Assembly (NCBI RefSeq): GCF_900167535.1
Contig: NZ_FUYE01000003.1
Location: 230,414-294,413 of the forward strand
Reading direction: 5' to 3'
DNA from: Prosthecobacter debontii
GTDB taxonomy: Bacteria; Verrucomicrobiota; Verrucomicrobiia; Verrucomicrobiales; Verrucomicrobiaceae
Length of the DNA stretch: 64,000 nt
Numbering within the stretch: the stretch's first letter is position 1; every line of letters starts with the position of its first letter. The notes under the pieces are model-generated. The model was not told the origin of the DNA, made no database searches, and worked only from the letters and a program-made list of their open reading frames with translations. The translations under genes were made by a program, and so were the position numbers. Below, one piece after another: positions 1-64,000 of the stretch.

Positions 1-1
1 G

Positions 2-625
2 GTTAACTCCTGGGTATTCCCGGCGCGCTTCGCTGAGGCTATGAAGCAGAAGATAGCTTGCGAAGCATGCGGGTGTGTTTTCGCGTCAATTGGTGCTGCT
101 TACTTTTGTCCTGCCTGCGGCCACAATTCGGTGCTCCGAACTTTCTCAGAAACGCTGAAAACCATTCGTGGAACGCTCGCGGCCATATCCGCCCTCTCGG
201 CGGCGATTGGCGATGGAGACAAGGATCATGCAGTAGATGTCGCGCGTCTCTTGGTCGAACAAAGCTTGGTCCGGGTGGTGGGTGGATTTGAGAGATTCTC
301 AGAGGCGCGGTTCCAGCAGGTTTCTGGTGGTAGTGAGTTCAAGCGAGGGGCCTTCCAGCGCCTTGGAGATGCCTCCGATCTCTGGGAGAAGATTGGTCGT
401 CGCCGATACGATCAGGTCCTTTCCTCTTCTGACATGGCGTTTCTTGGGAAGATGCTTCAGAAGCGTCATTTGCTAGCGCACAGAGAGGGGGTTGTGGACA
501 GCGATTACCTGAAGAAGACCAACGATCCGAGCATCGCCGTTGGCCAGCGTATTCGCCTCAAAGAAGCTGATGTTATCCGCGTCTGCGAACTGCTTGAAGT
601 TTTGGCAAGGGAGCTGGGCAAGTAA
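2..625 (+). CDS. Zinc-ribbon protein with HEPN-like motif, probably 5'-truncated by window edge
   Basis: The first ATG is at 41, but the frame stays open to the window edge and the extra residues (VNSWVFPARFAEA) read like real protein, so the true start probably lies outside. Two Cys pairs (CEAC and CPAC, near residues 8-27 counted from the ATG) form a zinc ribbon. The helical remainder contains RHLLAH, which fits the R-x4-H signature of HEPN RNases, near residue 142. HEPN proteins are commonly toxins or abortive-infection effectors, but the match here is only to the motif. The gene converges on the ATPase gene ending at 632, with no room for a terminator. Function is not known; the RNase reading is an inference. 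Confidence 0.6.
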   Translation, partial: VNSWVFPARFAEAMKQKIACEACGCVFASIGAAYFCPACGHNSVLRTFSETLKTIRGTLAAISALSAAIGDGDKDHAVDVARLLVEQSLVRVVGGFERFSEARFQQVSGGSEFKRGAFQRLGDASDLWEKIGRRRYDQVLSSSDMAFLGKMLQKRHLLAHREGVVDSDYLKKTNDPSIAVGQRIRLKEADVIRVCELLEVLARELGK

Positions 626-631
626 GCCTGG

Positions 632-3600
632 TTACTGCGCCGCCTCGCCGTCGCCTTTTGCCCGTCTTGACGAGCTTGCCAAAATCTTTGCGGCAGCCGC
701 CTCGCGCTCCTTCGCCTCTTCCGGTGATATGTGAACGGTCGTCGTCCTCACCGTCCAGCCTTTGTGCCGCACCTGCTTGTCGGGCATCGGCTCTTGTGGA
801 GGCTCGGCCAGCACAAAGTTCTGAAGGTGCTCGTTGAAGCCGTCGCGGAGGAAGAATCGCAGGCGGTCGCCGTGCTGGTGGCCAAAGGAGACGCGGGCTG
901 CCGCCTCAATTTTCGCGAGCTTACCCGATTCTGCGGCTACGACGGCAACCTGCGAAACTCCCGCCCTGAGGCATTTTCCAATGTTGCGCAGCTCGTAGTC
1001 GAGTGTGTTGGTAACGGTAATTTCCACGGCTATCGTGAACCCCTCACGTTCGAGCAATAGGTCCGTGCATTCGAGCGTGCCGGGGAGCTGCTTCTCGATG
1101 GTGGCCCTGAAGCCGAGCGATTCGGCGATAGACTTGAACTCTCTCTGCAAGTTTCGGTGATCTTCGCCGCCGCGCCCAAGCTCAGCGGGCACGGCGGGTG
1201 CCACCTTGGCCGCTGGTGGCTCAGGGTCCGGAGCTTCTTCATCCGATCTCGGTGCCGTCACATCGTCGCGGCTGTGCTCTGGCTCCACCCCCGGCTCGTC
1301 CGCATAGGTCGCCGCCGCCTCGTGCGCCGCTGCGTCCGCCTCGGAGTTTGGCGTTCCGTAGGCTGCCCTTGATCGGGCAACGGCCTCGTCTCGACCGGCG
1401 TAGTCCGTTCCCTCGAACCGTCCCAGCTCGGGGAGGGTAGCGATGTTGAAGTCGGCGTCGCTCCGCTCGACGCGGCACACCGCCTCACCTACGCTGAGGT
1501 TTTGCAGCTCCCGCGCCTCGAAGTGCGAGAAGCCGTCGGCGAGCGCCCGAGCATCTTGGTCACCCACGCGGAACACGATGCGCGTGCAGGCGCTCGAATC
1601 TAGCGCACCGGCAACCTGCGGCTCCGCCTTGAGTTGGCTCAAGCCCTGGTGGGAGAGGATGAGTCCGAGGCGGTACTTGCGCGCCCCTGACAGAATTTCC
1701 GCCATCGACGGCGTGAGGAAATTCGCCGCCTCGTCCACATAGAGGAAGAACGGGTTGCGGTCTTCCTCGCGCATCCGCTGGCGGGCCATAGCCATTTGCT
1801 GAAACTTCGAGACGAGGAGCGTGCCGATGAGGTGGGCGTTCTCCGCGCCGATCTGCCCCTGCGGCAGCTTCGCGATGAAAATCTTGCCGCTGTCGAGGAT
1901 GTCGGCGAAGTCGAGCTTGTTCACCCGCTGCGACACCATGCGCCGGACAGGTTTGCGCGAGAGCAGCTTCTCAAGCCGGGTAACCACGGGGCCGATTGAC
2001 CGCGTTCCGCCGAGCTGCGGGAACCCCTTCTTCCAGTAGAAGACCACATCCGGGTCTTGGACCGTTTTCAGGAACTCGTTCCGGGTGCCCGCGTCGAGCA
2101 GGAAGTTTTTCAGGTCGGCGATGGTGCCGCCGCGCGAGCTTTCGAGGAAGGCGAGAATGGCGTGGTGAAGCACGCTCTCCATTTGCTCCCCCCAGCTTGA
2201 AGATTGTCGGCGGAACACCGCCACGAGATCAGAGGCGATCAGGTCTTTCTCGAAGTCGCTGTGCGCGGCGAGGATATTGAACCCAACGGAGAACTCTTCG
2301 TCGGTCGGGTCAACGACCACGACATCGCCGAGCCGGTCTCGTGGGACAAAATCGAGGACTCTCTCGGCGAGGTCGCCGTGGGGGTCCAGGAGACCGCACC
2401 CGAAACCGTTCTCGATGTCCTGCCTAATGCAGTTGAACAGGAATGTCGTCTTGCCGTAGCCAGAGCCGCCGATGATGTGCGTGTGCCGGACGCGGTGATC
2501 CATGCGCAACCAGACGGGAGATTCCTGGCCCGCATGCTGATTGACGCCAAGCAGGAGGTCGGCCTGCTCAGAGAGGTGGGCGGGCGCGGGCCGCGTGCGC
2601 CCGGTGTCGCGTCGAAGCTTTGACGATACGACGGCGCTCGTGGGCAGGTGAACGAAGCCGGTCAGCTCCTCCGCGTTGAGAAGCATTCCCGTCCGTCGGC
2701 TCTGGCGGCGGAGAATATCCTCTTCGTGCGCTTCGGCTGGGTACTCGTCGTCGGAAACAGGTATCAGTTCGTTGCCGCCAATTTGGGAAAAGGAGCGAAG
2801 GCACGATGCCATGTTTAGGCACAATCCGTGCGCCCGCTCGCGGTCGTCGGCAAACACCGCGATCCGTACCACGGCGGCGAAAAGAGGCGAGCGTATTTTC
2901 TCTCGCGCCTGCTTCACCAACTCGGGTCGGTTCGCGAAAAACGGCCCTCCCGTATTGTCGGTCACGGCGCGGAGGATGCTCTCCGCCCATGCGTGGCGCG
3001 TCGGCTCGAAGACGACCTGGAACACCGCGAGTTCCTGTGGCGCGAGGTCAGACATTGCCGCTGCCATGCTCACGAAGATGTCGCTCCTAGGCAGGGCGAG
3101 CGGGACCATGCAGAGATCGGAGAGTCCAAGCTCGACGACCGCCATTTGTGGCCCCGCTTCGCGCCACCGCTGGTGCAGGTAGTCGTTTTGCGGGACTACT
3201 TCGGCTCCGGGGAAGTGCGCGGCAATCTGCTGAGTGAGCAGCGGGGCGTCGGCGATCCCTGCGGCAAACTGCGCGACGATCTCCCTTGCGCTCCCTACCA
3301 GCTCGAAAGCCACGGGTTCGCGGCAAGATGACAGCGACAGGAACCATGACTCCATTGTGTCGCGGCTGATGCCCTTGATGTCCGGCAAGGTAATCTGCGC
3401 CTCGGTCATCTCGCCGCGCTCTTCGTAGAACGGCCCTGGCTCGTTATCGGTCGTATGCTCGGATGCCTGCGCCGCTGGTTCCGGCGATAGGAGGCGGCTC
3501 ACGCCGCCTAAGAATCGGCTTCCAATGGTCTCGTGGCGTCCGTCATCTGCGGGCGGAGAGCCATTCTGAGAAACGAAGTGGCCGAAGAATGGGCGGAACG

Positions 3601-3700
3601 GCGGTTCAATAGAAACTGGTGCGTCGTAGTGCTGCCAGCCGCGTCCCCGCAGCTCCCAGCGGTAGAACTGGTCGGTCAGCGCTTTGTCGATCCATCCCAT
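632..3700 (-). CDS. HerA/VirD4-type DNA-translocating ATPase with C-terminal nuclease-like domain
   Basis: A 1022-residue protein. An N-terminal region of about 380 residues precedes a P-loop ATPase with Walker A GGSGYGKTT (about residue 410), the following LLDPHGDLAERVLDFVP segment typical of VirD4/TraD/HerA relatives, and Walker B LYVDEA (about 653). After an acidic, alanine-rich linker, a tail at about residues 850-960 contains TDLLLEREGFTIAVEITV, which resembles a restriction-endonuclease-like core, but the usual E-x-K is E-I-T, so it may not cut DNA. In conjugative elements such proteins pump DNA; HerA-nuclease fusions also occur in defence. It is the last gene of a minus-strand group that starts at 6742, 3 bp after the preceding gene. 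It is paralogous to the shorter ATPase at 22.0-23.3 kb. Confidence 0.85.
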   Translation of the reverse strand: MGWIDKALTDQFYRWELRGRGWQHYDAPVSIEPPFRPFFGHFVSQNGSPPADDGRHETIGSRFLGGVSRLLSPEPAAQASEHTTDNEPGPFYEERGEMTEAQITLPDIKGISRDTMESWFLSLSSCREPVAFELVGSAREIVAQFAAGIADAPLLTQQIAAHFPGAEVVPQNDYLHQRWREAGPQMAVVELGLSDLCMVPLALPRSDIFVSMAAAMSDLAPQELAVFQVVFEPTRHAWAESILRAVTDNTGGPFFANRPELVKQAREKIRSPLFAAVVRIAVFADDRERAHGLCLNMASCLRSFSQIGGNELIPVSDDEYPAEAHEEDILRRQSRRTGMLLNAEELTGFVHLPTSAVVSSKLRRDTGRTRPAPAHLSEQADLLLGVNQHAGQESPVWLRMDHRVRHTHIIGGSGYGKTTFLFNCIRQDIENGFGCGLLDPHGDLAERVLDFVPRDRLGDVVVVDPTDEEFSVGFNILAAHSDFEKDLIASDLVAVFRRQSSSWGEQMESVLHHAILAFLESSRGGTIADLKNFLLDAGTRNEFLKTVQDPDVVFYWKKGFPQLGGTRSIGPVVTRLEKLLSRKPVRRMVSQRVNKLDFADILDSGKIFIAKLPQGQIGAENAHLIGTLLVSKFQQMAMARQRMREEDRNPFFLYVDEAANFLTPSMAEILSGARKYRLGLILSHQGLSQLKAEPQVAGALDSSACTRIVFRVGDQDARALADGFSHFEARELQNLSVGEAVCRVERSDADFNIATLPELGRFEGTDYAGRDEAVARSRAAYGTPNSEADAAAHEAAATYADEPGVEPEHSRDDVTAPRSDEEAPDPEPPAAKVAPAVPAELGRGGEDHRNLQREFKSIAESLGFRATIEKQLPGTLECTDLLLEREGFTIAVEITVTNTLDYELRNIGKCLRAGVSQVAVVAAESGKLAKIEAAARVSFGHQHGDRLRFFLRDGFNEHLQNFVLAEPPQEPMPDKQVRHKGWTVRTTTVHISPEEAKEREAAAAKILASSSRRAKGDGEAAQ

Positions 3701-3703
3701 AGA

Positions 3704-4396
3704 TCAGCCTCCCAATACCTTCCTGAGGAATGCCGCGAGCGGTCGGTCCGGTTTGAGGTCTTTGAACTCCAGCAGGCTCAAGCCAGACGAAGCGGTGAAG
3801 GCGGCGATTTGCCGATGGACAATGGATTGGACGAGGTTCTGGAAGAGTCCTCTGGTGTCGTCGCGAAAGAAAGTCACTGGCCGGAGAAATGCCTCGTAAA
3901 TCACCCCAAAAACGGGGAGGCGCAGCAACAGGTCGTCGAGGCGGTTCCAGCCCATTGTGACGAGATTCCGGCAGAGCGTAACGAAAGCGATCACGTTCAG
4001 CGCAAAAATGGCGATGCCCCAGTACAGCCCAAGTAGCTGCCAGTAGGCGATGAATGCTCCCGCAACGAACATTAGCGCCACGATTACTTCCCACCATCTG
4101 AGTGAGCAGGGAATCTCGGTGAAGCGCGTGCTGAAGAAAAATGAAGTGCCCCACGGCGCGGCGCAAACGAGGTAAGCGAAGCGCTCGCGCCTAACTCGCA
4201 GGTACTCGCGGTTTGCCGAGAGAAGGCCGCCCTCGCGGAAGAAAACTCGCGACACCTCAATATCTGGCAACTGCTTCTCGGCAATCTCTGACTCAATAGC
4301 TTTATAGAGATCGCCGGGTGCAATGGAGAAATTCTCCAGGTAGGTAGCTTGGTGGTCGTGCACCAGAGGTTTGCGGTGTTTCCAAATTCCGAACAT
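3704..4396 (-). CDS. Membrane protein of unknown function in the ATPase operon
   Basis: A 230-residue protein. The N-terminal 95 residues are soluble and mixed in charge. Two hydrophobic segments follow at about residues 98-142 (WWEVIVALMFVAGAFIAYW and a second containing IAIFALNVIAFVTL). The C-terminal 85 residues are amphipathic and end in a basic tail. No family is recognised. The start at 4396 lies 3 bp after the stop of the beta-propeller gene, and its stop is 3 bp before the start of the HerA-like ATPase, so the three are almost certainly co-transcribed and probably work together, possibly as a membrane-anchored partner of the ATPase. That role is inferred from spacing only. Confidence 0.75.
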   Translation of the reverse strand: MFGIWKHRKPLVHDHQATYLENFSIAPGDLYKAIESEIAEKQLPDIEVSRVFFREGGLLSANREYLRVRRERFAYLVCAAPWGTSFFFSTRFTEIPCSLRWWEVIVALMFVAGAFIAYWQLLGLYWGIAIFALNVIAFVTLCRNLVTMGWNRLDDLLLRLPVFGVIYEAFLRPVTFFRDDTRGLFQNLVQSIVHRQIAAFTASSGLSLLEFKDLKPDRPLAAFLRKVLGG

Positions 4397-4399
4397 GGC

Positions 4400-6742
4400 T
4401 CACTTCCGCCCTCCACTGGTTTGGACTTTCAAGGTGCTCTCTCGCTGCTTGACGATCTTCGGCCCCTGATTCGTCAATAGCACTTCTAGGTCCATCAGGA
4501 CCTCGGCAATCTGCTTCGGCTTGCTGGGGCTAGAGATTTCGATGCGGGCTACGTACGAAAGGGAGAAGCGGTTCCCGGACAATCGAGTCACCTCTATGGG
4601 TGGAACGGGCGTCTCGGTGAAGGTGGTGGTCCCGGCACGGTTGCGCCTGAGCATTTCGCCGAATTCTTCGCGGGACATGGATTTGCCAGGCCCGAGGTCG
4701 ATAGCTGCCCCGTATCCACTCACGACGTTTTCGAGGTCGCCTCGGCTGAAGCGCGCGCTGTGTTCGACTATGAACTGCCGCAGCCTCTCTTCGTCGGCGA
4801 GCTTTGGCGTCTGGGGTGTTGGGTCGGGCGACTGTGATCTGACGGTTGTTTGGAGAGGGACGGGCGGCTTTGGCGGAGGGGTAGCTTGCGGCGCGGGCTG
4901 AGGCAGGAGCGGAGGACCCACAGGGGACTGGGCTGTGGTTGGCGTTGGCGCGGGCGGCGGTGCTGGCTCAGGTAGAGGCCGCAAATCACGGCTGCGGGAC
5001 GGCATCAACGTCGCTACTACGGCTCGACGGGGGACAGACTGATTGTCGTCAGCCGCCTTTATCACGGCCCACCAGTCGGGAGAGATCGAATACTCGTCGC
5101 CGTCTTGAATCGCCGAAAGCGTCATGAGCACATCGCCCTCCCGAATCGGTTGGCGCTCCTGCTCGATCCAGACGGTGCAGGTCTTGTCGTCCGCCGCGAT
5201 GAAGCGGGCGTAGCCTTTAATAGTTCTAGGGTTCCCCGCGACGGTCTTGCCGTTGAGCGGGTTGATGATCGGTGCGACCACCGCCGCGCGAACGGACCGC
5301 TGTTCCAGCGCTGTCTTTACGGCGGGAGCTGTTGGAAAATCGCTCTTCGACTCCGCAACAAATCGCAGCGAAGGCGACTGGCGAAGCCCCATATAGAGAA
5401 TGCGAAGACGCTCCGGCTCCATCAGGAAGAACATGGTGCCGTCACGGTTGGGAAACGCGCTGGTAAAGCCGTGCTCTGCGCTTGCCGCGAGTCGAGTGTA
5501 GAGTGATTCTTCGTCGTTGAGGGCGAGCGTCCGCGAGTCGTCTCCGAGGCCACCGATGAAGGCGAAGTGTGCCTTCGGCGTCTTCTCCATGCCCGGCGTG
5601 AATGCCTCCTGTCCGATGCGCGTCCGCTCGTCATCGGTCAGCTTTGCCCACTGCGGGTCTTTGGCTGCCGTGGCGATGCGCAGGGAATCGAGCGATAAGA
5701 TGCCCGGATCGCCACGGCTGGGATAAATGACGACGGACTCATCGCGCCACCATACCAAGCCGTAGCGCTGACCCCCATCGAGAGCCGGGATTGGCAGTCG
5801 AATCAACTTGCCGCTCTCGGGAACACAGACCCAAATCGCGCCGCTTACACCGGAGACAAAAATGATTCGCTTGTCGTCGGGGGACCAAGACATCGCTGCG
5901 ATGCCGCCGTCCACCGTGAGCGAGTAATCCGGTCCCGGATCGTAGAGGTGCCGCACGACAAGCTGGTGTTCGCCCCGCTCGCGCGCAACGAACGCGATTT
6001 GGCGCTCGTTGCGGGACAGTTCTATGGCCGATTTGGCGTCTGTATTTGGTATTGCGTCTTCGTGCAACACGATTCGCTTCCAGGCGTTTGCCGAATCGAA
6101 ACCTTCCGGCTTCACATAACGGGGTTGGGGAGGGGGCGTCGAAACGATTGGAGTTGGCTTGGCGGTGACGACAACGGAAGGCTTCTCCATAGCCTTCCCG
6201 AACACATAGACCGCAGGCCAGACGAGGACACCGAAAGCGGGCAAGAGGGCGTTCAAAGCGAGGGAGAGCACGCTCCCTCGAACCCCCCATGTCTTGCCGA
6301 ATACAGTTTGGCGTCGCCTCGCGCGGTGGCTCAAGTTTGCTCCAACTGTCGCGAAGAGCGCGGACGGAAGAATGGATAGTAAAAGGAGGACGACGGCGAG
6401 TGGGAACGGCAGGTTCCGAATGGTAGAGCCAAGATTCGCCGAGTACGCTGCCACACAGGCCACCAGAGCCGCTAGAAGGCCGGAGATTGAGGCTTTAGAC
6501 CGAATTGCGCCTTCCTCTCCCGAAAGCTCTGAAACCTGCCTCCAGGCACCAATCAGCCAGCCAGACGCGAAAGCCGAAGCGAAGGCGGGCAGGAAGAATC
6601 TCCCTGCGGGCAGAGGAATGAGACGGTTCCACAGGGAATCGGGAATCCACGCAAAGGCTGCTGTTGCGGCGAAAAGACAGCCCGCCGTTGCGAGCCATTC
6701 TGGACCGCCGACTGAATCAGAACTTGCCGATTTCGCGACCAT
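4400..6742 (-). CDS. Membrane-anchored beta-propeller protein with C-terminal SnoaL/NTF2-like domain
   Basis: A 780-residue protein. About five hydrophobic segments fill the first 185 residues. A TolB/PD40-like propeller follows at about 200-480, seen in repeats such as IAAMSWSPDDKRIIFVSG. A proline-rich linker (about 590-650) leads to a C-terminal domain of about 125 residues whose helix-then-sheet pattern (LRQFIVEHSARFSRGDLENV onward) suggests an NTF2/SnoaL-like fold. It opens the minus-strand operon that ends with the HerA-like ATPase. The combination of a multi-spanning membrane part, a propeller and an NTF2-like tail is not one I recognise as a named protein. A sensor or scaffold role is a guess; the domain layout is what the sequence shows. 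Confidence 0.75.
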   Translation of the reverse strand: MVAKSASSDSVGGPEWLATAGCLFAATAAFAWIPDSLWNRLIPLPAGRFFLPAFASAFASGWLIGAWRQVSELSGEEGAIRSKASISGLLAALVACVAAYSANLGSTIRNLPFPLAVVLLLLSILPSALFATVGANLSHRARRRQTVFGKTWGVRGSVLSLALNALLPAFGVLVWPAVYVFGKAMEKPSVVVTAKPTPIVSTPPPQPRYVKPEGFDSANAWKRIVLHEDAIPNTDAKSAIELSRNERQIAFVARERGEHQLVVRHLYDPGPDYSLTVDGGIAAMSWSPDDKRIIFVSGVSGAIWVCVPESGKLIRLPIPALDGGQRYGLVWWRDESVVIYPSRGDPGILSLDSLRIATAAKDPQWAKLTDDERTRIGQEAFTPGMEKTPKAHFAFIGGLGDDSRTLALNDEESLYTRLAASAEHGFTSAFPNRDGTMFFLMEPERLRILYMGLRQSPSLRFVAESKSDFPTAPAVKTALEQRSVRAAVVAPIINPLNGKTVAGNPRTIKGYARFIAADDKTCTVWIEQERQPIREGDVLMTLSAIQDGDEYSISPDWWAVIKAADDNQSVPRRAVVATLMPSRSRDLRPLPEPAPPPAPTPTTAQSPVGPPLLPQPAPQATPPPKPPVPLQTTVRSQSPDPTPQTPKLADEERLRQFIVEHSARFSRGDLENVVSGYGAAIDLGPGKSMSREEFGEMLRRNRAGTTTFTETPVPPIEVTRLSGNRFSLSYVARIEISSPSKPKQIAEVLMDLEVLLTNQGPKIVKQRESTLKVQTSGGRK

Positions 6743-6835
6743 TGCGGTTGGCAGAGCTGCACTGGGACACGCCTACATGAAACAGACAGGCATCGTCAAC
6801 GGCATTCGCACTCTGAGGATAAAAAACCACGAGGA

Positions 6836-6863
6836 TTGCCACAGCCATTTAGGCACCTATAAT
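6836..6863 (+). promoter_or_regulatory. Sigma-70-like promoter of the defence operon
   Basis: TTGCCA at 6836-6841 and a perfect TATAAT at 6858-6863 are 16 bp apart. Transcription would start near 6870, just upstream of the helicase gene and of five further genes in the same direction. The ATG at 6862 sits inside the -10 box and so cannot be the translation start, which settles the helicase start as the ATG at 6952. Confidence 0.65.
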
Positions 6864-6951
6864 GGCTGCGCTCTCTCGACCTCAGGCGTGCTCGCAAGTC
6901 TCCAAGACAACCCGAACACTGTTCGTGGTTTGGAAAGCCCAATCCTCCCGG

Positions 6952-9840
6952 ATGAGCACTCCGTATCACGCCAAATACCTAGCCCACGAGCTGACAAAAC
7001 GCTGCCCCTCAGACAGTGTTCAAAAGCTCGCTGCCTCGCTGGCAGATGCGCAGGTTGATCTAAACCCCCACCAGATTGACGCAGCGCTGTTCGCCTTTCG
7101 TTCACCTCTGTCGAGAGGGGCAATTCTCGCTGACGAGGTAGGGCTGGGGAAGACGATTGAAGCGGGAATTCTCCTTTCGCAGAAGTGGGCGGAGAGAAAG
7201 CGGAGGTTGCTGATTATTGTCCCGGCGAACCTGCGCAAACAGTGGAGCCAAGAGCTTGCCGACAAGTTCTTTCTCCCGTCGATTATTCTCGAAGCCAAGT
7301 CGTTCAACCAGTTCATTAAGCAGGGGAACCTAAACCCCCTCGACCAGCCTTCGATTGTCATCTGCTCCTATCACTTCGCCCGCGCAAAAGACTCCTACCT
7401 GAAGCAGGTGAGCTGGGACTTGGTAATCATCGACGAAGCGCATCGTCTGCGGAATGTGTACAAACCGACCAACCGTATTGCGAACGCGATCAAGGCTGCG
7501 GTAGCGCACGCACCCAAGGTGCTTTTGACGGCCACGCCGCTCCAAAACTCACTCCAAGAGCTATATGGCCTCGTGAGCATAATCGACGACTACACCTTCG
7601 GTGACATTAAGAGCTTCAAGTCGCAGTTCGCCAGCCTGCGGAATGATGACGACTTCAGATCGCTACGCGAGCGGCTGAAGCAGGTCTGCCAGCGCACGCT
7701 CAGGCGGCAGGTGCTCGAATACATCAAATATACAAACCGGATTCCGATCACTCAGGAGTTCTATCCGACTCAGGAAGAGCAGGAACTTTACGACCTCGTT
7801 TCGGACTACCTTCAGGCTGATCAGCTCTACGCTCTTCCGTCCAGCCGCAGGCAGCTCATGACCATGATTGTTCGCAAGCTGCTAGCATCATCGACCTTCG
7901 CTATTTCAGGGACGCTAGAAGCGTTGGCCGCAAGACTCGAAGCTGCCGCAGTTCAAAACGCCCCCGCAGAGGTTGCCCAATGTGATCCTGGAGAAGTGGC
8001 TCCTGACTACGATACGGTGGATGAGACTGAGGAAGAGTGGACGGACGAAGAGGAAAAGCAGGCAGAGAAAGCCGCTTACACAGCCGAAGACCTGGCGCGA
8101 ATCAAAAATGAGGTTGCCTTGCTCAGGCGCTTCACCGCGCTAGCAAAGTCCATTCAAAAGAACTCGAAGGGGGAGTCGCTGCTCCAAGCGCTGAGCGCGG
8201 GCTTCAGCGCTGCCACCGAAGCGCAGCGACGAGGTTCTGCGCCCACGCTGAATGCCAAGGCCATTATTTTCACTGAGTCAACCCGGACGCAGAGTTACCT
8301 GCTCCAGCTCTTGGAGGGGGCGGGGTACAAGGGGCGTGTTGTTTTGTTCAACGGCACGAATAGCGATCAGCGTTCAAAGCAAATTTATCGAAACTGGATC
8401 GAGCGGCATAAGGGCACTGACCGGGTGACAGGCTCACCGAGCGCCGATATGCGAGCTGCTCTCGTCGATTGCTTCCGCGATGAAGCCATCATTATGATCG
8501 CCACCGAAGCAGCGGCGGAAGGAATCAATCTTCAGTTCTGCAACTTGGTGGTGAACTACGACCTCCCCTGGAATCCCCAAAGGATCGAGCAGCGCATTGG
8601 GCGCTGCCACAGGTACGGCCAAAAGTACGATGTCGTGGTGGTGAACTTTCTCAACAAGAGCAACGCGGCAGACCAGCGCGTTTACCAGCTTCTCAGGGAT
8701 AAGTTCAAGCTCTTTGATGGCGTGTTCGGAGCCAGTGATGAAGTGCTGGGAAGCATCGAGTCAGGCGTCGATTTCGAAAAAAGGATCGCATCGATTTACC
8801 AGACCTGCCGGACACCGGAGCAGATCGATTTTAACTTCAACCAGCTCCAGCAAGAACTCGAAGGTCAAATCGACGAGCGAATCAGCCAGACACGGCAGCA
8901 ACTCTTGGAGAACTTCGATGAAGAGGTTCAAGAGAAGCTGCGTGTTGGCAAAGCGAGAGCGGAAGAAACCCTGTCTCGTTTTGAGCAGTGGCTCTGGCAA
9001 ATCACGCGCTTTTACCTGCGCGACCATGCGCAGTTCGCAGACGAAGGGCACTCGTTCCAGTTGGTGCAAAATCCCTTCCCAGAAGAGCGGATTCATCCCG
9101 GCCCGTATCGCACTGGAAAGAATGTTGAAGACGCCAACCTCTACCGAGTTGGGCACCCTCTCGCGCAGCGAATCATTGAGTCCTGCCAAAAGCTGGAAAC
9201 TCCGGACGCGGAGGTGGTTTTCTCAGCCAGCGGACGGAACATCGCCGCGCTCGACGCGCTGAAAGGCAAATCTGGGTGGTTGTCTGCCTGCGTGCTTACC
9301 GTCTCCGCATTTGAAACGGAAGATCATCTCTTGTTAGCGGGGCGCACAGATGATGGGGAGTTGGTGGGGCAAGACCAGCTCCAGAGATTGTTCTCGCTGC
9401 CGGCACAATCGGTAACAGCAGTTACGTCTGACGAATCAGCGACACTGGCCCTGCGTGCAGAGTTGGAGCGGCACAAGAAGGCCATACTAGTGAATCTCAG
9501 CGAGAAGAACGGCAAGTTTTTCGAGGAAGAGCTAGAGAAGCTGGATCGGTGGGGAGAAGATCAGCGAAACTCTCTCAAGACTCGCCTGAAGGAACTTGAG
9601 GATCAAATCAAGGAGGCAAAGCGTTCGTCACGGCTCGCCGCGAACCTTCCCGAAAAGCTGGCCCTTGAGCGCGAGAAGCGAAACCTCGACACAAAGCGAG
9701 ATGAGGCTTGGAAAGAATACGAAGAGGCCGCAAAGGCTATTGAAGCGAAAAAGGACTCTCTGATTGATGAGGTCGAGCGTCGGCTGGGCCAGCAAGTTCA
9801 ATTTAAATCGTTGTTTAACCTCAAATGGAGACTCGCTTAA
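6952..9840 (+). CDS. SNF2/RapA-type DEAD-box helicase of defence operon
   Basis: A 962-residue superfamily 2 helicase. Motif I is DEVGLGKT (about residue 60), motif II IIDEAH (about 158), motif III LLTATPLQ, and motif VI QRIGRCHRYGQ (about 550), the order and wording of the SNF2/RapA group. A long charged coiled-coil region fills the last 200 residues. Such helicases use ATP to move along double-stranded DNA and remodel bound proteins; several defence systems carry one. The ATG at 6952 is chosen because the longer reading starts inside the promoter. It is the first gene of the operon and is followed 10 bp later by the AAA protein gene. No DISARM partners (drmA, drmB, drmC) are nearby, so it is not a DISARM drmD in context. 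Confidence 0.85.
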   Translation: MSTPYHAKYLAHELTKRCPSDSVQKLAASLADAQVDLNPHQIDAALFAFRSPLSRGAILADEVGLGKTIEAGILLSQKWAERKRRLLIIVPANLRKQWSQELADKFFLPSIILEAKSFNQFIKQGNLNPLDQPSIVICSYHFARAKDSYLKQVSWDLVIIDEAHRLRNVYKPTNRIANAIKAAVAHAPKVLLTATPLQNSLQELYGLVSIIDDYTFGDIKSFKSQFASLRNDDDFRSLRERLKQVCQRTLRRQVLEYIKYTNRIPITQEFYPTQEEQELYDLVSDYLQADQLYALPSSRRQLMTMIVRKLLASSTFAISGTLEALAARLEAAAVQNAPAEVAQCDPGEVAPDYDTVDETEEEWTDEEEKQAEKAAYTAEDLARIKNEVALLRRFTALAKSIQKNSKGESLLQALSAGFSAATEAQRRGSAPTLNAKAIIFTESTRTQSYLLQLLEGAGYKGRVVLFNGTNSDQRSKQIYRNWIERHKGTDRVTGSPSADMRAALVDCFRDEAIIMIATEAAAEGINLQFCNLVVNYDLPWNPQRIEQRIGRCHRYGQKYDVVVVNFLNKSNAADQRVYQLLRDKFKLFDGVFGASDEVLGSIESGVDFEKRIASIYQTCRTPEQIDFNFNQLQQELEGQIDERISQTRQQLLENFDEEVQEKLRVGKARAEETLSRFEQWLWQITRFYLRDHAQFADEGHSFQLVQNPFPEERIHPGPYRTGKNVEDANLYRVGHPLAQRIIESCQKLETPDAEVVFSASGRNIAALDALKGKSGWLSACVLTVSAFETEDHLLLAGRTDDGELVGQDQLQRLFSLPAQSVTAVTSDESATLALRAELERHKKAILVNLSEKNGKFFEEELEKLDRWGEDQRNSLKTRLKELEDQIKEAKRSSRLAANLPEKLALEREKRNLDTKRDEAWKEYEEAAKAIEAKKDSLIDEVERRLGQQVQFKSLFNLKWRLA

Positions 9841-9850
9841 ACAGCAAAAA

Positions 9851-12157
9851 ATGAAGATTGATCGAATAGCCAAAATCAAGAGACATCGAATTTTCCGAGA
9901 CTTCACTTGGCCAACATCTGGCCTCGACGATTTCTCTCGATTCAACCTGATTTATGGCTGGAATGGGGCCGGCAAGACAACCATATCCAACCTGTTTAGG
10001 GCCGTTGAGAAACGAGAGGCAATCACTGAGGGGGAGGTTCAATTTGTTTTTGATGGCGCAGCATATGCGGGCGATGCGCTGGCCTCCACGCCTGCACTTC
10101 CAAAGGTTCGGGTGTTTAACCGCGACTATGTTAATGCCAGCGTGTTCCGGCGAGATACTGATCAAGTTGTGCCGATTTTTGTTCTTGGAGAAGACAGCGT
10201 AGAAAAACAGAAGGAAGTAGAGAGGCTGCGTGCCGCACTGGCTGACCATCAGAAAAATTATCTGGTGGCTGAAGCGGCCCTCAACTCAGCAACAAAGTCG
10301 CTGGAAGGCTTTTGTCAGGCTCGGGCAAAAGCAGTCAAAGACTTAATTGGAAATGACGCATCGAGCAGTTACCGCAACTATGAGCGGTCGCGTTTTCGCC
10401 AAAAGGCAGAAGCACTGTTGGTTGGGGGTAACGCATCAGCCTTCCAGATTGACGACGACGCTAGGACCAAGCTGATTCAAAGACAGCAGGATAAATCAAA
10501 ACCCAAAATTCCATTGGTTTCCGCATCCATTTCTGACAGGGAACACCTGTTGAGGGAGGTGAGGGAGGCATTGAAAACATCAGTGGTTTCGGCTGTGATT
10601 AATGATCTGGCAAACAAGCCGGATGTTGCGACCTGGGTAGAGAAGGGTCTGCACATTCATTCAACCAGCGATGCCACTGGCCTCTGCAATTTCTGTGGGC
10701 AGCGCATCCCCCCCAATCGGATTGAGGAGCTTAACGGGCACTTCAACGATAAGTTCAGAGAGCTGAACCTGCTCCTTGATCGGCTCTGCGAAAGAATTGA
10801 TCGGGACAGAGCAACGCTCCGCGCGCTGCGGTTGCCTGACGCCGCGGCTCTCTACACAGACTTAGTTGAATCATATAAAACGGCGGAGTTGCGGGTCAAC
10901 CGAGCGGCTGTCCGGCGTGAAGCGGTGCTTGTTGCGCTGGTAAGCGCCATCAATCAAAAGAAGCTGCGGCCTTTTGAGACGATTGAATTCACCCCAGAGT
11001 CAGAGCGTGAAAGCCCCGCCACGGACGAGGGGCGTGAATCGTTTGAGGATTCAGTCGCTGTGTTAAACCAACTGCTAGAGAAGCACAACACAGAAACCGA
11101 CGCTTTCGACCTCTCCGTCGCTGAGGCTAGGAACAAACTGGAATCCCACGAAGTAGCTGACGCGCTTCAGGATTATGCTGATCGCGTGAAGACATTAAGC
11201 GACGCAGAAACAGAACGCTCAAAACTACAGGCATTGATTTCCTCTGCGGACTCGCAGATAACGGCCATCGAGAAAGAAATTGCGGAGCATGTCAGGCCAG
11301 CGGAAGAGCTAAATCAGGAGTTGAGAAGTTATCTGGGGAGAGATGAATTGCAGTTTCATCCAGAAAAAACCGGCTACACCATTACACGCTCTGGAGTGCC
11401 CGCTCAAAATCTCAGCGAGGGGGAGAAGACGGCTGTGGCGTTTCTACACTTTTTGAAGTCTCTTCAGGGTAAGGATTTTCAAATCGCGAATGATGTTGTT
11501 GTCATTGACGACCCGGTTTCGAGCCTGGACGCTAATGCCCTTTATTGCGCCTTCGGATTTATGAAGGAACGCTGCAAAGATGCAGGACAGCTTTTCGTGC
11601 TGACACACAATTTTTCGTTCTTTCAGCAAGTAAAAGATTGGTTCGATAATCTGCGCGGGCCGGACAAGCGCAAGCATCAGCGCTATCTTCTTGAGACGCG
11701 TAATTCATCCACGGAGGGTAGAACCGCTGAAATCAAAGCACTCGACTCACTGCTAAACGATTATCAGTCTGAGTACCATTTTGTGTTCGTCCGCGTTTAT
11801 CAAGAAGCCAATAACTCACACCCGGTACTCGATCTCGCTAGCGTTTACGGAATGCCAAATATGGCGAGAAAGTTGCTAGAGTCCTTCTTGGCATTCCGCC
11901 AGCCGGGCGATACCGATACATTGCACGCGAAAATCGGGCGCACGACTGGCCTTGATCCCGCGCTGAAGGCCAGAATGTATCGCTTTTTGCAGACACATTC
12001 TCACGCCGACCGCATCGGCGAACCTGGGCATGATCTATCCATTCTGTCAGAGACCCGAGACATTCTGCGCAACTTGCTCCAACTGATGGCGCTAGAGGAC
12101 AAACCTCACTATGACGCCATGGAACTACTCGCCAAGACCAAGCTGGGCCTTGACTGA
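9851..12157 (+). CDS. PrrC/RloC-like AAA_13 ATPase, candidate anticodon nuclease
   Basis: A 768-residue ABC-type ATPase: Walker A GWNGAGKTT (about residue 36), a long charged middle, a CNFCGQRIPP zinc-type pair (about 278), ABC signature NLSEGEKT (about 521) and Walker B VVVIDDPVSSLD (about 550). This layout is that of the AAA_13 family, which includes the tRNA anticodon nucleases PrrC and RloC. The C-terminal part contains ARKLLE (about 672) and HSH (about 716), resembling the Arg-x3-Glu...His triad known for PrrC. PrrC normally stays silent beside a restriction enzyme and cuts tRNA when a phage inhibits that enzyme. Here it sits directly upstream of a type III system, so the same guard role is plausible. 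The ATG at 9851 follows the helicase stop by 10 bp; the longer reading overlaps the helicase. Confidence 0.8.
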   Translation: MKIDRIAKIKRHRIFRDFTWPTSGLDDFSRFNLIYGWNGAGKTTISNLFRAVEKREAITEGEVQFVFDGAAYAGDALASTPALPKVRVFNRDYVNASVFRRDTDQVVPIFVLGEDSVEKQKEVERLRAALADHQKNYLVAEAALNSATKSLEGFCQARAKAVKDLIGNDASSSYRNYERSRFRQKAEALLVGGNASAFQIDDDARTKLIQRQQDKSKPKIPLVSASISDREHLLREVREALKTSVVSAVINDLANKPDVATWVEKGLHIHSTSDATGLCNFCGQRIPPNRIEELNGHFNDKFRELNLLLDRLCERIDRDRATLRALRLPDAAALYTDLVESYKTAELRVNRAAVRREAVLVALVSAINQKKLRPFETIEFTPESERESPATDEGRESFEDSVAVLNQLLEKHNTETDAFDLSVAEARNKLESHEVADALQDYADRVKTLSDAETERSKLQALISSADSQITAIEKEIAEHVRPAEELNQELRSYLGRDELQFHPEKTGYTITRSGVPAQNLSEGEKTAVAFLHFLKSLQGKDFQIANDVVVIDDPVSSLDANALYCAFGFMKERCKDAGQLFVLTHNFSFFQQVKDWFDNLRGPDKRKHQRYLLETRNSSTEGRTAEIKALDSLLNDYQSEYHFVFVRVYQEANNSHPVLDLASVYGMPNMARKLLESFLAFRQPGDTDTLHAKIGRTTGLDPALKARMYRFLQTHSHADRIGEPGHDLSILSETRDILRNLLQLMALEDKPHYDAMELLAKTKLGLD

Positions 12158-12214
12158 CCACCTTAGCCACAAGACCCACTCCTGATTTACAATAGCCTCA
12201 CCGCAAAGGAAAAC

Positions 12215-14116
12215 ATGCCAGAACAACCCGAAAAACTCGATATTTCCTCCCTCAATATGGTGGATTTTAACCGCACCAGTCTCAAAGAGCTTTTCCCAGA
12301 AGTATTCACGGAGAATGGAAAAATCGACTTTGATCGACTCAAGCTCACCCTCGGAGAAAGCATTGATTCGGGGAAAGAACGCTTTGGCTTGGTTTGGCCC
12401 GGTAAGGCGGATTGCTTCAAGACAATCCAGCAGATGAGTACAGGGGCATTGCTACCTCAACGAGAAGAATCTGTCGATTTTGATAGAAGCGAGAACCTGA
12501 TTCTCGAAGGCGACAATCTTGAGGTATTGAAGCTTCTCCAAAAAGCATATCTGCGGCGGGTTAAAATGATCTACATTGACCCCCCATACAACACGGGCGG
12601 TGATTTTATCTACCCAGACAATTTCTCGGAAAGCCTCCAGACTTACCTGGAGTTTACGGGTCAAACTGACGGCGAGGGAAAGAAGCTGAGCACCAACACT
12701 GAGTCTGACGGTCGATTCCATTCCAAGTGGCTAAATATGATGTATCCACGCCTGTTTCTGGCGCGGAACTTACTGCGGGAAGACGGTGTGATCTTCATCA
12801 GTATTGACGATCACGAGGTCGATAACCTGAGAAAGCTATGCAATGAAATTTTCGGGGAGGAGAATTTTCTTGGCTGCATTGTTTGGCAGAAAAAGTACGC
12901 TCCCGCGAACGACACTATCGATCTCAGTACCTCACACGACTACATACTCGCTTACGCGAAGACAAGACCTGTGGACGCGTCAGGAAATATCGTCGCCCTG
13001 CTAGCGCGAGAGGAGCGAACTGAAGACATGAACAAGGCCTACACGAACCCCGACAACGATAAGCGTGGCGCGTGGAAGCCGGGTGACTATACCTGCAACA
13101 AGTCGGCTGACGAGAGGCCAAACCTCTACTACCCAATCACCCAGCCGCTAACAGGTGAGGAGATTTGGCCAAAGAAGTCGCGCGTCTGGGCATACAGCAA
13201 AGATCAGCATGAAAAGAATGTCGCAGACGGTCGGCTGTGGTGGGGAAAGGAGGGCAACAACAAGGTTCCTGCCTACAAGCGCTTCCTCACCGATGTTGGA
13301 GGCGTTGTGGCCCAAACCGTTTGGCTTTGGGATGAGGTTGGTCACAACGATGAAGCGAAGAAGGAGGTGCAATCTCTTTTCCCGGACGCACCTGATGCCT
13401 TTGAAACACCGAAGCCGACCCGTTTGATCCGAAAATTACTCAGTCTGGGAGCGCCCGGCAGCGATGACATTGTCCTCGATTTCTTTGGTGGAAGCGGCAC
13501 TACGGCTCACGCGGTCTTGGAGCGAAATCGGGACGAAAACATCAGTAACAAATTCATTCTTGTTCAGTTACCCGAACCGACTGGACGCAAAGAGTTTGTC
13601 ACGATTGCCGACCTCACGAGAGAGCGTGTCAGAAGGGTCATCAAGAGGCTCAGTAATGAGGGCGAAGGGCTTTTGGATTTGTCTTCTAAAGCTAAAAAAG
13701 ACCTCGGATTTAGGGCGTTCCGACTTCAATCTTCGAGCTTCAATCTCTGGCAAGCATCAGCAAGCGACGGCGAGACGGGGCTAGCTAAGCAATTAGAGCT
13801 GCATGTTTCGCATGTCGCCCCTGGGCGGTCTCAAGATGCCTTACTTTTTGAGATCTTGTTGAAGTCGGGTTTCCCGATCACAACTCAAGTTGAGACAAAA
13901 TCGATCAACGAGCAGAGCATCCATTGTGTCGCTGACGGTGCTCTGGTTGTGTGCCTCGAAAAAAGCATACTGCCTGAGACCATCAAGCACATCGCTGATC
14001 TCAGGCCGGAGCGAGTTGTCTGCCTTGACGAAGGCTTTGGCGGGAACGATCAGCTCAAGACGAACGCCGTCCAGACGATGAAGGCAAAAGGAGTAACCAG
14101 CTTCCGCACGGTATGA
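12215..14116 (+). CDS. mod: Type III restriction-modification DNA methyltransferase (Mod)
   Basis: A 633-residue adenine-N6 methyltransferase. The catalytic DPPYNTGG motif (about residue 122) comes before the SAM-binding motif DFFGGSGTTAHA (about 423), the beta-class order used by type III Mod subunits, with the target-recognition region between and after. In type III systems Mod recognises an asymmetric site, methylates one strand, and forms the complex with Res that cuts between two inverted unmethylated sites. An AAAGGA ribosome-binding site lies 9 bases ahead of the ATG. The stop overlaps the start of res by 4 bases (ATGA), a typical coupling that keeps the two subunits balanced. Length is normal for the family. 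Confidence 0.93.
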   Translation: MPEQPEKLDISSLNMVDFNRTSLKELFPEVFTENGKIDFDRLKLTLGESIDSGKERFGLVWPGKADCFKTIQQMSTGALLPQREESVDFDRSENLILEGDNLEVLKLLQKAYLRRVKMIYIDPPYNTGGDFIYPDNFSESLQTYLEFTGQTDGEGKKLSTNTESDGRFHSKWLNMMYPRLFLARNLLREDGVIFISIDDHEVDNLRKLCNEIFGEENFLGCIVWQKKYAPANDTIDLSTSHDYILAYAKTRPVDASGNIVALLAREERTEDMNKAYTNPDNDKRGAWKPGDYTCNKSADERPNLYYPITQPLTGEEIWPKKSRVWAYSKDQHEKNVADGRLWWGKEGNNKVPAYKRFLTDVGGVVAQTVWLWDEVGHNDEAKKEVQSLFPDAPDAFETPKPTRLIRKLLSLGAPGSDDIVLDFFGGSGTTAHAVLERNRDENISNKFILVQLPEPTGRKEFVTIADLTRERVRRVIKRLSNEGEGLLDLSSKAKKDLGFRAFRLQSSSFNLWQASASDGETGLAKQLELHVSHVAPGRSQDALLFEILLKSGFPITTQVETKSINEQSIHCVADGALVVCLEKSILPETIKHIADLRPERVVCLDEGFGGNDQLKTNAVQTMKAKGVTSFRTV

Positions 14117-17046
14117 AGCTCCAGTTTGACGCAAAGCAAGAGTACCAACGGCAGGCTGTTGAAGCTGTCGTAAATCTTTTCGACGGCCAGCCTTTAGCTC
14201 AAGGCGATTTTGAAATCGCTTTTAGCACCGAAGGGCAAGCCCTTTTTAGCGGTCAGACGCAGACGGAGCTTGGCGTAGGGAATCGGTTGCTGCTCGATCG
14301 CGAGACGCTGCTGAAAAATCTCCAAGAGGTTCAAGTGCAGAATGACCTCGATACGGATAGCGCGTTGCTTCCCGTCACGGGGGAGGCTTCTGCACCGCTC
14401 AACTTCTCGGTCGAGATGGAAACGGGCACTGGCAAAACTTATGTCTATCTCCGAACTATTTTTGAACTGAACAAGACCTACGGCTTCAAGAAGTTCATAA
14501 TAGTGGTGCCAAGCGTGGCGATTCGTGAGGGTGTGCTCAAAAATCTGGAGATCACCAACGATCACTTCAGGGCGCTCTACAACAATGTTCCCGCAGAGCA
14601 TTTTGTTTACGACGCGAAGCGAGTAAATCGGCTTCGCCAGTTCGCTTTGAGCAACCAGATTCAAATTCTGGTGATCAACATTGATGCGTTCCGCAAGAAC
14701 TTCACCGGGACGGCAGACGAGAACAAGAGCAATGTCATTTACAAGGAGAGCGACAAGCTTTCAGGGCGACAGCCAATCGAGTTTGTCCAGGCGACCAACC
14801 CCATCGTCATCATTGACGAACCGCAGAGCGTAGATGGCACCGAGAAGGCGCAAGAGGCTATTCGTGCCCTGAACCCGCTCTGCACACTTCGCTACTCAGC
14901 CACTCACCGCAATCCGTACAACCTTGTTCACAAGCTCGACCCGATCAGGGCTTACGAGCTGCGTCTGGTGAAGCAGATTATCGTCGCCAGCGTCACGGGC
15001 GATGGGGCGCAGAACGAGGCGTATGTGAAGCTGCTCAAAGTTGACAACACAAAGGGAATCAAAGCTCAGGTCGAGATTGATGTTCAGCAGGCCGATGGGC
15101 CAAAGCGCAAGAAGGTCGCCGTGAAGCATGGCGACGATCTGCACATCAAGTCGAACGAGCGGGCGCAATACGCCTCGGGATACGAAATCACCGAAATCAA
15201 TGCCGAGCCGGGCAATGAGTTCATTCAGTTCAGCAGCGGCAAGCGAGTTTCCTTGGGGGCAGAGCTTGGCGGTATTCGAGACGACCTGTGGCGAGTTCAG
15301 ATTGAGAAGACTGTTCGCAAGCACCTTGAGAAGGAGAAGCAGCTCCAAGGACGGGGCATCAAGGTTCTATCCCTTTTCTTCATCGACAAGGTGGCAAACT
15401 ACCGCGCATACGACGGGCAGGGTCAGCCTGTCAAAGGCAAGTTCGCGCTGGCCTTTGAAGAGGCATACAAACGGCTCACCTCCGAGGGGCCGCTCAAAGA
15501 CTTGCTCCCGTGGCCTGTTGAGCAGCTTCACAACGGTTACTTCGCCCAAGACAAAAAGGGCATCCTCAAGGACACGAACGGAAGCACACAGGCTGACGAT
15601 GATGTTTACAACCTCATCATGAAGGAGAAAGAGCGCCTGCTGGCCGCTGACGAGCCGCTGCGCTTCATTTTCAGCCACTCCGCGCTTCGCGAGGGTTGGG
15701 ACAACCCCAATGTGTTCCAGATTTGCACGCTGAACGAAACGCAGTCGGCGACGAAGAAGCGGCAGGAGATCGGTCGAGGACTCCGGCTCCCGGTCAACCA
15801 AGAGGGCGAGCGGGTGTTCGACGAGAACATCAACAAGCTCATTGTCGTGGCGAACGAGAGCTATGAGGATTTTGCGCGGACGCTTCAGACTGAGTACGAA
15901 GTCGATTGCGGCGTCACATTCGGGAAAGTGCCAAAACTCGCCTTCGCGAAGCTTCAGGTGCTAGAGGGCGACGAAACAAAGCCGCTCGGGCGTGACGCTT
16001 CTGAGGTGATCTGGTCTTCGCTCGTGGCGAAGGGCATCCTCGACGACAAGGGGAAAATACTCCCGGCCTTCAACCCGAAAGCGCCCGGCTTTGATCTGGG
16101 GCTGCCAGCGGAACACGCTTCGCACCGCGCCGAAATCATCGAGGTGCTAGCGAGCTACCAAATCGAACGCCACATCAAGCGAGACGAGGACGGGAAGCCG
16201 CTCGTGTTCAAAAAAGCGCTCGCGCTCGACCCGGAGTTCCAGGAGCTTTGGAAGCGCATCAAATCGAAGACCACCTATTCGGTCGAATATTCGACCGAAG
16301 TGCTGGTGAAGAATGCGTCGGCAGCCATCAAAGAGATGGAGCGCGTTCAGCCGGTCCGCATTCGCTATACAGAGGCGGGCCTTGGGCTTGAGAACAAGGG
16401 GGTCACCTCAACCGTCCTGCGCGAGTCGGGAGAAACCGTCGAGTATCGCGGTGCGCTGCCGGACATCATCGCCTACCTTCAGGGTGAAACAGAACTGACC
16501 CGCGCCACGCTGGCGAGAATTCTGAAGGAGTCCGGGCGACTCGCGGAGTTTCTGGTCAATCCGCAAAAGTTCATGGACCAGGTTGCCTCGATTCTGAAGC
16601 GAGAGCTGAACCGGCTGATCATCGACGGCATCAAGTACGAGCGAATCTCAGACGAGGAGTTCAGCATGAGGCTGTTCGAGGAGGAAGAGATTGTCGGCTA
16701 CCTCCACAACCGTCTGGAGGTTCAAAAGTCAGTCTATGACGCGGTTGTTTACGATTCGGAGGTGGAGCGTGAGTTTGCCGAAAAACTCGACAAGCGGGAG
16801 GATGTGAAGTTGTTCGTGAAGCTGCCTCACTGGTTCCTTATCGAGACGCCCATCGGCAAGTACAACCCGGATTGGGCCATCTTGAAGCACGATGATTCTA
16901 TTCTATACCTCGTGCGCGAAACCAAGGGCACCAAGGATTTCGAGAAGCTGAGGAACAGTGAAGCCGAGAAAATCCGCTGCGGACGCCGACACTTCGAGGC
17001 GCTTTCGGTGGACTTCTCGGTGGTCACCTCGGCGAGCGAGATTTAG
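14113..17046 (+). CDS. res: Type III restriction endonuclease subunit (Res)
   Basis: A 977-residue superfamily 2 helicase-nuclease. Visible are Walker A METGTGKTY (about residue 102), a DEAD-type IIDEPQ (about 234), SATHRNP (motif III), QEIGRGLRLP (motif VI, about 552), and a C-terminal PD-(D/E)xK core, NPDWAIL ... VRETKG (about 918-939). All key residues appear intact, so the enzyme should be active. It uses ATP to communicate along DNA between two Mod-bound sites before cleavage. Translation is coupled to mod by the ATGA overlap. The CBASS effector gene starts 26 bp after its stop on the same strand. Confidence 0.93.
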   Translation: MKLQFDAKQEYQRQAVEAVVNLFDGQPLAQGDFEIAFSTEGQALFSGQTQTELGVGNRLLLDRETLLKNLQEVQVQNDLDTDSALLPVTGEASAPLNFSVEMETGTGKTYVYLRTIFELNKTYGFKKFIIVVPSVAIREGVLKNLEITNDHFRALYNNVPAEHFVYDAKRVNRLRQFALSNQIQILVINIDAFRKNFTGTADENKSNVIYKESDKLSGRQPIEFVQATNPIVIIDEPQSVDGTEKAQEAIRALNPLCTLRYSATHRNPYNLVHKLDPIRAYELRLVKQIIVASVTGDGAQNEAYVKLLKVDNTKGIKAQVEIDVQQADGPKRKKVAVKHGDDLHIKSNERAQYASGYEITEINAEPGNEFIQFSSGKRVSLGAELGGIRDDLWRVQIEKTVRKHLEKEKQLQGRGIKVLSLFFIDKVANYRAYDGQGQPVKGKFALAFEEAYKRLTSEGPLKDLLPWPVEQLHNGYFAQDKKGILKDTNGSTQADDDVYNLIMKEKERLLAADEPLRFIFSHSALREGWDNPNVFQICTLNETQSATKKRQEIGRGLRLPVNQEGERVFDENINKLIVVANESYEDFARTLQTEYEVDCGVTFGKVPKLAFAKLQVLEGDETKPLGRDASEVIWSSLVAKGILDDKGKILPAFNPKAPGFDLGLPAEHASHRAEIIEVLASYQIERHIKRDEDGKPLVFKKALALDPEFQELWKRIKSKTTYSVEYSTEVLVKNASAAIKEMERVQPVRIRYTEAGLGLENKGVTSTVLRESGETVEYRGALPDIIAYLQGETELTRATLARILKESGRLAEFLVNPQKFMDQVASILKRELNRLIIDGIKYERISDEEFSMRLFEEEEIVGYLHNRLEVQKSVYDAVVYDSEVEREFAEKLDKREDVKLFVKLPHWFLIETPIGKYNPDWAILKHDDSILYLVRETKGTKDFEKLRNSEAEKIRCGRRHFEALSVDFSVVTSASEI

Positions 17047-17072
17047 CGAATCGAAAATAGTTTTGATCAGCA

Positions 17073-18230
17073 ATGATGACAGAAAAACAGATTCGGAAGC
17101 CTCCTTGCGAACCTGTTTCGTCCGCTCGTAATTACAGCGCAAAGACACTCAAGATTCTGTGGGGGCGTTCTGCTGGGCGCTGCGCGGTGCCCGAATGTCG
17201 GGCTGAATTGATCGTGGATGCTACCAGCTATGACCCAATCGTGGTCATTGGAGATATTGCACACATCGCCGCATCGAGTGATATCGGGCCACGTTCTAAC
17301 GCAGCCTTGACGGCTAAAGAGAGAGATAGCTACGATAATCTGATTCTTCTTTGCAAAAATTGCCACGCTCGTTTTGACGGCCAAAAAGTAACGAACACGG
17401 TCGAGGCCATCAAAAAGCTTCGCGCTGAGCATGAGGCATGGGTTCGGGCATCTTTGCCTGAACGTGGGCGCAGTGCAACGCCCTGGCGCGTCCTCCTGGT
17501 GCAGGGTGACTATCCTATTGATGCGACACACGCCGAGACTGCGCTCTCGCCTGATCATCCAAAAGGTCCCCCAACGGTTCTAACCGCACCATCAAGTCAG
17601 CCGTGGGGAAAACTTTACAAATCTATAGAAAAGACCGTTCGCAGATTCCTATCAAAAGGAGACTCTTTTGAGAGTCGGTTCGCAGTCTTTCCTCTTGCGC
17701 CTGTGTCAGTATGCATACTCGTCGGTTACCTTCTGACCAACCGCCCAAGAGTCCGATTGTTCCAACACCATCGAACGCGTGGGCAGTGGAGTTGGCCAAA
17801 AGACAAGCGGGGATCGGGGGATTTTGTGATCAGCGGCATGCCGAAAAAGAGCACCCTCAAGAAAGGCGAAGTAGCAATATGTTTCAATCTAAGTGCTCGA
17901 ATTCGATCTGCTCAGCTGCCTATCGATAAGAAACTGCTTCTTGGTTTAATAGATATCGCCGTTTCAGAACCGAGCGTGCATTGGCTTCAATCTTCCGATC
18001 AGCTTGAAAAGCTGGGCGCTGCTGTGGCGAATTTGTTTGGGGCGATTCAAAGTTATTATCCTGAAGCCTCACGATGGCATCTCTTCTTTGCTGGTCCAGC
18101 TCCAGCCGCGATCAAGGTTGGTCAACAATTGAACCCAACAATGACCCCGCTTGTTCAGTTATATGAATTCCGTCAGGCAGGCGGTTCGGCATATACAGCC
18201 AGCTTGCTTTTGGGAGAACATTGCAAATGA
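17073..18230 (+). CDS. cap5: CBASS effector: HNH nuclease-SAVED fusion (Cap5-like)
   Basis: A 385-residue protein. Residues 30-115 hold an HNH/treble-clef nuclease: paired cysteines CAVPEC, the DIAHIAA histidine, and DNLILLCKNCH with the second Cys pair and the N and H residues. From about 130 the sequence fits a SAVED domain (RVLLVQGDYPI, then AVFPLAPVSVCILVGYLL, and a late YEFRQ strand). In Cap5-type effectors the SAVED domain binds a cyclic oligonucleotide made by the partner cyclase, and the HNH domain then degrades DNA, killing the infected cell. The partner cyclase gene overlaps its stop by ATGA. Start codons at 17073 and 17076 are both possible. Confidence 0.9.
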   Translation: MMTEKQIRKPPCEPVSSARNYSAKTLKILWGRSAGRCAVPECRAELIVDATSYDPIVVIGDIAHIAASSDIGPRSNAALTAKERDSYDNLILLCKNCHARFDGQKVTNTVEAIKKLRAEHEAWVRASLPERGRSATPWRVLLVQGDYPIDATHAETALSPDHPKGPPTVLTAPSSQPWGKLYKSIEKTVRRFLSKGDSFESRFAVFPLAPVSVCILVGYLLTNRPRVRLFQHHRTRGQWSWPKDKRGSGDFVISGMPKKSTLKKGEVAICFNLSARIRSAQLPIDKKLLLGLIDIAVSEPSVHWLQSSDQLEKLGAAVANLFGAIQSYYPEASRWHLFFAGPAPAAIKVGQQLNPTMTPLVQLYEFRQAGGSAYTASLLLGEHCK

Positions 18231-18985
18231 GCAACCACGCTTACCTAAAACAACTGCTCGCCGAGCAAGATTTGAGGCCTGAAGAAGTTGAGACACTTCA
18301 ACGTTGCGGAAGGGCTATTCAGAGGGCTGTTGCTCGCTTGGATGGCAACCCTCGTTTTTACTACGCTGGTTCATTTGGGAAGCAGACAATTATCAGAGAG
18401 AATTTTGATTTAGATATTGTCGCGTATTGGCCTGACGACTGTGGCTATACGCTAAAGGGCATCTTCGATGCGGTCGGAAAAGTATTGCAAAATGAGTGGA
18501 AATCTGCCCGCTCTAAAGGGGTTGCCTGGACAATCTCGTTTAAGGGAGGCTTCCACATTGATGTTGTTCCGGGCCGGGCGTTGGACAAGACATTTAGGGA
18601 GGCAAATCTTTATCGAAACGACAAAGACTCCTCAATGAAAACTAGCATCAAGGTCCACATCGAAACAGTGAAGAAAAGCGGCCGAAGAGATGCCATCCGC
18701 CTCATGAAACTCTGGAGAACTCGGAATAATGTGCCCGTTAAAAAGTCGCTGATCCTGGAGCTGCTGACGATCAGGGCATTGGAGGGGACAACATCGCCCG
18801 ACCTGGAGCATCAACTGTTGACAGTTTTTTCTCATTTGCGTGAGAATATTGAAGTGTGTCGAATTGTGGACCCGGCCAACTCAAACAACGTCGTATCGGA
18901 TGAACTCACTGCGCGGGATCGGAGCGCTATTAGGACAGCGGCGTCAGCGGCGATTGCCGCAGGTCGTTGGAGCGAAGTATTTTAG
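18227..18985 (+). CDS. CBASS CD-NTase (cyclic oligonucleotide synthase)
   Basis: A 252-residue nucleotidyltransferase of the cGAS/DncV-like family. The active site is complete: G48-S49 in YYAGSFGKQT, D61 and D63 in FDLDIVAYW, and D112 in HIDVVPG. It makes a cyclic di- or trinucleotide on infection, which activates the HNH-SAVED protein encoded just upstream. The ATG at 18227 overlaps the effector stop (ATGA); a TTG at 18221 would add two residues. No Cap2/Cap3 genes and no HORMA/TRIP13 genes are present, so this is a two-gene (type I) CBASS. The clade of the enzyme, and so its product, cannot be told by eye. It is the last gene of the defence operon. Confidence 0.9.
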   Translation: MSNHAYLKQLLAEQDLRPEEVETLQRCGRAIQRAVARLDGNPRFYYAGSFGKQTIIRENFDLDIVAYWPDDCGYTLKGIFDAVGKVLQNEWKSARSKGVAWTISFKGGFHIDVVPGRALDKTFREANLYRNDKDSSMKTSIKVHIETVKKSGRRDAIRLMKLWRTRNNVPVKKSLILELLTIRALEGTTSPDLEHQLLTVFSHLRENIEVCRIVDPANSNNVVSDELTARDRSAIRTAASAAIAAGRWSEVF

Positions 18986-19037
18986 GCTTGGGTTTACTCG
19001 CGGGTAGGCCTAACAAGCAACGACTTGCCGCTATCTT

Positions 19038-19067
19038 CCAAATAGAAAACCGCCTCGATTGAGGCGG
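19038..19067 (-). terminator. Rho-independent terminator of the replication operon
   Basis: A perfect 7-bp stem (CCGCCTC/GAGGCGG, 19050-19067) with a 4-base loop. Read on the minus strand it is followed by TTTTCTATTT, so it ends transcription of the minus-strand genes that finish at 19079. Confidence 0.75.
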
Positions 19068-19078
19068 CGAAGTGATGC

Positions 19079-19357
19079 TTAGTATTCACTTGGCAGCAGC
19101 ACAGTGGTAGCGCTACGGTCAGCCTCAGTGATGATCCAGAACTTTGTCTGATTCCGACCGTGATAGGCGGACAGCAGGCGTTCACCGTGCCGGAGAGCTT
19201 CCTCGTTGGCCTGGATGTCTTCCGGGCAGAGGTCGCCCCAATCGCCGCATGAGTGTCGGGACATCCCATTATTGATGTCGCCGGGAGTCAGAGCCTCCAG
19301 CGCCCCTGGCGTGGCGAGGGTTCTGCCTAGCATGAACTTTGGTTTTTTGTCGCTCAT
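19079..19357 (-). CDS. Small conserved mobile-element protein of unknown function (92 aa)
   Basis: A 92-residue soluble protein beginning MSDKKPKFMLGRTLATPGAL and ending in a likely beta-strand pair (TKFWIITEADRSATTVLL). I believe proteins of this kind recur on plasmids and integrative elements, but no function is known to me. The ATG at 19357 overlaps the stop of the upstream zinc-binding protein gene by 4 bases, so the two are translationally coupled; the longer open frame that runs back to 19582 is only the shadow of that neighbour. A terminator follows directly. Confidence 0.75.
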   Translation of the reverse strand: MSDKKPKFMLGRTLATPGALEALTPGDINNGMSRHSCGDWGDLCPEDIQANEEALRHGERLLSAYHGRNQTKFWIITEADRSATTVLLPSEY

Positions 19358-19683
19358 AGGTTGTGGTCGTTGAAGGTGGCAGCGATGGCGTCGAGATCGT
19401 CGCCAAGCAGTTCCTCGACGGCGTGCTTGATCGCGGTGCGGTCTGCGTTGGGCTGTGCGTCGGCAGGGCAGGCAGGGCACCGGATCAGATGCATGACCGT
19501 CTTGCCGAACTCGTAACTGGCTTCCTTGAACGCGGCGCGGTAGTGAGGGGAGAGCCGTTCGCTTTGCGGCAGCCGTCCCCACCCGTGCGCCTCGTCTTCA
19601 GGGAGCATCGTCTCGTAGATGGCGTCTTGGAAAAGGTGCCAACTGTCCCAAGGCTCTCCGCAGGCGGAGCAATGAACATCCAT
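19354..19683 (-). CDS. Small zinc-binding protein of unknown function (109 aa)
   Basis: A 109-residue protein. The N-terminus carries CSACGEPWD and a later segment CPACPADA, two Cys pairs about 55 residues apart that could share one metal ion. Between them lies a helical region (LSPHYRAAFKEASYEFGKTV). It starts 5 bp after the primase stop and overlaps the next gene by ATGA, so it belongs to the replication operon. It could be a small replication or copy-control factor, but nothing in the sequence proves this. Confidence 0.75.
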   Translation of the reverse strand: MDVHCSACGEPWDSWHLFQDAIYETMLPEDEAHGWGRLPQSERLSPHYRAAFKEASYEFGKTVMHLIRCPACPADAQPNADRTAIKHAVEELLGDDLDAIAATFNDHNL

Positions 19684-19688
19684 GGCGG

Positions 19689-20735
19689 TCAGCGGGTGCG
19701 AAGCAGTGCTTCGATTTCGACTTTCTCCAACTGCTCCGGCTGGTGCCGGTACTCTCCGATGTCCAAGGCCCGCACGGAGCAGGACCGGGATAGTCGGCTC
19801 GCCGCGTCAGACGCCCCGTGTCGCCCTGCTTCATCAGCGTCGAGCATGAGGCACACCTGACCGCCTTCGCCTACGGCATCACGAATCAGAATCTCCTGCC
19901 TTGCTGACAGTGACGATCCGAGGAGCGCCACGGTTCGCGGGTAGCCAAGCTGAACCAACCGCAGGCAGTCGAATACGCCCTCGACAACCAGCAACGGCTG
20001 CTCATCTGGGACTTGGACGGCACGATCAATGTTGAAGAGTTCGAGCCGCTTCTTGAAGCCCTTAGGGAGCTTGTATTTTGGCTTGTCCTCCGGAGGCGTT
20101 CCCGGCCAGCGTCCGATGTACGCGACAAGTTTGCCGTCACGATTTTTGACGGGAATCGCGATGTATCCTCGCAGGCAACCTCTCCCGCAGAGGCCGAGGC
20201 CGTAGCTTTGGACCGTCGCCCCGGTCAGGCCGCGTTCCCCAAGGTAAGGGTGGTCTGCCTTCAGGGTTTTGAGTTCAAACGAGAGAGGCGGGTTCTCGCC
20301 CGCTTCGTCGTCTTCGCTCGCGTCCTGCTGCCCCGAGGCACCTTCTGGCAGTGGGGGAGAGGGCGCGTGGGAACGACGGGAATGCACGACAGATGACTCG
20401 GCAAGCGTGGAGCCGGCCTTGTCGGGCATGAACCATTCCTGAAGCAAGAGCGCCGCCTCACGGAAAGGAAGCCCCTCCCGCAAGGAAACAAAGTCGATGA
20501 TGTTTCCACCTCGACCGCAGTTGCCGAAGCAGTTCCAGCAGTTTTTGCTGACGGAAACGCGGAACTGCGTGGGGTTGGTTCCCCTATGGATAGGGCATGG
20601 GCCGGAGAGCCTGTCACCGCTCCTTTTCAGGGTGCGGATCAAGTCGTAGCGCTCCAGTATTTGTGTGATGGTGATTCGCGACTTCACTTCTTTGAAGTCC
20701 ACGAAGTCACCGCGAGGCATTGTTGCGGTGCTCAT
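19689..20735 (-). CDS. DNA primase, CHC2 zinc finger plus TOPRIM
   Basis: A 348-residue primase. The CHC2 zinc finger (CPIH at about residue 46, then CWNCFGNCGRGG) binds template, and a TOPRIM catalytic core follows, with VVEGVFD (about 250) and LDADEAG (about 297) supplying the acidic residues. It lacks the DnaB-binding C-terminal domain of chromosomal DnaG, as is usual for plasmid and phage primases. The ATG at 20735 is preceded by AAAGGAG at good spacing, which fixes the start; the longer frame overlaps the upstream gene and has no such signal. It likely primes replication of the excised or transferred element. Confidence 0.9.
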   Translation of the reverse strand: MSTATMPRGDFVDFKEVKSRITITQILERYDLIRTLKRSGDRLSGPCPIHRGTNPTQFRVSVSKNCWNCFGNCGRGGNIIDFVSLREGLPFREAALLLQEWFMPDKAGSTLAESSVVHSRRSHAPSPPLPEGASGQQDASEDDEAGENPPLSFELKTLKADHPYLGERGLTGATVQSYGLGLCGRGCLRGYIAIPVKNRDGKLVAYIGRWPGTPPEDKPKYKLPKGFKKRLELFNIDRAVQVPDEQPLLVVEGVFDCLRLVQLGYPRTVALLGSSLSARQEILIRDAVGEGGQVCLMLDADEAGRHGASDAASRLSRSCSVRALDIGEYRHQPEQLEKVEIEALLRTR

Positions 20736-20780
20736 GGATGAACTCCTTTCGGCTATTTGTTTTTTGGTTGATGTGGAAAG

Positions 20781-20809
20781 AGCCACCCAGCGCGTCGGCT
20801 GGGGTGGCT
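20781..20809 (-). promoter_or_regulatory. Hairpin between replication-relaxation gene end and primase
   Basis: AGCCACCCAGC at 20781-20791 pairs with GCTGGGGTGGCT at 20798-20809 with one bulged base. It overlaps the region just outside the stop of the replication-relaxation gene. On the minus strand only CTTT follows, so it is more likely a partial terminator or mRNA stabiliser that lowers or protects primase mRNA than a full stop. Confidence 0.4.
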
Positions 20810-20824
20810 TCCTCGACATCCATT

Positions 20825-21760
20825 TTACCATGAACAGGGGCGCACTCCCGGTAGCAGGGGAACCTTCCGGCCAGCGCATGAAATCCAGGTGCCAAACGGA
20901 TCGGCGGCTACTTCGGTCGCGGTGGAGAAGAGAAACATGGTCGTATCTCCGCGTTGGAAACAGGCGGCTGTCGCCCTTCGGATCGATGCAAGGCGCTTCG
21001 CGGAGTCGGCGACAACCAGCACCCGGAACCCCGGAATCTGGTAGCGCCTCCAGAGGACTCCAATTTGCCTCGTCGCCTTGTAGGCGATCACCTTCTTCCG
21101 AAAGGAGGACAGGTTTGGATCGCGTCGGGAAATAGGCATCGTGCCCCTGTCAGCTTCCAGAAGAAAGAATGACTCCAGGCCGCCCGGCAATTGGATTGAG
21201 AAGCCAGCGTCGGGCATCAGGCCGTATTGAGCAGACTCACCATCGAGAACGAACCTGATCCGCCAGCGAAGATGGCGTCTTCTAGGCGAAAAATCCCGCG
21301 ACAGAATGCCTGACCACTCGTGATGCGGAAGAAACCTCAAGCCTTCAAGAGCGGCGCATCGCTCAAATGAAGAGACGATTTCGCTGACTCTCAGAGAGTG
21401 TGAAAGGCTCAGCGCGACTCCAGCGGAGCGGAATCGCGGGGGCGTCGCGAAGGTTGGAAGCCCGTTGTCGCGTAGGGCGTTCTGGCCGGTGGAAGTGATG
21501 GCAAACGCCATCGGGGCGTTGCGCTGTCCATCCAGTAAGAGCTGCGACTTGGGGCGCAGTAGGTAACCAGCATGGAACAGCTTCCCCACCCTGCGTATAA
21601 AGTGCTGGTGGCTCCCGCCAATGAGCGGGGCGAGATGACTGGAGCGGACGACCCGGTAGCGGTCTGCCAAGTCAAGAATGTGAATATCCCGTCCGGTAAG
21701 CCGAATGGTGTCAGAAGGGGAGCGTGTGAACCGTGGCTTCCTCAGCCTCGGTATTCGCAC
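20825..21760 (-). CDS. Replication-relaxation family protein
   Basis: A 311-residue protein. The N-terminal 90 residues form a winged-helix-like domain (LTGRDIHILDLADRYRVV onward), and the remainder has a mixed fold ending in strands such as FRVLVVADSAKRLASI. This matches the replication-relaxation family (PF13814) found on plasmids and conjugative elements, where members are needed for plasmid replication. It lies between a small membrane protein and the primase in one minus-strand operon headed by a HerA/VirD4-like ATPase, so a role in element replication or DNA processing is likely. No relaxase catalytic motif (Tyr plus HUH) is visible in it. Confidence 0.75.
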   Translation of the reverse strand: MRIPRLRKPRFTRSPSDTIRLTGRDIHILDLADRYRVVRSSHLAPLIGGSHQHFIRRVGKLFHAGYLLRPKSQLLLDGQRNAPMAFAITSTGQNALRDNGLPTFATPPRFRSAGVALSLSHSLRVSEIVSSFERCAALEGLRFLPHHEWSGILSRDFSPRRRHLRWRIRFVLDGESAQYGLMPDAGFSIQLPGGLESFFLLEADRGTMPISRRDPNLSSFRKKVIAYKATRQIGVLWRRYQIPGFRVLVVADSAKRLASIRRATAACFQRGDTTMFLFSTATEVAADPFGTWISCAGRKVPLLPGVRPCSW

Positions 21761-21798
21761 TCCGCTATTCTATCAAATTCAGTGTCTCTTTAGCGCGA

Positions 21799-21993
21799 CT
21801 AAAAGAACCAATCGATAATTTCGATCATCAGCCAAAATGCCATTATAACCAAAACCATCGGCCAAAAACCGAATAAAGCCCAAAGCACAATGGCCCAGAT
21901 CAGCGATTTTTCTGCGCCACCTATTGCCGCTTTTGCGCTGTCCAGAATTACCGCGACAAGCAATACGATCAGCAGCTTCTCCGAATCACTCAC
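21799..21993 (-). CDS. Small two-helix membrane protein
   Basis: A 64-residue protein with two hydrophobic segments, LLIVLLVAVILDSAK and a long C-terminal one (WAIVLWALFGFWPMVLVIMA). It sits between the HerA/VirD4-like ATPase gene and the replication-relaxation gene with gaps of about 32 and 38 bp, so it is probably part of the same transcript. It could anchor the ATPase, which itself has no membrane segment. No family is recognised. Confidence 0.6.
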   Translation of the reverse strand: MSDSEKLLIVLLVAVILDSAKAAIGGAEKSLIWAIVLWALFGFWPMVLVIMAFWLMIEIIDWFF

Positions 21994-22025
21994 AGGAAGT
22001 CAGGCTACCACCTCATCTCTTGGGG

Positions 22026-23291
22026 TCAAAGCACGCTAGCCCACCGGTTAAGCTTCGCCTCAACCGTTGATCGCGAGGTGCAAAATTGCTGCCTTGAGCG
22101 GTTGCGAATTATTCTTGTGTATTTCGACTCATCAACAATGATCGGTTCGATCTTCAGGCGAAACGGGTAGCCAGCTCCATCAATTGGACGGACCAAGGCG
22201 GTAAAGGGCGGCAGCTCAATAAACTGTGTCGGCGCGAATGTGCCGAAGTTGGTTGCGAGCTTGTCGGCATCTTCGCCAGATACTCGGAAGGCGAAAGTGG
22301 TGCCGGTGTTGCCAAGAGTTGCCGCTTGGACTGAAGGTGGAAGCTGCGCGAGATACTGGTGCGCTAGCACGAGGCCGAGGCCAAATTTGCGGGACTCGGA
22401 GAGAATCGACGCAAGCGTGTCCGAGAGGAATGACTGCGCCTCATCCAGGACAAGAACGAACTCTCGCCGCTCATCCTGAGAAAGCGAAGCGCGCTCCATT
22501 GCCGTGGCGCTCAGAACTGAGGTGATCAATGCTCCAAGCAAGCGAGACGCATCGTCGCCAAGTCCGCCCTTGGCGAGATTGACGATCAAAATGCGGCCGC
22601 CTTGCAGGACATCTGCAAAATTCACCCGGAGGCGTACCTGCCCGAGCACCTGGCGCACGCTCGGAATCGCGACAAGTTGACCGAGCTTGTTCTGAATGGG
22701 GGCAATCGCTTCCGTGCGAAAACGTCTATCCCAAGCGTCATACTCAGTGCTCCAAAACGAGCGGACAAAGGGGTCGCGGCACTGCCGCACGGCAGAGGCT
22801 CGAAACGCATCGTCGGTTAGCAGGCGCGGGAGAGCAACGAGACTCACATTCTCGCAATCCAGCAAGACGCGAACAGCGTGGTAGAGAATATATTCGAGGC
22901 GAGGCCCCCAGCTATCGGCCCAGATATGCCGGAACGCTGACACCAGCGCCGAGGCAACGCGGGGTCTGGAAGACTCTGGGATGGCGCAGGAGACGAGATT
23001 GAGGGCTGGGGCGAAGTCCGGGTCGCATAGATCAATCAGAACCACATCGTCGAGGCGGGAGGCGGGGACGGCGTTAAGCGCCCACGTCGCCAAATCGCCG
23101 TGTGGATCGAGGATTGCCACGCCGTCGCCGTTTTCGATGAGACCATGAATGAAAAGCTGGAGCAGGGTTGATTTGCCCATCCCCGTCTTGCCCAGGACAT
23201 AGACATGCCGAAGGAAGTCCCGAGTTCGGAAGCGAAAAGGTGAGTTGATGCCAGCGTAACCAAATCGCTGGCCGAGGTAGATGGAGGTCAT
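22026..23291 (-). CDS. HerA/VirD4-like DNA translocase ATPase
   Basis: A 421-residue P-loop ATPase with Walker A LGKTGMGKST (about residue 38), the family hallmark AILDPHGDLATWALN, Walker B FVLVLDEAQSF (about 280) and LGLVLAHQYLAQL sensor region. It is the compact counterpart of the 1022-aa ATPase at 0.6-3.7 kb. Such enzymes couple DNA to a transfer channel or pump double-stranded DNA. The ATG at 23291 is preferred; a TTG at 23366 would add 25 residues without a better ribosome-binding site. It opens the replication operon, downstream of a promoter near 23.45-23.48 kb. Confidence 0.85.
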   Translation of the reverse strand: MTSIYLGQRFGYAGINSPFRFRTRDFLRHVYVLGKTGMGKSTLLQLFIHGLIENGDGVAILDPHGDLATWALNAVPASRLDDVVLIDLCDPDFAPALNLVSCAIPESSRPRVASALVSAFRHIWADSWGPRLEYILYHAVRVLLDCENVSLVALPRLLTDDAFRASAVRQCRDPFVRSFWSTEYDAWDRRFRTEAIAPIQNKLGQLVAIPSVRQVLGQVRLRVNFADVLQGGRILIVNLAKGGLGDDASRLLGALITSVLSATAMERASLSQDERREFVLVLDEAQSFLSDTLASILSESRKFGLGLVLAHQYLAQLPPSVQAATLGNTGTTFAFRVSGEDADKLATNFGTFAPTQFIELPPFTALVRPIDGAGYPFRLKIEPIIVDESKYTRIIRNRSRQQFCTSRSTVEAKLNRWASVL

Positions 23292-23448
23292 ATCGGAGGC
23301 GGCTGCCCTCACCGCGCCGCGTGACAAGCCCCCTTGCGAACAGGCTGGAAACGCAAATACCGGCAAACCATTGTTGTGGAGCCGGGGAGGAGAGTAGCTG
23401 CCGCCGATACCCGAAGCGCGGGCTTCAGGTGAAGAGCTAGCCCGTCGT

Positions 23449-23478
23449 ATTATAGCAAGTCCATCATTCTCGGATTAA
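23449..23478 (-). promoter_or_regulatory. Promoter of the replication/transfer operon
   Basis: Read on the minus strand, TTAATC (23478-23473) and a perfect TATAAT (23454-23449) are 18 bp apart. The -35 box overlaps the very end of the HIT-family gene. Transcription toward lower coordinates would leave a leader of about 150 nt before the ATPase ATG at 23291. Confidence 0.5.
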
Positions 23479-23919
23479 CTGAGCGATGCGGGCAAGCTCC
23501 CGATCATCAGCTCGCTTCCAGTCGTGGGAGGAAAGATAGCCCTCGTAAGCCGTGAAGAACTTATCCACGTTCGAGTTGATCTGTCGAAACGAGCTGCTGC
23601 TCCCGGTGCCGTGCATCGGAAAGAGTTTTGCGTGAACGTGATCCACGCCATACCCCTCGAATATCAATCCAGTTCTAGCCACTCCTGGCAGTTTGTGATC
23701 CAGCAAAAGAGCAACCTGTTTCGCCGCAACTGTGAGTTTTGCGAGAACAGAATCAGCTAGCTCAAATGCGTAACTCGGGTAGTGCAGGCGCGGAATAACC
23801 ACGGTAGCACCCGGAGTATTTGGGTAGATGGACAAGAAGGCGATGTGGTCTGGATCTTCCCAGACGGTGTGGGCGTGAGCTTCACCACGAGTAATTTGGC
23901 AGAAGATGCAATCCTTCAT
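23464..23919 (-). CDS. HIT-family nucleotide hydrolase/transferase
   Basis: A 151-residue protein of the histidine-triad superfamily: N-terminal CIFCQI, the AFLSIYPNTPGATVVIPRLHY strand region, and the catalytic loop GVDHVHAKLFPMHG. The second histidine of HVHAK is the expected nucleophile; the third histidine of the usual H-x-H-x-H triad is lysine here. HIT proteins cleave nucleotide phosphoramidates or dinucleotide polyphosphates. The ATG at 23919 is chosen because MKDCIFCQI is the standard N-terminus; upstream codons do not resemble the family. Its place in a mobile element beside replication genes is unexplained; a role in modifying nucleotide signals is speculative. Confidence 0.85.
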   Translation of the reverse strand: MKDCIFCQITRGEAHAHTVWEDPDHIAFLSIYPNTPGATVVIPRLHYPSYAFELADSVLAKLTVAAKQVALLLDHKLPGVARTGLIFEGYGVDHVHAKLFPMHGTGSSSSFRQINSNVDKFFTAYEGYLSSHDWKRADDRELARIAQLIRE

Positions 23920-24343
23920 AGGGGTGTAGGCTTGCGGGAAGATGCAGCAAGTTCGCCAACATGCCACTGAGTTGAGGCTGCGATGAAATCAGTCACGCCT
24001 ATGGCCATCCCTCGTTCAGCAGTCGTGGGCCGGTAGTTACCCCGTCGTACACCCTTCGTTAAGGGTAGTTGAACCGGTTGTTGAAAATCCACCCGCCATG
24101 TGGGTGAACCCGTCAGAGGCAGGGGGTGGGCTTTGCCCGACTGCTGCCGCACCTCGTGAGTGGAACCCTCGTTTAGCTGGCCGGTGGTCGCGCTCATTGG
24201 ATCGGTTGCGAGTGAGCGTAGGTGGGCCAGCGGGCGGAGCGGTCGAACAATGAGCCGATGTGCGCGTGGGTAGGCGGCAGGAGAACCAGTCGTGAAAAGC
24301 CGTGGTCCCGCCACAGGCGGGAACCCGTCGTAAAAACTAGTTC

Positions 24344-24474
24344 CCCATGTGTCGTGACCGCGTCGCGGCCCGACTTGCCGCTGCTTGGCGATGACGGGGA
24401 TCGTGTTCGTCCCCGGCTCGCCCGATAGCCGCTAGGAAGCAGCGGCAAGTCGGGCCGTGAGGCCGACACATGGG
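24344..24474. repeat. Long imperfect inverted repeat (131 bp) upstream of the recombinase gene
   Basis: The left arm 24344-24386 and right arm 24437-24474 are reverse complements over an outer 11 bp (CCCATGTGTCG/CGACACATGGG) and an inner 21 bp (24366-24386 with 24437-24457), separated by an unmatched 11 against 6 bases. The loop is 50 bases. No target duplication flanks it. It could be a hairpin used as single-stranded DNA, a recombination site, or a miniature transposon remnant. Confidence 0.8.
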
Positions 24475-24524
24475 AAGTAGAAATCCTCTTGTTTTACAAG
24501 GGAATGGCGCTGCTGAGCGCCGTC

Positions 24525-24557
24525 GCCACCCCGACATACCGTGGTTGTCGGGGTGGC
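24525..24557. repeat. Perfect 12-bp inverted repeat
   Basis: GCCACCCCGACA at 24525-24536 pairs exactly with TGTCGGGGTGGC at 24546-24557 across a 9-base loop. No T-run follows on either strand, so it is not a classical terminator. Confidence 0.75.
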
Positions 24558-24783
24558 GTCATGGGCAGGGCAAATGCCCGCCGTCTTCGGCGGTGCTTTG
24601 ACAGCGGGGGAGAAGGTACGCTTCACTGCCTTCCGGCCTCCGGGCCGAACATTGACAATCCACTCTTAATGTAGTGGAAAAGAGATAGACCCAGGTATCC
24701 TGGTGAGCGGTCTTTGGCCCGCGCACTTCGGCAATCAGACGGGAGAACTCCCGGAGGTTACTTACACGCCTAACAAGGCAACT

Positions 24784-25746
24784 ATGTATCTGACGAAGCG
24801 TCGGCCCCACCTGCGAGGGTTTGGGCCGGTTGAAAGCGCCTTCGTTCGTGAAGGCGAAGACAACGAAACCCTTATCAGTTCATACCTGGAGTGGAAGCGC
24901 AGCTACGCGCCTCGCGCGTCGCAAACATACGCGATCTGGGTACGCCGGTTCCAGGAACAGATAGACAAAGCGCCCGAGGACATCGTGGTTGGCGATTGGG
25001 TCGCCTACGCTCGAAGCCTTGAGGGGCGCTTTGCTCCGAAGTCAGTGGAGTATGCGTTGAACATTGCCCACAACTACCTGCGCTTTTGGCAAGAGCAGGG
25101 AAGGCTTCGGAGGATGCCATTGTACCTCGCCCGTGTGGGCAGGGCGATGGCCTGCTCGCACCGGGCAATCGAGGAGCAGGAGTATCGCCGGATGGTGAAC
25201 GCTCTTCAGACGGAGGGCGAAAAGTCCCTCCGTGATCTGGCTGTCGTGATGCTGCTTCACGACACCGGGATGCGGGTCGGCGAACTCGTGCAGCTTGAGA
25301 TCGACCAGATTGAAGAGGATGCGTCCGCGACGATTCGGACCGAGAAGACGGTTCAGAGGCGACGCGTTTTCTGGAATCGCGGGACAGACGAGGTTCTGCA
25401 CCGGCTCATTGTCGCGCGGATCAACTCGCACGCACCGACTGACTGGCTGCTCGTGGAAAAGTCCGGCAACGGTGAGCAGCCGCTCACGACGCGCACGGTG
25501 CAGCGGATCATCCAGCGAGCCAGCAAGCTCGCCGGGATCGATGGGCATGTTTCCCCGCATTCGTTTCGCCACGCCTTCATCCACCGGCTGGCGAAGCTAG
25601 GGACGCCCGATGCGATCATCGCGCAGCTCGTGGGACACAGCACGCCCTACACCATCGCGCACTACACCAAGCTGTCCCGCCCGGAGTTTTCAGACTTCGC
25701 GCGGCGGCAATTCGCGACGGCTGATGAGCTGGCGCTGGCGGCTTGA
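24784..25746 (+). CDS. Tyrosine recombinase/integrase (XerC/D-like)
   Basis: A 320-residue recombinase. An N-terminal SAM-like core-binding domain (SSYLEWKRSYAPRASQTYAI) is followed by the catalytic domain with the full set of residues: Arg in TGMRVGELV (about residue 163), HSFRH (about 259-263), GHSTPYTIAHYTK with the second His and the nucleophile Tyr (about 284-295). Such enzymes integrate elements or resolve dimers. It lies about 12.8 kb from the comM junction, which is unusual for an integrase acting at that end, so it may instead resolve multimers at the adjacent repeat region. The start is uncertain: GTG at 24703 adds 27 residues; ATG at 24784 leaves the domain intact. Confidence 0.9.
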   Translation: MYLTKRRPHLRGFGPVESAFVREGEDNETLISSYLEWKRSYAPRASQTYAIWVRRFQEQIDKAPEDIVVGDWVAYARSLEGRFAPKSVEYALNIAHNYLRFWQEQGRLRRMPLYLARVGRAMACSHRAIEEQEYRRMVNALQTEGEKSLRDLAVVMLLHDTGMRVGELVQLEIDQIEEDASATIRTEKTVQRRRVFWNRGTDEVLHRLIVARINSHAPTDWLLVEKSGNGEQPLTTRTVQRIIQRASKLAGIDGHVSPHSFRHAFIHRLAKLGTPDAIIAQLVGHSTPYTIAHYTKLSRPEFSDFARRQFATADELALAA

Positions 25747-25756
25747 GCTGCCCTGC

Positions 25757-25785
25757 TTGTACGATGGGGGAGAGGGGGCTATAAT
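25757..25785 (+). promoter_or_regulatory. Promoter for the structured RNA candidate
   Basis: TTGTAC (25757-25762) and a perfect TATAAT (25780-25785) with 17-bp spacing. The -10 box lies within a near-palindrome GGGGCTATAATAGTCCCC (25776-25793 region), which could be a repressor site. The predicted start is near 25792, with no gene for over 300 bp downstream. Confidence 0.6.
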
Positions 25786-25901
25786 AGTCCCCAGCTCCTT
25801 CCTACTCACAGGAACGGTCCGGTCTCGTGTCCAGCGCCGACGGCGCAAAGACTTACACGCGAGACGACTCGCTGCGCAAAATTGTTTTGATTTACGGGGG
25901 C

Positions 25902-25910
25902 TGTGGATAA
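25902..25910 (-). promoter_or_regulatory. Perfect DnaA box
   Basis: TGTGGATAA on the plus strand is the exact complement of the strong DnaA box TTATCCACA. It falls in a region just upstream of a replisome-organiser-like gene, and a variant box (TGTGGAAAA, 28127-28135) occurs 2.2 kb downstream. A single box can be chance. Confidence 0.45.
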
Positions 25911-25989
25911 CGCCCCCTCCTTCTAGGGGGCATTGTGTCGCACAATACCACTTGTCGGAAGTCAAGACAGACCACTCCAGCGCGCGAGA

Positions 25990-26019
25990 GGGCCGTTCCT
26001 ATGAAGGAGCGGCCCTTTT
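25990..26019 (+). terminator. Rho-independent terminator
   Basis: An 11-bp stem (GGGCCGTTCCT/AGGAGCGGCCC with one G-T pair), 4-base loop ATGA, followed by TTTT. It ends the candidate RNA that begins near 25792. Confidence 0.75.
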
Positions 26020-26024
26020 GCGTC

Positions 26025-26076
26025 GGGGAGCCTGGCGGCACTGAAAGATACGGGAGAGACCGCCGCCAGGCTCCCC
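26025..26076. repeat. Perfect 15-bp inverted repeat, possible origin or transfer site
   Basis: GGGGAGCCTGGCGGC (26025-26039) pairs exactly with GCCGCCAGGCTCCCC (26062-26076) across 22 bases. It follows the terminator at 25990-26019 and has no T-run of its own. Inverted repeats of this size flank nick sites in transfer origins and also bind replication initiators; neither can be proved here. Confidence 0.7.
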
Positions 26077-26125
26077 GGCACAACCGGGGGACAGGTCGAG
26101 CATTACCCGCCCTAACTCCTCGCCC

Positions 26126-26317
26126 ATGCGCAAGCGTCAGGAACTCGAATACGTGCCCGTCGGCCAGGATCAGGCGCAGCGGCCACACAAAAAAAGTGGC
26201 TTCCTCATTCGGCTGCTGCGGCTGATTTTTCAAGGCTTCACGGAACCATGCCCGTGCTCGAACTGCCGCTTGTCGAGGGGTGAGGAGGTAGCGGAACAGC
26301 AGGTTATCAAGTTCTGA
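26126..26317 (+). CDS. Possible small Cys-containing protein (63 aa)
   Basis: A 63-residue frame with a basic N-terminus, a hydrophobic helix (GFLIRLLRLIFQGF) and a CPCSNC motif that could bind metal. It follows the inverted repeat at 26025-26076 and precedes the replisome-organiser-like gene on the same strand. No clear ribosome-binding site is seen, so it may be chance. Confidence 0.3.
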   Translation: MRKRQELEYVPVGQDQAQRPHKKSGFLIRLLRLIFQGFTEPCPCSNCRLSRGEEVAEQQVIKF

Positions 26318-26428
26318 TCACTGGCCCGCACCGCGCTTCTTTCGCGGCGCACTGGCGGACGGCGCACGCGCCCCCGCTGGTCGAAAGTGGAAAGCGCACC
26401 AAGGCGCGGGCACTAGCAAACAAGCTTT

Positions 26429-27043
26429 ATGGCGAAGAGACGAGTCGTGGATACCCGCTTCTGGGATGATTCCTACATCGCCCAGTTGAGTCCGAACGCG
26501 AAGCTTCTGTTCCTCTACCTCCTCACGAATCCCTTGACCAACTGCGGGGGTGTTTACGAAATCGCGGTGAAGCGAATCGTGCTCGATACCGGCTTCACCG
26601 CCCGCGAGGTCAGCGCCCAGCTAGACCGGCTGGAGTCTGACGAAAAGATCGTGCGCCGTGGGAACTGGATCGGGATTGTGAACTTCACCCGATACCAGAC
26701 GCTCAACCCATCCGTGCGGCAGGGGATTGCCACCAGTTGGGCGAACGCCCCCGCCGAGATCATCGAGAAGCTGAGGATGCCAGCGGTCGCTCAGGCTCTT
26801 TTACCGGCCTCGCACAGGCTGGTCAGAGGCTCCGACAGACTGCCCGACTTAACCAAAACAAAAAAGAATCTGAACCTGAACGGCGCGGCGGGAGACGGGG
26901 CGGCATTGAACCAAGCAACTCCGAAAGGGGAAAGCCAGCCGGGAGCCGTCTCGCTCTCCGAATGGCTTCGACGCCGACGGTGGACGAATGACGATGAGCC
27001 GTGGAGGGGGCGCGGCTCTGACGGGGACAGCCGAGGGCGCTGA
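26429..27043 (+). CDS. Replisome-organiser-like winged-helix protein
   Basis: A 204-residue protein. Residues 1-110 (TRFWDDSYIAQLSPNAKLLF, then a helix-turn-helix around FTAREVSAQLDRL and a strand pair with WIGIVNFTRYQ) match the N-terminal domain of phage and plasmid replication-initiation or replisome-organiser proteins. The C-terminal 90 residues are disordered, rich in Arg, Gly, Lys and Asn. Proteins of this type bind the origin, often inside or beside their own gene, and load the helicase. The long non-coding stretch just upstream, with a DnaA box, fits that. The assignment rests on the N-terminal pattern and context. Confidence 0.7.
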   Translation: MAKRRVVDTRFWDDSYIAQLSPNAKLLFLYLLTNPLTNCGGVYEIAVKRIVLDTGFTAREVSAQLDRLESDEKIVRRGNWIGIVNFTRYQTLNPSVRQGIATSWANAPAEIIEKLRMPAVAQALLPASHRLVRGSDRLPDLTKTKKNLNLNGAAGDGAALNQATPKGESQPGAVSLSEWLRRRRWTNDDEPWRGRGSDGDSRGR

Positions 27044-27129
27044 GAAGGGCTGGTGGTCGGCGCGAAGCCCATCTCGCCGAATGAGGCGGGCTTCATCTGA
27101 CCATCAAACCCAAGAAGAAGCTCATTCAT

Positions 27130-28077
27130 ATGAATACGAAAACCGCCCTGGCGCTTGATAGCGCCGACACGAGGAGTGGCCGGACCGATCCCTACCAACT
27201 CGTCACGGAAACCATCCTCAAGCATCTGGAAAATGGCGTTGTCCCCTGGCATCGGCCTTGGCGGCGCGAGACGGGCAAGCCTCGCAACTACGAGACGGGC
27301 CGGTGCTACCGAGGCGTGAACCTGCTACTGCTGGGCATGTCCGGCTTTGCCTCGCCGTTCTGGCTCACCTACCGGCAGGTGCAGGCTCTCGGCGGAACCG
27401 TCCGCAAGGGGGAGCACGGCTCGATGGTGGTCAACTGGGGCAAGTTCACACCTGGCAGCGAAGACACGGACGATCAGGCCAAACGACAAAACCAGAGATC
27501 GCGCTACTACCTCCGAAGGTATGTGGTCTTCAACACGGTGCAGACCGAGGGAATTAAGTTTGAGCCGCCCGAGGCTCCGGCTTCATTACCAGAATCAGCG
27601 CGTATCGCCTCCGCAGAGCAAATCGTGGCCGACATGCCGAACCGTCCAGTCATCATGGAAGGGCGTCGGGATTCGGCGTTCTACAGGCATTACACCGACA
27701 CGGTTCACATGCCAGCTTTCGGCTCGTTCGAGAGCGCGGAGAGCTACCACCTCACGCTCTTCCACGAGCTGATTCACGCCACCGGGCATCAGTCTCGCCT
27801 GAATCGAAAGACGCTCACTGAGAGCGATGGGTTCGGCGGCAAGGTTTACTCGCAGGAGGAGCTGGTCGCCGAGATCGGCGCGGCCTACCTCGGGATGGAG
27901 GCGGGTATCGTGCCGGATGAGCACGCGCAGTCCGCCGCCTACATTCAGTGCTGGCTCGAAGCGTTGCGCGAGCCGGACCACAGGCGGTGGTTGGTGATCG
28001 CTGCGAGCCAAGCCGCGAAAGCCACCGACTTCGTGCTCGGCACCCATACCACGGTGTTCGAGGAAGCCGAGGCATGA
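27130..28077 (+). CDS. ardC: ArdC-family antirestriction protein (ssDNA-binding domain plus zinc protease)
   Basis: A 315-residue protein with the ArdC layout: an N-terminal ssDNA-binding domain (ETILKHLENGVVPWHRPW onward, to about residue 115) and a C-terminal zincin-like metallopeptidase domain with HELIHATGH at about 212-220 and a downstream ELVAEIGAAYLG glutamate. ArdC proteins are delivered with or made soon after entry of conjugative DNA and protect it from restriction. Here it travels with a type III system, which is notable because the element both carries restriction and guards against it. A strong terminator follows at once, so the fibre gene has its own promoter. Confidence 0.88.
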   Translation: MNTKTALALDSADTRSGRTDPYQLVTETILKHLENGVVPWHRPWRRETGKPRNYETGRCYRGVNLLLLGMSGFASPFWLTYRQVQALGGTVRKGEHGSMVVNWGKFTPGSEDTDDQAKRQNQRSRYYLRRYVVFNTVQTEGIKFEPPEAPASLPESARIASAEQIVADMPNRPVIMEGRRDSAFYRHYTDTVHMPAFGSFESAESYHLTLFHELIHATGHQSRLNRKTLTESDGFGGKVYSQEELVAEIGAAYLGMEAGIVPDEHAQSAAYIQCWLEALREPDHRRWLVIAASQAAKATDFVLGTHTTVFEEAEA

Positions 28078-28083
28078 CCATCA

Positions 28084-28115
28084 CCTCCCGAGTCTGTCGG
28101 GAGGTTTTCTTTTTT
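28084..28115 (+). terminator. Rho-independent terminator after ardC
   Basis: A perfect 8-bp stem CCTCCCGA/TCGGGAGG with loop GTCTG, followed by TTTTCTTTTTT. It separates ardC from the fibre gene. Confidence 0.9.
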
Positions 28116-28187
28116 GCTTCGTTGCCTGTGGAAAATCACAGAGTCTGTCATTTCAGCAACGCTCGCTCCTGTGGGATAATTCGCCGC

Positions 28188-31100
28188 ATGGGGCTTGCCA
28201 AGTTCGCGACGGTTGCGCTAGTCGCGCTGGCAGCGCTCGCGCCTGCGGCTACGGTCCTTCAGGGAGACCAAGCGACGAGGGAGCGCCTAGCTCAAATTTC
28301 AGCTGTCGCGTTCGGGAGCCGGAACGCCGCTGCCGCTGCTGAGGCTCTCGAATTGCGCTGCGGCTGGCTCGACTGGCTCTGGTGGGGTTGTGAGGTTGAG
28401 ACGCCTGTAGTCACGCCTCCGCCGGAATCGGAACCTCCAGAAGTCGTCGAGGTCGTCTCGACGGGTGTCCCCGCCGAATATGCCGTAACCGAGCACGTCA
28501 TCGAACGCATCGTGGTTCGCGAGGAACCCGCCGACCAAAGTGCCCTCCTGTCGCTGCTGGAGCGCGTCGGCCTGCTTGAGGCTGAGATCGGCGATTTCGA
28601 GGGTAGCTACCAGCCCGCCCGCGACTACTCGCCGAAGTCGGCGGCCCGGTCCCGAGAGCGGGAGCGGGAGCGTACCGACGAGTCCATCGTCACGGCTATC
28701 TCAAGCGGCTCGTCTGACGCCTCGCTCAACTCGCTCGCCGTGAGCGGCGGTGCCACATCGACCTTCGCGAACGGCCTCGACATCGACGAGGGCTGCTACG
28801 CCATCAACGGCGTGTGCGTCGGGGCGGGCATCGTCTCGTCGCAGTGGGACAGCGTCCCGGGCGGCCTGAGCTACGTGGGCGGCAACGTTGGGATCGGGAC
28901 GACAAGTCCCTCTGTTGCCTTTGTGGTAACAGGCGAGTCGCACCTCGCTACGACAACCATCAGCGGCGGCCTAACCGTCATTGGCAATACGACCATCACT
29001 CAGGGCGGGCAGCTAACCGTCGGCGACAAGATCATTGCCCCGGGCGAAATTGGCCTGGGAACCACGTCCCCCTCCGCGAAGCTCGCGATACAGAGTACGG
29101 ATCCTAGCCAGACGGCGTTCCTTCTCCAGTCAACGCCAGGTCAGGTGAATCCGCTTATCGACGTCTTCGGCAACTCAAACACCAGCTTCTTCCGTTTGAC
29201 TGCTGGCGGACACGTGGGAATCGGCACCTCGACCCCGACCCAGGCGCTTGCCGTCCAGGGTGATGCGCACGTATCGGGCACGATGACCGTCGGGGCGCTC
29301 AACTCCTCGGGGGTATTGAGCGTCGGCGGCAACTTGCGCCTCGTGTCGTCGGGAACGGACTCGAACCGCTTGGTGTTTGGCAACTCTGTGGGCGAAGACA
29401 GCATCCGGCTGCGTGGCTACGGGGGCGAGCGGGGCTGGGTCTTCACCGTTGGGGGCAGCGACGCCTACTACTTTAACCAGGACGGCGGCTTCCAGGCGGC
29501 TGAGGTGTCCGCGAACGAAGGCACCTTCGGCCAGCTCACGGTCTCTGGTGGCACCGCGCTTAACGTCAACGAGTCTGGCGGCTTGGCGCGCATCAAGTTC
29601 CAGAACCCGAGCGCCGCAGATACGTGGTACCTGGGTACGCGCTCATCCACTGGGGACAACTTCAACTTCGAGACAGGGGCAGGCCAGCTCCTCTCGATCA
29701 CGACGGCGGGTAGTGTCGGTATCGGAACAACGACGCCGTCCCAAAGACTCACCGTCGCTGGCAACCAGAACCTCACCGGCTACCTTTCGTTCGATGACAA
29801 CATCGACATCAGGCCTGCCGGGCTTTCGACGGGAGGGTACGGAAACACCCTGATTGGCATAGGGAACAGCGTCGCCAACAGCACGGCCAGCGTTGCCGTC
29901 GGGAGCGGCAACACCGTCAACGGCTTCTTGAGCTTCGCGTTCGGGCGAGGCAATACGATTGGAGCCACCTCGTACTCAGGAGCTTACGGGCTTAACAACT
30001 CCGTCGGTCAATCAAATGCTTTCGCCTTTGGTCAGGGCATCACAAACAATACGCTGAACTCTGTGATGATCGGGCCTTCCGATACGGCGAAAATGACCAT
30101 CCTTTCGAGTGGCAACGTGGGTATCGGCACGGCAACGCCTGGCGCGAAGCTTGATGTTGCGGGTGGCGCGGCGACGACCGCCGTCAGCGGGCTGCGCGTG
30201 AGCCAGACATGGAACAGCTCAGGCACGACATTCCCTGGAGCACTGGTAGTCGATGTGACAAACACAGCCAGCGCGGACCAGTCGAAGCTCGTGGATGTGA
30301 GCTACAACGGTACTAGCGCGTTTTCGGTGCTGCGCGACGCGACCTGGGGCAACACTTTCTCCCTGCCAGGGCATGGCAGCATCGGGGGCGTCAATTTCCT
30401 TTTTGGCCAAATTTCTGGAGTTGGGAAGCTCGATGGTGCCAGCGGCGCCTACAGGATCTTAGACACCGGCGACGGCTCTGGTGCAATTCAATTGGCGCAG
30501 AGCACCCCGGTCACGTGGGGAGCGCCATATTATGCGCCCGATACGGGTCTGAGCCGAAGCGCAGCCGGAGTCCTAAAGGTGACAGACGGGGCATCAGGAT
30601 TAGGCACCTTGGTCGTCGGCAACATCGGCATTGGCACCACCTCTCCTTTCGCAAAGCTATCTGTTGTCGGCAGCGGATACTTTGACGGGAATGTCAACGC
30701 CACGGGTCCCCTGAGCGTGAGAAGTTCTTCCGAGGGAAGCACCAACTACACGATCTATTCTCAAAATTCCACGTACGATAGGAAAATAGGATTTGTGTGG
30801 GATGCGGGAGGAGCATCGGCTGGCATCAATACTGATTCGGGATTGAGCCTGTATGCAGGTAGCGGAATCACACTTAGCCCAAGCGCTGGAGCAACTTATG
30901 TTAATAGCAACTTGGGTGTGTATGCTCACGGTGGAGTCGGATCGCCCGCGTCAAGACTATCTGTAAATGGTAACGCAGCAATCGGAAGCTCATATTTTCA
31001 AACCGCCGCACCTACAAATGGTTTAATTGTGGAGGGAAATGTCGGTATCGGTTCCACGACTCCTGGGGCGAAGCTCACTGTTGTCACCGCGAATGGTACG

Positions 31101-32258
31101 GCAACGAACCAGCAGTTTTCCATCGGCAACGGAAATGGCAGCGACTACTACATCGGCAGGGATGGGGTTACGAACGGCCACCTAGTTTTTTCGGGCGGGC
31201 TCGCCGGACAAGCTGGCTACGACTTTAACGGTCCCGTGACCTCAAATGGCGCTACCCTCATCTCGCAGGGCGTCCCAGGGTTAATGGTTGGAAATGTGGG
31301 GGGGCTGGCAGCGCCAGCTCAAGGAATCAGAATTGCAGGTAGCGCTGATGGCACGTTTGACTACACAATTGCGCGGGAGTCGAACGCCACGGGAAACCTG
31401 CAATTTGTGGGGACTAACGCAGGTCAAACGGCGTACGTTTTCTTCAACGGCGCGTCTGAAATATTCCGTGTTGCGGGTTCCGGTTCCGTTTACTCGGCGA
31501 CGCTCGGTGGCGGCGCAACTAACGTTACGGTGGACGCCAACGGCAACCTCATCCGCGATCCGTCCGATGCGAATCTCAAGGAGAACGTCGAGGCCGTGTC
31601 CTCTGCCGAGGCACTCGAAAAAGTTCTCACCCTGCGCGGCGTGACCTTCGACTGGCGCGACCAAGAGAAGTACGGCCCGCAGCGCGAGCTCGGCTTCATC
31701 GCCCAGGAGGTTCAGGCGGTCATCCCCGAGGCGGTTTCGGATGGCGGCGACTACCTCTCGCTGTCGGTCAAGCCAATCGTCGCGGCGCTCGTTGAGGCGC
31801 TCAAGGCGGTGTGGGCGGTGGTAGAAGACCTCGTGGCCAAAGTGGAGGGTCTGGCGACGCTAGTGAAGACCCAGCGCACCGAGACCGAAACCCTCTGCGT
31901 CGGCGAGACCTGCATCACCGAAGCCGAGCTGCAGATTCTGCTGCGCGACGCAGACGTTCCCGAGAGCGCTCCCCGTGAAGATGGTCCGTCGGATGCGGAA
32001 CCCGAAGAAGGATCGGACGAGGAGCCCTTGGACTCCGGAGAGCAGCCGGTTTCTGACAACGAGGCCGATGACGGCAGCGGCGAGGAGTCCAGCGGAGATG
32101 CTCCGCCGGAAGCGTCTGTTGGTGACGAGGAAGAAAGCCCGGCTGAGGTGCCCTCTGAAGGCGACCCAGAGCCCGCTGGTGACGGTGATGCCGCCAGCGA
32201 GGAGTCTGCTCCTGCCGACGATGGCGCGTCTGGGGACGATGCCCCGGCGGCAGAGTAG
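28188..32258 (+). CDS. Large secreted fibre protein with GIGTTSP repeats and C-terminal S74 chaperone domain
   Basis: A 1356-residue protein. A signal peptide (GLAKFATVALVALAALAPAA) is followed by a proline/glutamate-rich segment and an Arg-Glu stretch. The long middle has seven copies of a G-x-V-G-I-G-T-T-S-P-x-x-K-L type repeat and, between them, a YadA-head-like patch (SVAVGSGNTVNGFLSFAFG). A peptidase S74 domain begins near residue 1124 (DANLKENVEAV, later RELGFIAQEVQAVIPEA); S74 domains trimerise fibres and cut themselves off. The last 100 residues are an acidic Ser/Pro tail. The ATG at 28188 is used since the longer frame runs back through ardC and the terminator. The fibre may act in adhesion or mating contact. 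Bases 30.72-31.07 kb are AT-richer than the rest. Confidence 0.85.
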   Translation: MGLAKFATVALVALAALAPAATVLQGDQATRERLAQISAVAFGSRNAAAAAEALELRCGWLDWLWWGCEVETPVVTPPPESEPPEVVEVVSTGVPAEYAVTEHVIERIVVREEPADQSALLSLLERVGLLEAEIGDFEGSYQPARDYSPKSAARSRERERERTDESIVTAISSGSSDASLNSLAVSGGATSTFANGLDIDEGCYAINGVCVGAGIVSSQWDSVPGGLSYVGGNVGIGTTSPSVAFVVTGESHLATTTISGGLTVIGNTTITQGGQLTVGDKIIAPGEIGLGTTSPSAKLAIQSTDPSQTAFLLQSTPGQVNPLIDVFGNSNTSFFRLTAGGHVGIGTSTPTQALAVQGDAHVSGTMTVGALNSSGVLSVGGNLRLVSSGTDSNRLVFGNSVGEDSIRLRGYGGERGWVFTVGGSDAYYFNQDGGFQAAEVSANEGTFGQLTVSGGTALNVNESGGLARIKFQNPSAADTWYLGTRSSTGDNFNFETGAGQLLSITTAGSVGIGTTTPSQRLTVAGNQNLTGYLSFDDNIDIRPAGLSTGGYGNTLIGIGNSVANSTASVAVGSGNTVNGFLSFAFGRGNTIGATSYSGAYGLNNSVGQSNAFAFGQGITNNTLNSVMIGPSDTAKMTILSSGNVGIGTATPGAKLDVAGGAATTAVSGLRVSQTWNSSGTTFPGALVVDVTNTASADQSKLVDVSYNGTSAFSVLRDATWGNTFSLPGHGSIGGVNFLFGQISGVGKLDGASGAYRILDTGDGSGAIQLAQSTPVTWGAPYYAPDTGLSRSAAGVLKVTDGASGLGTLVVGNIGIGTTSPFAKLSVVGSGYFDGNVNATGPLSVRSSSEGSTNYTIYSQNSTYDRKIGFVWDAGGASAGINTDSGLSLYAGSGITLSPSAGATYVNSNLGVYAHGGVGSPASRLSVNGNAAIGSSYFQTAAPTNGLIVEGNVGIGSTTPGAKLTVVTANGTATNQQFSIGNGNGSDYYIGRDGVTNGHLVFSGGLAGQAGYDFNGPVTSNGATLISQGVPGLMVGNVGGLAAPAQGIRIAGSADGTFDYTIARESNATGNLQFVGTNAGQTAYVFFNGASEIFRVAGSGSVYSATLGGGATNVTVDANGNLIRDPSDANLKENVEAVSSAEALEKVLTLRGVTFDWRDQEKYGPQRELGFIAQEVQAVIPEAVSDGGDYLSLSVKPIVAALVEALKAVWAVVEDLVAKVEGLATLVKTQRTETETLCVGETCITEAELQILLRDADVPESAPREDGPSDAEPEEGSDEEPLDSGEQPVSDNEADDGSGEESSGDAPPEASVGDEEESPAEVPSEGDPEPAGDGDAASEESAPADDGASGDDAPAAE

Positions 32259-32303
32259 GCGGCAGGAGTCTTCTGCTCGGGTCGGTGCCCTGCTCTGCTT
32301 GGG

Positions 32304-33080
32304 CTAGCTGAGTCTGGCGACCAGATTCGGGATTCGGTAGAGGTCAGACTGGCGAACCGTGCAGTTAAAACCGAGAGTCGCGAGATCGGCGCGGTGCGCG
32401 GCGACGGCGGAATCTTCCAGTCTCGGATCGAGCACGATCTCGTCAAAGAGCAAGAGCGGGTCGAGCGGGTAGAAAAACCGGTCTTCAGCGCTGCTGCGCT
32501 TGTTTGGGCTAAGGTAAATCAAGCGCACCTCGCTCTCGTGCGAGAACGCGAGGCGCTTGAGGAGCAAGGTCTTGCACTGGTTCACCCCGGAGGTGTCGAA
32601 CGCGGCCGCGTTAACAAACTTTGGGTCGGTTATCGAGGCGCGGATAGCATCCTCAGAATGGTACGAGACTTTTCCGATGAAGCAGGATATGTCCCGGAAC
32701 TTGCCCTCGCTCTTGTAGAGGCCGGACAGAAGCTTTCGCGGCGTGCAGCGAACCCGGACGCCGTCTTTCTCGTGGCTGTAGATTCGCCACATCGCGTCGG
32801 TTTCCTCGGCGTCGGTCCAGCATTGGCCGTAGAGGTCGTCTCGCATCCCGAAACCGATGCGGTTCCCGTGCTCGTCGAGGGCGGTGGCCGAGAACAGGAA
32901 GTTCTCGAAGGGGTCGTCCCAAAGCTTGGTGCGGACGAGGCAGTTTTTCTTGCCTGTGGCCATTTCACGCAGCCGCGCGAACGGCATGAAGCGGTAGATA
33001 GGCGCGTCGATCTTCGACTGGTCGTCCCAGTTGAGGAAGTTGTTGGATGGTGGTCTAGAGGTCGTGTTTTTCGTGCTCAT
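32304..33080 (-). CDS. DUF2971 family protein
   Basis: A 258-residue soluble protein. The N-terminal YRFMPFARLREMATG, then KLWDDPFENFLF, CWTDAEETDAMWRIYS and a late SHESEVRLIYLSP are the signature blocks of DUF2971. Proteins of this family are widespread on mobile elements and in defence islands; their activity is not established to my knowledge. The gene is convergent with the fibre gene and stands alone, 92 bp from the divergent nuclease gene. Confidence 0.85.
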   Translation of the reverse strand: MSTKNTTSRPPSNNFLNWDDQSKIDAPIYRFMPFARLREMATGKKNCLVRTKLWDDPFENFLFSATALDEHGNRIGFGMRDDLYGQCWTDAEETDAMWRIYSHEKDGVRVRCTPRKLLSGLYKSEGKFRDISCFIGKVSYHSEDAIRASITDPKFVNAAAFDTSGVNQCKTLLLKRLAFSHESEVRLIYLSPNKRSSAEDRFFYPLDPLLLFDEIVLDPRLEDSAVAAHRADLATLGFNCTVRQSDLYRIPNLVARLS

Positions 33081-33172
33081 GTATGTATTTAGTCTCCAGC
33101 CGCGAAAAAATAATCGGCGACGGTGAAATTTCTTTCTGGCGGGTCAATCGGTCGGTGTGAAAGTGGGCTGTC

Positions 33173-33661
33173 GTGGTTCAATTTCACAATTTCGGCCTAC
33201 TGCTCGTCGCGGCCTGGATGTCGGTCGGGCTAGGCCTGACCGGCTTGGAAGCCAGCGAAATCACAGGGAAGGTGGTCGGCGTGCACGACGGCGACTCGCT
33301 CACGCTCCTCACGCCAGACAAAACGCAGATCAAGGTCCGGCTCGAAGGCATCGACGCGCCCGAGCTGAAGCAGCCGTTCGGGGCAGCCTCCAAGAAGGCG
33401 CTCTCCGACTTGGTGTTTGGTAAGACTGTGCGGCTGGAGGAAACCGGGAAGGACCGCTACAGGCGGACGCTCGGGAACATCTTCGTCGGCGATGTCTGGG
33501 TGAACCTCGCCATGGTCGAGAGGGGAATGGCGTGGTTCTTCGTGAAGTACAGCAAAGAGGCCACGCTCGAATCAGCAGAGATCAAAGCCCGCAAGATGCG
33601 ATTGGGTCTGTGGGGCGGCAAAGACCAGACCGCCCCGTGGGAATGGAGGAAGAGCAAGTAG
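33173..33661 (+). CDS. Secreted thermonuclease-like (SNase) protein
   Basis: A 162-residue nuclease with an N-terminal signal segment (LLLVAAWMSVGLGLTGLEAS) and a staphylococcal-nuclease fold. Family residues are visible: VHDGDSLTL, RLEGIDAPE with the catalytic Arg and Asp, DRYRRTLG, and a late ARKMRLGLW. It should cut DNA or RNA outside the cytoplasm with calcium. The GTG at 33173 is the best start. It converges on the ubiquitin-like operon. Such nucleases are frequent in conjugative elements, where they may trim DNA at the cell surface. Confidence 0.85.
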   Translation: MVQFHNFGLLLVAAWMSVGLGLTGLEASEITGKVVGVHDGDSLTLLTPDKTQIKVRLEGIDAPELKQPFGAASKKALSDLVFGKTVRLEETGKDRYRRTLGNIFVGDVWVNLAMVERGMAWFFVKYSKEATLESAEIKARKMRLGLWGGKDQTAPWEWRKSK

Positions 33662-33673
33662 CTCAGGGGAGCG

Positions 33674-35008
33674 TCACAGCCTCTTGAAAACCGGGTCGCC
33701 TGATGCGTCCAGAGGGTAATGGCTGCATGGGATGGTCTTTAGAAGCGGCAGGAGGTTTGATGGCGAGAGCGTCGCGGTGGAGCCTCGGTAGTCGAGTCTT
33801 GCGTGCGGCGCTTTGCCGGACCAGCCGGTCAACAGTTGCACCGCATAGCCGACTGCGGCAGACGCGAGAATGCCGTTCGGCCACACGACTTGCGGTTGCT
33901 TGCCCGCGCCGTAGCCCTGCGCCTCCTCGGCCAGGTTTTCCGGTGTGAGCACGCGAAGGCAGTGCAGGCACGACTCGCCGGGCAACGAAAGGGCGACCTG
34001 ACCGCTGATTTCGTTTCGGTCGGGCAGCACCATCATTCCAATGTCTATGAGCGGAATCTGGTGGGAGCGGCAAAACGCCTCCAAGTCGCGTCTGGCGCGA
34101 AATGAATCCAGGCAGCCGAAGACGATGTCGCATTCTCGCAACTGCTCGCGCTTTTCCTCCCACGAGGCGGGCGCATCGCTGAGCACAGCAGACGAGTGGA
34201 GCGCCTTGATGAGGCGCGCTGCGATAGCGGTCTTGTGCCTGCGCTTGATCGCGTCGCGCATCGTTGCCCCGATGAGCCTGTTGAGGTTGGTCTTCTCGGT
34301 CCGGTCATCGTCGCAGAGGACCAGGTTGAGAAACCCGATATGTGCTAGCTGCTGGCATACATGAGAGCCGCCCCCGCCAAGGCCAACGACTCCAATGCGT
34401 GCTTTCGAGAAAATGGCTTGAGAGTCTTCGCCGAGGAAACTCTGCCGGTCATAGTCAACGGCCTCAAATGGCCTCAAGAAGTCTAGAAATCCGCGCTTCC
34501 GTGGCGGCGGAGAACGGTCTGGGAGGAGCATCGGAAACCCGACAACCGAGAAGTCTTGGATTGGGGCAATGCTCGAACCCGGCGCAATCACTTCGCCGCA
34601 CATTCCGTCCTCAGAGAGCACCGCCCACCCGTGAAATGATGAGGCGTGCGCGTTGGCCAAACTCTGTGCGACTCGCGGCCCCTCCCGGCAATCGACGGCG
34701 CTCGCCACCGGGACCCCACTTCGCCCGTGCGTGTGAACCCAGAGCTGGCCGACACCTCCTCCAATGGATCTCCCCATTGCCTGTCTGATTGCCTCTCCGC
34801 CAATCCTTCCCCCGCAGTGAGGGTCGCGGATGTAGAGGTCGTCGGCAATCTCGTGGTAATCCGTGGCAAGCAGGACGGTGTGGTTGTTCCGGGTTGACCT
34901 GCGGAGCGAAAAGAAGCCAAGCCTTTCGTGCGCGAAAGGGTGGGGGCGCTCAAGGTCGTCTAAGCCTTTGGCGAGCAGACTGCGTGATATCTTGAGGGTC
35001 ACTTTCAT
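33674..35008 (-). CDS. JAB deubiquitinase-like/E1 activating enzyme fusion
   Basis: A 444-residue two-domain protein. The N-terminal JAB/JAMM peptidase domain has an early Glu in HERLGFF and the metal site HTHGRSGVPVASAVD (about residues 91-105), that is H-x-H, then eight residues, then S-x2-D, one more than the classical seven. The C-terminal ThiF/E1 domain (about 195-444) has the nucleotide loop GVVGLGGGGSH, the DDDRTEKTNLNRL metal/ATP region, and CLHC, one zinc or active-site cysteine pair. E1 would adenylate the C-terminal glycine of the ubiquitin-like protein encoded two genes upstream; JAB would trim its tail or remove it from targets. Its ATG overlaps the E2-like stop (ATGA). Confidence 0.88.
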   Translation of the reverse strand: MKVTLKISRSLLAKGLDDLERPHPFAHERLGFFSLRRSTRNNHTVLLATDYHEIADDLYIRDPHCGGRIGGEAIRQAMGRSIGGGVGQLWVHTHGRSGVPVASAVDCREGPRVAQSLANAHASSFHGWAVLSEDGMCGEVIAPGSSIAPIQDFSVVGFPMLLPDRSPPPRKRGFLDFLRPFEAVDYDRQSFLGEDSQAIFSKARIGVVGLGGGGSHVCQQLAHIGFLNLVLCDDDRTEKTNLNRLIGATMRDAIKRRHKTAIAARLIKALHSSAVLSDAPASWEEKREQLRECDIVFGCLDSFRARRDLEAFCRSHQIPLIDIGMMVLPDRNEISGQVALSLPGESCLHCLRVLTPENLAEEAQGYGAGKQPQVVWPNGILASAAVGYAVQLLTGWSGKAPHARLDYRGSTATLSPSNLLPLLKTIPCSHYPLDASGDPVFKRL

Positions 35009-35349
35009 TCACGGAATGCGGCCAGATGATCAATCACCATCTGCGCAAGGCTTAGCCCTGCCTTTGTTTTCCAGGAGACAGCCCACCATGTTTGACCCAG
35101 AATATGGCTCCCGGTGTTTGGGTTCCAGTTGGTGCCCTTCCCTCTGTGCGCGACTTTTTGGTCCAAGAACAGGCGCGACGGATAGCCGTCACGGTCATGG
35201 GGGCAAAGCAGCACTTTCACCTCACGCGGCTGGCAGTGCTCAGGGAGCGTGAACTGTTCGATGAGAACAAATTCGACGCCGCCTTCCGAGGCCAACGACA
35301 GGTTTGGAAAGAGAGCCTTAAGCTCTGCGATCTGTTGGGCGTCGGGCAT
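35005..35349 (-). CDS. Prokaryotic E2-like (UBC fold) protein
   Basis: A 114-residue protein matching the small bacterial E2-like family encoded beside multiubiquitin and JAB-E1 genes. The pattern LKALFPNLSLASEGGVEFVLIE, then EVKVLLCPHDRDGYPSRLF and HILGQTWWAVSW fits a reduced UBC fold. C in LLCPHDRDGYP is the only cysteine in a central position besides LPEHCQP, so it is the candidate for thioester formation, but I cannot confirm it is the catalytic one. The ATG at 35349 is 2 bp after the ubiquitin-like stop; the longer frame overlaps that gene. It would pass the modifier from E1 to a target. Confidence 0.8.
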   Translation of the reverse strand: MPDAQQIAELKALFPNLSLASEGGVEFVLIEQFTLPEHCQPREVKVLLCPHDRDGYPSRLFLDQKVAHRGKGTNWNPNTGSHILGQTWWAVSWKTKAGLSLAQMVIDHLAAFRE

Positions 35350-35351
35350 TG

Positions 35352-35609
35352 TCAGCTCGCTCCTCCGCTGGGGCAGTGGCTCGCGAAAACCTCGCCGCCC
35401 TTGATGTCGATGCGAGCGTTGTGGTCGAGCGGTTTGAGTTCGGTGCCAACGAGTTGGCACAGGACATCGCTTTGGGGAATGTTGGGATTCGGGATCGTCT
35501 TGATCTGCGCCACCGGGTGGATTCCGGGCCGCACCTCGTAGGGGGTGTTGTTGATCGTAATGGTGACCTTTTCGGGGCCGCGATTGTCGGGTTTATCTTC
35601 TGGTTTCAT
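35352..35609 (-). CDS. Ubiquitin-like modifier (multiubiquitin family, single domain) ending GGAS
   Basis: An 85-residue protein with one beta-grasp domain (KVTITINNTPYEVRPG, then QSDVLCQLVG and ARIDIKGGEVFASH) of the multiubiquitin family. The C-terminus is SGGAS: a di-glycine followed by two residues. By analogy with eukaryotic ubiquitin precursors, a peptidase must remove AS before the glycine can be activated, and the JAB domain encoded in the same operon is the obvious candidate. The gene is followed 2 bp later by the E2-like gene and preceded 39 bp upstream by a DUF2188 gene. Confidence 0.85.
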   Translation of the reverse strand: MKPEDKPDNRGPEKVTITINNTPYEVRPGIHPVAQIKTIPNPNIPQSDVLCQLVGTELKPLDHNARIDIKGGEVFASHCPSGGAS

Positions 35610-35648
35610 AAATGCTTGTCTTGAGGTTTCAGGAGGTTGGATTGTGGA

Positions 35649-35882
35649 TTAGCCAATCGGCGGACACTGATCCGGGCCGTAGGTGTTTCGCTCGCGGATT
35701 TGGCCGTTCTTCGCGTGGATGAACATCTCGCTTTTCTGGTTTTGAGCGATGGTCCGTGCGGCACCGATAGCTGCCGTTTGCGTCGTGTGACGCGAAGTCA
35801 CGCGTTCGCTGCCTTCTGCTCTGACTGCCCAGGCCCCCTTGTGAGGGACCACATGCTGATTGTTGGACTGCTTCGGGTTCAT
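35649..35882 (-). CDS. DUF2188 protein
   Basis: A 77-residue protein with the full DUF2188 pattern: HVVPHKGAWAVRAEGSERVT, a helix TQTAAIGAARTIAQNQ, and EMFIHAKNGQIRERNTYG. Small stand-alone DUF2188 proteins are common but their role is unknown. It is the first gene of the ubiquitin-like operon, preceded by an A-rich leader and the shared regulatory region with the XRE gene. It might be the target of modification or a DNA-binding partner; neither is shown by the sequence. Confidence 0.85.
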   Translation of the reverse strand: MNPKQSNNQHVVPHKGAWAVRAEGSERVTSRHTTQTAAIGAARTIAQNQKSEMFIHAKNGQIRERNTYGPDQCPPIG

Positions 35883-35925
35883 TTTTTTCTTGTAGGGGAT
35901 GGGGTTTGGTGTCTTTATTGCGTTC

Positions 35926-35940
35926 GTGAAATCGTTTCAC
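35926..35940. promoter_or_regulatory. Palindromic operator candidate 1
   Basis: GTGAAATCGTTTCAC is a perfect palindrome around a 3-base centre in the divergent region between the DUF2188/ubiquitin-like operon and the XRE/ImmA pair. Its half-site resembles that of the second dyad at 35984-35997. Confidence 0.6.
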
Positions 35941-35983
35941 TGGTATTACATATAGACTCCCCGTGAAGGCGTGCAAGGATTTT

Positions 35984-35997
35984 TTTCATCAATGAAA
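35984..35997. promoter_or_regulatory. Palindromic operator candidate 2
   Basis: TTTCATCAATGAAA is a perfect dyad 22 bases before the XRE gene ATG (36019), with further GTTTC-like half-sites near it. Together with the dyad at 35926 it is a likely binding site of the XRE repressor. Confidence 0.6.
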
Positions 35998-36018
35998 CAC
36001 ATTCACTAAAGAAACAAA

Positions 36019-36387
36019 ATGGCAGAATCACACGAAATCGACCTGAAGAAGCTGGCGGCACTAGTATCAAGAAAGCGAGGCGGGCGGCCCCTGCGGGATG
36101 TTGCCGCCGAAATTGGCGGTGTCAGCGCACCAACCCTGTCGAGGGTTGAGAAAGGAAATGTCCCCGATGTGGACACCTTCATGCGGCTCTGCCGCTGGCT
36201 GGAAGCTTCCCCTGACGATTTCCAGACACGCGCCTCAGAGCGAACTGTTGGGGCTGAAATCAGTTCTCCAGAACGCATCTGCGCGTTCCTTCGTGCGGAC
36301 AGAACTTTGCAGCCGGACACCGCGAAGGCGCTGGCTACAATGATTGAACTTGCCTACAAGGGGATGAAGGGTGGAGGCATTCAATGA
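36019..36387 (+). CDS. XRE-family transcriptional regulator
   Basis: A 122-residue protein with a helix-turn-helix at about residues 15-60 (LRDVAAEIGGVSAPTLSRVE is the recognition part) and a helical tail. It is followed 6 bp later by an ImmA/IrrE-type metallopeptidase gene. This pair resembles the ImmR/ImmA switch of integrative elements, in which the peptidase destroys the repressor after DNA damage or other signals. It faces the ubiquitin-like operon across a 136-bp region with two palindromes, so it probably represses one or both directions. Confidence 0.88.
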   Translation: MAESHEIDLKKLAALVSRKRGGRPLRDVAAEIGGVSAPTLSRVEKGNVPDVDTFMRLCRWLEASPDDFQTRASERTVGAEISSPERICAFLRADRTLQPDTAKALATMIELAYKGMKGGGIQ

Positions 36388-36393
36388 ACAATC

Positions 36394-36996
36394 ATGTGCG
36401 CGCGACTAGGAATCGATGTGAAACTCAGAATGGGGAGAGGCTTCAAGGCCGATGCTGAAAAGCTCTCTGTTGATGTGCGGGCTGCGCTCAAGCTTCAGCC
36501 GCATGATCGAATTCCTGCGGAGACGCTGGCCGAACGAATGGGATTCCGCGTCATAGAGCCGTCGGCGATTCCAGGACTCTCTGAAGGTCACCTGAAAGTC
36601 CTCACCGGAGACGGCAAAAACAATTGGTCGGCTGTTTTGATCAAAGCGGAAAACGGAGATGGGGGTCTCATCATCAACAATCCGACACACTCGCCTTGCC
36701 GTCGGGAGAGCAACATCTTCCATGAGATCAGCCACGACTTGTGCCAGCACGAGCCAGATGAGGTGATCAACTTGGGCGGCCTCGCTGTCAGGTCATTTTC
36801 TTCAGAAAAGGAGGAACAAGCTGAGAGGCTGGGCTATGCCCTTCACATCTCTCGCGATGCGCTGTTTTGGGCGGCGAAGAGGAAACTGACCCGGAGCGGA
36901 ATCGCTGAACATTTTTGTGCGAGCGAAATCCTCGTTCGGCATCGAATCAACTCGACGGCAGTCGAACGAATCTTAAAAAGGGCCATTCCGACCTGA
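36394..36996 (+). CDS. ImmA/IrrE-family (M78) metallopeptidase
   Basis: A 200-residue protein with the zinc-binding FHEISHDLCQH motif at about residues 108-118 and an N-terminal helix region ending in LAERMGFRV, as in ImmA/IrrE proteins. The later part (EEQAERLGYALHISRDAL onward) supplies the third metal ligand region. The expected substrate is the XRE repressor encoded just upstream. Translation is probably coupled. The pair would make the neighbouring operon inducible. Confidence 0.85.
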   Translation: MCARLGIDVKLRMGRGFKADAEKLSVDVRAALKLQPHDRIPAETLAERMGFRVIEPSAIPGLSEGHLKVLTGDGKNNWSAVLIKAENGDGGLIINNPTHSPCRRESNIFHEISHDLCQHEPDEVINLGGLAVRSFSSEKEEQAERLGYALHISRDALFWAAKRKLTRSGIAEHFCASEILVRHRINSTAVERILKRAIPT

Positions 36997-37036
36997 TGGT
37001 CCTTCTGGGCTGGGAAAGCCTCGCCGAGCGAGCATC

Positions 37037-37582
37037 TCAGGTCGTCTGCGTGCTAAAGAATGGGAAGAGGGCAGCGGCACCGAGAAGAGGGGATTTCAGA
37101 ATCCGTTGTCGAGCTTTCGGACAAGGGCTTGTTTTGCCCGAGAGCCAATTGAAGAGGGTCTTTCGTTCGATTCCAAGTCGAACTGCCAGCAACTCTCGTG
37201 GCAGACCGTGACGCCGCTGGAGGGATGTTAGGGCTTGGTCAAGATTCGTGGGGGCTGGAGTCGGGTCGTAGCCGAGGAACTGGATCACTTTGGGCCATTG
37301 CCAAACTTTCGGCGCAATCCGGTCGGCCTCCCAGCCGTTGTAGGAGGTGAATGTCACCCCGAACCGAGAAGCCGCCTGCTCCTGTGTCTCCCCGAGGTCG
37401 AGGCGGCGCTTCCGAAGGTGCTCCCCAAGTGTCTTGGGGGAGTCTGGGTAGCCTTTCACCCGCTTCTCGTGGGGGCCGAGGCAATGTAGGGGTGCCCGGA
37501 TTGTGGCCCAGAAAAAAGGCAACGTACCCATGCCCTTGTGGCTACTATGGGGATAGCAAACGTGCTTGTCGTTGTGGTTCAC
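37037..37582 (-). CDS. Double helix-turn-helix regulator at the element's right end
   Basis: The frame contains the block PKTLGEHLRKRRLDLGETQEQ with an XRE-type HTH and, nearer the C-terminus, a second HTH (LGIERKTLFNWLSGKTSP). It is read toward the inside of the element. The open frame runs back to 37582, through the comM junction, so the true start is unclear: the ATG at 37582 or 37531 would use chromosomal DNA, and a GTG at 37459 (start of KGYPDSPKTLG) would keep the gene inside the element. It may regulate excision or transfer. Confidence in the gene is good, in the start low. Confidence 0.7.
   Translation of the reverse strand: MNHNDKHVCYPHSSHKGMGTLPFFWATIRAPLHCLGPHEKRVKGYPDSPKTLGEHLRKRRLDLGETQEQAASRFGVTFTSYNGWEADRIAPKVWQWPKVIQFLGYDPTPAPTNLDQALTSLQRRHGLPRELLAVRLGIERKTLFNWLSGKTSPCPKARQRILKSPLLGAAALFPFFSTQTT
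37495..37535. other. Right junction between mobile element and comM
   Basis: From about 37520 the plus strand reads into the comM motif PCPCGYYGD in frame, while upstream bases encode no comM sequence. The residue before the motif is Tyr (TAC) where comM genes usually have Asn, which places the crossover near the CCCATGCCCTTGTGG sequence at 37518-37533. The partner end is outside the window, so no direct repeat can be tested. Confidence 0.65.
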
Positions 37583-38013
37583 CCATAATTCTAAAGTATC
37601 GTCAGCGAATCAGCGGCCCGCTACTTGATCGCATTGATCTACATGTGGAGGTGCCGCTGGTGGAATATCGAGCCCTCGCTCAAACAGAGCCAGCGGAGTC
37701 TTCGGCAAGCATTCGCCTGCGTGTCGAACAAGCTCGGCAGATCCAGATCCAACGCTTCCAAGGTCTGAAAGGCATTCACACCAACAGCGCCATGACGCCG
37801 CGGCTCATCAAACGGCACTGCGAGCTGGATGCGGAGTCGGGCGCTCTCATGGAGCAGGCCATGGGTAATATGAACTTCAGTGCCCGCGCCCATGACCGCA
37901 TCTTGAAAGTGGCCCGCACATTGGCCGACCTTCGTGGTTTGGAAAAAATCGATGCGGATTGCGTCCTCGAAGCGGTGAACTACCGCACTCTGGACAGGAA
38001 CCTGTGGAGTTGA
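37519..38013 (+). pseudogene. comM: comM/yifB Mg-chelatase-like gene, 3' fragment
   Basis: About 165 residues match the C-terminal third of ComM/YifB: PCPCGYYGDSKRACRC, then RISGPLLDRIDLHVEVP, MNFSARAHDRILKVARTLAD and DCVLEAVNYRTLDR. A full ComM is about 500 residues; the AAA part that holds Walker A and B is missing. ComM is a hexameric helicase that helps branch migration during natural transformation. The frame enters the mobile element at the 5' side and meets unrelated sequence, so the host copy is disrupted. A split comM is a known consequence of integration by several element types. The rest of the gene would lie beyond the element's other end. Confidence 0.85.
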
Positions 38014-38085
38014 GTTCGCTCCCCAGGTTGACTTCATTTTTGTGACGACAAACTGAGCTGACCGAATTCAGCCAGCCCTCTCCAA

Positions 38086-38883
38086 TCAAATTAGCGCTGG
38101 CTGATTGTGGCTCTCAATCACGGCCCAAGCATTATGATTGTGAATGGACTCGAAGTTTTCAGCCTCCACCCGGAACCATTTGATCTGCTTATGACCGTAA
38201 GCCTTCTGCGCCACGCTGCGGACCAGGTCTTCGACGAAGACCGGGTTGTCGTAAGCTGCTTCGGTGACGTATTTTTCATCGGGGCGCTTCAGCACACTGT
38301 AAAGTTGGCTGCTGGCGCTGGCTTCCACGAGTTCAATGAGGTCTTCAATCCAGATCGGCTGGCGGAAACGCACCGAGAGCGTCACCAAGCCACGCTGATT
38401 GTGAGCCCCACGCTCGCTGATCGCCTTGGAGCACGGGCAAAGCGTGGCCACAGGCACCTCGACGGTGACGACGTAGTCCACTTCATCGCCCTCGGCATTG
38501 ACCTCGAACACCACTCCGTAATCCAGAAGTCCTTCAGCCTTGGTCACAGGGGCGCGCTTGGCCCGAAAATAGGGGAAGCGCATCTCCACATGGGCCTTGC
38601 GGGCATTCAGGCGCGACAAAAGTTCACGCGGCATGGCAGCTATGCTGGCGACGGTCAACTCACGGCCATGGGCATGAAGCACCTCGACAAAACGGCTCAT
38701 GTGAGTGCCCTTGTAGTGATGCGGCAGATCTACAGCCATGGTCACCGTAGCCACGGTGTGCTGTTGGGACTGGTCGCGATCACGTATGCGCAGAGGGAAG
38801 CGCAGATTTTTCACGCCAACACGGTCGATCGCGATTTTACGATCATCCCGCTCGTTCTGAGTGTCTTTGAGGGAGGAAGGCAT
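38086..38883 (-). CDS. folE2: GTP cyclohydrolase FolE2 (type IB)
   Basis: A 265-residue enzyme that converts GTP to dihydroneopterin triphosphate, the first step of folate and queuosine synthesis. The FolE2 pattern is clear: VDLPHHYKGTHMSRFVE, VEMRFPYFRAKRAPVT, the zinc-binding cysteine in ATLCPCSKAIS (about residue 151), ERGAHNQRG and the C-terminal ENFESIHNHNAWA. It lies upstream of and divergent from the comM fragment's 3' end and next to ribosomal genes on the same strand. FolE2 allows synthesis when zinc is scarce, unlike FolE. Confidence 0.93.
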   Translation of the reverse strand: MPSSLKDTQNERDDRKIAIDRVGVKNLRFPLRIRDRDQSQQHTVATVTMAVDLPHHYKGTHMSRFVEVLHAHGRELTVASIAAMPRELLSRLNARKAHVEMRFPYFRAKRAPVTKAEGLLDYGVVFEVNAEGDEVDYVVTVEVPVATLCPCSKAISERGAHNQRGLVTLSVRFRQPIWIEDLIELVEASASSQLYSVLKRPDEKYVTEAAYDNPVFVEDLVRSVAQKAYGHKQIKWFRVEAENFESIHNHNAWAVIESHNQPALI

Positions 38884-38904
38884 CCGGAAATATACGAAAC
38901 AAAA

Positions 38905-38937
38905 TTTCCCACTGCCGCAGCTAGCAACAGTGGGAAA
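38905..38937 (-). terminator. Rho-independent terminator after rpsR
   Basis: The 10-base arms TTTCCCACTG and CAGTGGGAAA pair across 13 bases. On the minus strand TTTTGTTT follows. It ends the dksA-rpmG-rpsR transcript. Confidence 0.8.
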
Positions 38938-38964
38938 AGATTTTCAGCACCGCTATCGAACGGC

Positions 38965-39204
38965 TCAGGGGAGCAAGTTCACCGCGCGAGCACGCTTCAC
39001 TTCGCGGGTCACTTTGCGATGAAGCCAAGCTGGCAGACCCGTGACACGGCGGGGGATCAGCTTACCAGTCTCCGTGAGGAAACGAGCGAGGAGCTCAGGA
39101 TTGGAATAGTTAAGCTTCTCCACCGGGATGTCCATCCGGCGACGAGGCATCCGGCGGTTGTTCTTGCGGAGGGAGATGAGGCGTTCGGTAGTCTTAGGTT
39201 GCAT
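38965..39204 (-). CDS. rpsR: 30S ribosomal protein bS18
   Basis: A 79-residue basic protein with the bS18 core YSNPELLARFLTETGKLIPR and RRVTGLPAWLHRKVTREVKRAR. It binds bS6 on the small-subunit platform. Its gene is the last of a minus-strand run, 18 bp after rpmG, and a terminator follows. The bS6 gene, the common partner, is not here. Confidence 0.93.
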   Translation of the reverse strand: MQPKTTERLISLRKNNRRMPRRRMDIPVEKLNYSNPELLARFLTETGKLIPRRVTGLPAWLHRKVTREVKRARAVNLLP

Positions 39205-39222
39205 GACGGTAACGGCAGCAGA

Positions 39223-39396
39223 TTAGCGGATCTCACGATGCAGGGTGCGACGCTTGAGGAAGGGATTGAACTTCACTTTCTCAAGACGACCCGGAGTGCG
39301 CGGGCTCTTTTTGTTGCGAGTGCTGACGTAACGGGACGTGGGCATGCCCTCCGCTTTCGCTTCCGTGCATTCGAGGATGATGATTTCGCGTGCCAT
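39223..39396 (-). CDS. rpmG: 50S ribosomal protein bL33
   Basis: A 57-residue protein translated from the minus strand: [17 protein letters not shown], then [19 protein letters not shown] and a basic end RRTLHREIR. The pattern of a bL33 is clear. The zinc-ligand Cys pairs of the Cys-plus form are absent apart from the single Cys, so it is a zinc-independent type. It lies 18 bp upstream of rpsR and 24 bp downstream of the dksA-like gene. Confidence 0.88.
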
Positions 39397-39419
39397 AAAA
39401 TTGGGGCCGTGAGCTTAGA

Positions 39420-40469
39420 CTACTCTTTACTGAAGTCAAGCGACTCGTTATTATTGCTGCTCGAACTGCCGGAATCTTCCTCGTCGCGATCGTCATCGCC
39501 GTCGTCGGAGGCTTCATCCAGGCCGAACAGAGAACGGACGGGACGGTTCCAGCGACCACTGCGCTGCTCACGCTCAATGCGCTCCTGGCAGCCGACGGTG
39601 AAACGGGTGAATGGGAGAGCTTCGAGACGCTCTTCAGGGATGGTTTCGCCAGACATTTCGCAGATGCCATACATGCCCAGATCAATGCGCTTGAGGGCTT
39701 CATTGATTTCATAGATGGCGTCTTGTTCCTTGGCCAGGAGGCTGAGGGCGAAGTCGCGGTCATAAGCATCACTGCCGGCATCGGCCTGATGCATGCCAAA
39801 GGCGGATGAATCGCCCTCGCTGCCACGCAGGCTGCTGTTGGTCACGCCTTCAGCGGAGTTCAGGTAGGCGTCGCGCAGTTCCACGAGGCGCTGGCGCTGC
39901 TTCTTGAGAAAGGCCGCTGGGAGCACGGGCTTTTTCGGCGGCGTGTCCATGGTGATGCCTTCATCTTCAGCACGGCCGGTGCGGCGGACGTTGGTGATTT
40001 TAGGGGTTGATGCAGAGGCCTTGGGTTTAGCCGGGGCAGCCACTTTTTCCTCCTTGGGAGCTGGGGCAGCTTTTTTCGTGGCTGCTGGAGCAGGGGCCTC
40101 CTTCGCAGGGGCTGGAGCAGAAGCTTTTTCTTTTTTAGCGGCCGGGGCTGGGGCAGCAGCCGCTTTTTCCTTCTTGGCAGGAGCTTCCTTCACTGCGGCT
40201 TTTTTAGCAGGCGCGGCATTGGCGGCAGGCTTAGGAGCAGCGGCTTTTTTGGCAGCCGGTTTAGGGGCGGCAGATTTGGCAGGGGCTTTCTCTTTCTTCA
40301 CGGGGGGAGATTTCTTCGGCGCAGGGTTGGCCGCCTTGGTCACGGGCTTGGCTGGGGACTTGGATGCTGGTTTAGCAACCTTAGCCGGGGCTTTCGCGGC
40401 GGGCTTTGCTGGAGCTTTCGTCGCAGGTTTTGCCGGAGCTTTGGGCGCTGGGGTCTTTTTCGCAGGCAT
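39420..40469 (-). CDS. DksA/TraR-like protein with a long Lys-Ala-Pro histone-H1-like N-terminus
   Basis: A 349-residue protein. Residues 1 to about 185 consist of PAKKAP-type repeats like the tail of histone H1 or bacterial Hc1. The C-terminal part (about 205-300) is a DksA/TraR fold: coiled coil around KKQRQRLVELRDAYL, then YGICEMSGETIPEERLEALP and FTRFTVGCQERIE. Only two of the four zinc cysteines remain. An acidic tail ends the protein. Such DksA proteins bind the RNA polymerase secondary channel; the basic tail may bind DNA. The ATG at 40469 is used because upstream codons show no such repeats. Confidence 0.85.
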   Translation of the reverse strand: MPAKKTPAPKAPAKPATKAPAKPAAKAPAKVAKPASKSPAKPVTKAANPAPKKSPPVKKEKAPAKSAAPKPAAKKAAAPKPAANAAPAKKAAVKEAPAKKEKAAAAPAPAAKKEKASAPAPAKEAPAPAATKKAAPAPKEEKVAAPAKPKASASTPKITNVRRTGRAEDEGITMDTPPKKPVLPAAFLKKQRQRLVELRDAYLNSAEGVTNSSLRGSEGDSSAFGMHQADAGSDAYDRDFALSLLAKEQDAIYEINEALKRIDLGMYGICEMSGETIPEERLEALPFTRFTVGCQERIEREQRSGRWNRPVRSLFGLDEASDDGDDDRDEEDSGSSSSNNNESLDFSKE

Positions 40470-40619
40470 GGCTCGTGAGGTTGGGGCGTTGATTCGCTTG
40501 GCATCCACCGATTTTTCGCAATCGGCGGAAAGAGCGCGGATAGTGATGTGCTTTGCCAAAAATGGCAACCGGAATTCCCAAGCAGAATTTTAGCCTTATC
40601 TGCCAAAATCACCCTATTA

Positions 40620-41174
40620 TCACCCCATGGTCGAAATTTCCCGGTGTAACCAAGCCCTGGCATAAGCCCAATCACGTTTGGCGGTCGGCTCGGAGACGCC
40701 CAGGACTTCCGCCGCTTCGGCAAAGGTCAATCCGACGAAATAGTGCAGTTTCACCAACTCTGCTTTACGAGGATCTTCCGCGGCCAATTTATCCAGCGCC
40801 TCGTGCACGGCGAGGAGTTCATCATCTTGCGCCACCGGGGCTGCGACGGGCAAATCATCGTCCAGCATCACCTGCTCCTGGCCGGCCCCGTGACGCACGG
40901 CGCGTCGCCTGCGCGCCCGGTCGATCAAAATCCGACGCATGGCCTCCGCCGCCGCCCCAAAGTAGTGGCTTCGGTTTTGGAAATTCGCAGCCCCGAGCTT
41001 TAACCAAGCCTCATGGACCAAGGCGGTGGCTTGCAGCGTCTGGCCAGGCAACTCCCGTGCCATCTTGGCGGCAGCCAGCTTGCGCAGCTCGGCATAAACG
41101 GCCGTCAAAAGCTGGTTAGGCGCAGATTCCTGCCCCTGCTGGCAGGCCTGAAGGAGAAGGGTGATCTGATTCAT
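40620..41174 (-). CDS. ECF-type RNA polymerase sigma factor
   Basis: A 184-residue sigma factor with region 2 (LVHEAWLKL, then RSHYFGAAAEAMRRILIDRAR) and region 4 (LVKLHYFVGLTFAEAAEVLG, then SEPTAKRDWAYARAWLHRE). This wording is that of the ECF group abundant in Planctomycetes and Verrucomicrobia, often paired with a serine/threonine kinase gene. No kinase or anti-sigma gene is directly adjacent. The small membrane protein encoded upstream (41201-41533) could be its partner, but that is only proximity. Confidence 0.88.
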   Translation of the reverse strand: MNQITLLLQACQQGQESAPNQLLTAVYAELRKLAAAKMARELPGQTLQATALVHEAWLKLGAANFQNRSHYFGAAAEAMRRILIDRARRRRAVRHGAGQEQVMLDDDLPVAAPVAQDDELLAVHEALDKLAAEDPRKAELVKLHYFVGLTFAEAAEVLGVSEPTAKRDWAYARAWLHREISTMG

Positions 41175-41200
41175 CGGGCAAAGTCAGCGTAAAATTCGAT

Positions 41201-41533
41201 TCAGATCCAGAACGAAACACAAGCCAAGCTTAAAGCCAATAACCCGACACTGCAAAGTCCCGCCACCACACTACGCTTTTCCATCGCGCCCATTAAACTT
41301 TTCACCGCCAGGGCCAAGCCTGGCAGTCCACAGAACAACCATGCTGCCAGGGCAAACGGATGGACAAGCAAGGCGATGAGCAATCGCAGATGCAAGGCCT
41401 CTGCCCCCGTCAACTGCGACACGAGAGAGGCGGTCCAGGCACCTGCGATCGAGATGCCTAACAATAGCAGCCCGAGCCAAAGATCATGGGTTAAGGAAGA
41501 GACGCTGACGGATGTTTCGTGTTTCATGCCCAC
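41201..41533 (-). CDS. Small membrane protein, three predicted helices
   Basis: A 110-residue protein with hydrophobic segments LWLGLLLLGISIAGAWTASL, LLIALLVHPFALAAWLFCGL and VVAGLCSVGLLALSLACVSF. No family is recognised. It lies between the exonuclease-ligase gene and the ECF sigma gene on the same strand, 26 bp before the sigma gene. Confidence 0.6.
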   Translation of the reverse strand: MGMKHETSVSVSSLTHDLWLGLLLLGISIAGAWTASLVSQLTGAEALHLRLLIALLVHPFALAAWLFCGLPGLALAVKSLMGAMEKRSVVAGLCSVGLLALSLACVSFWI

Positions 41534-41574
41534 CCATGCGCAGGCAGGCAGGAAATCGGATCATCCTTCATCAT

Positions 41575-44295
41575 TTATTTTCCAGGCAGCCCCGCCAGCT
41601 TTCGCGCATAGGTCAGGGTATCGATTTCCTCCACCGCTTTATCTTTGCGGATCGCTTTGATGCGTGGGAAGCGGAGAGCCAAGCCGCTGTCATGTCGGTC
41701 ACTCGCCTGAATGGAGTCGAAGGCGATCTCCAAAATGATCTGGGGAATAACCGTCCGCACACGGCCTTTTTGTTCCAAGGTGGTCTGCTGGAAGTGTTCC
41801 GTCAGTTCCTCGATCTCCACATCGGTCAGACCGGAGTAAGCTTTGCCGATCACACGCAAGGCGTTGTCAGACTCCTCGTCTCGCACGGCAAAAGTGTAGT
41901 CACTCAAGACATGACTGCGTTTGCCATGCCCCTGCTCCGCTTTCACCACCACGACATCGAGAGTCGCGAAGGCTTTCTTGAGTTTGAGCCAGGACTTGCC
42001 CCTCCGCCCAGGACTGTAATGGCTATCGGGGTCTTTGATGATCAGCCCCTCATTATTCCGTCGGCGTGCCGCCATGAAGGCCGCTTCCACTTCCTCCACC
42101 GAATGGGCGCGCTGGACACCGATCAAAGCCAGCCCCTGAGGTAGCTGAAGAGATTCGAGCTGCTGACGCCGTTCTTGCAACGATCGATCCAGCCAGGATC
42201 GGTCATTCTGCCAAAGAAGATCGAAAACGACATATCGCACCGTAATGTCACTGGGCAGAAAGAGATCGGCCTGATCTCGGCGACCTAACCGCTTTTGCAA
42301 ATCAAAAAACGAGAGCTTCTTGTCGTCGGAATATGCGATAATCTCACCATCCAAGATCACGGCATCCGTCATTTGCCGAGCGGCTAAAGCGATCTCAGGA
42401 AACTGGTCTGTGATGGGTTTTAAATCCCGAGTAAAAATCTCCATGCGCTGCGGCGTGACATGGAGCTGAGCTCGGATGCCGTCATACTTATCTTCCAGCC
42501 AGATGCTTTGAGCGCCCAAAGCCGTCATGCGCTGCCAGACCTCCGCAGCGGTTTCTTCCGGCGACGCCAGCATGACCTTGATGGGAACCATGGGTTGAGG
42601 TGCGGCCGCGTGGAGTTCCGCCCTCCGTGCCAGAACGGCTGCCCGCCCGATGTCCCCACAAAGCATGGCCGCTTCACGCACCTGATCCGCATTTTGATCG
42701 AATGCCGCCGCCACGGCTTCCTCAATCAATCCTTCCTTGGATCCCATGCGCAGCTCACCGGTCAACAGGCGGATCAACCAAGAGCCTGTATGCGCTGTGA
42801 GTCGGAGCAATTGCTCTTTGAGCAACTTCGTTTTTGGAACCGGTCCCCGAACCTCACGCACGGCTCTGAAAAATTGATCGGTTTCACCTAGAGTCACCGT
42901 CTGCGGATCTAGCAGATTCATCCGGCTCAGCACGAGATACGCTGTGCGTCCGGCATCAGCTTGGCTGCGTGAAATGGCGCGATACTCGGCATCACTCAAT
43001 CCCGACAGCTCTTGCAAGGCACGTCGAATGATCGCCCAACCGGCATTCACAGGACCTTCGGCTGCTGCGGGGTCGAACAATAAACCGGCGCAATATCGCA
43101 CCGCCAAGGCGACATCATTCTCGCTCTCTAGAGCCCTTAAATATTCCGCTAGGAGAGCCGTCTTTTTCAAACGTGAAGATTCAGCCGCCGCCAACTCTCC
43201 GACCTGAGACCAACGCGCCAACGAATCGCAAGCCTCAACGACTCCCTTCGCTGCCCCAGATGCGTCCGGCGGCAATGCGTCCAATCGATCAGGCATCCCA
43301 TCCAGAGACATCTCCAACTGATCTGCCCCCTCCAGGGTCCACGCATCATAACCCCGTGCGCGGAGATCTGCCGCAAACTCACGCGTGTAACCGTGAACCA
43401 AAAACACCCGTCTAGCTTTCACTACCTTCACGGTTTCCAGCAATTCAGGATAGTCGGCATGATCACTCAGAGGAAACGCTGCATCCACCTGATAGCGATA
43501 CTTGGCTCCCGACTGCATGGCCCAGCCGCTCAGCATGGCGGTGCGGCAGATCTTAAGCTTGCGGATAGCTTGGCTGCGTGCTCCGCCGGGCGGAAAAAGC
43601 AGAACATGCCCCTTAGCTCTGGCCGGGTCAAAAAGCTGATAGTCTGGTAGCCGCCCCAACCAAGGAGCCACCACTTGAGTCATCTCCCAAATGGAGGGAT
43701 GAACCATCACAGGATAGCCCGCATCTCCCAAAGCGCAGAGGATTTCCTGCGCTTTGCCTAACGAATAGCCCAACAAGACCGGAATCTCTCCTTCATCGAG
43801 AGTTTCGCGCACCCATCGCAGCATTTGCTCAATCACCACCGCCGTGGGTGGAAACCGAAACATCGGCAAACCGAAGGTGGTTTCCATGATCAAGGTGTCC
43901 GCAGTCAAGAGCTCACATCGCTCCGAGCTGAGCCCTTGACGCAGCTTGTAATCTCCGGTGTAAAGCAGTGATGCGCCATCGCTCATGCGCGTCAGATGCA
44001 GCATGGCCGAACCCACGATATGCCCGGCGGGAAATAAGCGTAGCCTCCAGCCCTCCCACTCGAAGTCTTGCCTCATCGGAAGTGCCTCGACATGACCATC
44101 CTTAGACATGCCATAGCGCACCCGCATGAGCTCTCGGGTTAGAGCCGAGCAACACGTCCATTCATGACGGGCCACATGATCGCTGTGCGCATGAGAAATG
44201 AAAGCACGCTTCACCCCATGATGAGGATCCAGCCAAAGATCCGCTTCAGGCAGATAGATGCCTTTACGATATTCGACCTTGAGAAGCGGAGTCAT
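41575..44295 (-). CDS. Exonuclease (metallo-beta-lactamase fold)-ATP-dependent DNA ligase fusion
   Basis: A 906-residue fusion. The N-terminal 340 residues are a CPSF/SNM1-like metallo-beta-lactamase nuclease, with HAHSDH (about residue 36), a later HYTR-like GYTREFAADL, and SDHADY. Residues about 420-905 are an ATP-dependent DNA ligase: the lysine of EDKYDGIR (about 603) takes the AMP, DGEIIAYSD and KGRVRTV follow. In many bacteria these are separate adjacent genes of the Lig-Lhr repair operon. Fused, they would process and seal damaged ends. The ATG at 44295 fits the family start; 44352 is possible. No lhr gene is seen here. Confidence 0.88.
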   Translation of the reverse strand: MTPLLKVEYRKGIYLPEADLWLDPHHGVKRAFISHAHSDHVARHEWTCCSALTRELMRVRYGMSKDGHVEALPMRQDFEWEGWRLRLFPAGHIVGSAMLHLTRMSDGASLLYTGDYKLRQGLSSERCELLTADTLIMETTFGLPMFRFPPTAVVIEQMLRWVRETLDEGEIPVLLGYSLGKAQEILCALGDAGYPVMVHPSIWEMTQVVAPWLGRLPDYQLFDPARAKGHVLLFPPGGARSQAIRKLKICRTAMLSGWAMQSGAKYRYQVDAAFPLSDHADYPELLETVKVVKARRVFLVHGYTREFAADLRARGYDAWTLEGADQLEMSLDGMPDRLDALPPDASGAAKGVVEACDSLARWSQVGELAAAESSRLKKTALLAEYLRALESENDVALAVRYCAGLLFDPAAAEGPVNAGWAIIRRALQELSGLSDAEYRAISRSQADAGRTAYLVLSRMNLLDPQTVTLGETDQFFRAVREVRGPVPKTKLLKEQLLRLTAHTGSWLIRLLTGELRMGSKEGLIEEAVAAAFDQNADQVREAAMLCGDIGRAAVLARRAELHAAAPQPMVPIKVMLASPEETAAEVWQRMTALGAQSIWLEDKYDGIRAQLHVTPQRMEIFTRDLKPITDQFPEIALAARQMTDAVILDGEIIAYSDDKKLSFFDLQKRLGRRDQADLFLPSDITVRYVVFDLLWQNDRSWLDRSLQERRQQLESLQLPQGLALIGVQRAHSVEEVEAAFMAARRRNNEGLIIKDPDSHYSPGRRGKSWLKLKKAFATLDVVVVKAEQGHGKRSHVLSDYTFAVRDEESDNALRVIGKAYSGLTDVEIEELTEHFQQTTLEQKGRVRTVIPQIILEIAFDSIQASDRHDSGLALRFPRIKAIRKDKAVEEIDTLTYARKLAGLPGK

Positions 44296-44388
44296 TGGCA
44301 GGGCTACGCTCAGCAAGCGCAGCCAGATGATGTTCGTCAAGTGTTCCGCCACTGATGAAAGGTCGGTCGCTGAAACGTTACGGATACC

Positions 44389-45264
44389 ATGCGCCTACTG
44401 CTCTATCTGTTTTTGCTCCTTTCCCAAGGTCTGTTGCCAGCGCAGGCCGGCAAAAAGTCTTGGCCAGATCTCTCCAGCGTGCCGCCAGACTTAACCTTAC
44501 CGGCCCTCACGGAGGGGCGGCCGAGAGCCGGATGCTGGGTCCGCCAAACGACGGCCCACTGGCAAGGAACCGAAGTCTATCATCTCCTTTACCTGCCCAC
44601 CGATTGGAAGCCGGATCGCTCTTGGCCAGTGATTGTTGAATATCCCGGCAACGGCCCTTTTCAAAACGCCTTTGGAGACACGAGCACCGGCAAGGTGGAA
44701 GGCTGCTGCCTGGGTTACGGCATCAGCGCGGGTCGCGGCTTTATTTGGATCTCCATGCCCTTCGTTGAAAAGGCGGAGTCCACACAACGAAATGCCACGC
44801 GTTGGTGGGGAGATCTCGATGTCTCGAAGCGTTACTGCATCGAAACCGTGCGCGCAGTTTGTCAAAACTTCCACGGCGATCCTCAGCGGGTGCTGCTCAG
44901 TGGCTTCTCACGCGGCAGCATTGCCTGCAACTATCTCGGTTTGCACGACGATGAGATCGTCTCTCTTTGGTGCGGGTTTATTTGTCACAGCCACTACGAT
45001 GGCGTTAAAACTTGGCCCTATCCAGATTCCGACCGGGGCGCTGCACACAAGCGTTTGCTCAGGCTAGGCCAGCGCCCGCAATTCATCAGCCATGAGGGCA
45101 GTATTGATGCAACTCGGGATTGGCTCTTGAGCACGGGCATCAACGGCCGCTGGACGCTTGTTCCCCTGCCTTTTCGCAACCACAGCAATGCATGGGTGCT
45201 ACGAGATCTGCCGGAGAGACAGCGCCTGCGGCAGTGGGTCCATGAAGTCATGCCGAAAAAATAA
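44389..45264 (+). CDS. Secreted alpha/beta hydrolase (esterase-like)
   Basis: A 291-residue protein with a signal peptide (RLLLYLFLLLSQGLLPAQA). The catalytic Ser is likely in LSGFSRGSIACN, the acid in a later loop, and the His in FRNHSNAWVLRD near the C-terminus. A WPVIVEYPGNGP strand carries the oxyanion loop. It resembles secreted esterases and PHB-depolymerase-like hydrolases; the substrate is unknown. It begins 93 bp after the ligase gene on the opposite strand. Confidence 0.75.
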   Translation: MRLLLYLFLLLSQGLLPAQAGKKSWPDLSSVPPDLTLPALTEGRPRAGCWVRQTTAHWQGTEVYHLLYLPTDWKPDRSWPVIVEYPGNGPFQNAFGDTSTGKVEGCCLGYGISAGRGFIWISMPFVEKAESTQRNATRWWGDLDVSKRYCIETVRAVCQNFHGDPQRVLLSGFSRGSIACNYLGLHDDEIVSLWCGFICHSHYDGVKTWPYPDSDRGAAHKRLLRLGQRPQFISHEGSIDATRDWLLSTGINGRWTLVPLPFRNHSNAWVLRDLPERQRLRQWVHEVMPKK

Positions 45265-45292
45265 ACTTTCTTTGAGGGATCGTCATGGCGGC

Positions 45293-45329
45293 GGGGTAGC
45301 ACCCCGTGGAGCCCCCAACCAGGCTCCAC
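45293..45329. repeat. Two tandem hairpins
   Basis: GGGGT-AGC-ACCCC (45293-45305) is directly followed by GTGGAGCC/GGCTCCAC (45306-45329, loop CCCAACCA). No T-run follows. It may stabilise the 3' end of the hydrolase mRNA. Confidence 0.5.
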
Positions 45330-45357
45330 ACCAACCAACCCCAAAGTCTAATCAACC

Positions 45358-45609
45358 ATGACGAAACCCATCCTCATTCTGACCTCCGCTGCCCTCATGC
45401 TCACGGGAGTGAGTTGCTCCACCGCTAACACAGATTCAGGTGGACGTCGGTACCACACCTCTCCCATCCCGATCAAAAACCGCACCGGCATCAGTTGGAC
45501 GGACAGCCGAGTCGCCTCCCCTACCGCGCCTGCAGGTAAGGCCCGTTATCATCACTCCAGCTCACCGATCGCCGGTAAGACGGGGCTACAAATCGCTCGC
45601 GTGCGCTGA
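45358..45609 (+). CDS. Small exported protein, possible lipoprotein
   Basis: An 83-residue protein with a signal segment ILILTSAALMLTGVSC; the Cys could be lipidated although the lipobox is atypical. The rest is polar, rich in Ser, Arg, Thr and Pro, with a repeated RYHHSSSPI-like motif (RYHTSPIPIKN and RYHHSSSPIAG). No family recognised. Confidence 0.5.
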   Translation: MTKPILILTSAALMLTGVSCSTANTDSGGRRYHTSPIPIKNRTGISWTDSRVASPTAPAGKARYHHSSSPIAGKTGLQIARVR

Positions 45610-45668
45610 GCCCGCACGTTGGCATCACGCCGTTTGGCCAAAAGGCCCCACCTCACGCATTCCTCTCT

Positions 45669-45974
45669 ATGAACACACCCGACGATCCCCTCGACGAGTT
45701 GCTGACTCACTGGCAGGTGCGTGGCGATACACCGCCCACGTTTCAGCGTGAGGTGTGGGCCCGAATCGCCGCCCAAGAGGCTGAACCCACCTGGAAAGAG
45801 AAGCTCTGCACTAGGCTGCTGAAGCCCAGCAGTTGGCTTGTCGCATCCGCCGTGGCCATCCTCATTGGTGCTGGCATGGCGTGGCTGGAAACTCGTCCGC
45901 TACAGCTCACCCCTTACGATGCCTACGTGCGCTCCATCAGTCCGTTTGCTTCGCATCATTTAGCCGCACGTTAA
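45669..45974 (+). CDS. Small single-pass membrane protein, candidate anti-sigma factor
   Basis: A 101-residue protein. The soluble N-terminus (DDPLDELLTHWQV, FQREVWARI) resembles short anti-sigma or periplasmic-sensor partners seen in Verrucomicrobia, followed by one transmembrane helix (WLVASAVAILIGAGMAWL). It precedes a CpxP-like sensor and a sigma-factor gene with gaps of 4 and -4 bp, so the three form one operon. The role is inferred from position and topology. Confidence 0.7.
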   Translation: MNTPDDPLDELLTHWQVRGDTPPTFQREVWARIAAQEAEPTWKEKLCTRLLKPSSWLVASAVAILIGAGMAWLETRPLQLTPYDAYVRSISPFASHHLAAR

Positions 45975-45978
45975 AATC

Positions 45979-46452
45979 ATGTCGATCCGTGAGAAACTGC
46001 TGATCCGGGTGATCGCCGTCATCGCATTGGCCATCATCACCCACGAGATCGTCTATTACCTGCGGCCCAAGCCAGCCACGGCTCAGCAGATGGGCCTGGA
46101 ATGGCTGAAGGAAGAATACCACCTCCCAAACGATGCCTTTGCACGGATTAAGGACCTCCATCGTGACTACTTCATCCGCTGTGACGAAATGTGCGCCAAC
46201 ATGGAGCGCGCCCACCGCCCTCTGCTCCAGCGGAGTCGGACTCAAGCCTCGCAGGAATGGCGCATGGCCGCCCTGAAACGGGAAAAGGCGATCTGTGAGA
46301 ACTGCTTGGATAACATGGTGGACCATCTCCGGACCGTGGCCAGCCTCATGCCGGCGGCTGAAGGAGAACGTTTCCTCAAAGACATCCTCCCCGAAGTCAT
46401 CAACCCGCCCGAACTGCAAAAACTGCGGTCTCAGGTGATCCCCCTTCAATGA
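45979..46452 (+). CDS. CpxP/heavy-metal-sensor-like periplasmic protein
   Basis: A 157-residue protein with an N-terminal membrane helix (VIAVIALAIITHEIVYYL) and a helical domain with paired patterns such as FARIKDLHRDYFIRCDEMC, like the CpxP/Spy/metal-sensor group. Cysteines in RCDEMC and ICENC may bind metal. It lies between the anti-sigma-like gene and the sigma gene and overlaps the latter by ATGA, so it may tie sigma activity to envelope stress. Confidence 0.7.
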   Translation: MSIREKLLIRVIAVIALAIITHEIVYYLRPKPATAQQMGLEWLKEEYHLPNDAFARIKDLHRDYFIRCDEMCANMERAHRPLLQRSRTQASQEWRMAALKREKAICENCLDNMVDHLRTVASLMPAAEGERFLKDILPEVINPPELQKLRSQVIPLQ

Positions 46453-47021
46453 TTGCATCGCCTGACGACGAGGACAACGATCTCATGATGGCTCTGGCTG
46501 GGGGCAATGATCCAGCTCTCAATATCTTAATCCGGCGCTGGACGCCCCGGCTGATCAGTTATGTCGAGCGCCTTTGTGGCTGCCATGCCACCGCCTGCGA
46601 TCTGGCTCAAGAGACCTTCGTACGTGTTTACAAACACCGTCAGCAATTTCGCCCCGCCCATAAGTTTTCGACCTGGCTCTTCACCATCGCCACGAATCTC
46701 ATGCGCAATCATTCCCGGTGGCAAAAGCGGCACCCGGTGACCCTTCTGGATCCGCACGAAACTCATGCGCTACCCCTGGAGTCCGGGCATCCAAGTCCAG
46801 ATGGAGATCTTGAGAACAAGGAGCGCGCAGCCGCCATTCAACGTGCCATAGGGCAGCTCCCTGCAGAACAAAAAGAGGCCCTCATCCTTTCCACCTATGA
46901 GGGATTGTCCCACGGGGAAATTGCCGAAATCATGGGCACACGGGAAAAAGTCATTGAGATGCGCATCTACCGCGCCCGCAAACAATTGCGGGAATGGCTT
47001 CACGGTTGGCTCCAGACGTGA
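46449..47021 (+). CDS. RNA polymerase sigma factor, RpoE-like
   Basis: A 190-residue ECF sigma factor with region 2 (LAQETFVRVYKHRQQFRPAH, FSTWLFTIATNLMRNHSR) and region 4 (LPAEQKEALILSTYEGLSHG, EIAEIMGTREKVIEMRIYRA). Its start overlaps the stop of the CpxP-like gene. It is likely held inactive by the membrane protein encoded two genes upstream. Confidence 0.9.
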   Translation: MIASPDDEDNDLMMALAGGNDPALNILIRRWTPRLISYVERLCGCHATACDLAQETFVRVYKHRQQFRPAHKFSTWLFTIATNLMRNHSRWQKRHPVTLLDPHETHALPLESGHPSPDGDLENKERAAAIQRAIGQLPAEQKEALILSTYEGLSHGEIAEIMGTREKVIEMRIYRARKQLREWLHGWLQT

Positions 47022-47117
47022 CAACTCGGTCACGATTCTGACACAAATCTCAGCCTCCCATTGACAGCAGGGGCACCTCCCCGCTAACTCACAGAAGCTC
47101 GACGTCCGCCCGACTCC

Positions 47118-47696
47118 ATGAACCTGCCCAATCAACTCACGCTCGCACGTCTCGTGCTCACGGGGTTTTTTGTGGCCTGCTTCTATCTCCCCTGGTCGCA
47201 CACGTACTCCGTCGCGGTCATCATCTTTGGCATCGCGAGCTTTACGGATTACCTGGACGGCAACATCGCTCGGGCACGCAATCTGGTCACCAACTTCGGC
47301 AAGCTTTTCGATCCCCTTGCCGACAAAATCCTCATCGCCGCCGCTTTCATCCTCTTGTCGGTGGATAAGACCATTCCCTCTTGGATCACCATTGCCATTC
47401 TCTCCCGGGAATTTTTTGTGACGGGCATCCGCCAAATTGCCGCAGGCCAAGGAGCCGTCCTGGCAGCCGAAAAGCTCGGTAAGCACAAGATGGTCTGGCA
47501 AATCATCACCGTCCTCTATTTCATGCTCAAGGCCGGGTCCCAGGAGCCCATTTTCGGATTTCTGAAGCCTGCGTTCGCCTCCGCCTCCGTGGATCTCTGG
47601 GTCGGCGGCTTCATCATCTACTTCACCACGGCCTTGACCCTGGTCTCAGGTTTCAGCTACTTTTGGAAAAACCGTCATCTCTTCAATGATGCTTAG
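47118..47696 (+). CDS. pgsA: CDP-diacylglycerol-glycerol-3-phosphate 3-phosphatidyltransferase
   Basis: A 192-residue multi-spanning membrane enzyme making phosphatidylglycerol phosphate. The CDP-alcohol phosphotransferase motif is complete: DG-x2-AR-x8-G-x3-D-x3-D, seen in LDGNIARARNLVTNFGKLFD and PLADK. The N-terminal LPNQLTLARLVLTGF is typical. It follows the sigma gene by about 96 bp and has a possible -35 TTGACA near 47063. Confidence 0.92.
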   Translation: MNLPNQLTLARLVLTGFFVACFYLPWSHTYSVAVIIFGIASFTDYLDGNIARARNLVTNFGKLFDPLADKILIAAAFILLSVDKTIPSWITIAILSREFFVTGIRQIAAGQGAVLAAEKLGKHKMVWQIITVLYFMLKAGSQEPIFGFLKPAFASASVDLWVGGFIIYFTTALTLVSGFSYFWKNRHLFNDA

Positions 47697-47741
47697 CGTC
47701 ATTTGAGGTAGACGGGCTCAAGTTCTAAGCTCTCTACGATC

Positions 47742-48206
47742 ATGTCCGCCGAAGCCCAATTGCGAGCCCTGCAAATCTCACTACCTCCGGCCCCACCGAA
47801 AGGTGGCATTTATAAGCCGGTCGTGATTGTCGGTAATATTGCTTACCTCTCTGGACATGGCCCCTATCTGGACGATGGAGGCATGATCCGCGGGCGCGTG
47901 GGCGAGGATCTCGATCTAGCGGAAGGCAACGCTGCAGCACGCCAGACCGGGCTGGCCATGCTGGCCACTCTGCAAAAGGAACTGGGAAGCTTGGACCGGA
48001 TCAAGCGTGTGATTAAGCTCTTGGGCATGGTCAATGCCATGCCCGAATTCACGGATCACCCCAAAGTGATCAACGGCTGCAGCGAGCTCTTTGCCCAAGT
48101 CTGGGGTGAAGAGAATGGCATCGGTGCCCGCAGTGCCGTCGGTATGGGCTCTCTACCCGGGAACATTGCTGTGGAAATCGAAGGGATCTTCGAACTCCAC
48201 CCCTAA
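47742..48206 (+). CDS. RidA-family protein
   Basis: A 154-residue protein of the YjgF/RidA group with the longer VNA/YjgH-like form: NIAYLSGHGPYL, AARQTGLAMLATLQKELGSL, IKRVIKLLGMVNAMPEF and ARSAVGMGSLPGNIAVEIEG. The Arg in GARSAVG is the conserved residue that holds the enamine/imine substrate. It removes reactive imines from amino-acid metabolism. Confidence 0.88.
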   Translation: MSAEAQLRALQISLPPAPPKGGIYKPVVIVGNIAYLSGHGPYLDDGGMIRGRVGEDLDLAEGNAAARQTGLAMLATLQKELGSLDRIKRVIKLLGMVNAMPEFTDHPKVINGCSELFAQVWGEENGIGARSAVGMGSLPGNIAVEIEGIFELHP

Positions 48207-48213
48207 AGGCGGC

Positions 48214-48396
48214 TCATTCATTGAGTCCGTAGGCGTAGCCCACTACCTCACCATCTTCTTCATCAAAGGCAATGCGCATGGGGCGGCAGCACACCTCACA
48301 GTCATAGTCCACATCACAGGGAATCTCCGTCACAAAAGGCGCGGGAACATCGAACTCCTCAAAGCAAGTGGGGCAGGTGACAGGAACCGTGTGCAT
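48214..48396 (-). CDS. CPXCG-motif cysteine-rich protein
   Basis: A 60-residue protein with TCPTCFEEFDV and CEVCCRPMRIAF, two Cys pairs for one zinc ion, and a C-terminal acidic segment. The family is common in proteobacteria and Verrucomicrobia and has no known function. It converges with the RidA gene. Confidence 0.88.
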   Translation of the reverse strand: MHTVPVTCPTCFEEFDVPAPFVTEIPCDVDYDCEVCCRPMRIAFDEEDGEVVGYAYGLNE

Positions 48397-48400
48397 AGAA

Positions 48401-48868
48401 TCAGTCTAGGGCGCTAAAACGGCGAACCAACGCCTCCCGGCGATAGCGAAACACCTTCTCATGCATCGGCTTTACGTAAAGCGTATGGACGACTTCCCCA
48501 AACGGCCAAAACGGTAAAGCATAAATCACATGGTCCGAAACCTCAGTCTGAGTCGGCGACACCTCTTTAAAAGAATGTCGATGCTGCCAGAAACGATAGG
48601 GGCCAAAACGCTGTTCATCAATGAACGACTCCTGCGGCTGCACATGCCGGATTTCCGTAACCCATGTCCGGTAGAGTCCTGGCAACAACTGCAGGCGATA
48701 CCAGACCACTTGCCCCGCATAGATGGATGACATATCCCCTCCCGCCACCTCAAAGCGCATATCGGGAGGCGTAATCTCATTCAAGTTAGCTGGCTGAGAG
48801 AAAAACGCCCACGCTTCTGCCAACGGAATCCGCAAGATTTGAGACTGACGAAATTCATGCAACTGCAT
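48401..48868 (-). CDS. SRPBCC-family (START-like) protein
   Basis: A 155-residue protein with the START-like pattern FRQSQILRIPLAEAWAFFSQ, ANLNEITPPDMRFEV, and SDHVIYALPFWPFGEVVH. Such proteins bind lipids or small ligands; members like this are often encoded beside NAD-dependent epimerases. The ATG at 48868 fits the family N-terminus; a GTG at 48910 would overlap the oxidoreductase stop by 4 bases and could be the coupled start. Confidence 0.8.
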   Translation of the reverse strand: MQLHEFRQSQILRIPLAEAWAFFSQPANLNEITPPDMRFEVAGGDMSSIYAGQVVWYRLQLLPGLYRTWVTEIRHVQPQESFIDEQRFGPYRFWQHRHSFKEVSPTQTEVSDHVIYALPFWPFGEVVHTLYVKPMHEKVFRYRREALVRRFSALD

Positions 48869-48906
48869 GCTGGCATTACGCCGCATCATCCGACCTGGGC
48901 GCACAC

Positions 48907-51177
48907 TCACTTCCGCGGCTGCATACGATCCGGTAAATTGTCATTCTCACGGTCTTGCGGTAGCATATCCCGTTCATCAGCTACGCCATCTCCATCACTA
49001 TCATGCCCCGGTTGGAACCAACTGCGGTCACGCACCTCCCCGGCCAACTGGAGAGCTCGCCATAGATGTTGCACCGCCTCCGCCCGGGTGAGTTTGAAAT
49101 CCTTCCGATCACGGTCGAGCAACCCTGGGGAAGCTGGCAATCTCAGAGCAGTCAACCAACGATGCAGAGTTTCCCAATTCACTTGGTCCTCAGGGTGAAA
49201 GCGTTCTTCCTGAGGACCAAACTGCCCCCACGTTACCATGGACTCGATGTACTTCCGATCTGGATCACTCATGGCGATATCCACATAACGAAGTACATCG
49301 AATGCAGGCCAATCTTTTGCTGAGGGAGTTAACCGATGAAGACGCGTCAAAACCGCAGCGAGGTCCCGACGCGTCATCACCTTGTCGGGCGAAAAGAAAA
49401 CCTGATCCGCATCGGGCAGCCACACCCGCCGAGCAGCCAGCAAATTAGCGGCCTCAAAGTGCAGGTCGTCTGGACTCACATCCTGCCAGGGCCAGATGAG
49501 CACTCCCGGTCCACCATGGCCGCGAACCAAGATCTGCTGGAGTTCATGAATTTTGGCCAACGAACCGACCAACTCCCGAGGCTGCTGCCCGTCCCGCAGA
49601 GCCATCCAGGCCAAGGTCCCACTCGCCTGGCCGACGAGCATCATCTGATTATGCAGCCGCAGAGCCGACTGCACCACACTGCTCACCCCTATGTTCTTGC
49701 CTGCGCCTAACAATCCCTCAAATTCAATAGGCACAAGCCCACGTGCAGGGAAAACAGCTCGATCCGTATCCGTGTGCCAGCCTCGGCTCGGCGTCTGCTC
49801 ATACACCCACGGACCCCTGCGGTCCTCGGTAAGAAACTTCCGCCGCGTGGGGTGAAAATCGATGTTGAACTGAAAACCCAAGACCGAGTCCTCCGGGAGA
49901 ACCTTGGCCCACTTGGGCTCGCGACTCGCTGCCCGAATGTCATTTTCGCTCAGCATGGCCAGAGCCTCTAACCTTAGCCCTTCCCTAACATAGGGTTTCG
50001 GTGGCAGACGATCTTCCGTGCCAAATTCGTCCGTTAACTTCATGTAGCGGAAGGAATGCGGAAAGTCACCCACTCGATCATGCACTTGGGTTTGCAGATG
50101 GTGCAGCATGCCCAAGGCATGAGCCTTCGCATCCGCAAAAATGATGCGCCGTTGAGCGGGGGTCAGATCCACGATGTTTTTTTTCGAAGCACCCTGCTCC
50201 GTTTGCTCTAAAGCTTCCGTCACCTGCTGAGGAAGCTGACAGACAGGGTAATCCTGAACCGGCCAGTTTAGAAAAGTGGCCTCCGTGCCAGGCGCGAAGC
50301 CATTGTGCCAGCGATCCACCAGCCGGCGATGGGTGTACACGCTCCATCCTTTCATGGAGTATATGCCGCCGCTCATATCGCTATCCACCCAGGGGGGGGT
50401 TTTGTCCAAAGCCGCGAAAGAGTGCGCACCGTAAGTCTTCGGAGCTGACACGGTGTGATCCGAACCTGCCTCCCGTAGCACAACGCACCAGGAAATCGGA
50501 TTCATCTCCTGACGCCCGGCCTCATCAAAGACCTCCGGGGCACTCGGTTCACCGAAGCGTGAACGCAGATCAGGCCCCGCAGCGTAAGCCGCTCCGCTCA
50601 GGCGGATCACATCTCCCCAGTCTGAGGCATCGATGGTGAGTTGAGCCTTCACTTGGAGTTCCGGTTTTTCACCAAACACATGCCGAAAAGTCACCCCTGT
50701 GACGTGGCCCCGTTGCACGTCCACATGAATCGGCTCGCGATCCCGCTCGACACGCAATACGCCCGCTTCGATGTGCGGCTTGACCAAGGCCTCGAAAATG
50801 GCGGCTGCCGCCGCAGGCTCAATGGTCTCGGTGCCGCAGTAAGCATTCCCCGGCGATGCTTTGCCATACACTCGCGAGTTATGGGCTCGAATCTGATCCA
50901 CCACCTCGGCAAAGAGGCCACTCCGAGGGAAATTCACCCGACGTCCAGCGACCGTCGTCCATTCATCCAAACACCCCACGCCCTCGGCGCTGAACTGGCC
51001 ACCCAGCCATTGAATATCATTGACGAGGACGATCTTTTTCACGCCCAACCGAGCTGCCTGCACGGCTGCAGCACATGCCGATTCTCCCCCTCCGACAATC
51101 AATAAATCAGCCTCACCAACTTCTCCACGAACCAAGGTCGTATACCCTAACAACAGCGAGAAAAAGAATGATTTCAT
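48907..51177 (-). CDS. Secreted FAD-dependent oxidoreductase with C-terminal calcium-binding-like repeat
   Basis: A 756-residue protein with a signal peptide (FFFSLLLGYTTLVRG), the FAD loop DLLIVGGGESACAAAVQAA and an FAD-dependent oxidoreductase body of the type frequent in Planctomycetes and Verrucomicrobia. In the C-terminal 200 residues lies a region with DVLRYVDIAMSDPDRKYIE typical of S-layer-homology-like domains, then an EF-hand/thrombospondin-type DSDGDGVADERD. The substrate is unknown. It heads a pair with the SRPBCC gene. Confidence 0.8.
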   Translation of the reverse strand: MKSFFFSLLLGYTTLVRGEVGEADLLIVGGGESACAAAVQAARLGVKKIVLVNDIQWLGGQFSAEGVGCLDEWTTVAGRRVNFPRSGLFAEVVDQIRAHNSRVYGKASPGNAYCGTETIEPAAAAAIFEALVKPHIEAGVLRVERDREPIHVDVQRGHVTGVTFRHVFGEKPELQVKAQLTIDASDWGDVIRLSGAAYAAGPDLRSRFGEPSAPEVFDEAGRQEMNPISWCVVLREAGSDHTVSAPKTYGAHSFAALDKTPPWVDSDMSGGIYSMKGWSVYTHRRLVDRWHNGFAPGTEATFLNWPVQDYPVCQLPQQVTEALEQTEQGASKKNIVDLTPAQRRIIFADAKAHALGMLHHLQTQVHDRVGDFPHSFRYMKLTDEFGTEDRLPPKPYVREGLRLEALAMLSENDIRAASREPKWAKVLPEDSVLGFQFNIDFHPTRRKFLTEDRRGPWVYEQTPSRGWHTDTDRAVFPARGLVPIEFEGLLGAGKNIGVSSVVQSALRLHNQMMLVGQASGTLAWMALRDGQQPRELVGSLAKIHELQQILVRGHGGPGVLIWPWQDVSPDDLHFEAANLLAARRVWLPDADQVFFSPDKVMTRRDLAAVLTRLHRLTPSAKDWPAFDVLRYVDIAMSDPDRKYIESMVTWGQFGPQEERFHPEDQVNWETLHRWLTALRLPASPGLLDRDRKDFKLTRAEAVQHLWRALQLAGEVRDRSWFQPGHDSDGDGVADERDMLPQDRENDNLPDRMQPRK

Positions 51178-51312
51178 GGAGCCTTTTTATACGGGCATTC
51201 AATCCCGTCCTTTGCGGAGAAGACCTCACCTCCCCTCGATACAAAGAAGGTCGCAGATGCATAAACGCTAGTTGTGATTATCCCAAGCCGTGGCAGCATG
51301 CTGGCACCACCC

Positions 51313-51642
51313 ATGTCACCCCAAATTTACCACGTTCTTCACCTCGTCGGCCTGATCTGTGTCTTCATCGGTTTCGGAGCTTTGCTCTCGGGTTCCACCA
51401 AAGCCGCTATGAAATGGCATGGCATTGGCCTCCTCATCAGCTTGATCACCGGATTTGGAATGGTTGCTAAAATGCAGATCCCTTACACCTCCAAGTGGCT
51501 GATCGTGAAGATGGTGCTTTGGCTCGTTTTGGGTTTCCTCCCTGTTTTAGCCAAAAAAGGTGTTTCCCCGAAATCCGTGGTGGCCATCGCTGCTCTGGTG
51601 GGAGCTACCCTGGCTTACCTGGGCTACATGAAGCCATTTTGA
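51313..51642 (+). CDS. Small membrane protein, four helices
   Basis: A 109-residue protein with four hydrophobic segments (LHLVGLICVFIGFGALL, GIGLLISLITGFGMVA, LIVKMVLWLVLGFLPVLA, VVAIAALVGATLAYLGY). It has the look of small conserved membrane proteins of Verrucomicrobia and Bacteroidetes. The ATG at 51313 starts just before the first helix; earlier ATGs are possible. Function unknown. Confidence 0.75.
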   Translation: MSPQIYHVLHLVGLICVFIGFGALLSGSTKAAMKWHGIGLLISLITGFGMVAKMQIPYTSKWLIVKMVLWLVLGFLPVLAKKGVSPKSVVAIAALVGATLAYLGYMKPF

Positions 51643-51795
51643 TCAGCATCAATCTCTCCCCTCCTCAACGGCATGAGCTCCCGCAGTTCATGCCTTTTTT
51701 TATGCCTGATGGAGCTTGCCGCCTTGGTTCGTTTATTTCACTCTCGACCGCAAAACCAAGAAATCGTGTCCTCGGCAGCCTACCTCATCGTAGTC

Positions 51796-53904
51796 ATGAA
51801 AACGACAACGCCCCTTTTCACTCTCGTGTCCTGCTCTCTTTTTGCTCAACCCCTGCCCTACCCTGAAACCCGCAAGGACCCCGAGATCGTGGATGACTAC
51901 CACGGCACTCAAGTCGCCGATCCTTATCGTTGGCTGGAGGACGACAACAGCGAGGAGACCAAGGCTTGGGTGAAAGCGCAGAACGAAGTCACCTTCGGTT
52001 ATCTGAAAAAGCTGCCCAAGCGTGGGGAAATCCGCGACCGACTGGAAAAGCTCTGGAACTACGAACGCATCGGCGTGCCGTTTGAGGAAGGCGGACGTTG
52101 GTTTTTCAATCGCAACTCGGGACTGCAAAACCAAAGCGTTCTGTATGTGACCGAATCCCTCGACGCAGAACCGCGCATCTTGTTAGACCCCAATGCGCTT
52201 TCCCAGGATGGCACCACTTCCTTGACAGAATCAGCCCCCAGCCCAAACGGCAAACTGCTGGTTTACGGCCTCTCCAAAGCCGGCAGCGACTGGCAGGAAT
52301 TTCGCGTCAAGGACATCGATACAGGCAAGGACCTGCCCGACGTCCTGGAATGGATCAAGTTTAGCGGAGCCTCCTGGGCCAAAGATAACAGCGGCTTCTA
52401 TTACAGCCGTTATCCCCAGCCGAAAGAAGGGGCTGCTCTCACTGAAGCCAATAAAAATCAGAAGGTTTACTTCCATAAGCTGGGTTCGCCCCAGAACGAA
52501 GATCGCCTGGTCTATGAACGTCCGGATCAGCCCGACTGGGGCCTGCATGCCTATGTGACGGATGATGGAGCTTATCTCACCTTCACCGTGACTGAGGGCA
52601 CCGATCCCAAGAAGAGGATCTTTTACCAAAGCCTCACCGAACCGGATGCCAAGGTGATCGAACTGCTCAATGACTTCGATGCCGCCTACGGATTTTTGGA
52701 CAACGTCGGTAGCGTTTTTTATTTCCGAACCGATCTGGAAGCCCCGCGCTATCGGGTCATCGCGATTGATGTGACCAAACCCGAACGGAAGCACTGGAAG
52801 GAAGTCATTCCCCAGACCACCGACAAGCTCGATGGCGTGACCCTCGTCGGTGAACAAATCCTCTGCGAGTATCTGAAGGACGCTCGTTCTGACATGCGAG
52901 CATTCGATCTGAACGGCCAGTTTATCCGCCAGATTGAATTACCCGGCATTGGGACTGTCGGAGGCTTTGGGGGGCGCCGGAAGGATATCCAGACCTTCTA
53001 CGCCTTCACCAGTTTTACCTCCCCCGGGGCGATTTACCGTTATGACATCGCCAGTGGTCAAAGCAGTCTCTACCGCAGGCCGAAGGTGGACTTTGACGGT
53101 ACTGCGTATGAGACGCAGCAGGTCTTCGCCACCAGTAAGGATGGCACCAAGGTACCCATGTTCATCGTCCACAAAAAAGGTCTCAAACTGGACGGCAGCA
53201 ACGCCACCCTACTCTATGGATATGGCGGTTTTAACATTAGTCTGACCCCAGGGTTTTCCATCGGACGTGCCGTGTGGTTGGAAATGGGCGGCGTCTTCGC
53301 TCTTGCTAACCTCCGAGGGGGTGGCGAATACGGCTCAGAATGGCATCGAGCCGGCACCAAGTTGCAAAAACAGAACGTCTTCGATGACTTCATCGCTTGC
53401 GCCGAATTCCTGCAAAAAGAAGGTTATACTTCACCCTCAAAACTCGCCATCCAAGGCGGCAGTAATGGCGGTCTGCTCGTGGGTGCATGCATGACTCAGC
53501 GACCTGAGCTCTATGGAGCCGCTCTACCCGCCGTTGGCGTGATGGACATGCTGCGCTTCCACAACTTCACCATTGGTTGGGCTTGGAAGAGTGACTACGG
53601 CAGCAGTGAAAAGGCAGACGAATTCAAGGCTCTCTACGCCTACTCTCCGCTGCACAATCTCAAGCCCCGCACACGCTATCCTGCCACGTTGGTGACCACG
53701 GCTGATCATGATGACCGTGTCGTCCCAGCCCACAGCTTCAAGTTCGCCGCACGGCTCCAGGAATGCCAAGCCAAGGATGGACCTCCCGTGCTCATCCGCA
53801 TCGAGACTAGCGCAGGCCATGGAGCTGGAACTGCTTTGACCAAGGTGATCGAAGAGACCGCTGACGAATGGGCATTTCTTCATCACCAGCTGCAAATGGA
53901 CTGA
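51796..53904 (+). CDS. Prolyl oligopeptidase (S9A)
   Basis: A 702-residue serine peptidase. The N-terminal YPETRKDPEIVDDYHGTQVA and DPYRWLEDDNSEETKAWV are standard for the family, a seven-bladed propeller fills the middle, and the catalytic triad is Ser in GGSNGGLLVGA (about 556), Asp in DHDDRVVP (about 639) and His in SAGHGAGT (about 675). A signal-like segment (TPLFTLVSCSLFAQPLP) suggests export. It cuts short peptides after proline. Confidence 0.93.
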   Translation: MKTTTPLFTLVSCSLFAQPLPYPETRKDPEIVDDYHGTQVADPYRWLEDDNSEETKAWVKAQNEVTFGYLKKLPKRGEIRDRLEKLWNYERIGVPFEEGGRWFFNRNSGLQNQSVLYVTESLDAEPRILLDPNALSQDGTTSLTESAPSPNGKLLVYGLSKAGSDWQEFRVKDIDTGKDLPDVLEWIKFSGASWAKDNSGFYYSRYPQPKEGAALTEANKNQKVYFHKLGSPQNEDRLVYERPDQPDWGLHAYVTDDGAYLTFTVTEGTDPKKRIFYQSLTEPDAKVIELLNDFDAAYGFLDNVGSVFYFRTDLEAPRYRVIAIDVTKPERKHWKEVIPQTTDKLDGVTLVGEQILCEYLKDARSDMRAFDLNGQFIRQIELPGIGTVGGFGGRRKDIQTFYAFTSFTSPGAIYRYDIASGQSSLYRRPKVDFDGTAYETQQVFATSKDGTKVPMFIVHKKGLKLDGSNATLLYGYGGFNISLTPGFSIGRAVWLEMGGVFALANLRGGGEYGSEWHRAGTKLQKQNVFDDFIACAEFLQKEGYTSPSKLAIQGGSNGGLLVGACMTQRPELYGAALPAVGVMDMLRFHNFTIGWAWKSDYGSSEKADEFKALYAYSPLHNLKPRTRYPATLVTTADHDDRVVPAHSFKFAARLQECQAKDGPPVLIRIETSAGHGAGTALTKVIEETADEWAFLHHQLQMD

Positions 53905-53984
53905 AGCTGAGCAATCCATCAAAGTCTGCTCCGCCCGAGTTGACAGCGGCAAGTTGACTGTCTAGCCTCACGGCAGTGTCAACC

Positions 53985-54377
53985 ATGCCCAACCAGCTTG
54001 CCTTACTCTCGCGCCTTTCGCGCTGGGTGGTTGTCGCTGCGGTTTGCTTGTCACTGGGCCTGCAATGGACGATGCTCCAGGGTATCGCCTGGACCGGCAT
54101 GTTGATTACCTTTGCCAGCGAAGGCTCCCTCATGGAAGCCGTGAGTAAAACCTTCGACGGCGAACACCCTTGCCCTCTTTGTAAAGCCGTCGAAGCGGGT
54201 CAAAAACACGATCAGCAAAAGTCGGCTGACGCACCGAAAAAGAAGATGGAAGCCATTCTGGTTTTCGCCATCCAGACGGTTGCGCCAGCGTCGAAAATCG
54301 AAGCTTTCCCTCAGTTCATTCAGCAAGGAGAACGGCGCGCCATGATGCCGCCGAGACAGCCCCCGCGGTTCGCTTGA
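53985..54377 (+). CDS. Small DUF2946-like membrane protein before a TonB receptor
   Basis: A 130-residue protein with one N-terminal hydrophobic helix (WVVVAAVCLSLGLQWTML) and the motif HPCPLCKAV, found in small proteins that precede TonB-dependent receptors. The Cys pair may bind copper or iron. The ATG at 53985 is used, and the receptor gene starts 120 bp downstream on the same strand. Confidence 0.65.
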   Translation: MPNQLALLSRLSRWVVVAAVCLSLGLQWTMLQGIAWTGMLITFASEGSLMEAVSKTFDGEHPCPLCKAVEAGQKHDQQKSADAPKKKMEAILVFAIQTVAPASKIEAFPQFIQQGERRAMMPPRQPPRFA

Positions 54378-54497
54378 TTTGATCCTTCATACCCCTTCGT
54401 CGTTCAGACCCAGGGGGATCAATTCTCACGCTCTAAACCTCGGGCATGCCGACCGTTGTCTGCCGTGCGCAGCACCGGAGCGCCCACGTCTCGCTCT

Positions 54498-56618
54498 ATG
54501 AAATTCTCTTTTTCGTCCCTCGTTCTCGCGGCCCTTTGGCTGCCCTGTCTTCCTCTATCTGCTCAGCAAAACGCCGATCCTAACACCTTGCCTGAAGTTG
54601 TGGTTACGGCTCAAGCTCAACGTGAATCCCTCACCTCTCCCCGTGTAGAAACCGTTAAAGAACAGCTCAGTAAAATCCCTGGCGGGGTCGCCATAATCGA
54701 TGCCGAAGATTACAAACGCGGTCGTGCCACAACCCTCAAAGATGCGCTGGATTTCGCTCCAGGGGTCTTCATTCAGCCGCGCTTCGGAGCGGAAGAAGCA
54801 AGGCTTTCCATCCGTGGCTCCGGCATCCAACGCACCTTCCACGGACGGGGCATCAAGCTCATGCAAGACGGGGCTCCGCTGAACCTGGCCGATGGTGGTT
54901 TTGACATGCAGGCCGTGGAACCACTCTCGGCTCGCTACATTGAGGTGTTCCGTGGTTCCAATGCCTTGCAGTATGGCTCCACCACCTTGGGTGGTGCGAT
55001 CAACTTCGTCTCAATGACGGGTTACGATGCATCCCCCTTGCAGCTGCGATTTGAAGCCGGTTCATGGGATACCTTCCGTGCTCAAATCAGCTCAGGCGGT
55101 GTCTTTGGAAACGCGGATTATTATGCCAGCTTCACTCACTCCTCCACGGATGGATTTCGCGACTGGAGCCGCCAAAGCAATCAGCGCTTCTTCGCCAACT
55201 TCGGTTACAAGCTGAGCGATGACGTCGAGACCCGTTTTTATGTCACCTACGTTCACACGGATTCACAGCTCCCGGGAAGCCTAACTAAAGATCAACTCGA
55301 AAGCAATCCACAGCAGGCTAACGCAGGCAGTTTAGCCGGGAAGCAAAAGCGTGACTTCGATCTCTTCCGCATCGCCAACAAAACCACTTTCACCGATGGT
55401 GATCAGAAGCTGACTGTCAGCAGCTTCTGGTCTTGGAAAGATCTCGATCACCCCATCTTCCAAGTGATCGACCAGCTCTCCAATGACTTCGGTGTCGATG
55501 TCCGCTACGACTCGCTGGCTGACCTGGCAGGGCATCGCAACCAATTCACACTTGGTTTGGGAGCCACTTATGGCATCACGCAGGACAACCGCTTCCAAAA
55601 CATTGCGGGTGAACGCGGGCTGCGCACGGCAGAAAACGAGCAGACCTCGACCAATCTGGACCTCTACATCCAGAACAGCTTTTACATGACCGACACGCTG
55701 GCTCTGGTCATTGGGGCACAAGGCAGCTATGCCAAACGTGACTTTGAAGAAGAGAAAATCTTCGGAGCCAACAACAGCGCCGATGAAGATTATTGGGGGT
55801 TCAGTCCGAAGCTGGGCCTGCTCTGGGAAGTCACGCCCAAAGCGCAAGTGTTCTTCAATGCTAGCCGTAGCTTTGAGCCACCTTCATTCGGTGAACTGAC
55901 CGCTGTCGGTGCAGCCCCAGGACTCGTCGAATTGGACGCTCAGCGTGGCACAACCATCGAACTCGGTACCCGTGGGTCCACCGAACGCGTGCGCTGGGAT
56001 CTGGTCTGGTATTACTCCTGGTTGGATAACGAGCTTCTCTCCCTGGGCATCCCGGGAGTCAGCCCGACACAGACGGTCAACGCAGGTCGCACCATCCATC
56101 ACGGCGTCGAGGCCATGGTCGATGTCGATCTCCTACGCGGCATCGTTTCGCCTTGGCAGGAAGCAACGGTAGCCAGCGGTAAACAACTTGGCCAAGATGC
56201 CATCCGAGGGGATCGCTTGTTCCTGCGTCAGGTCTATCTCTTCAACGACTTCCGCTTTGATGGCGATGGTGAATTTGGCACCAACGAACTTCCTGGGGTG
56301 CCTCGCCACTACTACCGGGCTGAACTCATCTATGAACATCCTTGCGGCTTCTATGCTGGCCCGAACGTCGAATGGGTTCCTCAGGGGTATGCAGTGGACA
56401 TGGACTCCACGCTGGAGGCCGATGGCTATGCTCTGCTCGGCTTTAAAATCGGCTACCGCACTCCCAAAGGCCTTTCCTTCTTCATCGAAGGCAAAAACCT
56501 AACCGACGAAACCTACGCCGCCACCACGGGTGTGCTGAAAACCGCAGCAGCCAATAGCGCTGTCTTCATGCCTGGAGATGGCCGTGCCGTCTATGCAGGC
56601 ATTGAATGGAAGTGGTAA
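54498..56618 (+). CDS. TonB-dependent outer-membrane receptor
   Basis: A 706-residue receptor with signal peptide (SSLVLAALWLPCLPLSAQQ), TonB-box-like EVVVTAQAQ, plug domain (LKDALDFAPGVFIQ, EEARLSIRGSGIQRTFHGRG, FRGSNALQYGSTTLGGAINF) and a 22-strand barrel ending in a Trp (GIEWKW). It resembles ferric-siderophore or haem receptors, but the ligand cannot be told. A PepSY-domain protein, often a ferric reductase partner, follows 51 bp later. Confidence 0.92.
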   Translation: MKFSFSSLVLAALWLPCLPLSAQQNADPNTLPEVVVTAQAQRESLTSPRVETVKEQLSKIPGGVAIIDAEDYKRGRATTLKDALDFAPGVFIQPRFGAEEARLSIRGSGIQRTFHGRGIKLMQDGAPLNLADGGFDMQAVEPLSARYIEVFRGSNALQYGSTTLGGAINFVSMTGYDASPLQLRFEAGSWDTFRAQISSGGVFGNADYYASFTHSSTDGFRDWSRQSNQRFFANFGYKLSDDVETRFYVTYVHTDSQLPGSLTKDQLESNPQQANAGSLAGKQKRDFDLFRIANKTTFTDGDQKLTVSSFWSWKDLDHPIFQVIDQLSNDFGVDVRYDSLADLAGHRNQFTLGLGATYGITQDNRFQNIAGERGLRTAENEQTSTNLDLYIQNSFYMTDTLALVIGAQGSYAKRDFEEEKIFGANNSADEDYWGFSPKLGLLWEVTPKAQVFFNASRSFEPPSFGELTAVGAAPGLVELDAQRGTTIELGTRGSTERVRWDLVWYYSWLDNELLSLGIPGVSPTQTVNAGRTIHHGVEAMVDVDLLRGIVSPWQEATVASGKQLGQDAIRGDRLFLRQVYLFNDFRFDGDGEFGTNELPGVPRHYYRAELIYEHPCGFYAGPNVEWVPQGYAVDMDSTLEADGYALLGFKIGYRTPKGLSFFIEGKNLTDETYAATTGVLKTAAANSAVFMPGDGRAVYAGIEWKW

Positions 56619-56669
56619 CTCAATGTTTAGCCGGGGCAGCCCATCCCTGCCCCGGTCATTTCGACTCAC

Positions 56670-57374
56670 ATGAACAAAAATTTCATTCGCAAAGCGCACC
56701 GATGGCTGGGCCTCCTCTTCAGCTTAACCATCCTCATGTCCGCCGGCAGTGGCGTGATTCATAACGTCATGACCCGGACGCAGGCTCCTCCACCGACAGC
56801 CCGCCCGAGTGGTGAAGGATTGGATGTCTCGCTCATTCAAATCAGCGTCGCTGAAGCCACTGCCAAACTGCCTGAAGCAAGCCAAGGAGTATCCGCTGTG
56901 AACGTCCGCAGCATTGGCGGGGAGCCCTGGTATCAGATCTATGTGAATGGTACACGCGGAGCCCAGTATGTCAGCGCCAGAGACGGACGGGTGGACGCCG
57001 CTCAAGATGAACGCTACGCCTCAGAAATCGCCAGCACCTTTCTCGGCGGAGCTAAGGCCCGAAAAACCGACTTCCTCACGGCGTTTAACAATGAGTACAT
57101 CAACATTTTCCGCATCCTCCCGGTTTATCGCTTCGATCTGGATGATGAAAAGTACACGCGTGTTTATGTCTCCACCGTGACAGGCAGTGTCACCCGACAT
57201 ACGGATAATCAGCGTCAGTTTGAAGCCACCATCTTCACGAACTTCCACAAATTCGGTTTCATCCCGAACAAAGACCTCCGAGATCTGGTGCTGACGACGC
57301 TGACCTTTGCCACCTGCGTGGTCGCGATTCTGGGAATATTTCTCTTCTTTTTAACCCGCCCCAAACGGCGTTAA
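56670..57374 (+). CDS. PepSY-domain membrane protein
   Basis: A 234-residue protein with N-terminal and C-terminal transmembrane helices (HRWLGLLFSLTILMSAGSGV, LTFATCVVAILGIFLFFL) and PepSY-like segments between (SLIQISVAEATAKLP, RVYVSTVTGSVTRHTDNQRQ). PepSY-TM proteins next to TonB receptors are linked to reduction of siderophore iron. A bidirectional terminator follows. Confidence 0.85.
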   Translation: MNKNFIRKAHRWLGLLFSLTILMSAGSGVIHNVMTRTQAPPPTARPSGEGLDVSLIQISVAEATAKLPEASQGVSAVNVRSIGGEPWYQIYVNGTRGAQYVSARDGRVDAAQDERYASEIASTFLGGAKARKTDFLTAFNNEYINIFRILPVYRFDLDDEKYTRVYVSTVTGSVTRHTDNQRQFEATIFTNFHKFGFIPNKDLRDLVLTTLTFATCVVAILGIFLFFLTRPKRR

Positions 57375-57386
57375 GAGTCCAGACAA

Positions 57387-57416
57387 ACAAAAAGCCCGGT
57401 CACAGGGACCGGGCTT
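57387..57416 (-). terminator. Bidirectional Rho-independent terminator
   Basis: A perfect 10-bp stem AAGCCCGGTC/GACCGGGCTT with loop ACAGG (57392-57416). The minus strand continues TTTTGTTTGT, so it mainly ends the glycine-zipper gene, but it can also stop the PepSY transcript. Confidence 0.8.
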
Positions 57417-57436
57417 CATTGAAGGATGGCTCGAAA

Positions 57437-57865
57437 TCACCAATAATAGGGTCGGTAGCCATACCCGTAACCGGGACCATAGCGGTAGCTGCTGGCGTGG
57501 AAGCCGCTGCGATAGGGCCGGTAACCATAATACCGCGATGGATACCCGTAGCGGCTGTAGCCGTAGCGCGGGCCGCTGCGGTAATAGACGGGACGACTGT
57601 AACCGTAGCCATACCCATAGCGCTGATCCTGGCTCGCACCGATGGAGGAGCCTGCCAAGGCTCCGAGGGCCCCACCGATGGCTGCGCCTTCCAGTGGACG
57701 ACCACTGTGGCTACCAATCATCGCTCCCAAAGCACCACCACCGACAGCGCCGATCACCGCACCATCACGCTCATTCGGGCCAGCATAGGGGCTAACACAG
57801 GAAGCAAAGGTGAGAGCAAGGCCTACGGCACCCAGAGTAGCTAGAGGACGAAGTTGAGTTTTCAT
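57437..57865 (-). CDS. Glycine-zipper lipoprotein with Tyr/Arg-rich tail
   Basis: A 142-residue protein. Signal peptide with lipobox-like LALTFASC, then two glycine-zipper runs (GAVIGAVGGGALGAMIG and AAIGGALGALAGSSIG) typical of SlyB/OsmB-type outer-membrane lipoproteins, then a tail of RYGYSRYGYP-type repeats rich in Tyr, Arg and Gly. The role may be to stabilise the envelope. Confidence 0.82.
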   Translation of the reverse strand: MKTQLRPLATLGAVGLALTFASCVSPYAGPNERDGAVIGAVGGGALGAMIGSHSGRPLEGAAIGGALGALAGSSIGASQDQRYGYGYGYSRPVYYRSGPRYGYSRYGYPSRYYGYRPYRSGFHASSYRYGPGYGYGYRPYYW

Positions 57866-58005
57866 AAATAAAAGGGGGTTCGTCGCATCCCGAAAGATGC
57901 GCTCACCTCTTTGACAGGGAACCCACCCAAAAATTCGAAATCCTCCTGCGATGAGGCATTTCGCAATCTTTGGTTATGAATTTTATAACCTTTAAGCCCA
58001 CTCGT

Positions 58006-59136
58006 TTACTTCCGCTCAAAATACGGAATGCCTAACCGCTTGGCCACTCGGAGAGGACGACGCATGGCTTCTTCCATACGCAACGCCTCATCTGCACCAC
58101 GGACATCTCTGCAATCCGGGTGAGACTCGGGTGCTTCGATCAAACCGAGATGATGCAGGACATGCGCCGTGCTGTGCTTGTAAGGCGCCGCACTCATTTT
58201 TTCATCCAAGCGGAAGACGAGATCCTCGAACGATTGGAAAGCTTCAAAGAGCTTGTAAACCCGTGTGTCGAAACGACCTGAACCGGTCTTGAACTTCTTA
58301 TCCGCCACGCTGTCCAGCAGCCACATGTCACGGGCCGCACAGATGAGCGGGCAGGCACTGACCCCAGCTCCAATCAACAAGGGCAAACCAAGGCGAATGG
58401 CAGTCGGGATGCCGTAGTCGTCACCACTGTGAGGAGCGAAGGGCAACTTCAGATCCTTGCACATGGCGGCCCAATAAAGGAAGTGCGGTTCGTCCAGCGT
58501 GCTGATTTTACCGCCCACGTATTTTGGATGATTGGCGATCTCATGCAGCAACCACGGTTCATACGGTGAAGCCCAAGGCACGAAAGAAGGCTCAAGCGCA
58601 TGAGCAATCGCCGGATGAGTGATGTGCTCAGCGATTTCAAAATAGGCATCACGACGGGCTTCCGGCTCCAGAATATTCAGGAGCCGTGAGGTCATGATCA
58701 TCATCTCGCCATTGTCATGGCTCTGAGCGATGTCCAGTAGCGGCCAGTAGCGCTCTGCTTTGAAAACCGTATCTTTTTCCGCACCGCGCGCCGTGATACC
58801 GGCAATAAACTTCTGGTTAGGAAACTCTGCGCGAAAACGCTTCAGCACTTCCGCATACAATTCATTGCTGAGGTCGAAGATGTAACCGGTATCCGCGTTG
58901 AGCACGAAGACCATCTCCACCCCGTAGTACTCTCCGCACTGCTGCATCCAGCGCACACTTTTGGAAAAGCCCTCCCAATCCGGCTTTTGATCCTTGAAAG
59001 GTAAGAGGGTGGCAACGCAGAGGCGTGCTTTGGTGGTATGATCCACTAAAGCCTCTTCAGCAGTGTAAGCCCAGACAGTCTCCTGCCAGGTCGTTGTGGG
59101 CTTCAGGTCGGCGGGATTCGAGATCAACTCAGGCAT
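58006..59136 (-). CDS. Dihydrodipicolinate synthase superfamily protein (DUF993-like)
   Basis: A 376-residue enzyme of the class I aldolase, DapA-like superfamily. Patterns include RLCVATLLPFKDQKPDWEGF, VFVLNADTGYIFDLSNELY and KFIAGITARGAEKD, and a Schiff-base lysine candidate in YVGGKISTLDEPHF. A longer form than DapA (about 290 residues). The substrate is unknown; sugar-acid lyase is a reasonable guess. The ATG at 59136 is used in place of an upstream TTG. It follows the sugar-dehydrogenase gene on the same strand by about 23 bp. Confidence 0.8.
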   Translation of the reverse strand: MPELISNPADLKPTTTWQETVWAYTAEEALVDHTTKARLCVATLLPFKDQKPDWEGFSKSVRWMQQCGEYYGVEMVFVLNADTGYIFDLSNELYAEVLKRFRAEFPNQKFIAGITARGAEKDTVFKAERYWPLLDIAQSHDNGEMMIMTSRLLNILEPEARRDAYFEIAEHITHPAIAHALEPSFVPWASPYEPWLLHEIANHPKYVGGKISTLDEPHFLYWAAMCKDLKLPFAPHSGDDYGIPTAIRLGLPLLIGAGVSACPLICAARDMWLLDSVADKKFKTGSGRFDTRVYKLFEAFQSFEDLVFRLDEKMSAAPYKHSTAHVLHHLGLIEAPESHPDCRDVRGADEALRMEEAMRRPLRVAKRLGIPYFERK

Positions 59137-59159
59137 GGTCAGAAAACTCAAAAGCGGTC

Positions 59160-60350
59160 TTATTTGGCAAGGCGATAGATGGCTCCATTCCAGTCAAGAA
59201 CGAGCATTTCGCCGTTTGCGTCGGCGCAGAAAGCGGTCGGTTTCACCAAGACTGTGGGCTTTTTCTTGGGGTCATTCCCAGGGGTCTGTGGGCTGGTATA
59301 AAGCAGGCTGTTGCTGTCCACCTTGCCTTCGTCGTTCGCACGCAGCGCCCAGATTTTGCCCAGGACAAAATCGCCGTAAACATAGGCTCCCTGAAGGTCT
59401 GGCAAGGCCTTGCCATTGTAAATGATGCCGCCCGTGATGCTGAGGCCATCGCCATGATGATACTCATGGATGGGGTCGATCAACTTAGCTTCGGCTGGCG
59501 CCTGATCTTGACGCAGAGGGAATGGGCGGGAACCCTCACGGAAGCTCCAGCCGTAGTTACCGCCTTTGACGATCCAGTTGATCTCTTCCCACAGATCTTG
59601 CCCCACATCCGCCAGCCAGAGGCAACCTTTCTCATCGAAGTGCATCCCCCATGGGTTACGAATGCCATAAGCATAGACCTGCGGTTGGGCATTAACCCCG
59701 TCAGCGAAAGGATTGTCGGCTGGGATGCCGTAGGCGTTGTGAAACTCCCGGCTGTCGACATCGATACGCAGCACCTTGCCCACCAGCACCGCATTGAGCT
59801 GGGCCATGCGCTGCTCATCGTTGCGCTTGGAGGTGTCTCCCACGCCGATGTAGAGGTAGCCATCCGGGCCGAAGAGGATGTTACCGCCGTGGTGGTTCCA
59901 GTTGATGAGCGGGATTTCCAGCAGCACACGTTCCGTGCTCTCGTCGGCTTTATCAGGGTCTGCCGAGCTGACTTTCATCTCGCTGACGACGAGACGCTTG
60001 GGCTTTTGCTGAGTGTAGCAGAGATAGAACAGGCCGTTGTCCTTAAACTTGGGATGAAAAGCCAACCCGTTCAAGCCTTCTTCGAACTTGCCATTCGCAG
60101 CTTCCATCTGGCGAGTGCTCAGATCGAGAAAAGTCTTGGTCTCTGCCGACTGCTCATCTTTCGGCAGAATCAAAATCTGACCACGCTGAAGGGCCAAAAA
60201 CTCCCGCTGAGTGCCATCGGCAGGAATCACCACCGCAATGGGGAAAAGTGTCTCCACTTTCTCGTAAACACGGGTGAGTTTAACCAGATCTTCCGCGAAT
60301 GCGGAACTGGCCAGTAGAAGACCGGTGGTAAGTAAGGAGGCGAGTTTCAT
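59160..60350 (-). CDS. PQQ-dependent sugar (aldose) dehydrogenase-like protein
   Basis: A 396-residue secreted protein: signal peptide (LASLLTTGLLLASSAFA), then the beta-propeller of the soluble aldose dehydrogenase/YliI family (EGLNGLAFHPKFKDNGLFYL, WNHHGGNILFGPDGYLYIGV, YGIRNPWGMHFDEKG, CLWLADVGQDLWEEINWI). The His in NHHGG is the expected catalytic base. The pair with the DapA-like gene suggests sugar catabolism. The ATG at 60350 starts the signal peptide. Confidence 0.9.
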   Translation of the reverse strand: MKLASLLTTGLLLASSAFAEDLVKLTRVYEKVETLFPIAVVIPADGTQREFLALQRGQILILPKDEQSAETKTFLDLSTRQMEAANGKFEEGLNGLAFHPKFKDNGLFYLCYTQQKPKRLVVSEMKVSSADPDKADESTERVLLEIPLINWNHHGGNILFGPDGYLYIGVGDTSKRNDEQRMAQLNAVLVGKVLRIDVDSREFHNAYGIPADNPFADGVNAQPQVYAYGIRNPWGMHFDEKGCLWLADVGQDLWEEINWIVKGGNYGWSFREGSRPFPLRQDQAPAEAKLIDPIHEYHHGDGLSITGGIIYNGKALPDLQGAYVYGDFVLGKIWALRANDEGKVDSNSLLYTSPQTPGNDPKKKPTVLVKPTAFCADANGEMLVLDWNGAIYRLAK

Positions 60351-60412
60351 GAGCGACGATGGAAACTTGAAGAGAAAGATCGGATTTGGGAAGAAACAAA
60401 CGCTCGTTAGCG

Positions 60413-61414
60413 TCACTTTTGCGCAGCTTTAGGCAGCCAACCCTTTTCGGATAGCGTTTGCGCAATCGCCTGGGCGATGAGCCGATGGCCTTCGGGTTTC
60501 ACGTGGTTAGAGTCGGTGTACATCTTGGCCGCCTGCACCGGAGAGATCACCTCCTTCATGCTGATTCGAGCGACTCCATCCCTAACTAAGGGGGCCGTCC
60601 AATCCGCCACCGCTACATCGGAGAGAAGCACGCCGCCATCCACTGTCTTTTGCCGAGTGTTGCTGGCTTGTAGAACAAGCAGCGTAGGAATTCCAGCCTT
60701 GTGCAAGCGCTCCAGTGCTTGAGCAGTCACTTGCTTCACCCGTGCCTTCCATTCACGCAGGGTATTGTCGTCCGTGCTCGCACGCAATTCTTCATTGACA
60801 TCAAAGGCGCCGGCTTGGCTCCGAACGGCGCGTGGCAACCATTGCCAATACAATTTCTCTGTCTTCATCTCATAAAATTGACGAAGGACCATGGAGTGCA
60901 TCAGCCAGTTCTTCGGGTGCGGGCTATTGAAGTCATCTCGCCGCTGCCATTCACGCTCGTCCTCATATTCATTGGAGGTTCCCACATGCAGAATGATCAG
61001 GTTCGGCTGGTATTTCTCGGCTTGTTGGATGACCAAGTCTTTACGCCGAGCACCAAAGCCTGGCAGAGACAGATTCAAACACTCCGCCTGGATGCCCCTG
61101 GCCTGCAATTCTTTCTCCAAGAAGCCTGTGTAGGATTGCTCCACACTTTTGCCACGCGAGACGGAATCCCCAATGACCATCACACGATAAACACCTTCCG
61201 GCCGCGTCTTCTGAAAGGTCTGCGGAAAAAAGCGGCGCCCGCCAGAACGATGCAATTCGACTTCCCCATCGGACTTTTCCACAAAGCCGGCGGTGGGATG
61301 ATATCCATAGTCGAAGCGCCCCTCCATCGCCCGCACGAAGACGAATCGCGCGGCCAATTCTGCCATCAAAAGGATGGCCACGAATAACAAAAAGCTTCGA
61401 GTAAAAAGGTGCAT
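60413..61414 (-). CDS. SGNH/GDSL-like hydrolase, membrane-anchored
   Basis: A 333-residue protein with an N-terminal membrane anchor (RSFLLFVAILLMAELAARFV), then VMVIGDSVSRG (block I Ser), ILHVGTSNEYED (Asn of block III) and DSNHVKPEGHRL (block V Asp-x-x-His). It follows the MBOAT gene, which ends 6 bp upstream, and this pairing is like AlgI with an SGNH partner, where the soluble or anchored enzyme finishes acetyl transfer to a polysaccharide. Confidence 0.85.
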   Translation of the reverse strand: MHLFTRSFLLFVAILLMAELAARFVFVRAMEGRFDYGYHPTAGFVEKSDGEVELHRSGGRRFFPQTFQKTRPEGVYRVMVIGDSVSRGKSVEQSYTGFLEKELQARGIQAECLNLSLPGFGARRKDLVIQQAEKYQPNLIILHVGTSNEYEDEREWQRRDDFNSPHPKNWLMHSMVLRQFYEMKTEKLYWQWLPRAVRSQAGAFDVNEELRASTDDNTLREWKARVKQVTAQALERLHKAGIPTLLVLQASNTRQKTVDGGVLLSDVAVADWTAPLVRDGVARISMKEVISPVQAAKMYTDSNHVKPEGHRLIAQAIAQTLSEKGWLPKAAQK

Positions 61415-61419
61415 TCCGA

Positions 61420-62991
61420 TCAAAACTGGAAATAGATAAACTCCTGCTCATGGGCCACCGAGCTGACCATCGCGACAAAGAGGAGGACGAAAATGATGCC
61501 ACGCACGGGCCAAGGCAGAGCCGTCAATTCCGCCTCATCTCGAGGCTTCCACGTCGCTACCTGGAGCAAGATCAAAGGCACAATGTGAAACACCAGCCAG
61601 AGGGCGGGATGCATCCAGTCTTCACTTGGAGCCCAGACCGTCAGCGCATGCAGCCAGACGCCGAGTTGCGTCATGGTTTGAGCTCGAAACAACGCCCAAC
61701 CGAACAGCGTCAGAACGAACATCAAAACAATAGCTCCTGTTCGTTTAGCACGCGAAGTCGCAACCTCCAAAGCTCCTAAACCGGGAATCACCCGGTAGGC
61801 CGTGAGCATGGCTGCATGATAGCCCCCCCACAGCACGAAGGTCCAACTCGCACCATGCCATAGGCCTGCCAGCAGCATGGTGATCCAGAGATTCACCACC
61901 GTGCGGACCGTACCTACCCGGTTTCCACCTAACGGGATGTACACATAGTCGCGGAACCAACTGGAGAGTGTGATGTGCCAACGCTGCCAAAAATCCGATG
62001 GGCCCGTCGAGGAATACGGGAAGCGGAAATTCATGCTCAGATGAATCCCCAGCAAACGGGCCGAGCCTCGTGCCAAATCGGTGTAACCTGAGAAATCACC
62101 ATAGATCTGGAAAGCAAAAGCGACGATGCCCAGCAGTGCCCATGGCGCATTCGGCGTCGCCCCTGGATTGAAGACGTAGTTGGCGATCAGCGCGCAGTTA
62201 TCCGCCACGAAGATCTTTTTGAAGCCACCGATGAGCAGCAGGCGCAGGCCAGCATGTAGATGCTCCCACTCCCACACCGCCGCCTTGGTAAACTGGGGCA
62301 CAAATTTGGCGGGCCGCTCAATCGGTCCTGCGACAAGCTGCGGAAAAAAGGCGAGGTAGGCCCCAAAGGTGATCAAATCCGGCACCGGTTCCACCTTGCC
62401 CTTATAAACGTCCACCGCATAAGCCACCGACTGAAAGGTGTAGAAGGAGATGGCGACCGGCAAAATGATGTTGGGCAGTGTCCAGCCCGGATCCATCCCC
62501 ACCGAACCAAGCAACGCCACCAAGCTTTCCGCGAAAAAGCCGAAGTACTTGAAGAAGATCAGCACCACCATGTTGGTAATGATGCTGAGCCACATGAAGC
62601 CGCGCCGGCGAGACTCCAGTGACCACGTCCAGATCCACTCATGGAGCGGCACGAACAGGAGAGGGAAAATTGCCGCTGCCGTTAAACTCGCCGCACTGAT
62701 GCTGACATGATCCCTGCAGAAATACGAACAGCCCCCCAGCCAGATGAGCGGCAGCAGGGTAGTCACAATGATTTTTCCCCGGGCTTCACGCTGCCCGACC
62801 ATCGAGCGGGTGCAGAAGAAATCGATCCCTGTCGAAGCCAAGAGCAGCGCCAGAAAACGCAGGTCCCACATCCCGTAGAAAAAGTAACTCGCCGCCAGGA
62901 GCAGAGCCATCCGCCCGAGCCGAGGAAGCGGCCAGTAGAGAAGAACGATGAGCGGAAGAAAAAAGGCGTATTGCCAGGATGTAAACGACAT
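61420..62991 (-). CDS. MBOAT-family O-acetyltransferase (AlgI-like)
   Basis: A 523-residue multi-spanning membrane protein with the family's LAFFPQLVAGPIERPAKFVP, FSGYTDLARGSARLLG, WQRWHITLSSWFRDYVYIPL and LLAGLWHGASWTFVLWGGYH; the His in LWHGASW is the catalytic residue. It transfers acetyl groups across the membrane to a polysaccharide, together with the SGNH protein encoded next. Confidence 0.92.
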   Translation of the reverse strand: MSFTSWQYAFFLPLIVLLYWPLPRLGRMALLLAASYFFYGMWDLRFLALLLASTGIDFFCTRSMVGQREARGKIIVTTLLPLIWLGGCSYFCRDHVSISAASLTAAAIFPLLFVPLHEWIWTWSLESRRRGFMWLSIITNMVVLIFFKYFGFFAESLVALLGSVGMDPGWTLPNIILPVAISFYTFQSVAYAVDVYKGKVEPVPDLITFGAYLAFFPQLVAGPIERPAKFVPQFTKAAVWEWEHLHAGLRLLLIGGFKKIFVADNCALIANYVFNPGATPNAPWALLGIVAFAFQIYGDFSGYTDLARGSARLLGIHLSMNFRFPYSSTGPSDFWQRWHITLSSWFRDYVYIPLGGNRVGTVRTVVNLWITMLLAGLWHGASWTFVLWGGYHAAMLTAYRVIPGLGALEVATSRAKRTGAIVLMFVLTLFGWALFRAQTMTQLGVWLHALTVWAPSEDWMHPALWLVFHIVPLILLQVATWKPRDEAELTALPWPVRGIIFVLLFVAMVSSVAHEQEFIYFQF

Positions 62992-62997
62992 GGGGCA

Positions 62998-63633
62998 TCA
63001 ACTTGCCAACCAGCTTACAGCCAGACCACTCAGCGGAAGTGATGCCCAATTCAGCACCGACAACGCAGCCTGAGCGGACGGTTCCCATGCCAGCGGCGCG
63101 CGACCATGAGTCTCGACGAGGCACAAGTCAAAGACATGATCAGCCTCAATTTGAATGTCGTCGGACGAATGAACCGTGCGCAGGAATCGTGCCTCCCCCC
63201 CTTTTTCTCGGTTGATCAACCGCACACGCCGAACCTCCTCGGGACATCTGAGCCGGAGAATCACATCACAACGATCTAGGCGTTTGTGAGGGGAGACATT
63301 GACATAGATCACCAGTTTTTTCTTTCGCAGCCAATGCTCAAAAGGGGCGAGGTTGTCTCTTTCCAGGGATTTGCTTTTGATTCTCCGGGTAAAAATCCCC
63401 AAGAACGGCACCGCCAAAATGCTGTCATCCACCACGGCAATCTGACGTCTCGAAATACTGCCCAATCCTTCTTTACGGATTTTCTTACCCAGGGTGGATT
63501 TGCCACTGCCCGACTTTCCGGTGATGCAAAAAACGACTTGTTTTTGAGTCTTCATCAACTCCTTCAAGGTCCTTTCCAGAGTCTCCTGCCAGTTCTGAGG
63601 GGAAAGGGGGATCGAAGCAGCCATGCGAGTCAA
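62998..63633 (-). CDS. P-loop nucleotide kinase-like protein
   Basis: A 211-residue protein with Walker A TGKSGSGKSTLGKKI (about residue 40), a mobile lid region and a late LRCPEEVRRVRLINREKGG that fits a kinase lid. The fold is that of adenylate/APS-kinase-like P-loop kinases; the substrate is not clear. Start uncertain (63633 or 63624). It is divergent from ychF and precedes the MBOAT gene on the same strand. Confidence 0.7.
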   Translation of the reverse strand: MTRMAASIPLSPQNWQETLERTLKELMKTQKQVVFCITGKSGSGKSTLGKKIRKEGLGSISRRQIAVVDDSILAVPFLGIFTRRIKSKSLERDNLAPFEHWLRKKKLVIYVNVSPHKRLDRCDVILRLRCPEEVRRVRLINREKGGEARFLRTVHSSDDIQIEADHVFDLCLVETHGRAPLAWEPSAQAALSVLNWASLPLSGLAVSWLAS

Positions 63634-63792
63634 AGGGATCTTACATTTTGCAAAGTGACAATTCTGTCGCCGATGGACCCGCGATCAAGTCTCAACATCA
63701 GGCAATTTGCCAGAATCGTCACCTAGCCGGGGTTTTCTACAACACACTTTTCATTCGCACCCGCCGTTGGACTGGCTATCCTCGCCACCCTT

Positions 63793-64000
63793 ATGCTCCA
63801 AGCTGGAATCGTCGGCCTGCCCAATGTGGGCAAATCCACCCTCTTCAACGCAGTCACCCGCACCCGCAAGGCGGAGGCTGCCAACTACCCTTTTTGCACC
63901 ATCGAGCCCAATCAGGGCGTTGTCGTCGTCCCCGATGAGCGCCTCGCGGTCCTCTCCAAGATGAGCGGCTCCCAGAAGCTGGTCCCGGCGGCCATTGAGT
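63793..64000 (+). CDS. ychF: Redox-regulated ATPase YchF, 5' part
   Basis: The first 69 residues of YchF run to the window edge. [20 protein letters not shown] contains the P-loop with the Leu-Pro-Asn form typical of YchF/Ola1, followed by [20 protein letters not shown]. YchF is an ATPase of the Obg family that binds ribosomes and affects stress response. The ATG at 63793 is the standard start. Confidence 0.92.

What the first reader, a model, noticed from the sequence alone, without database searches (positions are those of the whole stretch)
33674..35882. Ubiquitin-like conjugation operon on a mobile element
DUF2188, a single ubiquitin-like domain, an E2-like protein and a JAB-E1 fusion follow each other with gaps of 39, 2 and -4 bp. 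The modifier ends GGAS, so it needs trimming to expose GG, and the JAB domain is in the same protein as E1. Related operons have recently been tied to antiphage defence. DUF2188 as a member is, to my knowledge, not described as part of such systems.
Basis: partly seen in the sequence, partly recalled or inferred. Interest (0 to 1): 0.8.

Follow-up and report, generated by a model that had tools for sequence, protein, structure and literature searches.

The report
Ubiquitin-like operon with swappable control cassette
A bacterium carries, on an inserted piece of DNA that also holds several virus-defence genes, a small ubiquitin-like protein-tagging operon of a known type, led by an uncharacterised gene (DUF2188) that recurs as the first gene between a similar regulatory switch and different defence operons.

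Summary
In detail: DUF2188 (35649-35882), one ubiquitin-like domain (35352-35609), an E2-like protein (35005-35349) and a JAB-E1 fusion (33674-35008) lie on the minus strand with gaps of 39, 2 and -4 bp. The three-gene core is a Bub operon (type 6e of Iyer 2006): the E1 profile finds Citrobacter BubCD (5.6e-54) and the E2-like model finds BubB first. The E2-like family keeps no cysteine, and phage protection by Bub has not been shown.

What is new lies around the core. DUF2188 leads seven Bub loci that I found, needs at least four changes on an E1 tree, and has an M78 (ImmA/IrrE-type) gene nearby in all seven. Beside HTH-M78 genes it also leads a CBASS operon, an hsdR gene, or stands alone. 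Two operons 91% identical in DNA differ in having the HTH-M78-DUF2188 block or not. So DUF2188 looks like part of an exchangeable control cassette, not of the conjugation enzymes. Against a general rule: most Bub loci read lack DUF2188, and most sampled DUF2188 genes lie beside neither Bub nor M78. Its function is unknown. The operon lies near the right end of a ~39.5 kb element inserted in comM.

The parts
33674..35008 (-). JAB-E1 fusion (BubD-BubC like): JAB about residues 1-165 (JAMM residues E28, H92, H94, S103, D106), E1 about 187-444 with putative zinc ligands C347, C350, C428, H430
35005..35349 (-). E2-like protein (BubB fold), no conserved cysteine; W88, S92, L109 invariant in 26 sequences
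35352..35609 (-). Single ubiquitin-like domain, tail PSGGAS
35649..35882 (-). DUF2188 protein, first gene after the divergent promoter
35926..35940 (.). Palindrome GTGAAATCGTTTCAC, proposed operator, conserved at the same offset in L012
36019..36387 (+). XRE-type HTH gene, proposed repressor
36394..36996 (+). M78 (ImmA/IrrE-type) peptidase gene with HEISH, proposed activator by cleavage of the repressor
1..37530 (.). Part of the ~39.5 kb element inserted in comM that lies in the window; its left end and a serine recombinase gene lie about 2 kb outside the window

Best explanation
The operon is a Bub-type (Iyer 6e) ubiquitin-like conjugation system on a comM-integrated element with other defence genes. 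Proposed working: the HTH protein keeps the divergent promoter shut by binding the GTGAAA-N3-TTTCAC operator; on DNA damage or phage replication the M78 peptidase is activated and cuts the repressor (by analogy with CapH+CapP and PprI-DdrO). DUF2188, Ubl, E2-like and JAB-E1 are then made from one transcript. JAB trims the last two residues of the Ubl tail, E1 adenylates it, and it is passed with the cysteine-less E2-like protein to unknown targets; JAB can also remove it. DUF2188 is not part of this chemistry: it is a small accessory product of a portable HTH-M78 control cassette that is placed before different immune operons. Shown here: anatomy, homology, conservation of tail and JAMM residues, repeated placement of DUF2188, one cassette exchange. 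Inferred: regulation, trimming, conjugation, role in defence or stress.
For: Bub: E1 profile to BubCD 5.6e-54; E2-like model to BubB, probability 1.00, TMq 0.71; gene order as in Iyer 6e. Trimming: 30 of 32 Ubl tails end in two S/A residues; JAMM residues kept. Control: ORF with an M78-type motif within 4.5 kb upstream of E1 in 50 of 87 loci, downstream control 8 of 77; HTH-M78 pairs of the window's family divergent to Bub on pSYSX and pACMV5 and in L233, to an E2-E1-JAB gene in L228 and to a DncV-like cyclase in L234; operator conserved in L012. DUF2188: first before Bub in window, L012, L014, L088, L090, L093, L245, each with an M78 gene nearby (Pfam in six; record annotation in L245); at least 4 changes on the E1 tree; L012 and L013 are 91% identical over 2280 bp from inside the Ubl gene through E1, without a match upstream, and only L012 has HTH-M78-DUF2188; DUF2188 beside HTH-M78 also before CBASS, hsdR and alone.
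Against: The window's M78 protein does not match PADLOC's capP model. DUF2188 is in only 3 of 80 GTDB loci, and the closest relative L032 has Bub with HTH-M78 but without DUF2188. Of 26 DUF2188 matches in 286 genomes of the class only the window's is beside Bub, and 4 of 26 have an M78-type motif within 1.5 kb; 14 of 79 viral ones have it within 2 kb; several plasmid cases have none. In L093 no HTH was found by Pfam beside M78, so the partner varies. No protein, transcript or conjugate has been observed.
Confidence: 0.66

Rival explanations
1. DUF2188 is a true accessory component of this Bub pathway: a substrate adaptor, target or inhibitor of the conjugation enzymes, kept in a minority of Bub operons.
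For: First gene of the operon, 39 bp before the Ubl gene; recruited at least four times to this position, over distant E1 types; far above the background density.
Against: Leads CBASS, hsdR or nothing elsewhere; absent from 77 of 80 GTDB loci and from the closest relative; exchanged together with the regulators.
Confidence: 0.2
2. DUF2188 is an autonomous phage or plasmid gene (for example superinfection exclusion, or a stress gene) that merely settles behind strong regulated promoters; its place before Bub is hitch-hiking.
For: 118 relatives in viral contigs, 460 plasmid records, mostly without Bub or M78 where read; PADLOC lists it as a single-gene candidate (what PDC-S stands for is recalled).
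Against: Same first-gene position beside M78 regulators in several unrelated operons.
Confidence: 0.3
3. The operon is not a conjugation system but moves sulfur or makes a modified peptide with a ThiF-like enzyme.
For: ThiF-family E1; no catalytic cysteine evident in E1 or E2-like.
Against: BubCD and BubB are the closest solved relatives; JAB and E2-like fold kept; no metabolic genes in the operon.
Confidence: 0.06

Closest known systems
Bub (bacterial ubiquitination-like) operons; Citrobacter BubA, BubB, BubCD (PDB 9ea4, 9ea5, 9ea8, 9eae, 9eav)
   Same: JAB-E1 fusion, BubB-fold E2-like protein, Ubl; M78/HTH regulators beside them in many loci
   Different: Single Ubl ending GG-A-S; an E1 of the GGGGSH type about 27-31% identical to the other E1 group of alignment A1; DUF2188 as first gene
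Operon type 6e of Iyer, Burroughs and Aravind 2006 (PMC1779556; part 5 of the text and passages seen)
   Same: JAB fused before E1, Ubl domains, a cysteine-less E2/RWD-like gene between them; a solo Ubl is already noted there for one species
   Different: No metal-binding protein Y found in the window operon; DUF2188 not mentioned there (0 occurrences)
CapH+CapP and PprI-DdrO regulators (PMC13373217 and PMC10904395, passages seen)
   Same: Adjacent HTH and M78-type genes beside an immune operon
   Different: The M78 protein does not match PADLOC capP; activation by ssDNA untested
CapK+CapS followed by YegP in 57 of 443 cases (PMC13373217, passages seen)
   Same: A small protein of unknown function recurring right after a damage-responsive control module
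   Different: DUF2188 not shown to be related to YegP (hhalign probability 0.6%; Z 3.8)
Bil and CBASS type II E1/E2/JAB systems
   Same: E1, E2, JAB logic
   Different: Only partial E1 matches in PADLOC (E1-E2 up to 6.8e-11, BilD 0.0034); no cyclase in this operon

Membership tests
Bub operon | E1 homologous to Citrobacter BubCD | tested here: met
   5.6e-54 with the profile, 4.2e-19 with the single protein
Bub operon | E2-like protein of the BubB fold | tested here: met
   Foldseek first match 9eae_C, probability 1.00, TMq 0.71, but E 0.019; no sequence match to BubB in the PDB
Bub operon | JAB (BubD) with JAMM residues | tested here: met
   E28, H92, H94, S103, D106 conserved in the family alignment; no Pfam JAB match
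Bub operon | Ubl BubA | tested here: inconclusive
   Multi_ubiq E 0.061, no PDB match; place and tail agree with the family; same-place genes in related plasmid operons are annotated multiubiquitin
Bub operon | covalent conjugation of the Ubl | not testable with these tools
   needs biochemistry
Iyer 2006 type 6e | JAB fused before E1, Ubl domains, cysteine-less E2-like gene between them | tested here: met
Iyer 2006 type 6e | metal-binding protein Y (seen in the type; I do not take it as required) | tested here: not met
   the next gene is an opposite-strand SNase gene, 33173-33661; no profile of Y was searched
CapH+CapP regulators | adjacent HTH and M78-type genes beside an immune operon | tested here: met
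CapH+CapP regulators | match of the peptidase to PADLOC capP | tested here: not met
   0 families for the window's M78 protein
CapH+CapP regulators | ssDNA-activated cleavage of the repressor | not testable with these tools
   needs biochemistry
DUF2188 (PF09954) | score over the curated cut-off | tested here: met
   83.8 bits against 22
YegP / DUF1508 | sequence or fold relation of DUF2188 | tested here: inconclusive
   hhalign probability 0.6% on a thin alignment; 2k8e Z 3.8 among many unrelated rows

The most novel reading that the evidence does not exclude
DUF2188 is a general leader gene of damage-controlled immune cassettes: a small protein made first when an M78-type switch opens, which tunes, licenses or resets whatever immune operon follows (Bub, CBASS, type I restriction), and which phages carry as well, perhaps to interfere at the same step. 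It would be a shared part that links immune systems now treated as separate, in parallel to YegP after CapK+CapS.
Probability: 0.22. Interest if true: 0.78.

Novelty: new variant of a known kind. Interest (0 to 1): 0.55.

Why it matters
Bub pathways are recently described and their trigger, targets and purpose are open. A gene recruited at least four times to the same place before Bub operons, and also found before a CBASS operon and an hsdR gene beside the same kind of regulator, points to a step that may be shared and has been overlooked. It is 77 residues long, easy to delete or express, and occurs in named strains (Rhizobium phaseoli S3 plasmid pBS3c for Bub, Paracoccus sediminicola SCSIO 76264 plasmid p2 for CBASS), so the question is directly testable. 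The pair L012/L013, near-identical operons with and without the cassette, is a natural comparison.

Tried and rejected
DUF2188 as a fixed Bub member: not the main reading, because 77 of 80 GTDB loci read lack it and it leads other genes elsewhere. GG as the conserved part of the tail: rejected; GG in 15 of 32, the final two small residues in 30 of 32 (34 rows listed, two dropped: L038, a copy of L027, and L061, not of this type). The LLCP cysteine of the E2-like protein as catalytic: rejected; R, V, Y, W, F or D in other rows. YegP kinship of DUF2188: not shown. DUF2188 fold: no Foldseek match under E 0.001, best Z 4.7 to an anti-CRISPR protein, a level that the tool says may be only a common arrangement; no family is excluded by this. 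Repeats of 12 bp or more at both ends of the element: none found in the stretches compared. Bub in viral contigs: 2 relatives among 137 pattern stretches. Limits: only the best 80 of 396 E1 relatives (itself a capped list) and 80 of 118 viral DUF2188 loci (79 analysed) were read; L038 was left out of the tree as a copy and L066 for its short E1 fragment. The M78 count rests on a short motif, not on a profile, and its 87 loci include E1 genes whose operon was not checked one by one.

Full report
What is there. On the minus strand, 35882 to 33674, four genes follow each other with gaps of 39, 2 and -4 bp: DUF2188 (77 aa), a single ubiquitin-like domain (85 aa, ending PSGGAS), an E2-like protein (114 aa) and a JAB-E1 fusion (444 aa). 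DUF2188 is clear (PF09954 9.5e-24; PADLOC candidate PDC-S16 5.7e-33), as is the ThiF-type E1 domain (5.5e-32). Pfam does not call the JAB part or the E2-like protein, and the Ubl only below its cut-off (Multi_ubiq 0.061).

Core identity. A profile of ten E1 domains finds Citrobacter BubCD first in the PDB at 5.6e-54; the window protein alone finds it at 4.2e-19. The E2-like family (26 sequences) gives a confident model (pLDDT 93) whose first PDB match is Citrobacter BubB (probability 1.00, TMq 0.71, E 0.019), with known E2 enzymes among the weaker rows. The JAMM residues E28, H92, H94, S103 and D106 are conserved in the family. The layout (JAB fused before E1, an E2-like gene without cysteine between Ubl and JAB-E1, Ubl domains in front) is operon type 6e of Iyer and colleagues 2006, who note a solo Ubl in one species (PMC1779556, part 5 and passages read). 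So the core is a Bub/6e operon. The papers on Bub itself (Ye 2026, Gong 2025) and on Bil (Chambers 2024, Hor 2024) are not held; I only recall them, including my recollection that Bub works through oxyester rather than thioester intermediates.

Chemistry suggested by conservation. No cysteine is invariant in the E2-like family; W88, S92 and L109 (numbering of the 114-residue protein; +1) are invariant in 26 rows and H108 nearly so. A W-x3-S pattern also stands in the E2-like domain of L014 (WQRWS), and Citrobacter BubB has YQRWS there. In 38 E1 domains of the window's type the cysteines kept are C293 (36 of 38) and C347, C350 and C428 (37 of 37 each), the last three with H430, which looks like a zinc site. 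An acyl intermediate on serine is therefore more likely than a classical thioester relay; this is inference, helped by the recollection above. Ubl tails: of 32 read, 30 have G four from the end (in L035 by an extra last residue), 30 end in two S/A residues and 15 have GG. Trimming of the last two residues by JAB fits; GG as such is not what is conserved.

Fusion. In four relatives from genomes of the window's class (L012, L013, L027, L028) JAB and E1 are separate neighbouring genes. In the closest relative found, L032 (Opitutaceae, 59% in E1), they are fused and the Ubl is single and also ends in PSGGAS, but there is no DUF2188.

Control. Divergent from DUF2188 lie an XRE-type HTH gene and an M78 (ImmA/IrrE-type) gene with HEISH. 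The 136 bp between hold the palindrome GTGAAATCGTTTCAC at 35926-35940; the matching region of L012 has GTGAAACCATTTCAC at the same offset, and TGAAANNNTTTCA occurs only there in the window. HTH-M78 pairs found with the window's own proteins stand divergent to Bub in Synechocystis pSYSX and Acidiphilium pACMV5 and in L233, to an E2-E1-JAB gene on an Abditibacteriota plasmid (next to a 372-aa gene that looks to me like a metallo-beta-lactamase but has no Pfam match) and to a DncV-like cyclase in L234. An ORF with an M78-type motif lies within 4.5 kb upstream of the E1 gene in 50 of 87 loci with enough sequence, against 8 of 77 downstream. CapH+CapP are published as an ssDNA-activated protease and the repressor it cuts; 219 of 544 Bub operons have CapW or CapH+CapP (PMC13373217, passages; PMC10904395, passages). 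The window's M78 protein misses the PADLOC capP model, so I call it CapP-like in position, not a member.

DUF2188 before Bub. It is the first gene before the Ubl gene in the window, L012, L014, L088, L090, L093 and the annotated Rhizobium phaseoli plasmid pBS3c, whose order is HTH, ImmA, DUF2188, multiubiquitin, E2/UBC, ThiF, DUF6527 on one strand. In L088, L090 and L093 the Ubl gene itself was not called by me; DUF2188 precedes the E2-like and E1 genes. An M78 gene is nearby in all seven: by Pfam in six, by the record's annotation in pBS3c. Among the 80 GTDB loci DUF2188 is in 3. They hold 919,055 bases; at 0.065 DUF2188 per Mb (472 places in 7.3 Gb of plasmids) 0.06 would be expected, at about 0.022 per Mb (26 matches in 286 genomes, taking roughly 1.2 Gb from the sizes shown) 0.02; Poisson P 3e-5 and 1e-6, not corrected for the three being one clade. 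On a tree of 93 E1 domains the label needs 4 changes, forced by well-supported branches: window, L012, L014, and L088-L090-L093; with R. phaseoli added, which falls nearest the last three, still 4.

Cassette rather than component. L012 and L013, both from genomes of the window's genus, are 91% identical over 2280 bp from inside the Ubl gene through E1 and have no match upstream; only L012 has HTH-M78-DUF2188. The window shares this block with L012 (HTH 69%, M78 54%, DUF2188 56% identical), although their E1 domains are 48% identical and sit on separate branches. Elsewhere DUF2188 is the first gene beside an HTH-M78 protein before a CBASS phospholipase and a nucleotidyltransferase on a Paracoccus plasmid, before an hsdR gene in G175, and without an evident partner on Celeribacter pP73B and in G308. 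Against this: 4 of 26 DUF2188 matches of the class sample have an M78-type motif within 1.5 kb, 14 of 79 viral ones within 2 kb, and plasmid cases without one exist. DUF2188 is a widespread mobile gene (118 relatives in viral contigs; 460 plasmid records, 342 of them Klebsiella; 15 phage records), and the Bub-linked ones are a small part of those read. Its model (b-b-b-a-b-b, pLDDT 83.5) has no convincing solved relative. Seven held papers mention DUF2188; by title and start of abstract none concerns such systems.

Where it sits. comM/yifB is split: its first part ends near C3:228446 (AMNP) and the rest resumes in the window near 37530 (CPCGYYGD); a serine recombinase gene (Resolvase 1.1e-33, Recombinase 9.3e-20) lies at the left end. 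The ~39.5 kb between carry a DrmD-like helicase, PDC-S06, type III restriction-modification, a SAVED-HNH effector with a CD-NTase and this operon near the right end. The genome is of the class of G137, whose contig of 138,419 bases matches Puniceicoccaceae record PBYS01000054 in length and E1 operon.

Verdict. The core is a new member of a known kind; DUF2188 as an exchangeable leader gene beside M78-type regulators is a variant of which I found no report in my searches, within a library that lacks the main Bub papers. Function of DUF2188, regulation and conjugation are untested.

Noticed in passing
window 17073-18985: Two-gene CBASS-like unit: SAVED-HNH effector (PADLOC 3.5e-54) followed by a CD-NTase (3.1e-75).
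   Followed up: partly
G000:C3 about 228446 to window about 37530: A ~39.5 kb element with a serine recombinase gene splits comM/yifB in the AMNP|CPCG stretch.
   Followed up: partly
window 6862-17046: DrmD-like helicase, PDC-S06 candidate, type III methylase and restriction enzyme in a row.
   Followed up: no
window 32304-33080: DUF2971 protein with a strong match to PADLOC candidate PDC-S31 (6.7e-81), beyond an opposite-strand SNase gene.
   Followed up: no
L228 5500-6591 and L234 7174-8134: HTH-M78 pairs of the window's family divergent to an E2-E1-JAB gene and to a DncV-like cyclase: a portable control module for several immune operon types.
   Followed up: partly
L241 2299-6958: Paracoccus sediminicola plasmid p2: DUF2188 is the first gene before CBASS genes, behind a divergent HTH-M78 gene and a gene annotated VapC family.
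   Followed up: partly
L114 1883-6227: Spirosoma linguale pSLIN02: a Tn3-family transposase gene lies right before a JAB-E1 gene that lacks the start of its JAB part.
   Followed up: no
L235 7290-8995, L236 7044-8594, L032 1495-3116: An HTH-M78 protein followed by a small gene that may be PIN-like (by eye; no Pfam match for the one in L235), divergent from DUF2188 in L235 and L236 and from Bub without DUF2188 in L032.
   Followed up: partly
G000:C6:140048-140239: A second, weak DUF2188 match in the same genome (4.8e-7).
   Followed up: no
L143-L222: In viral contigs DUF2188 often lies near HTH repressor-like genes: 27 of 79 loci have a member of one such cluster within about 2 kb (HTH by eye).
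   Followed up: partly
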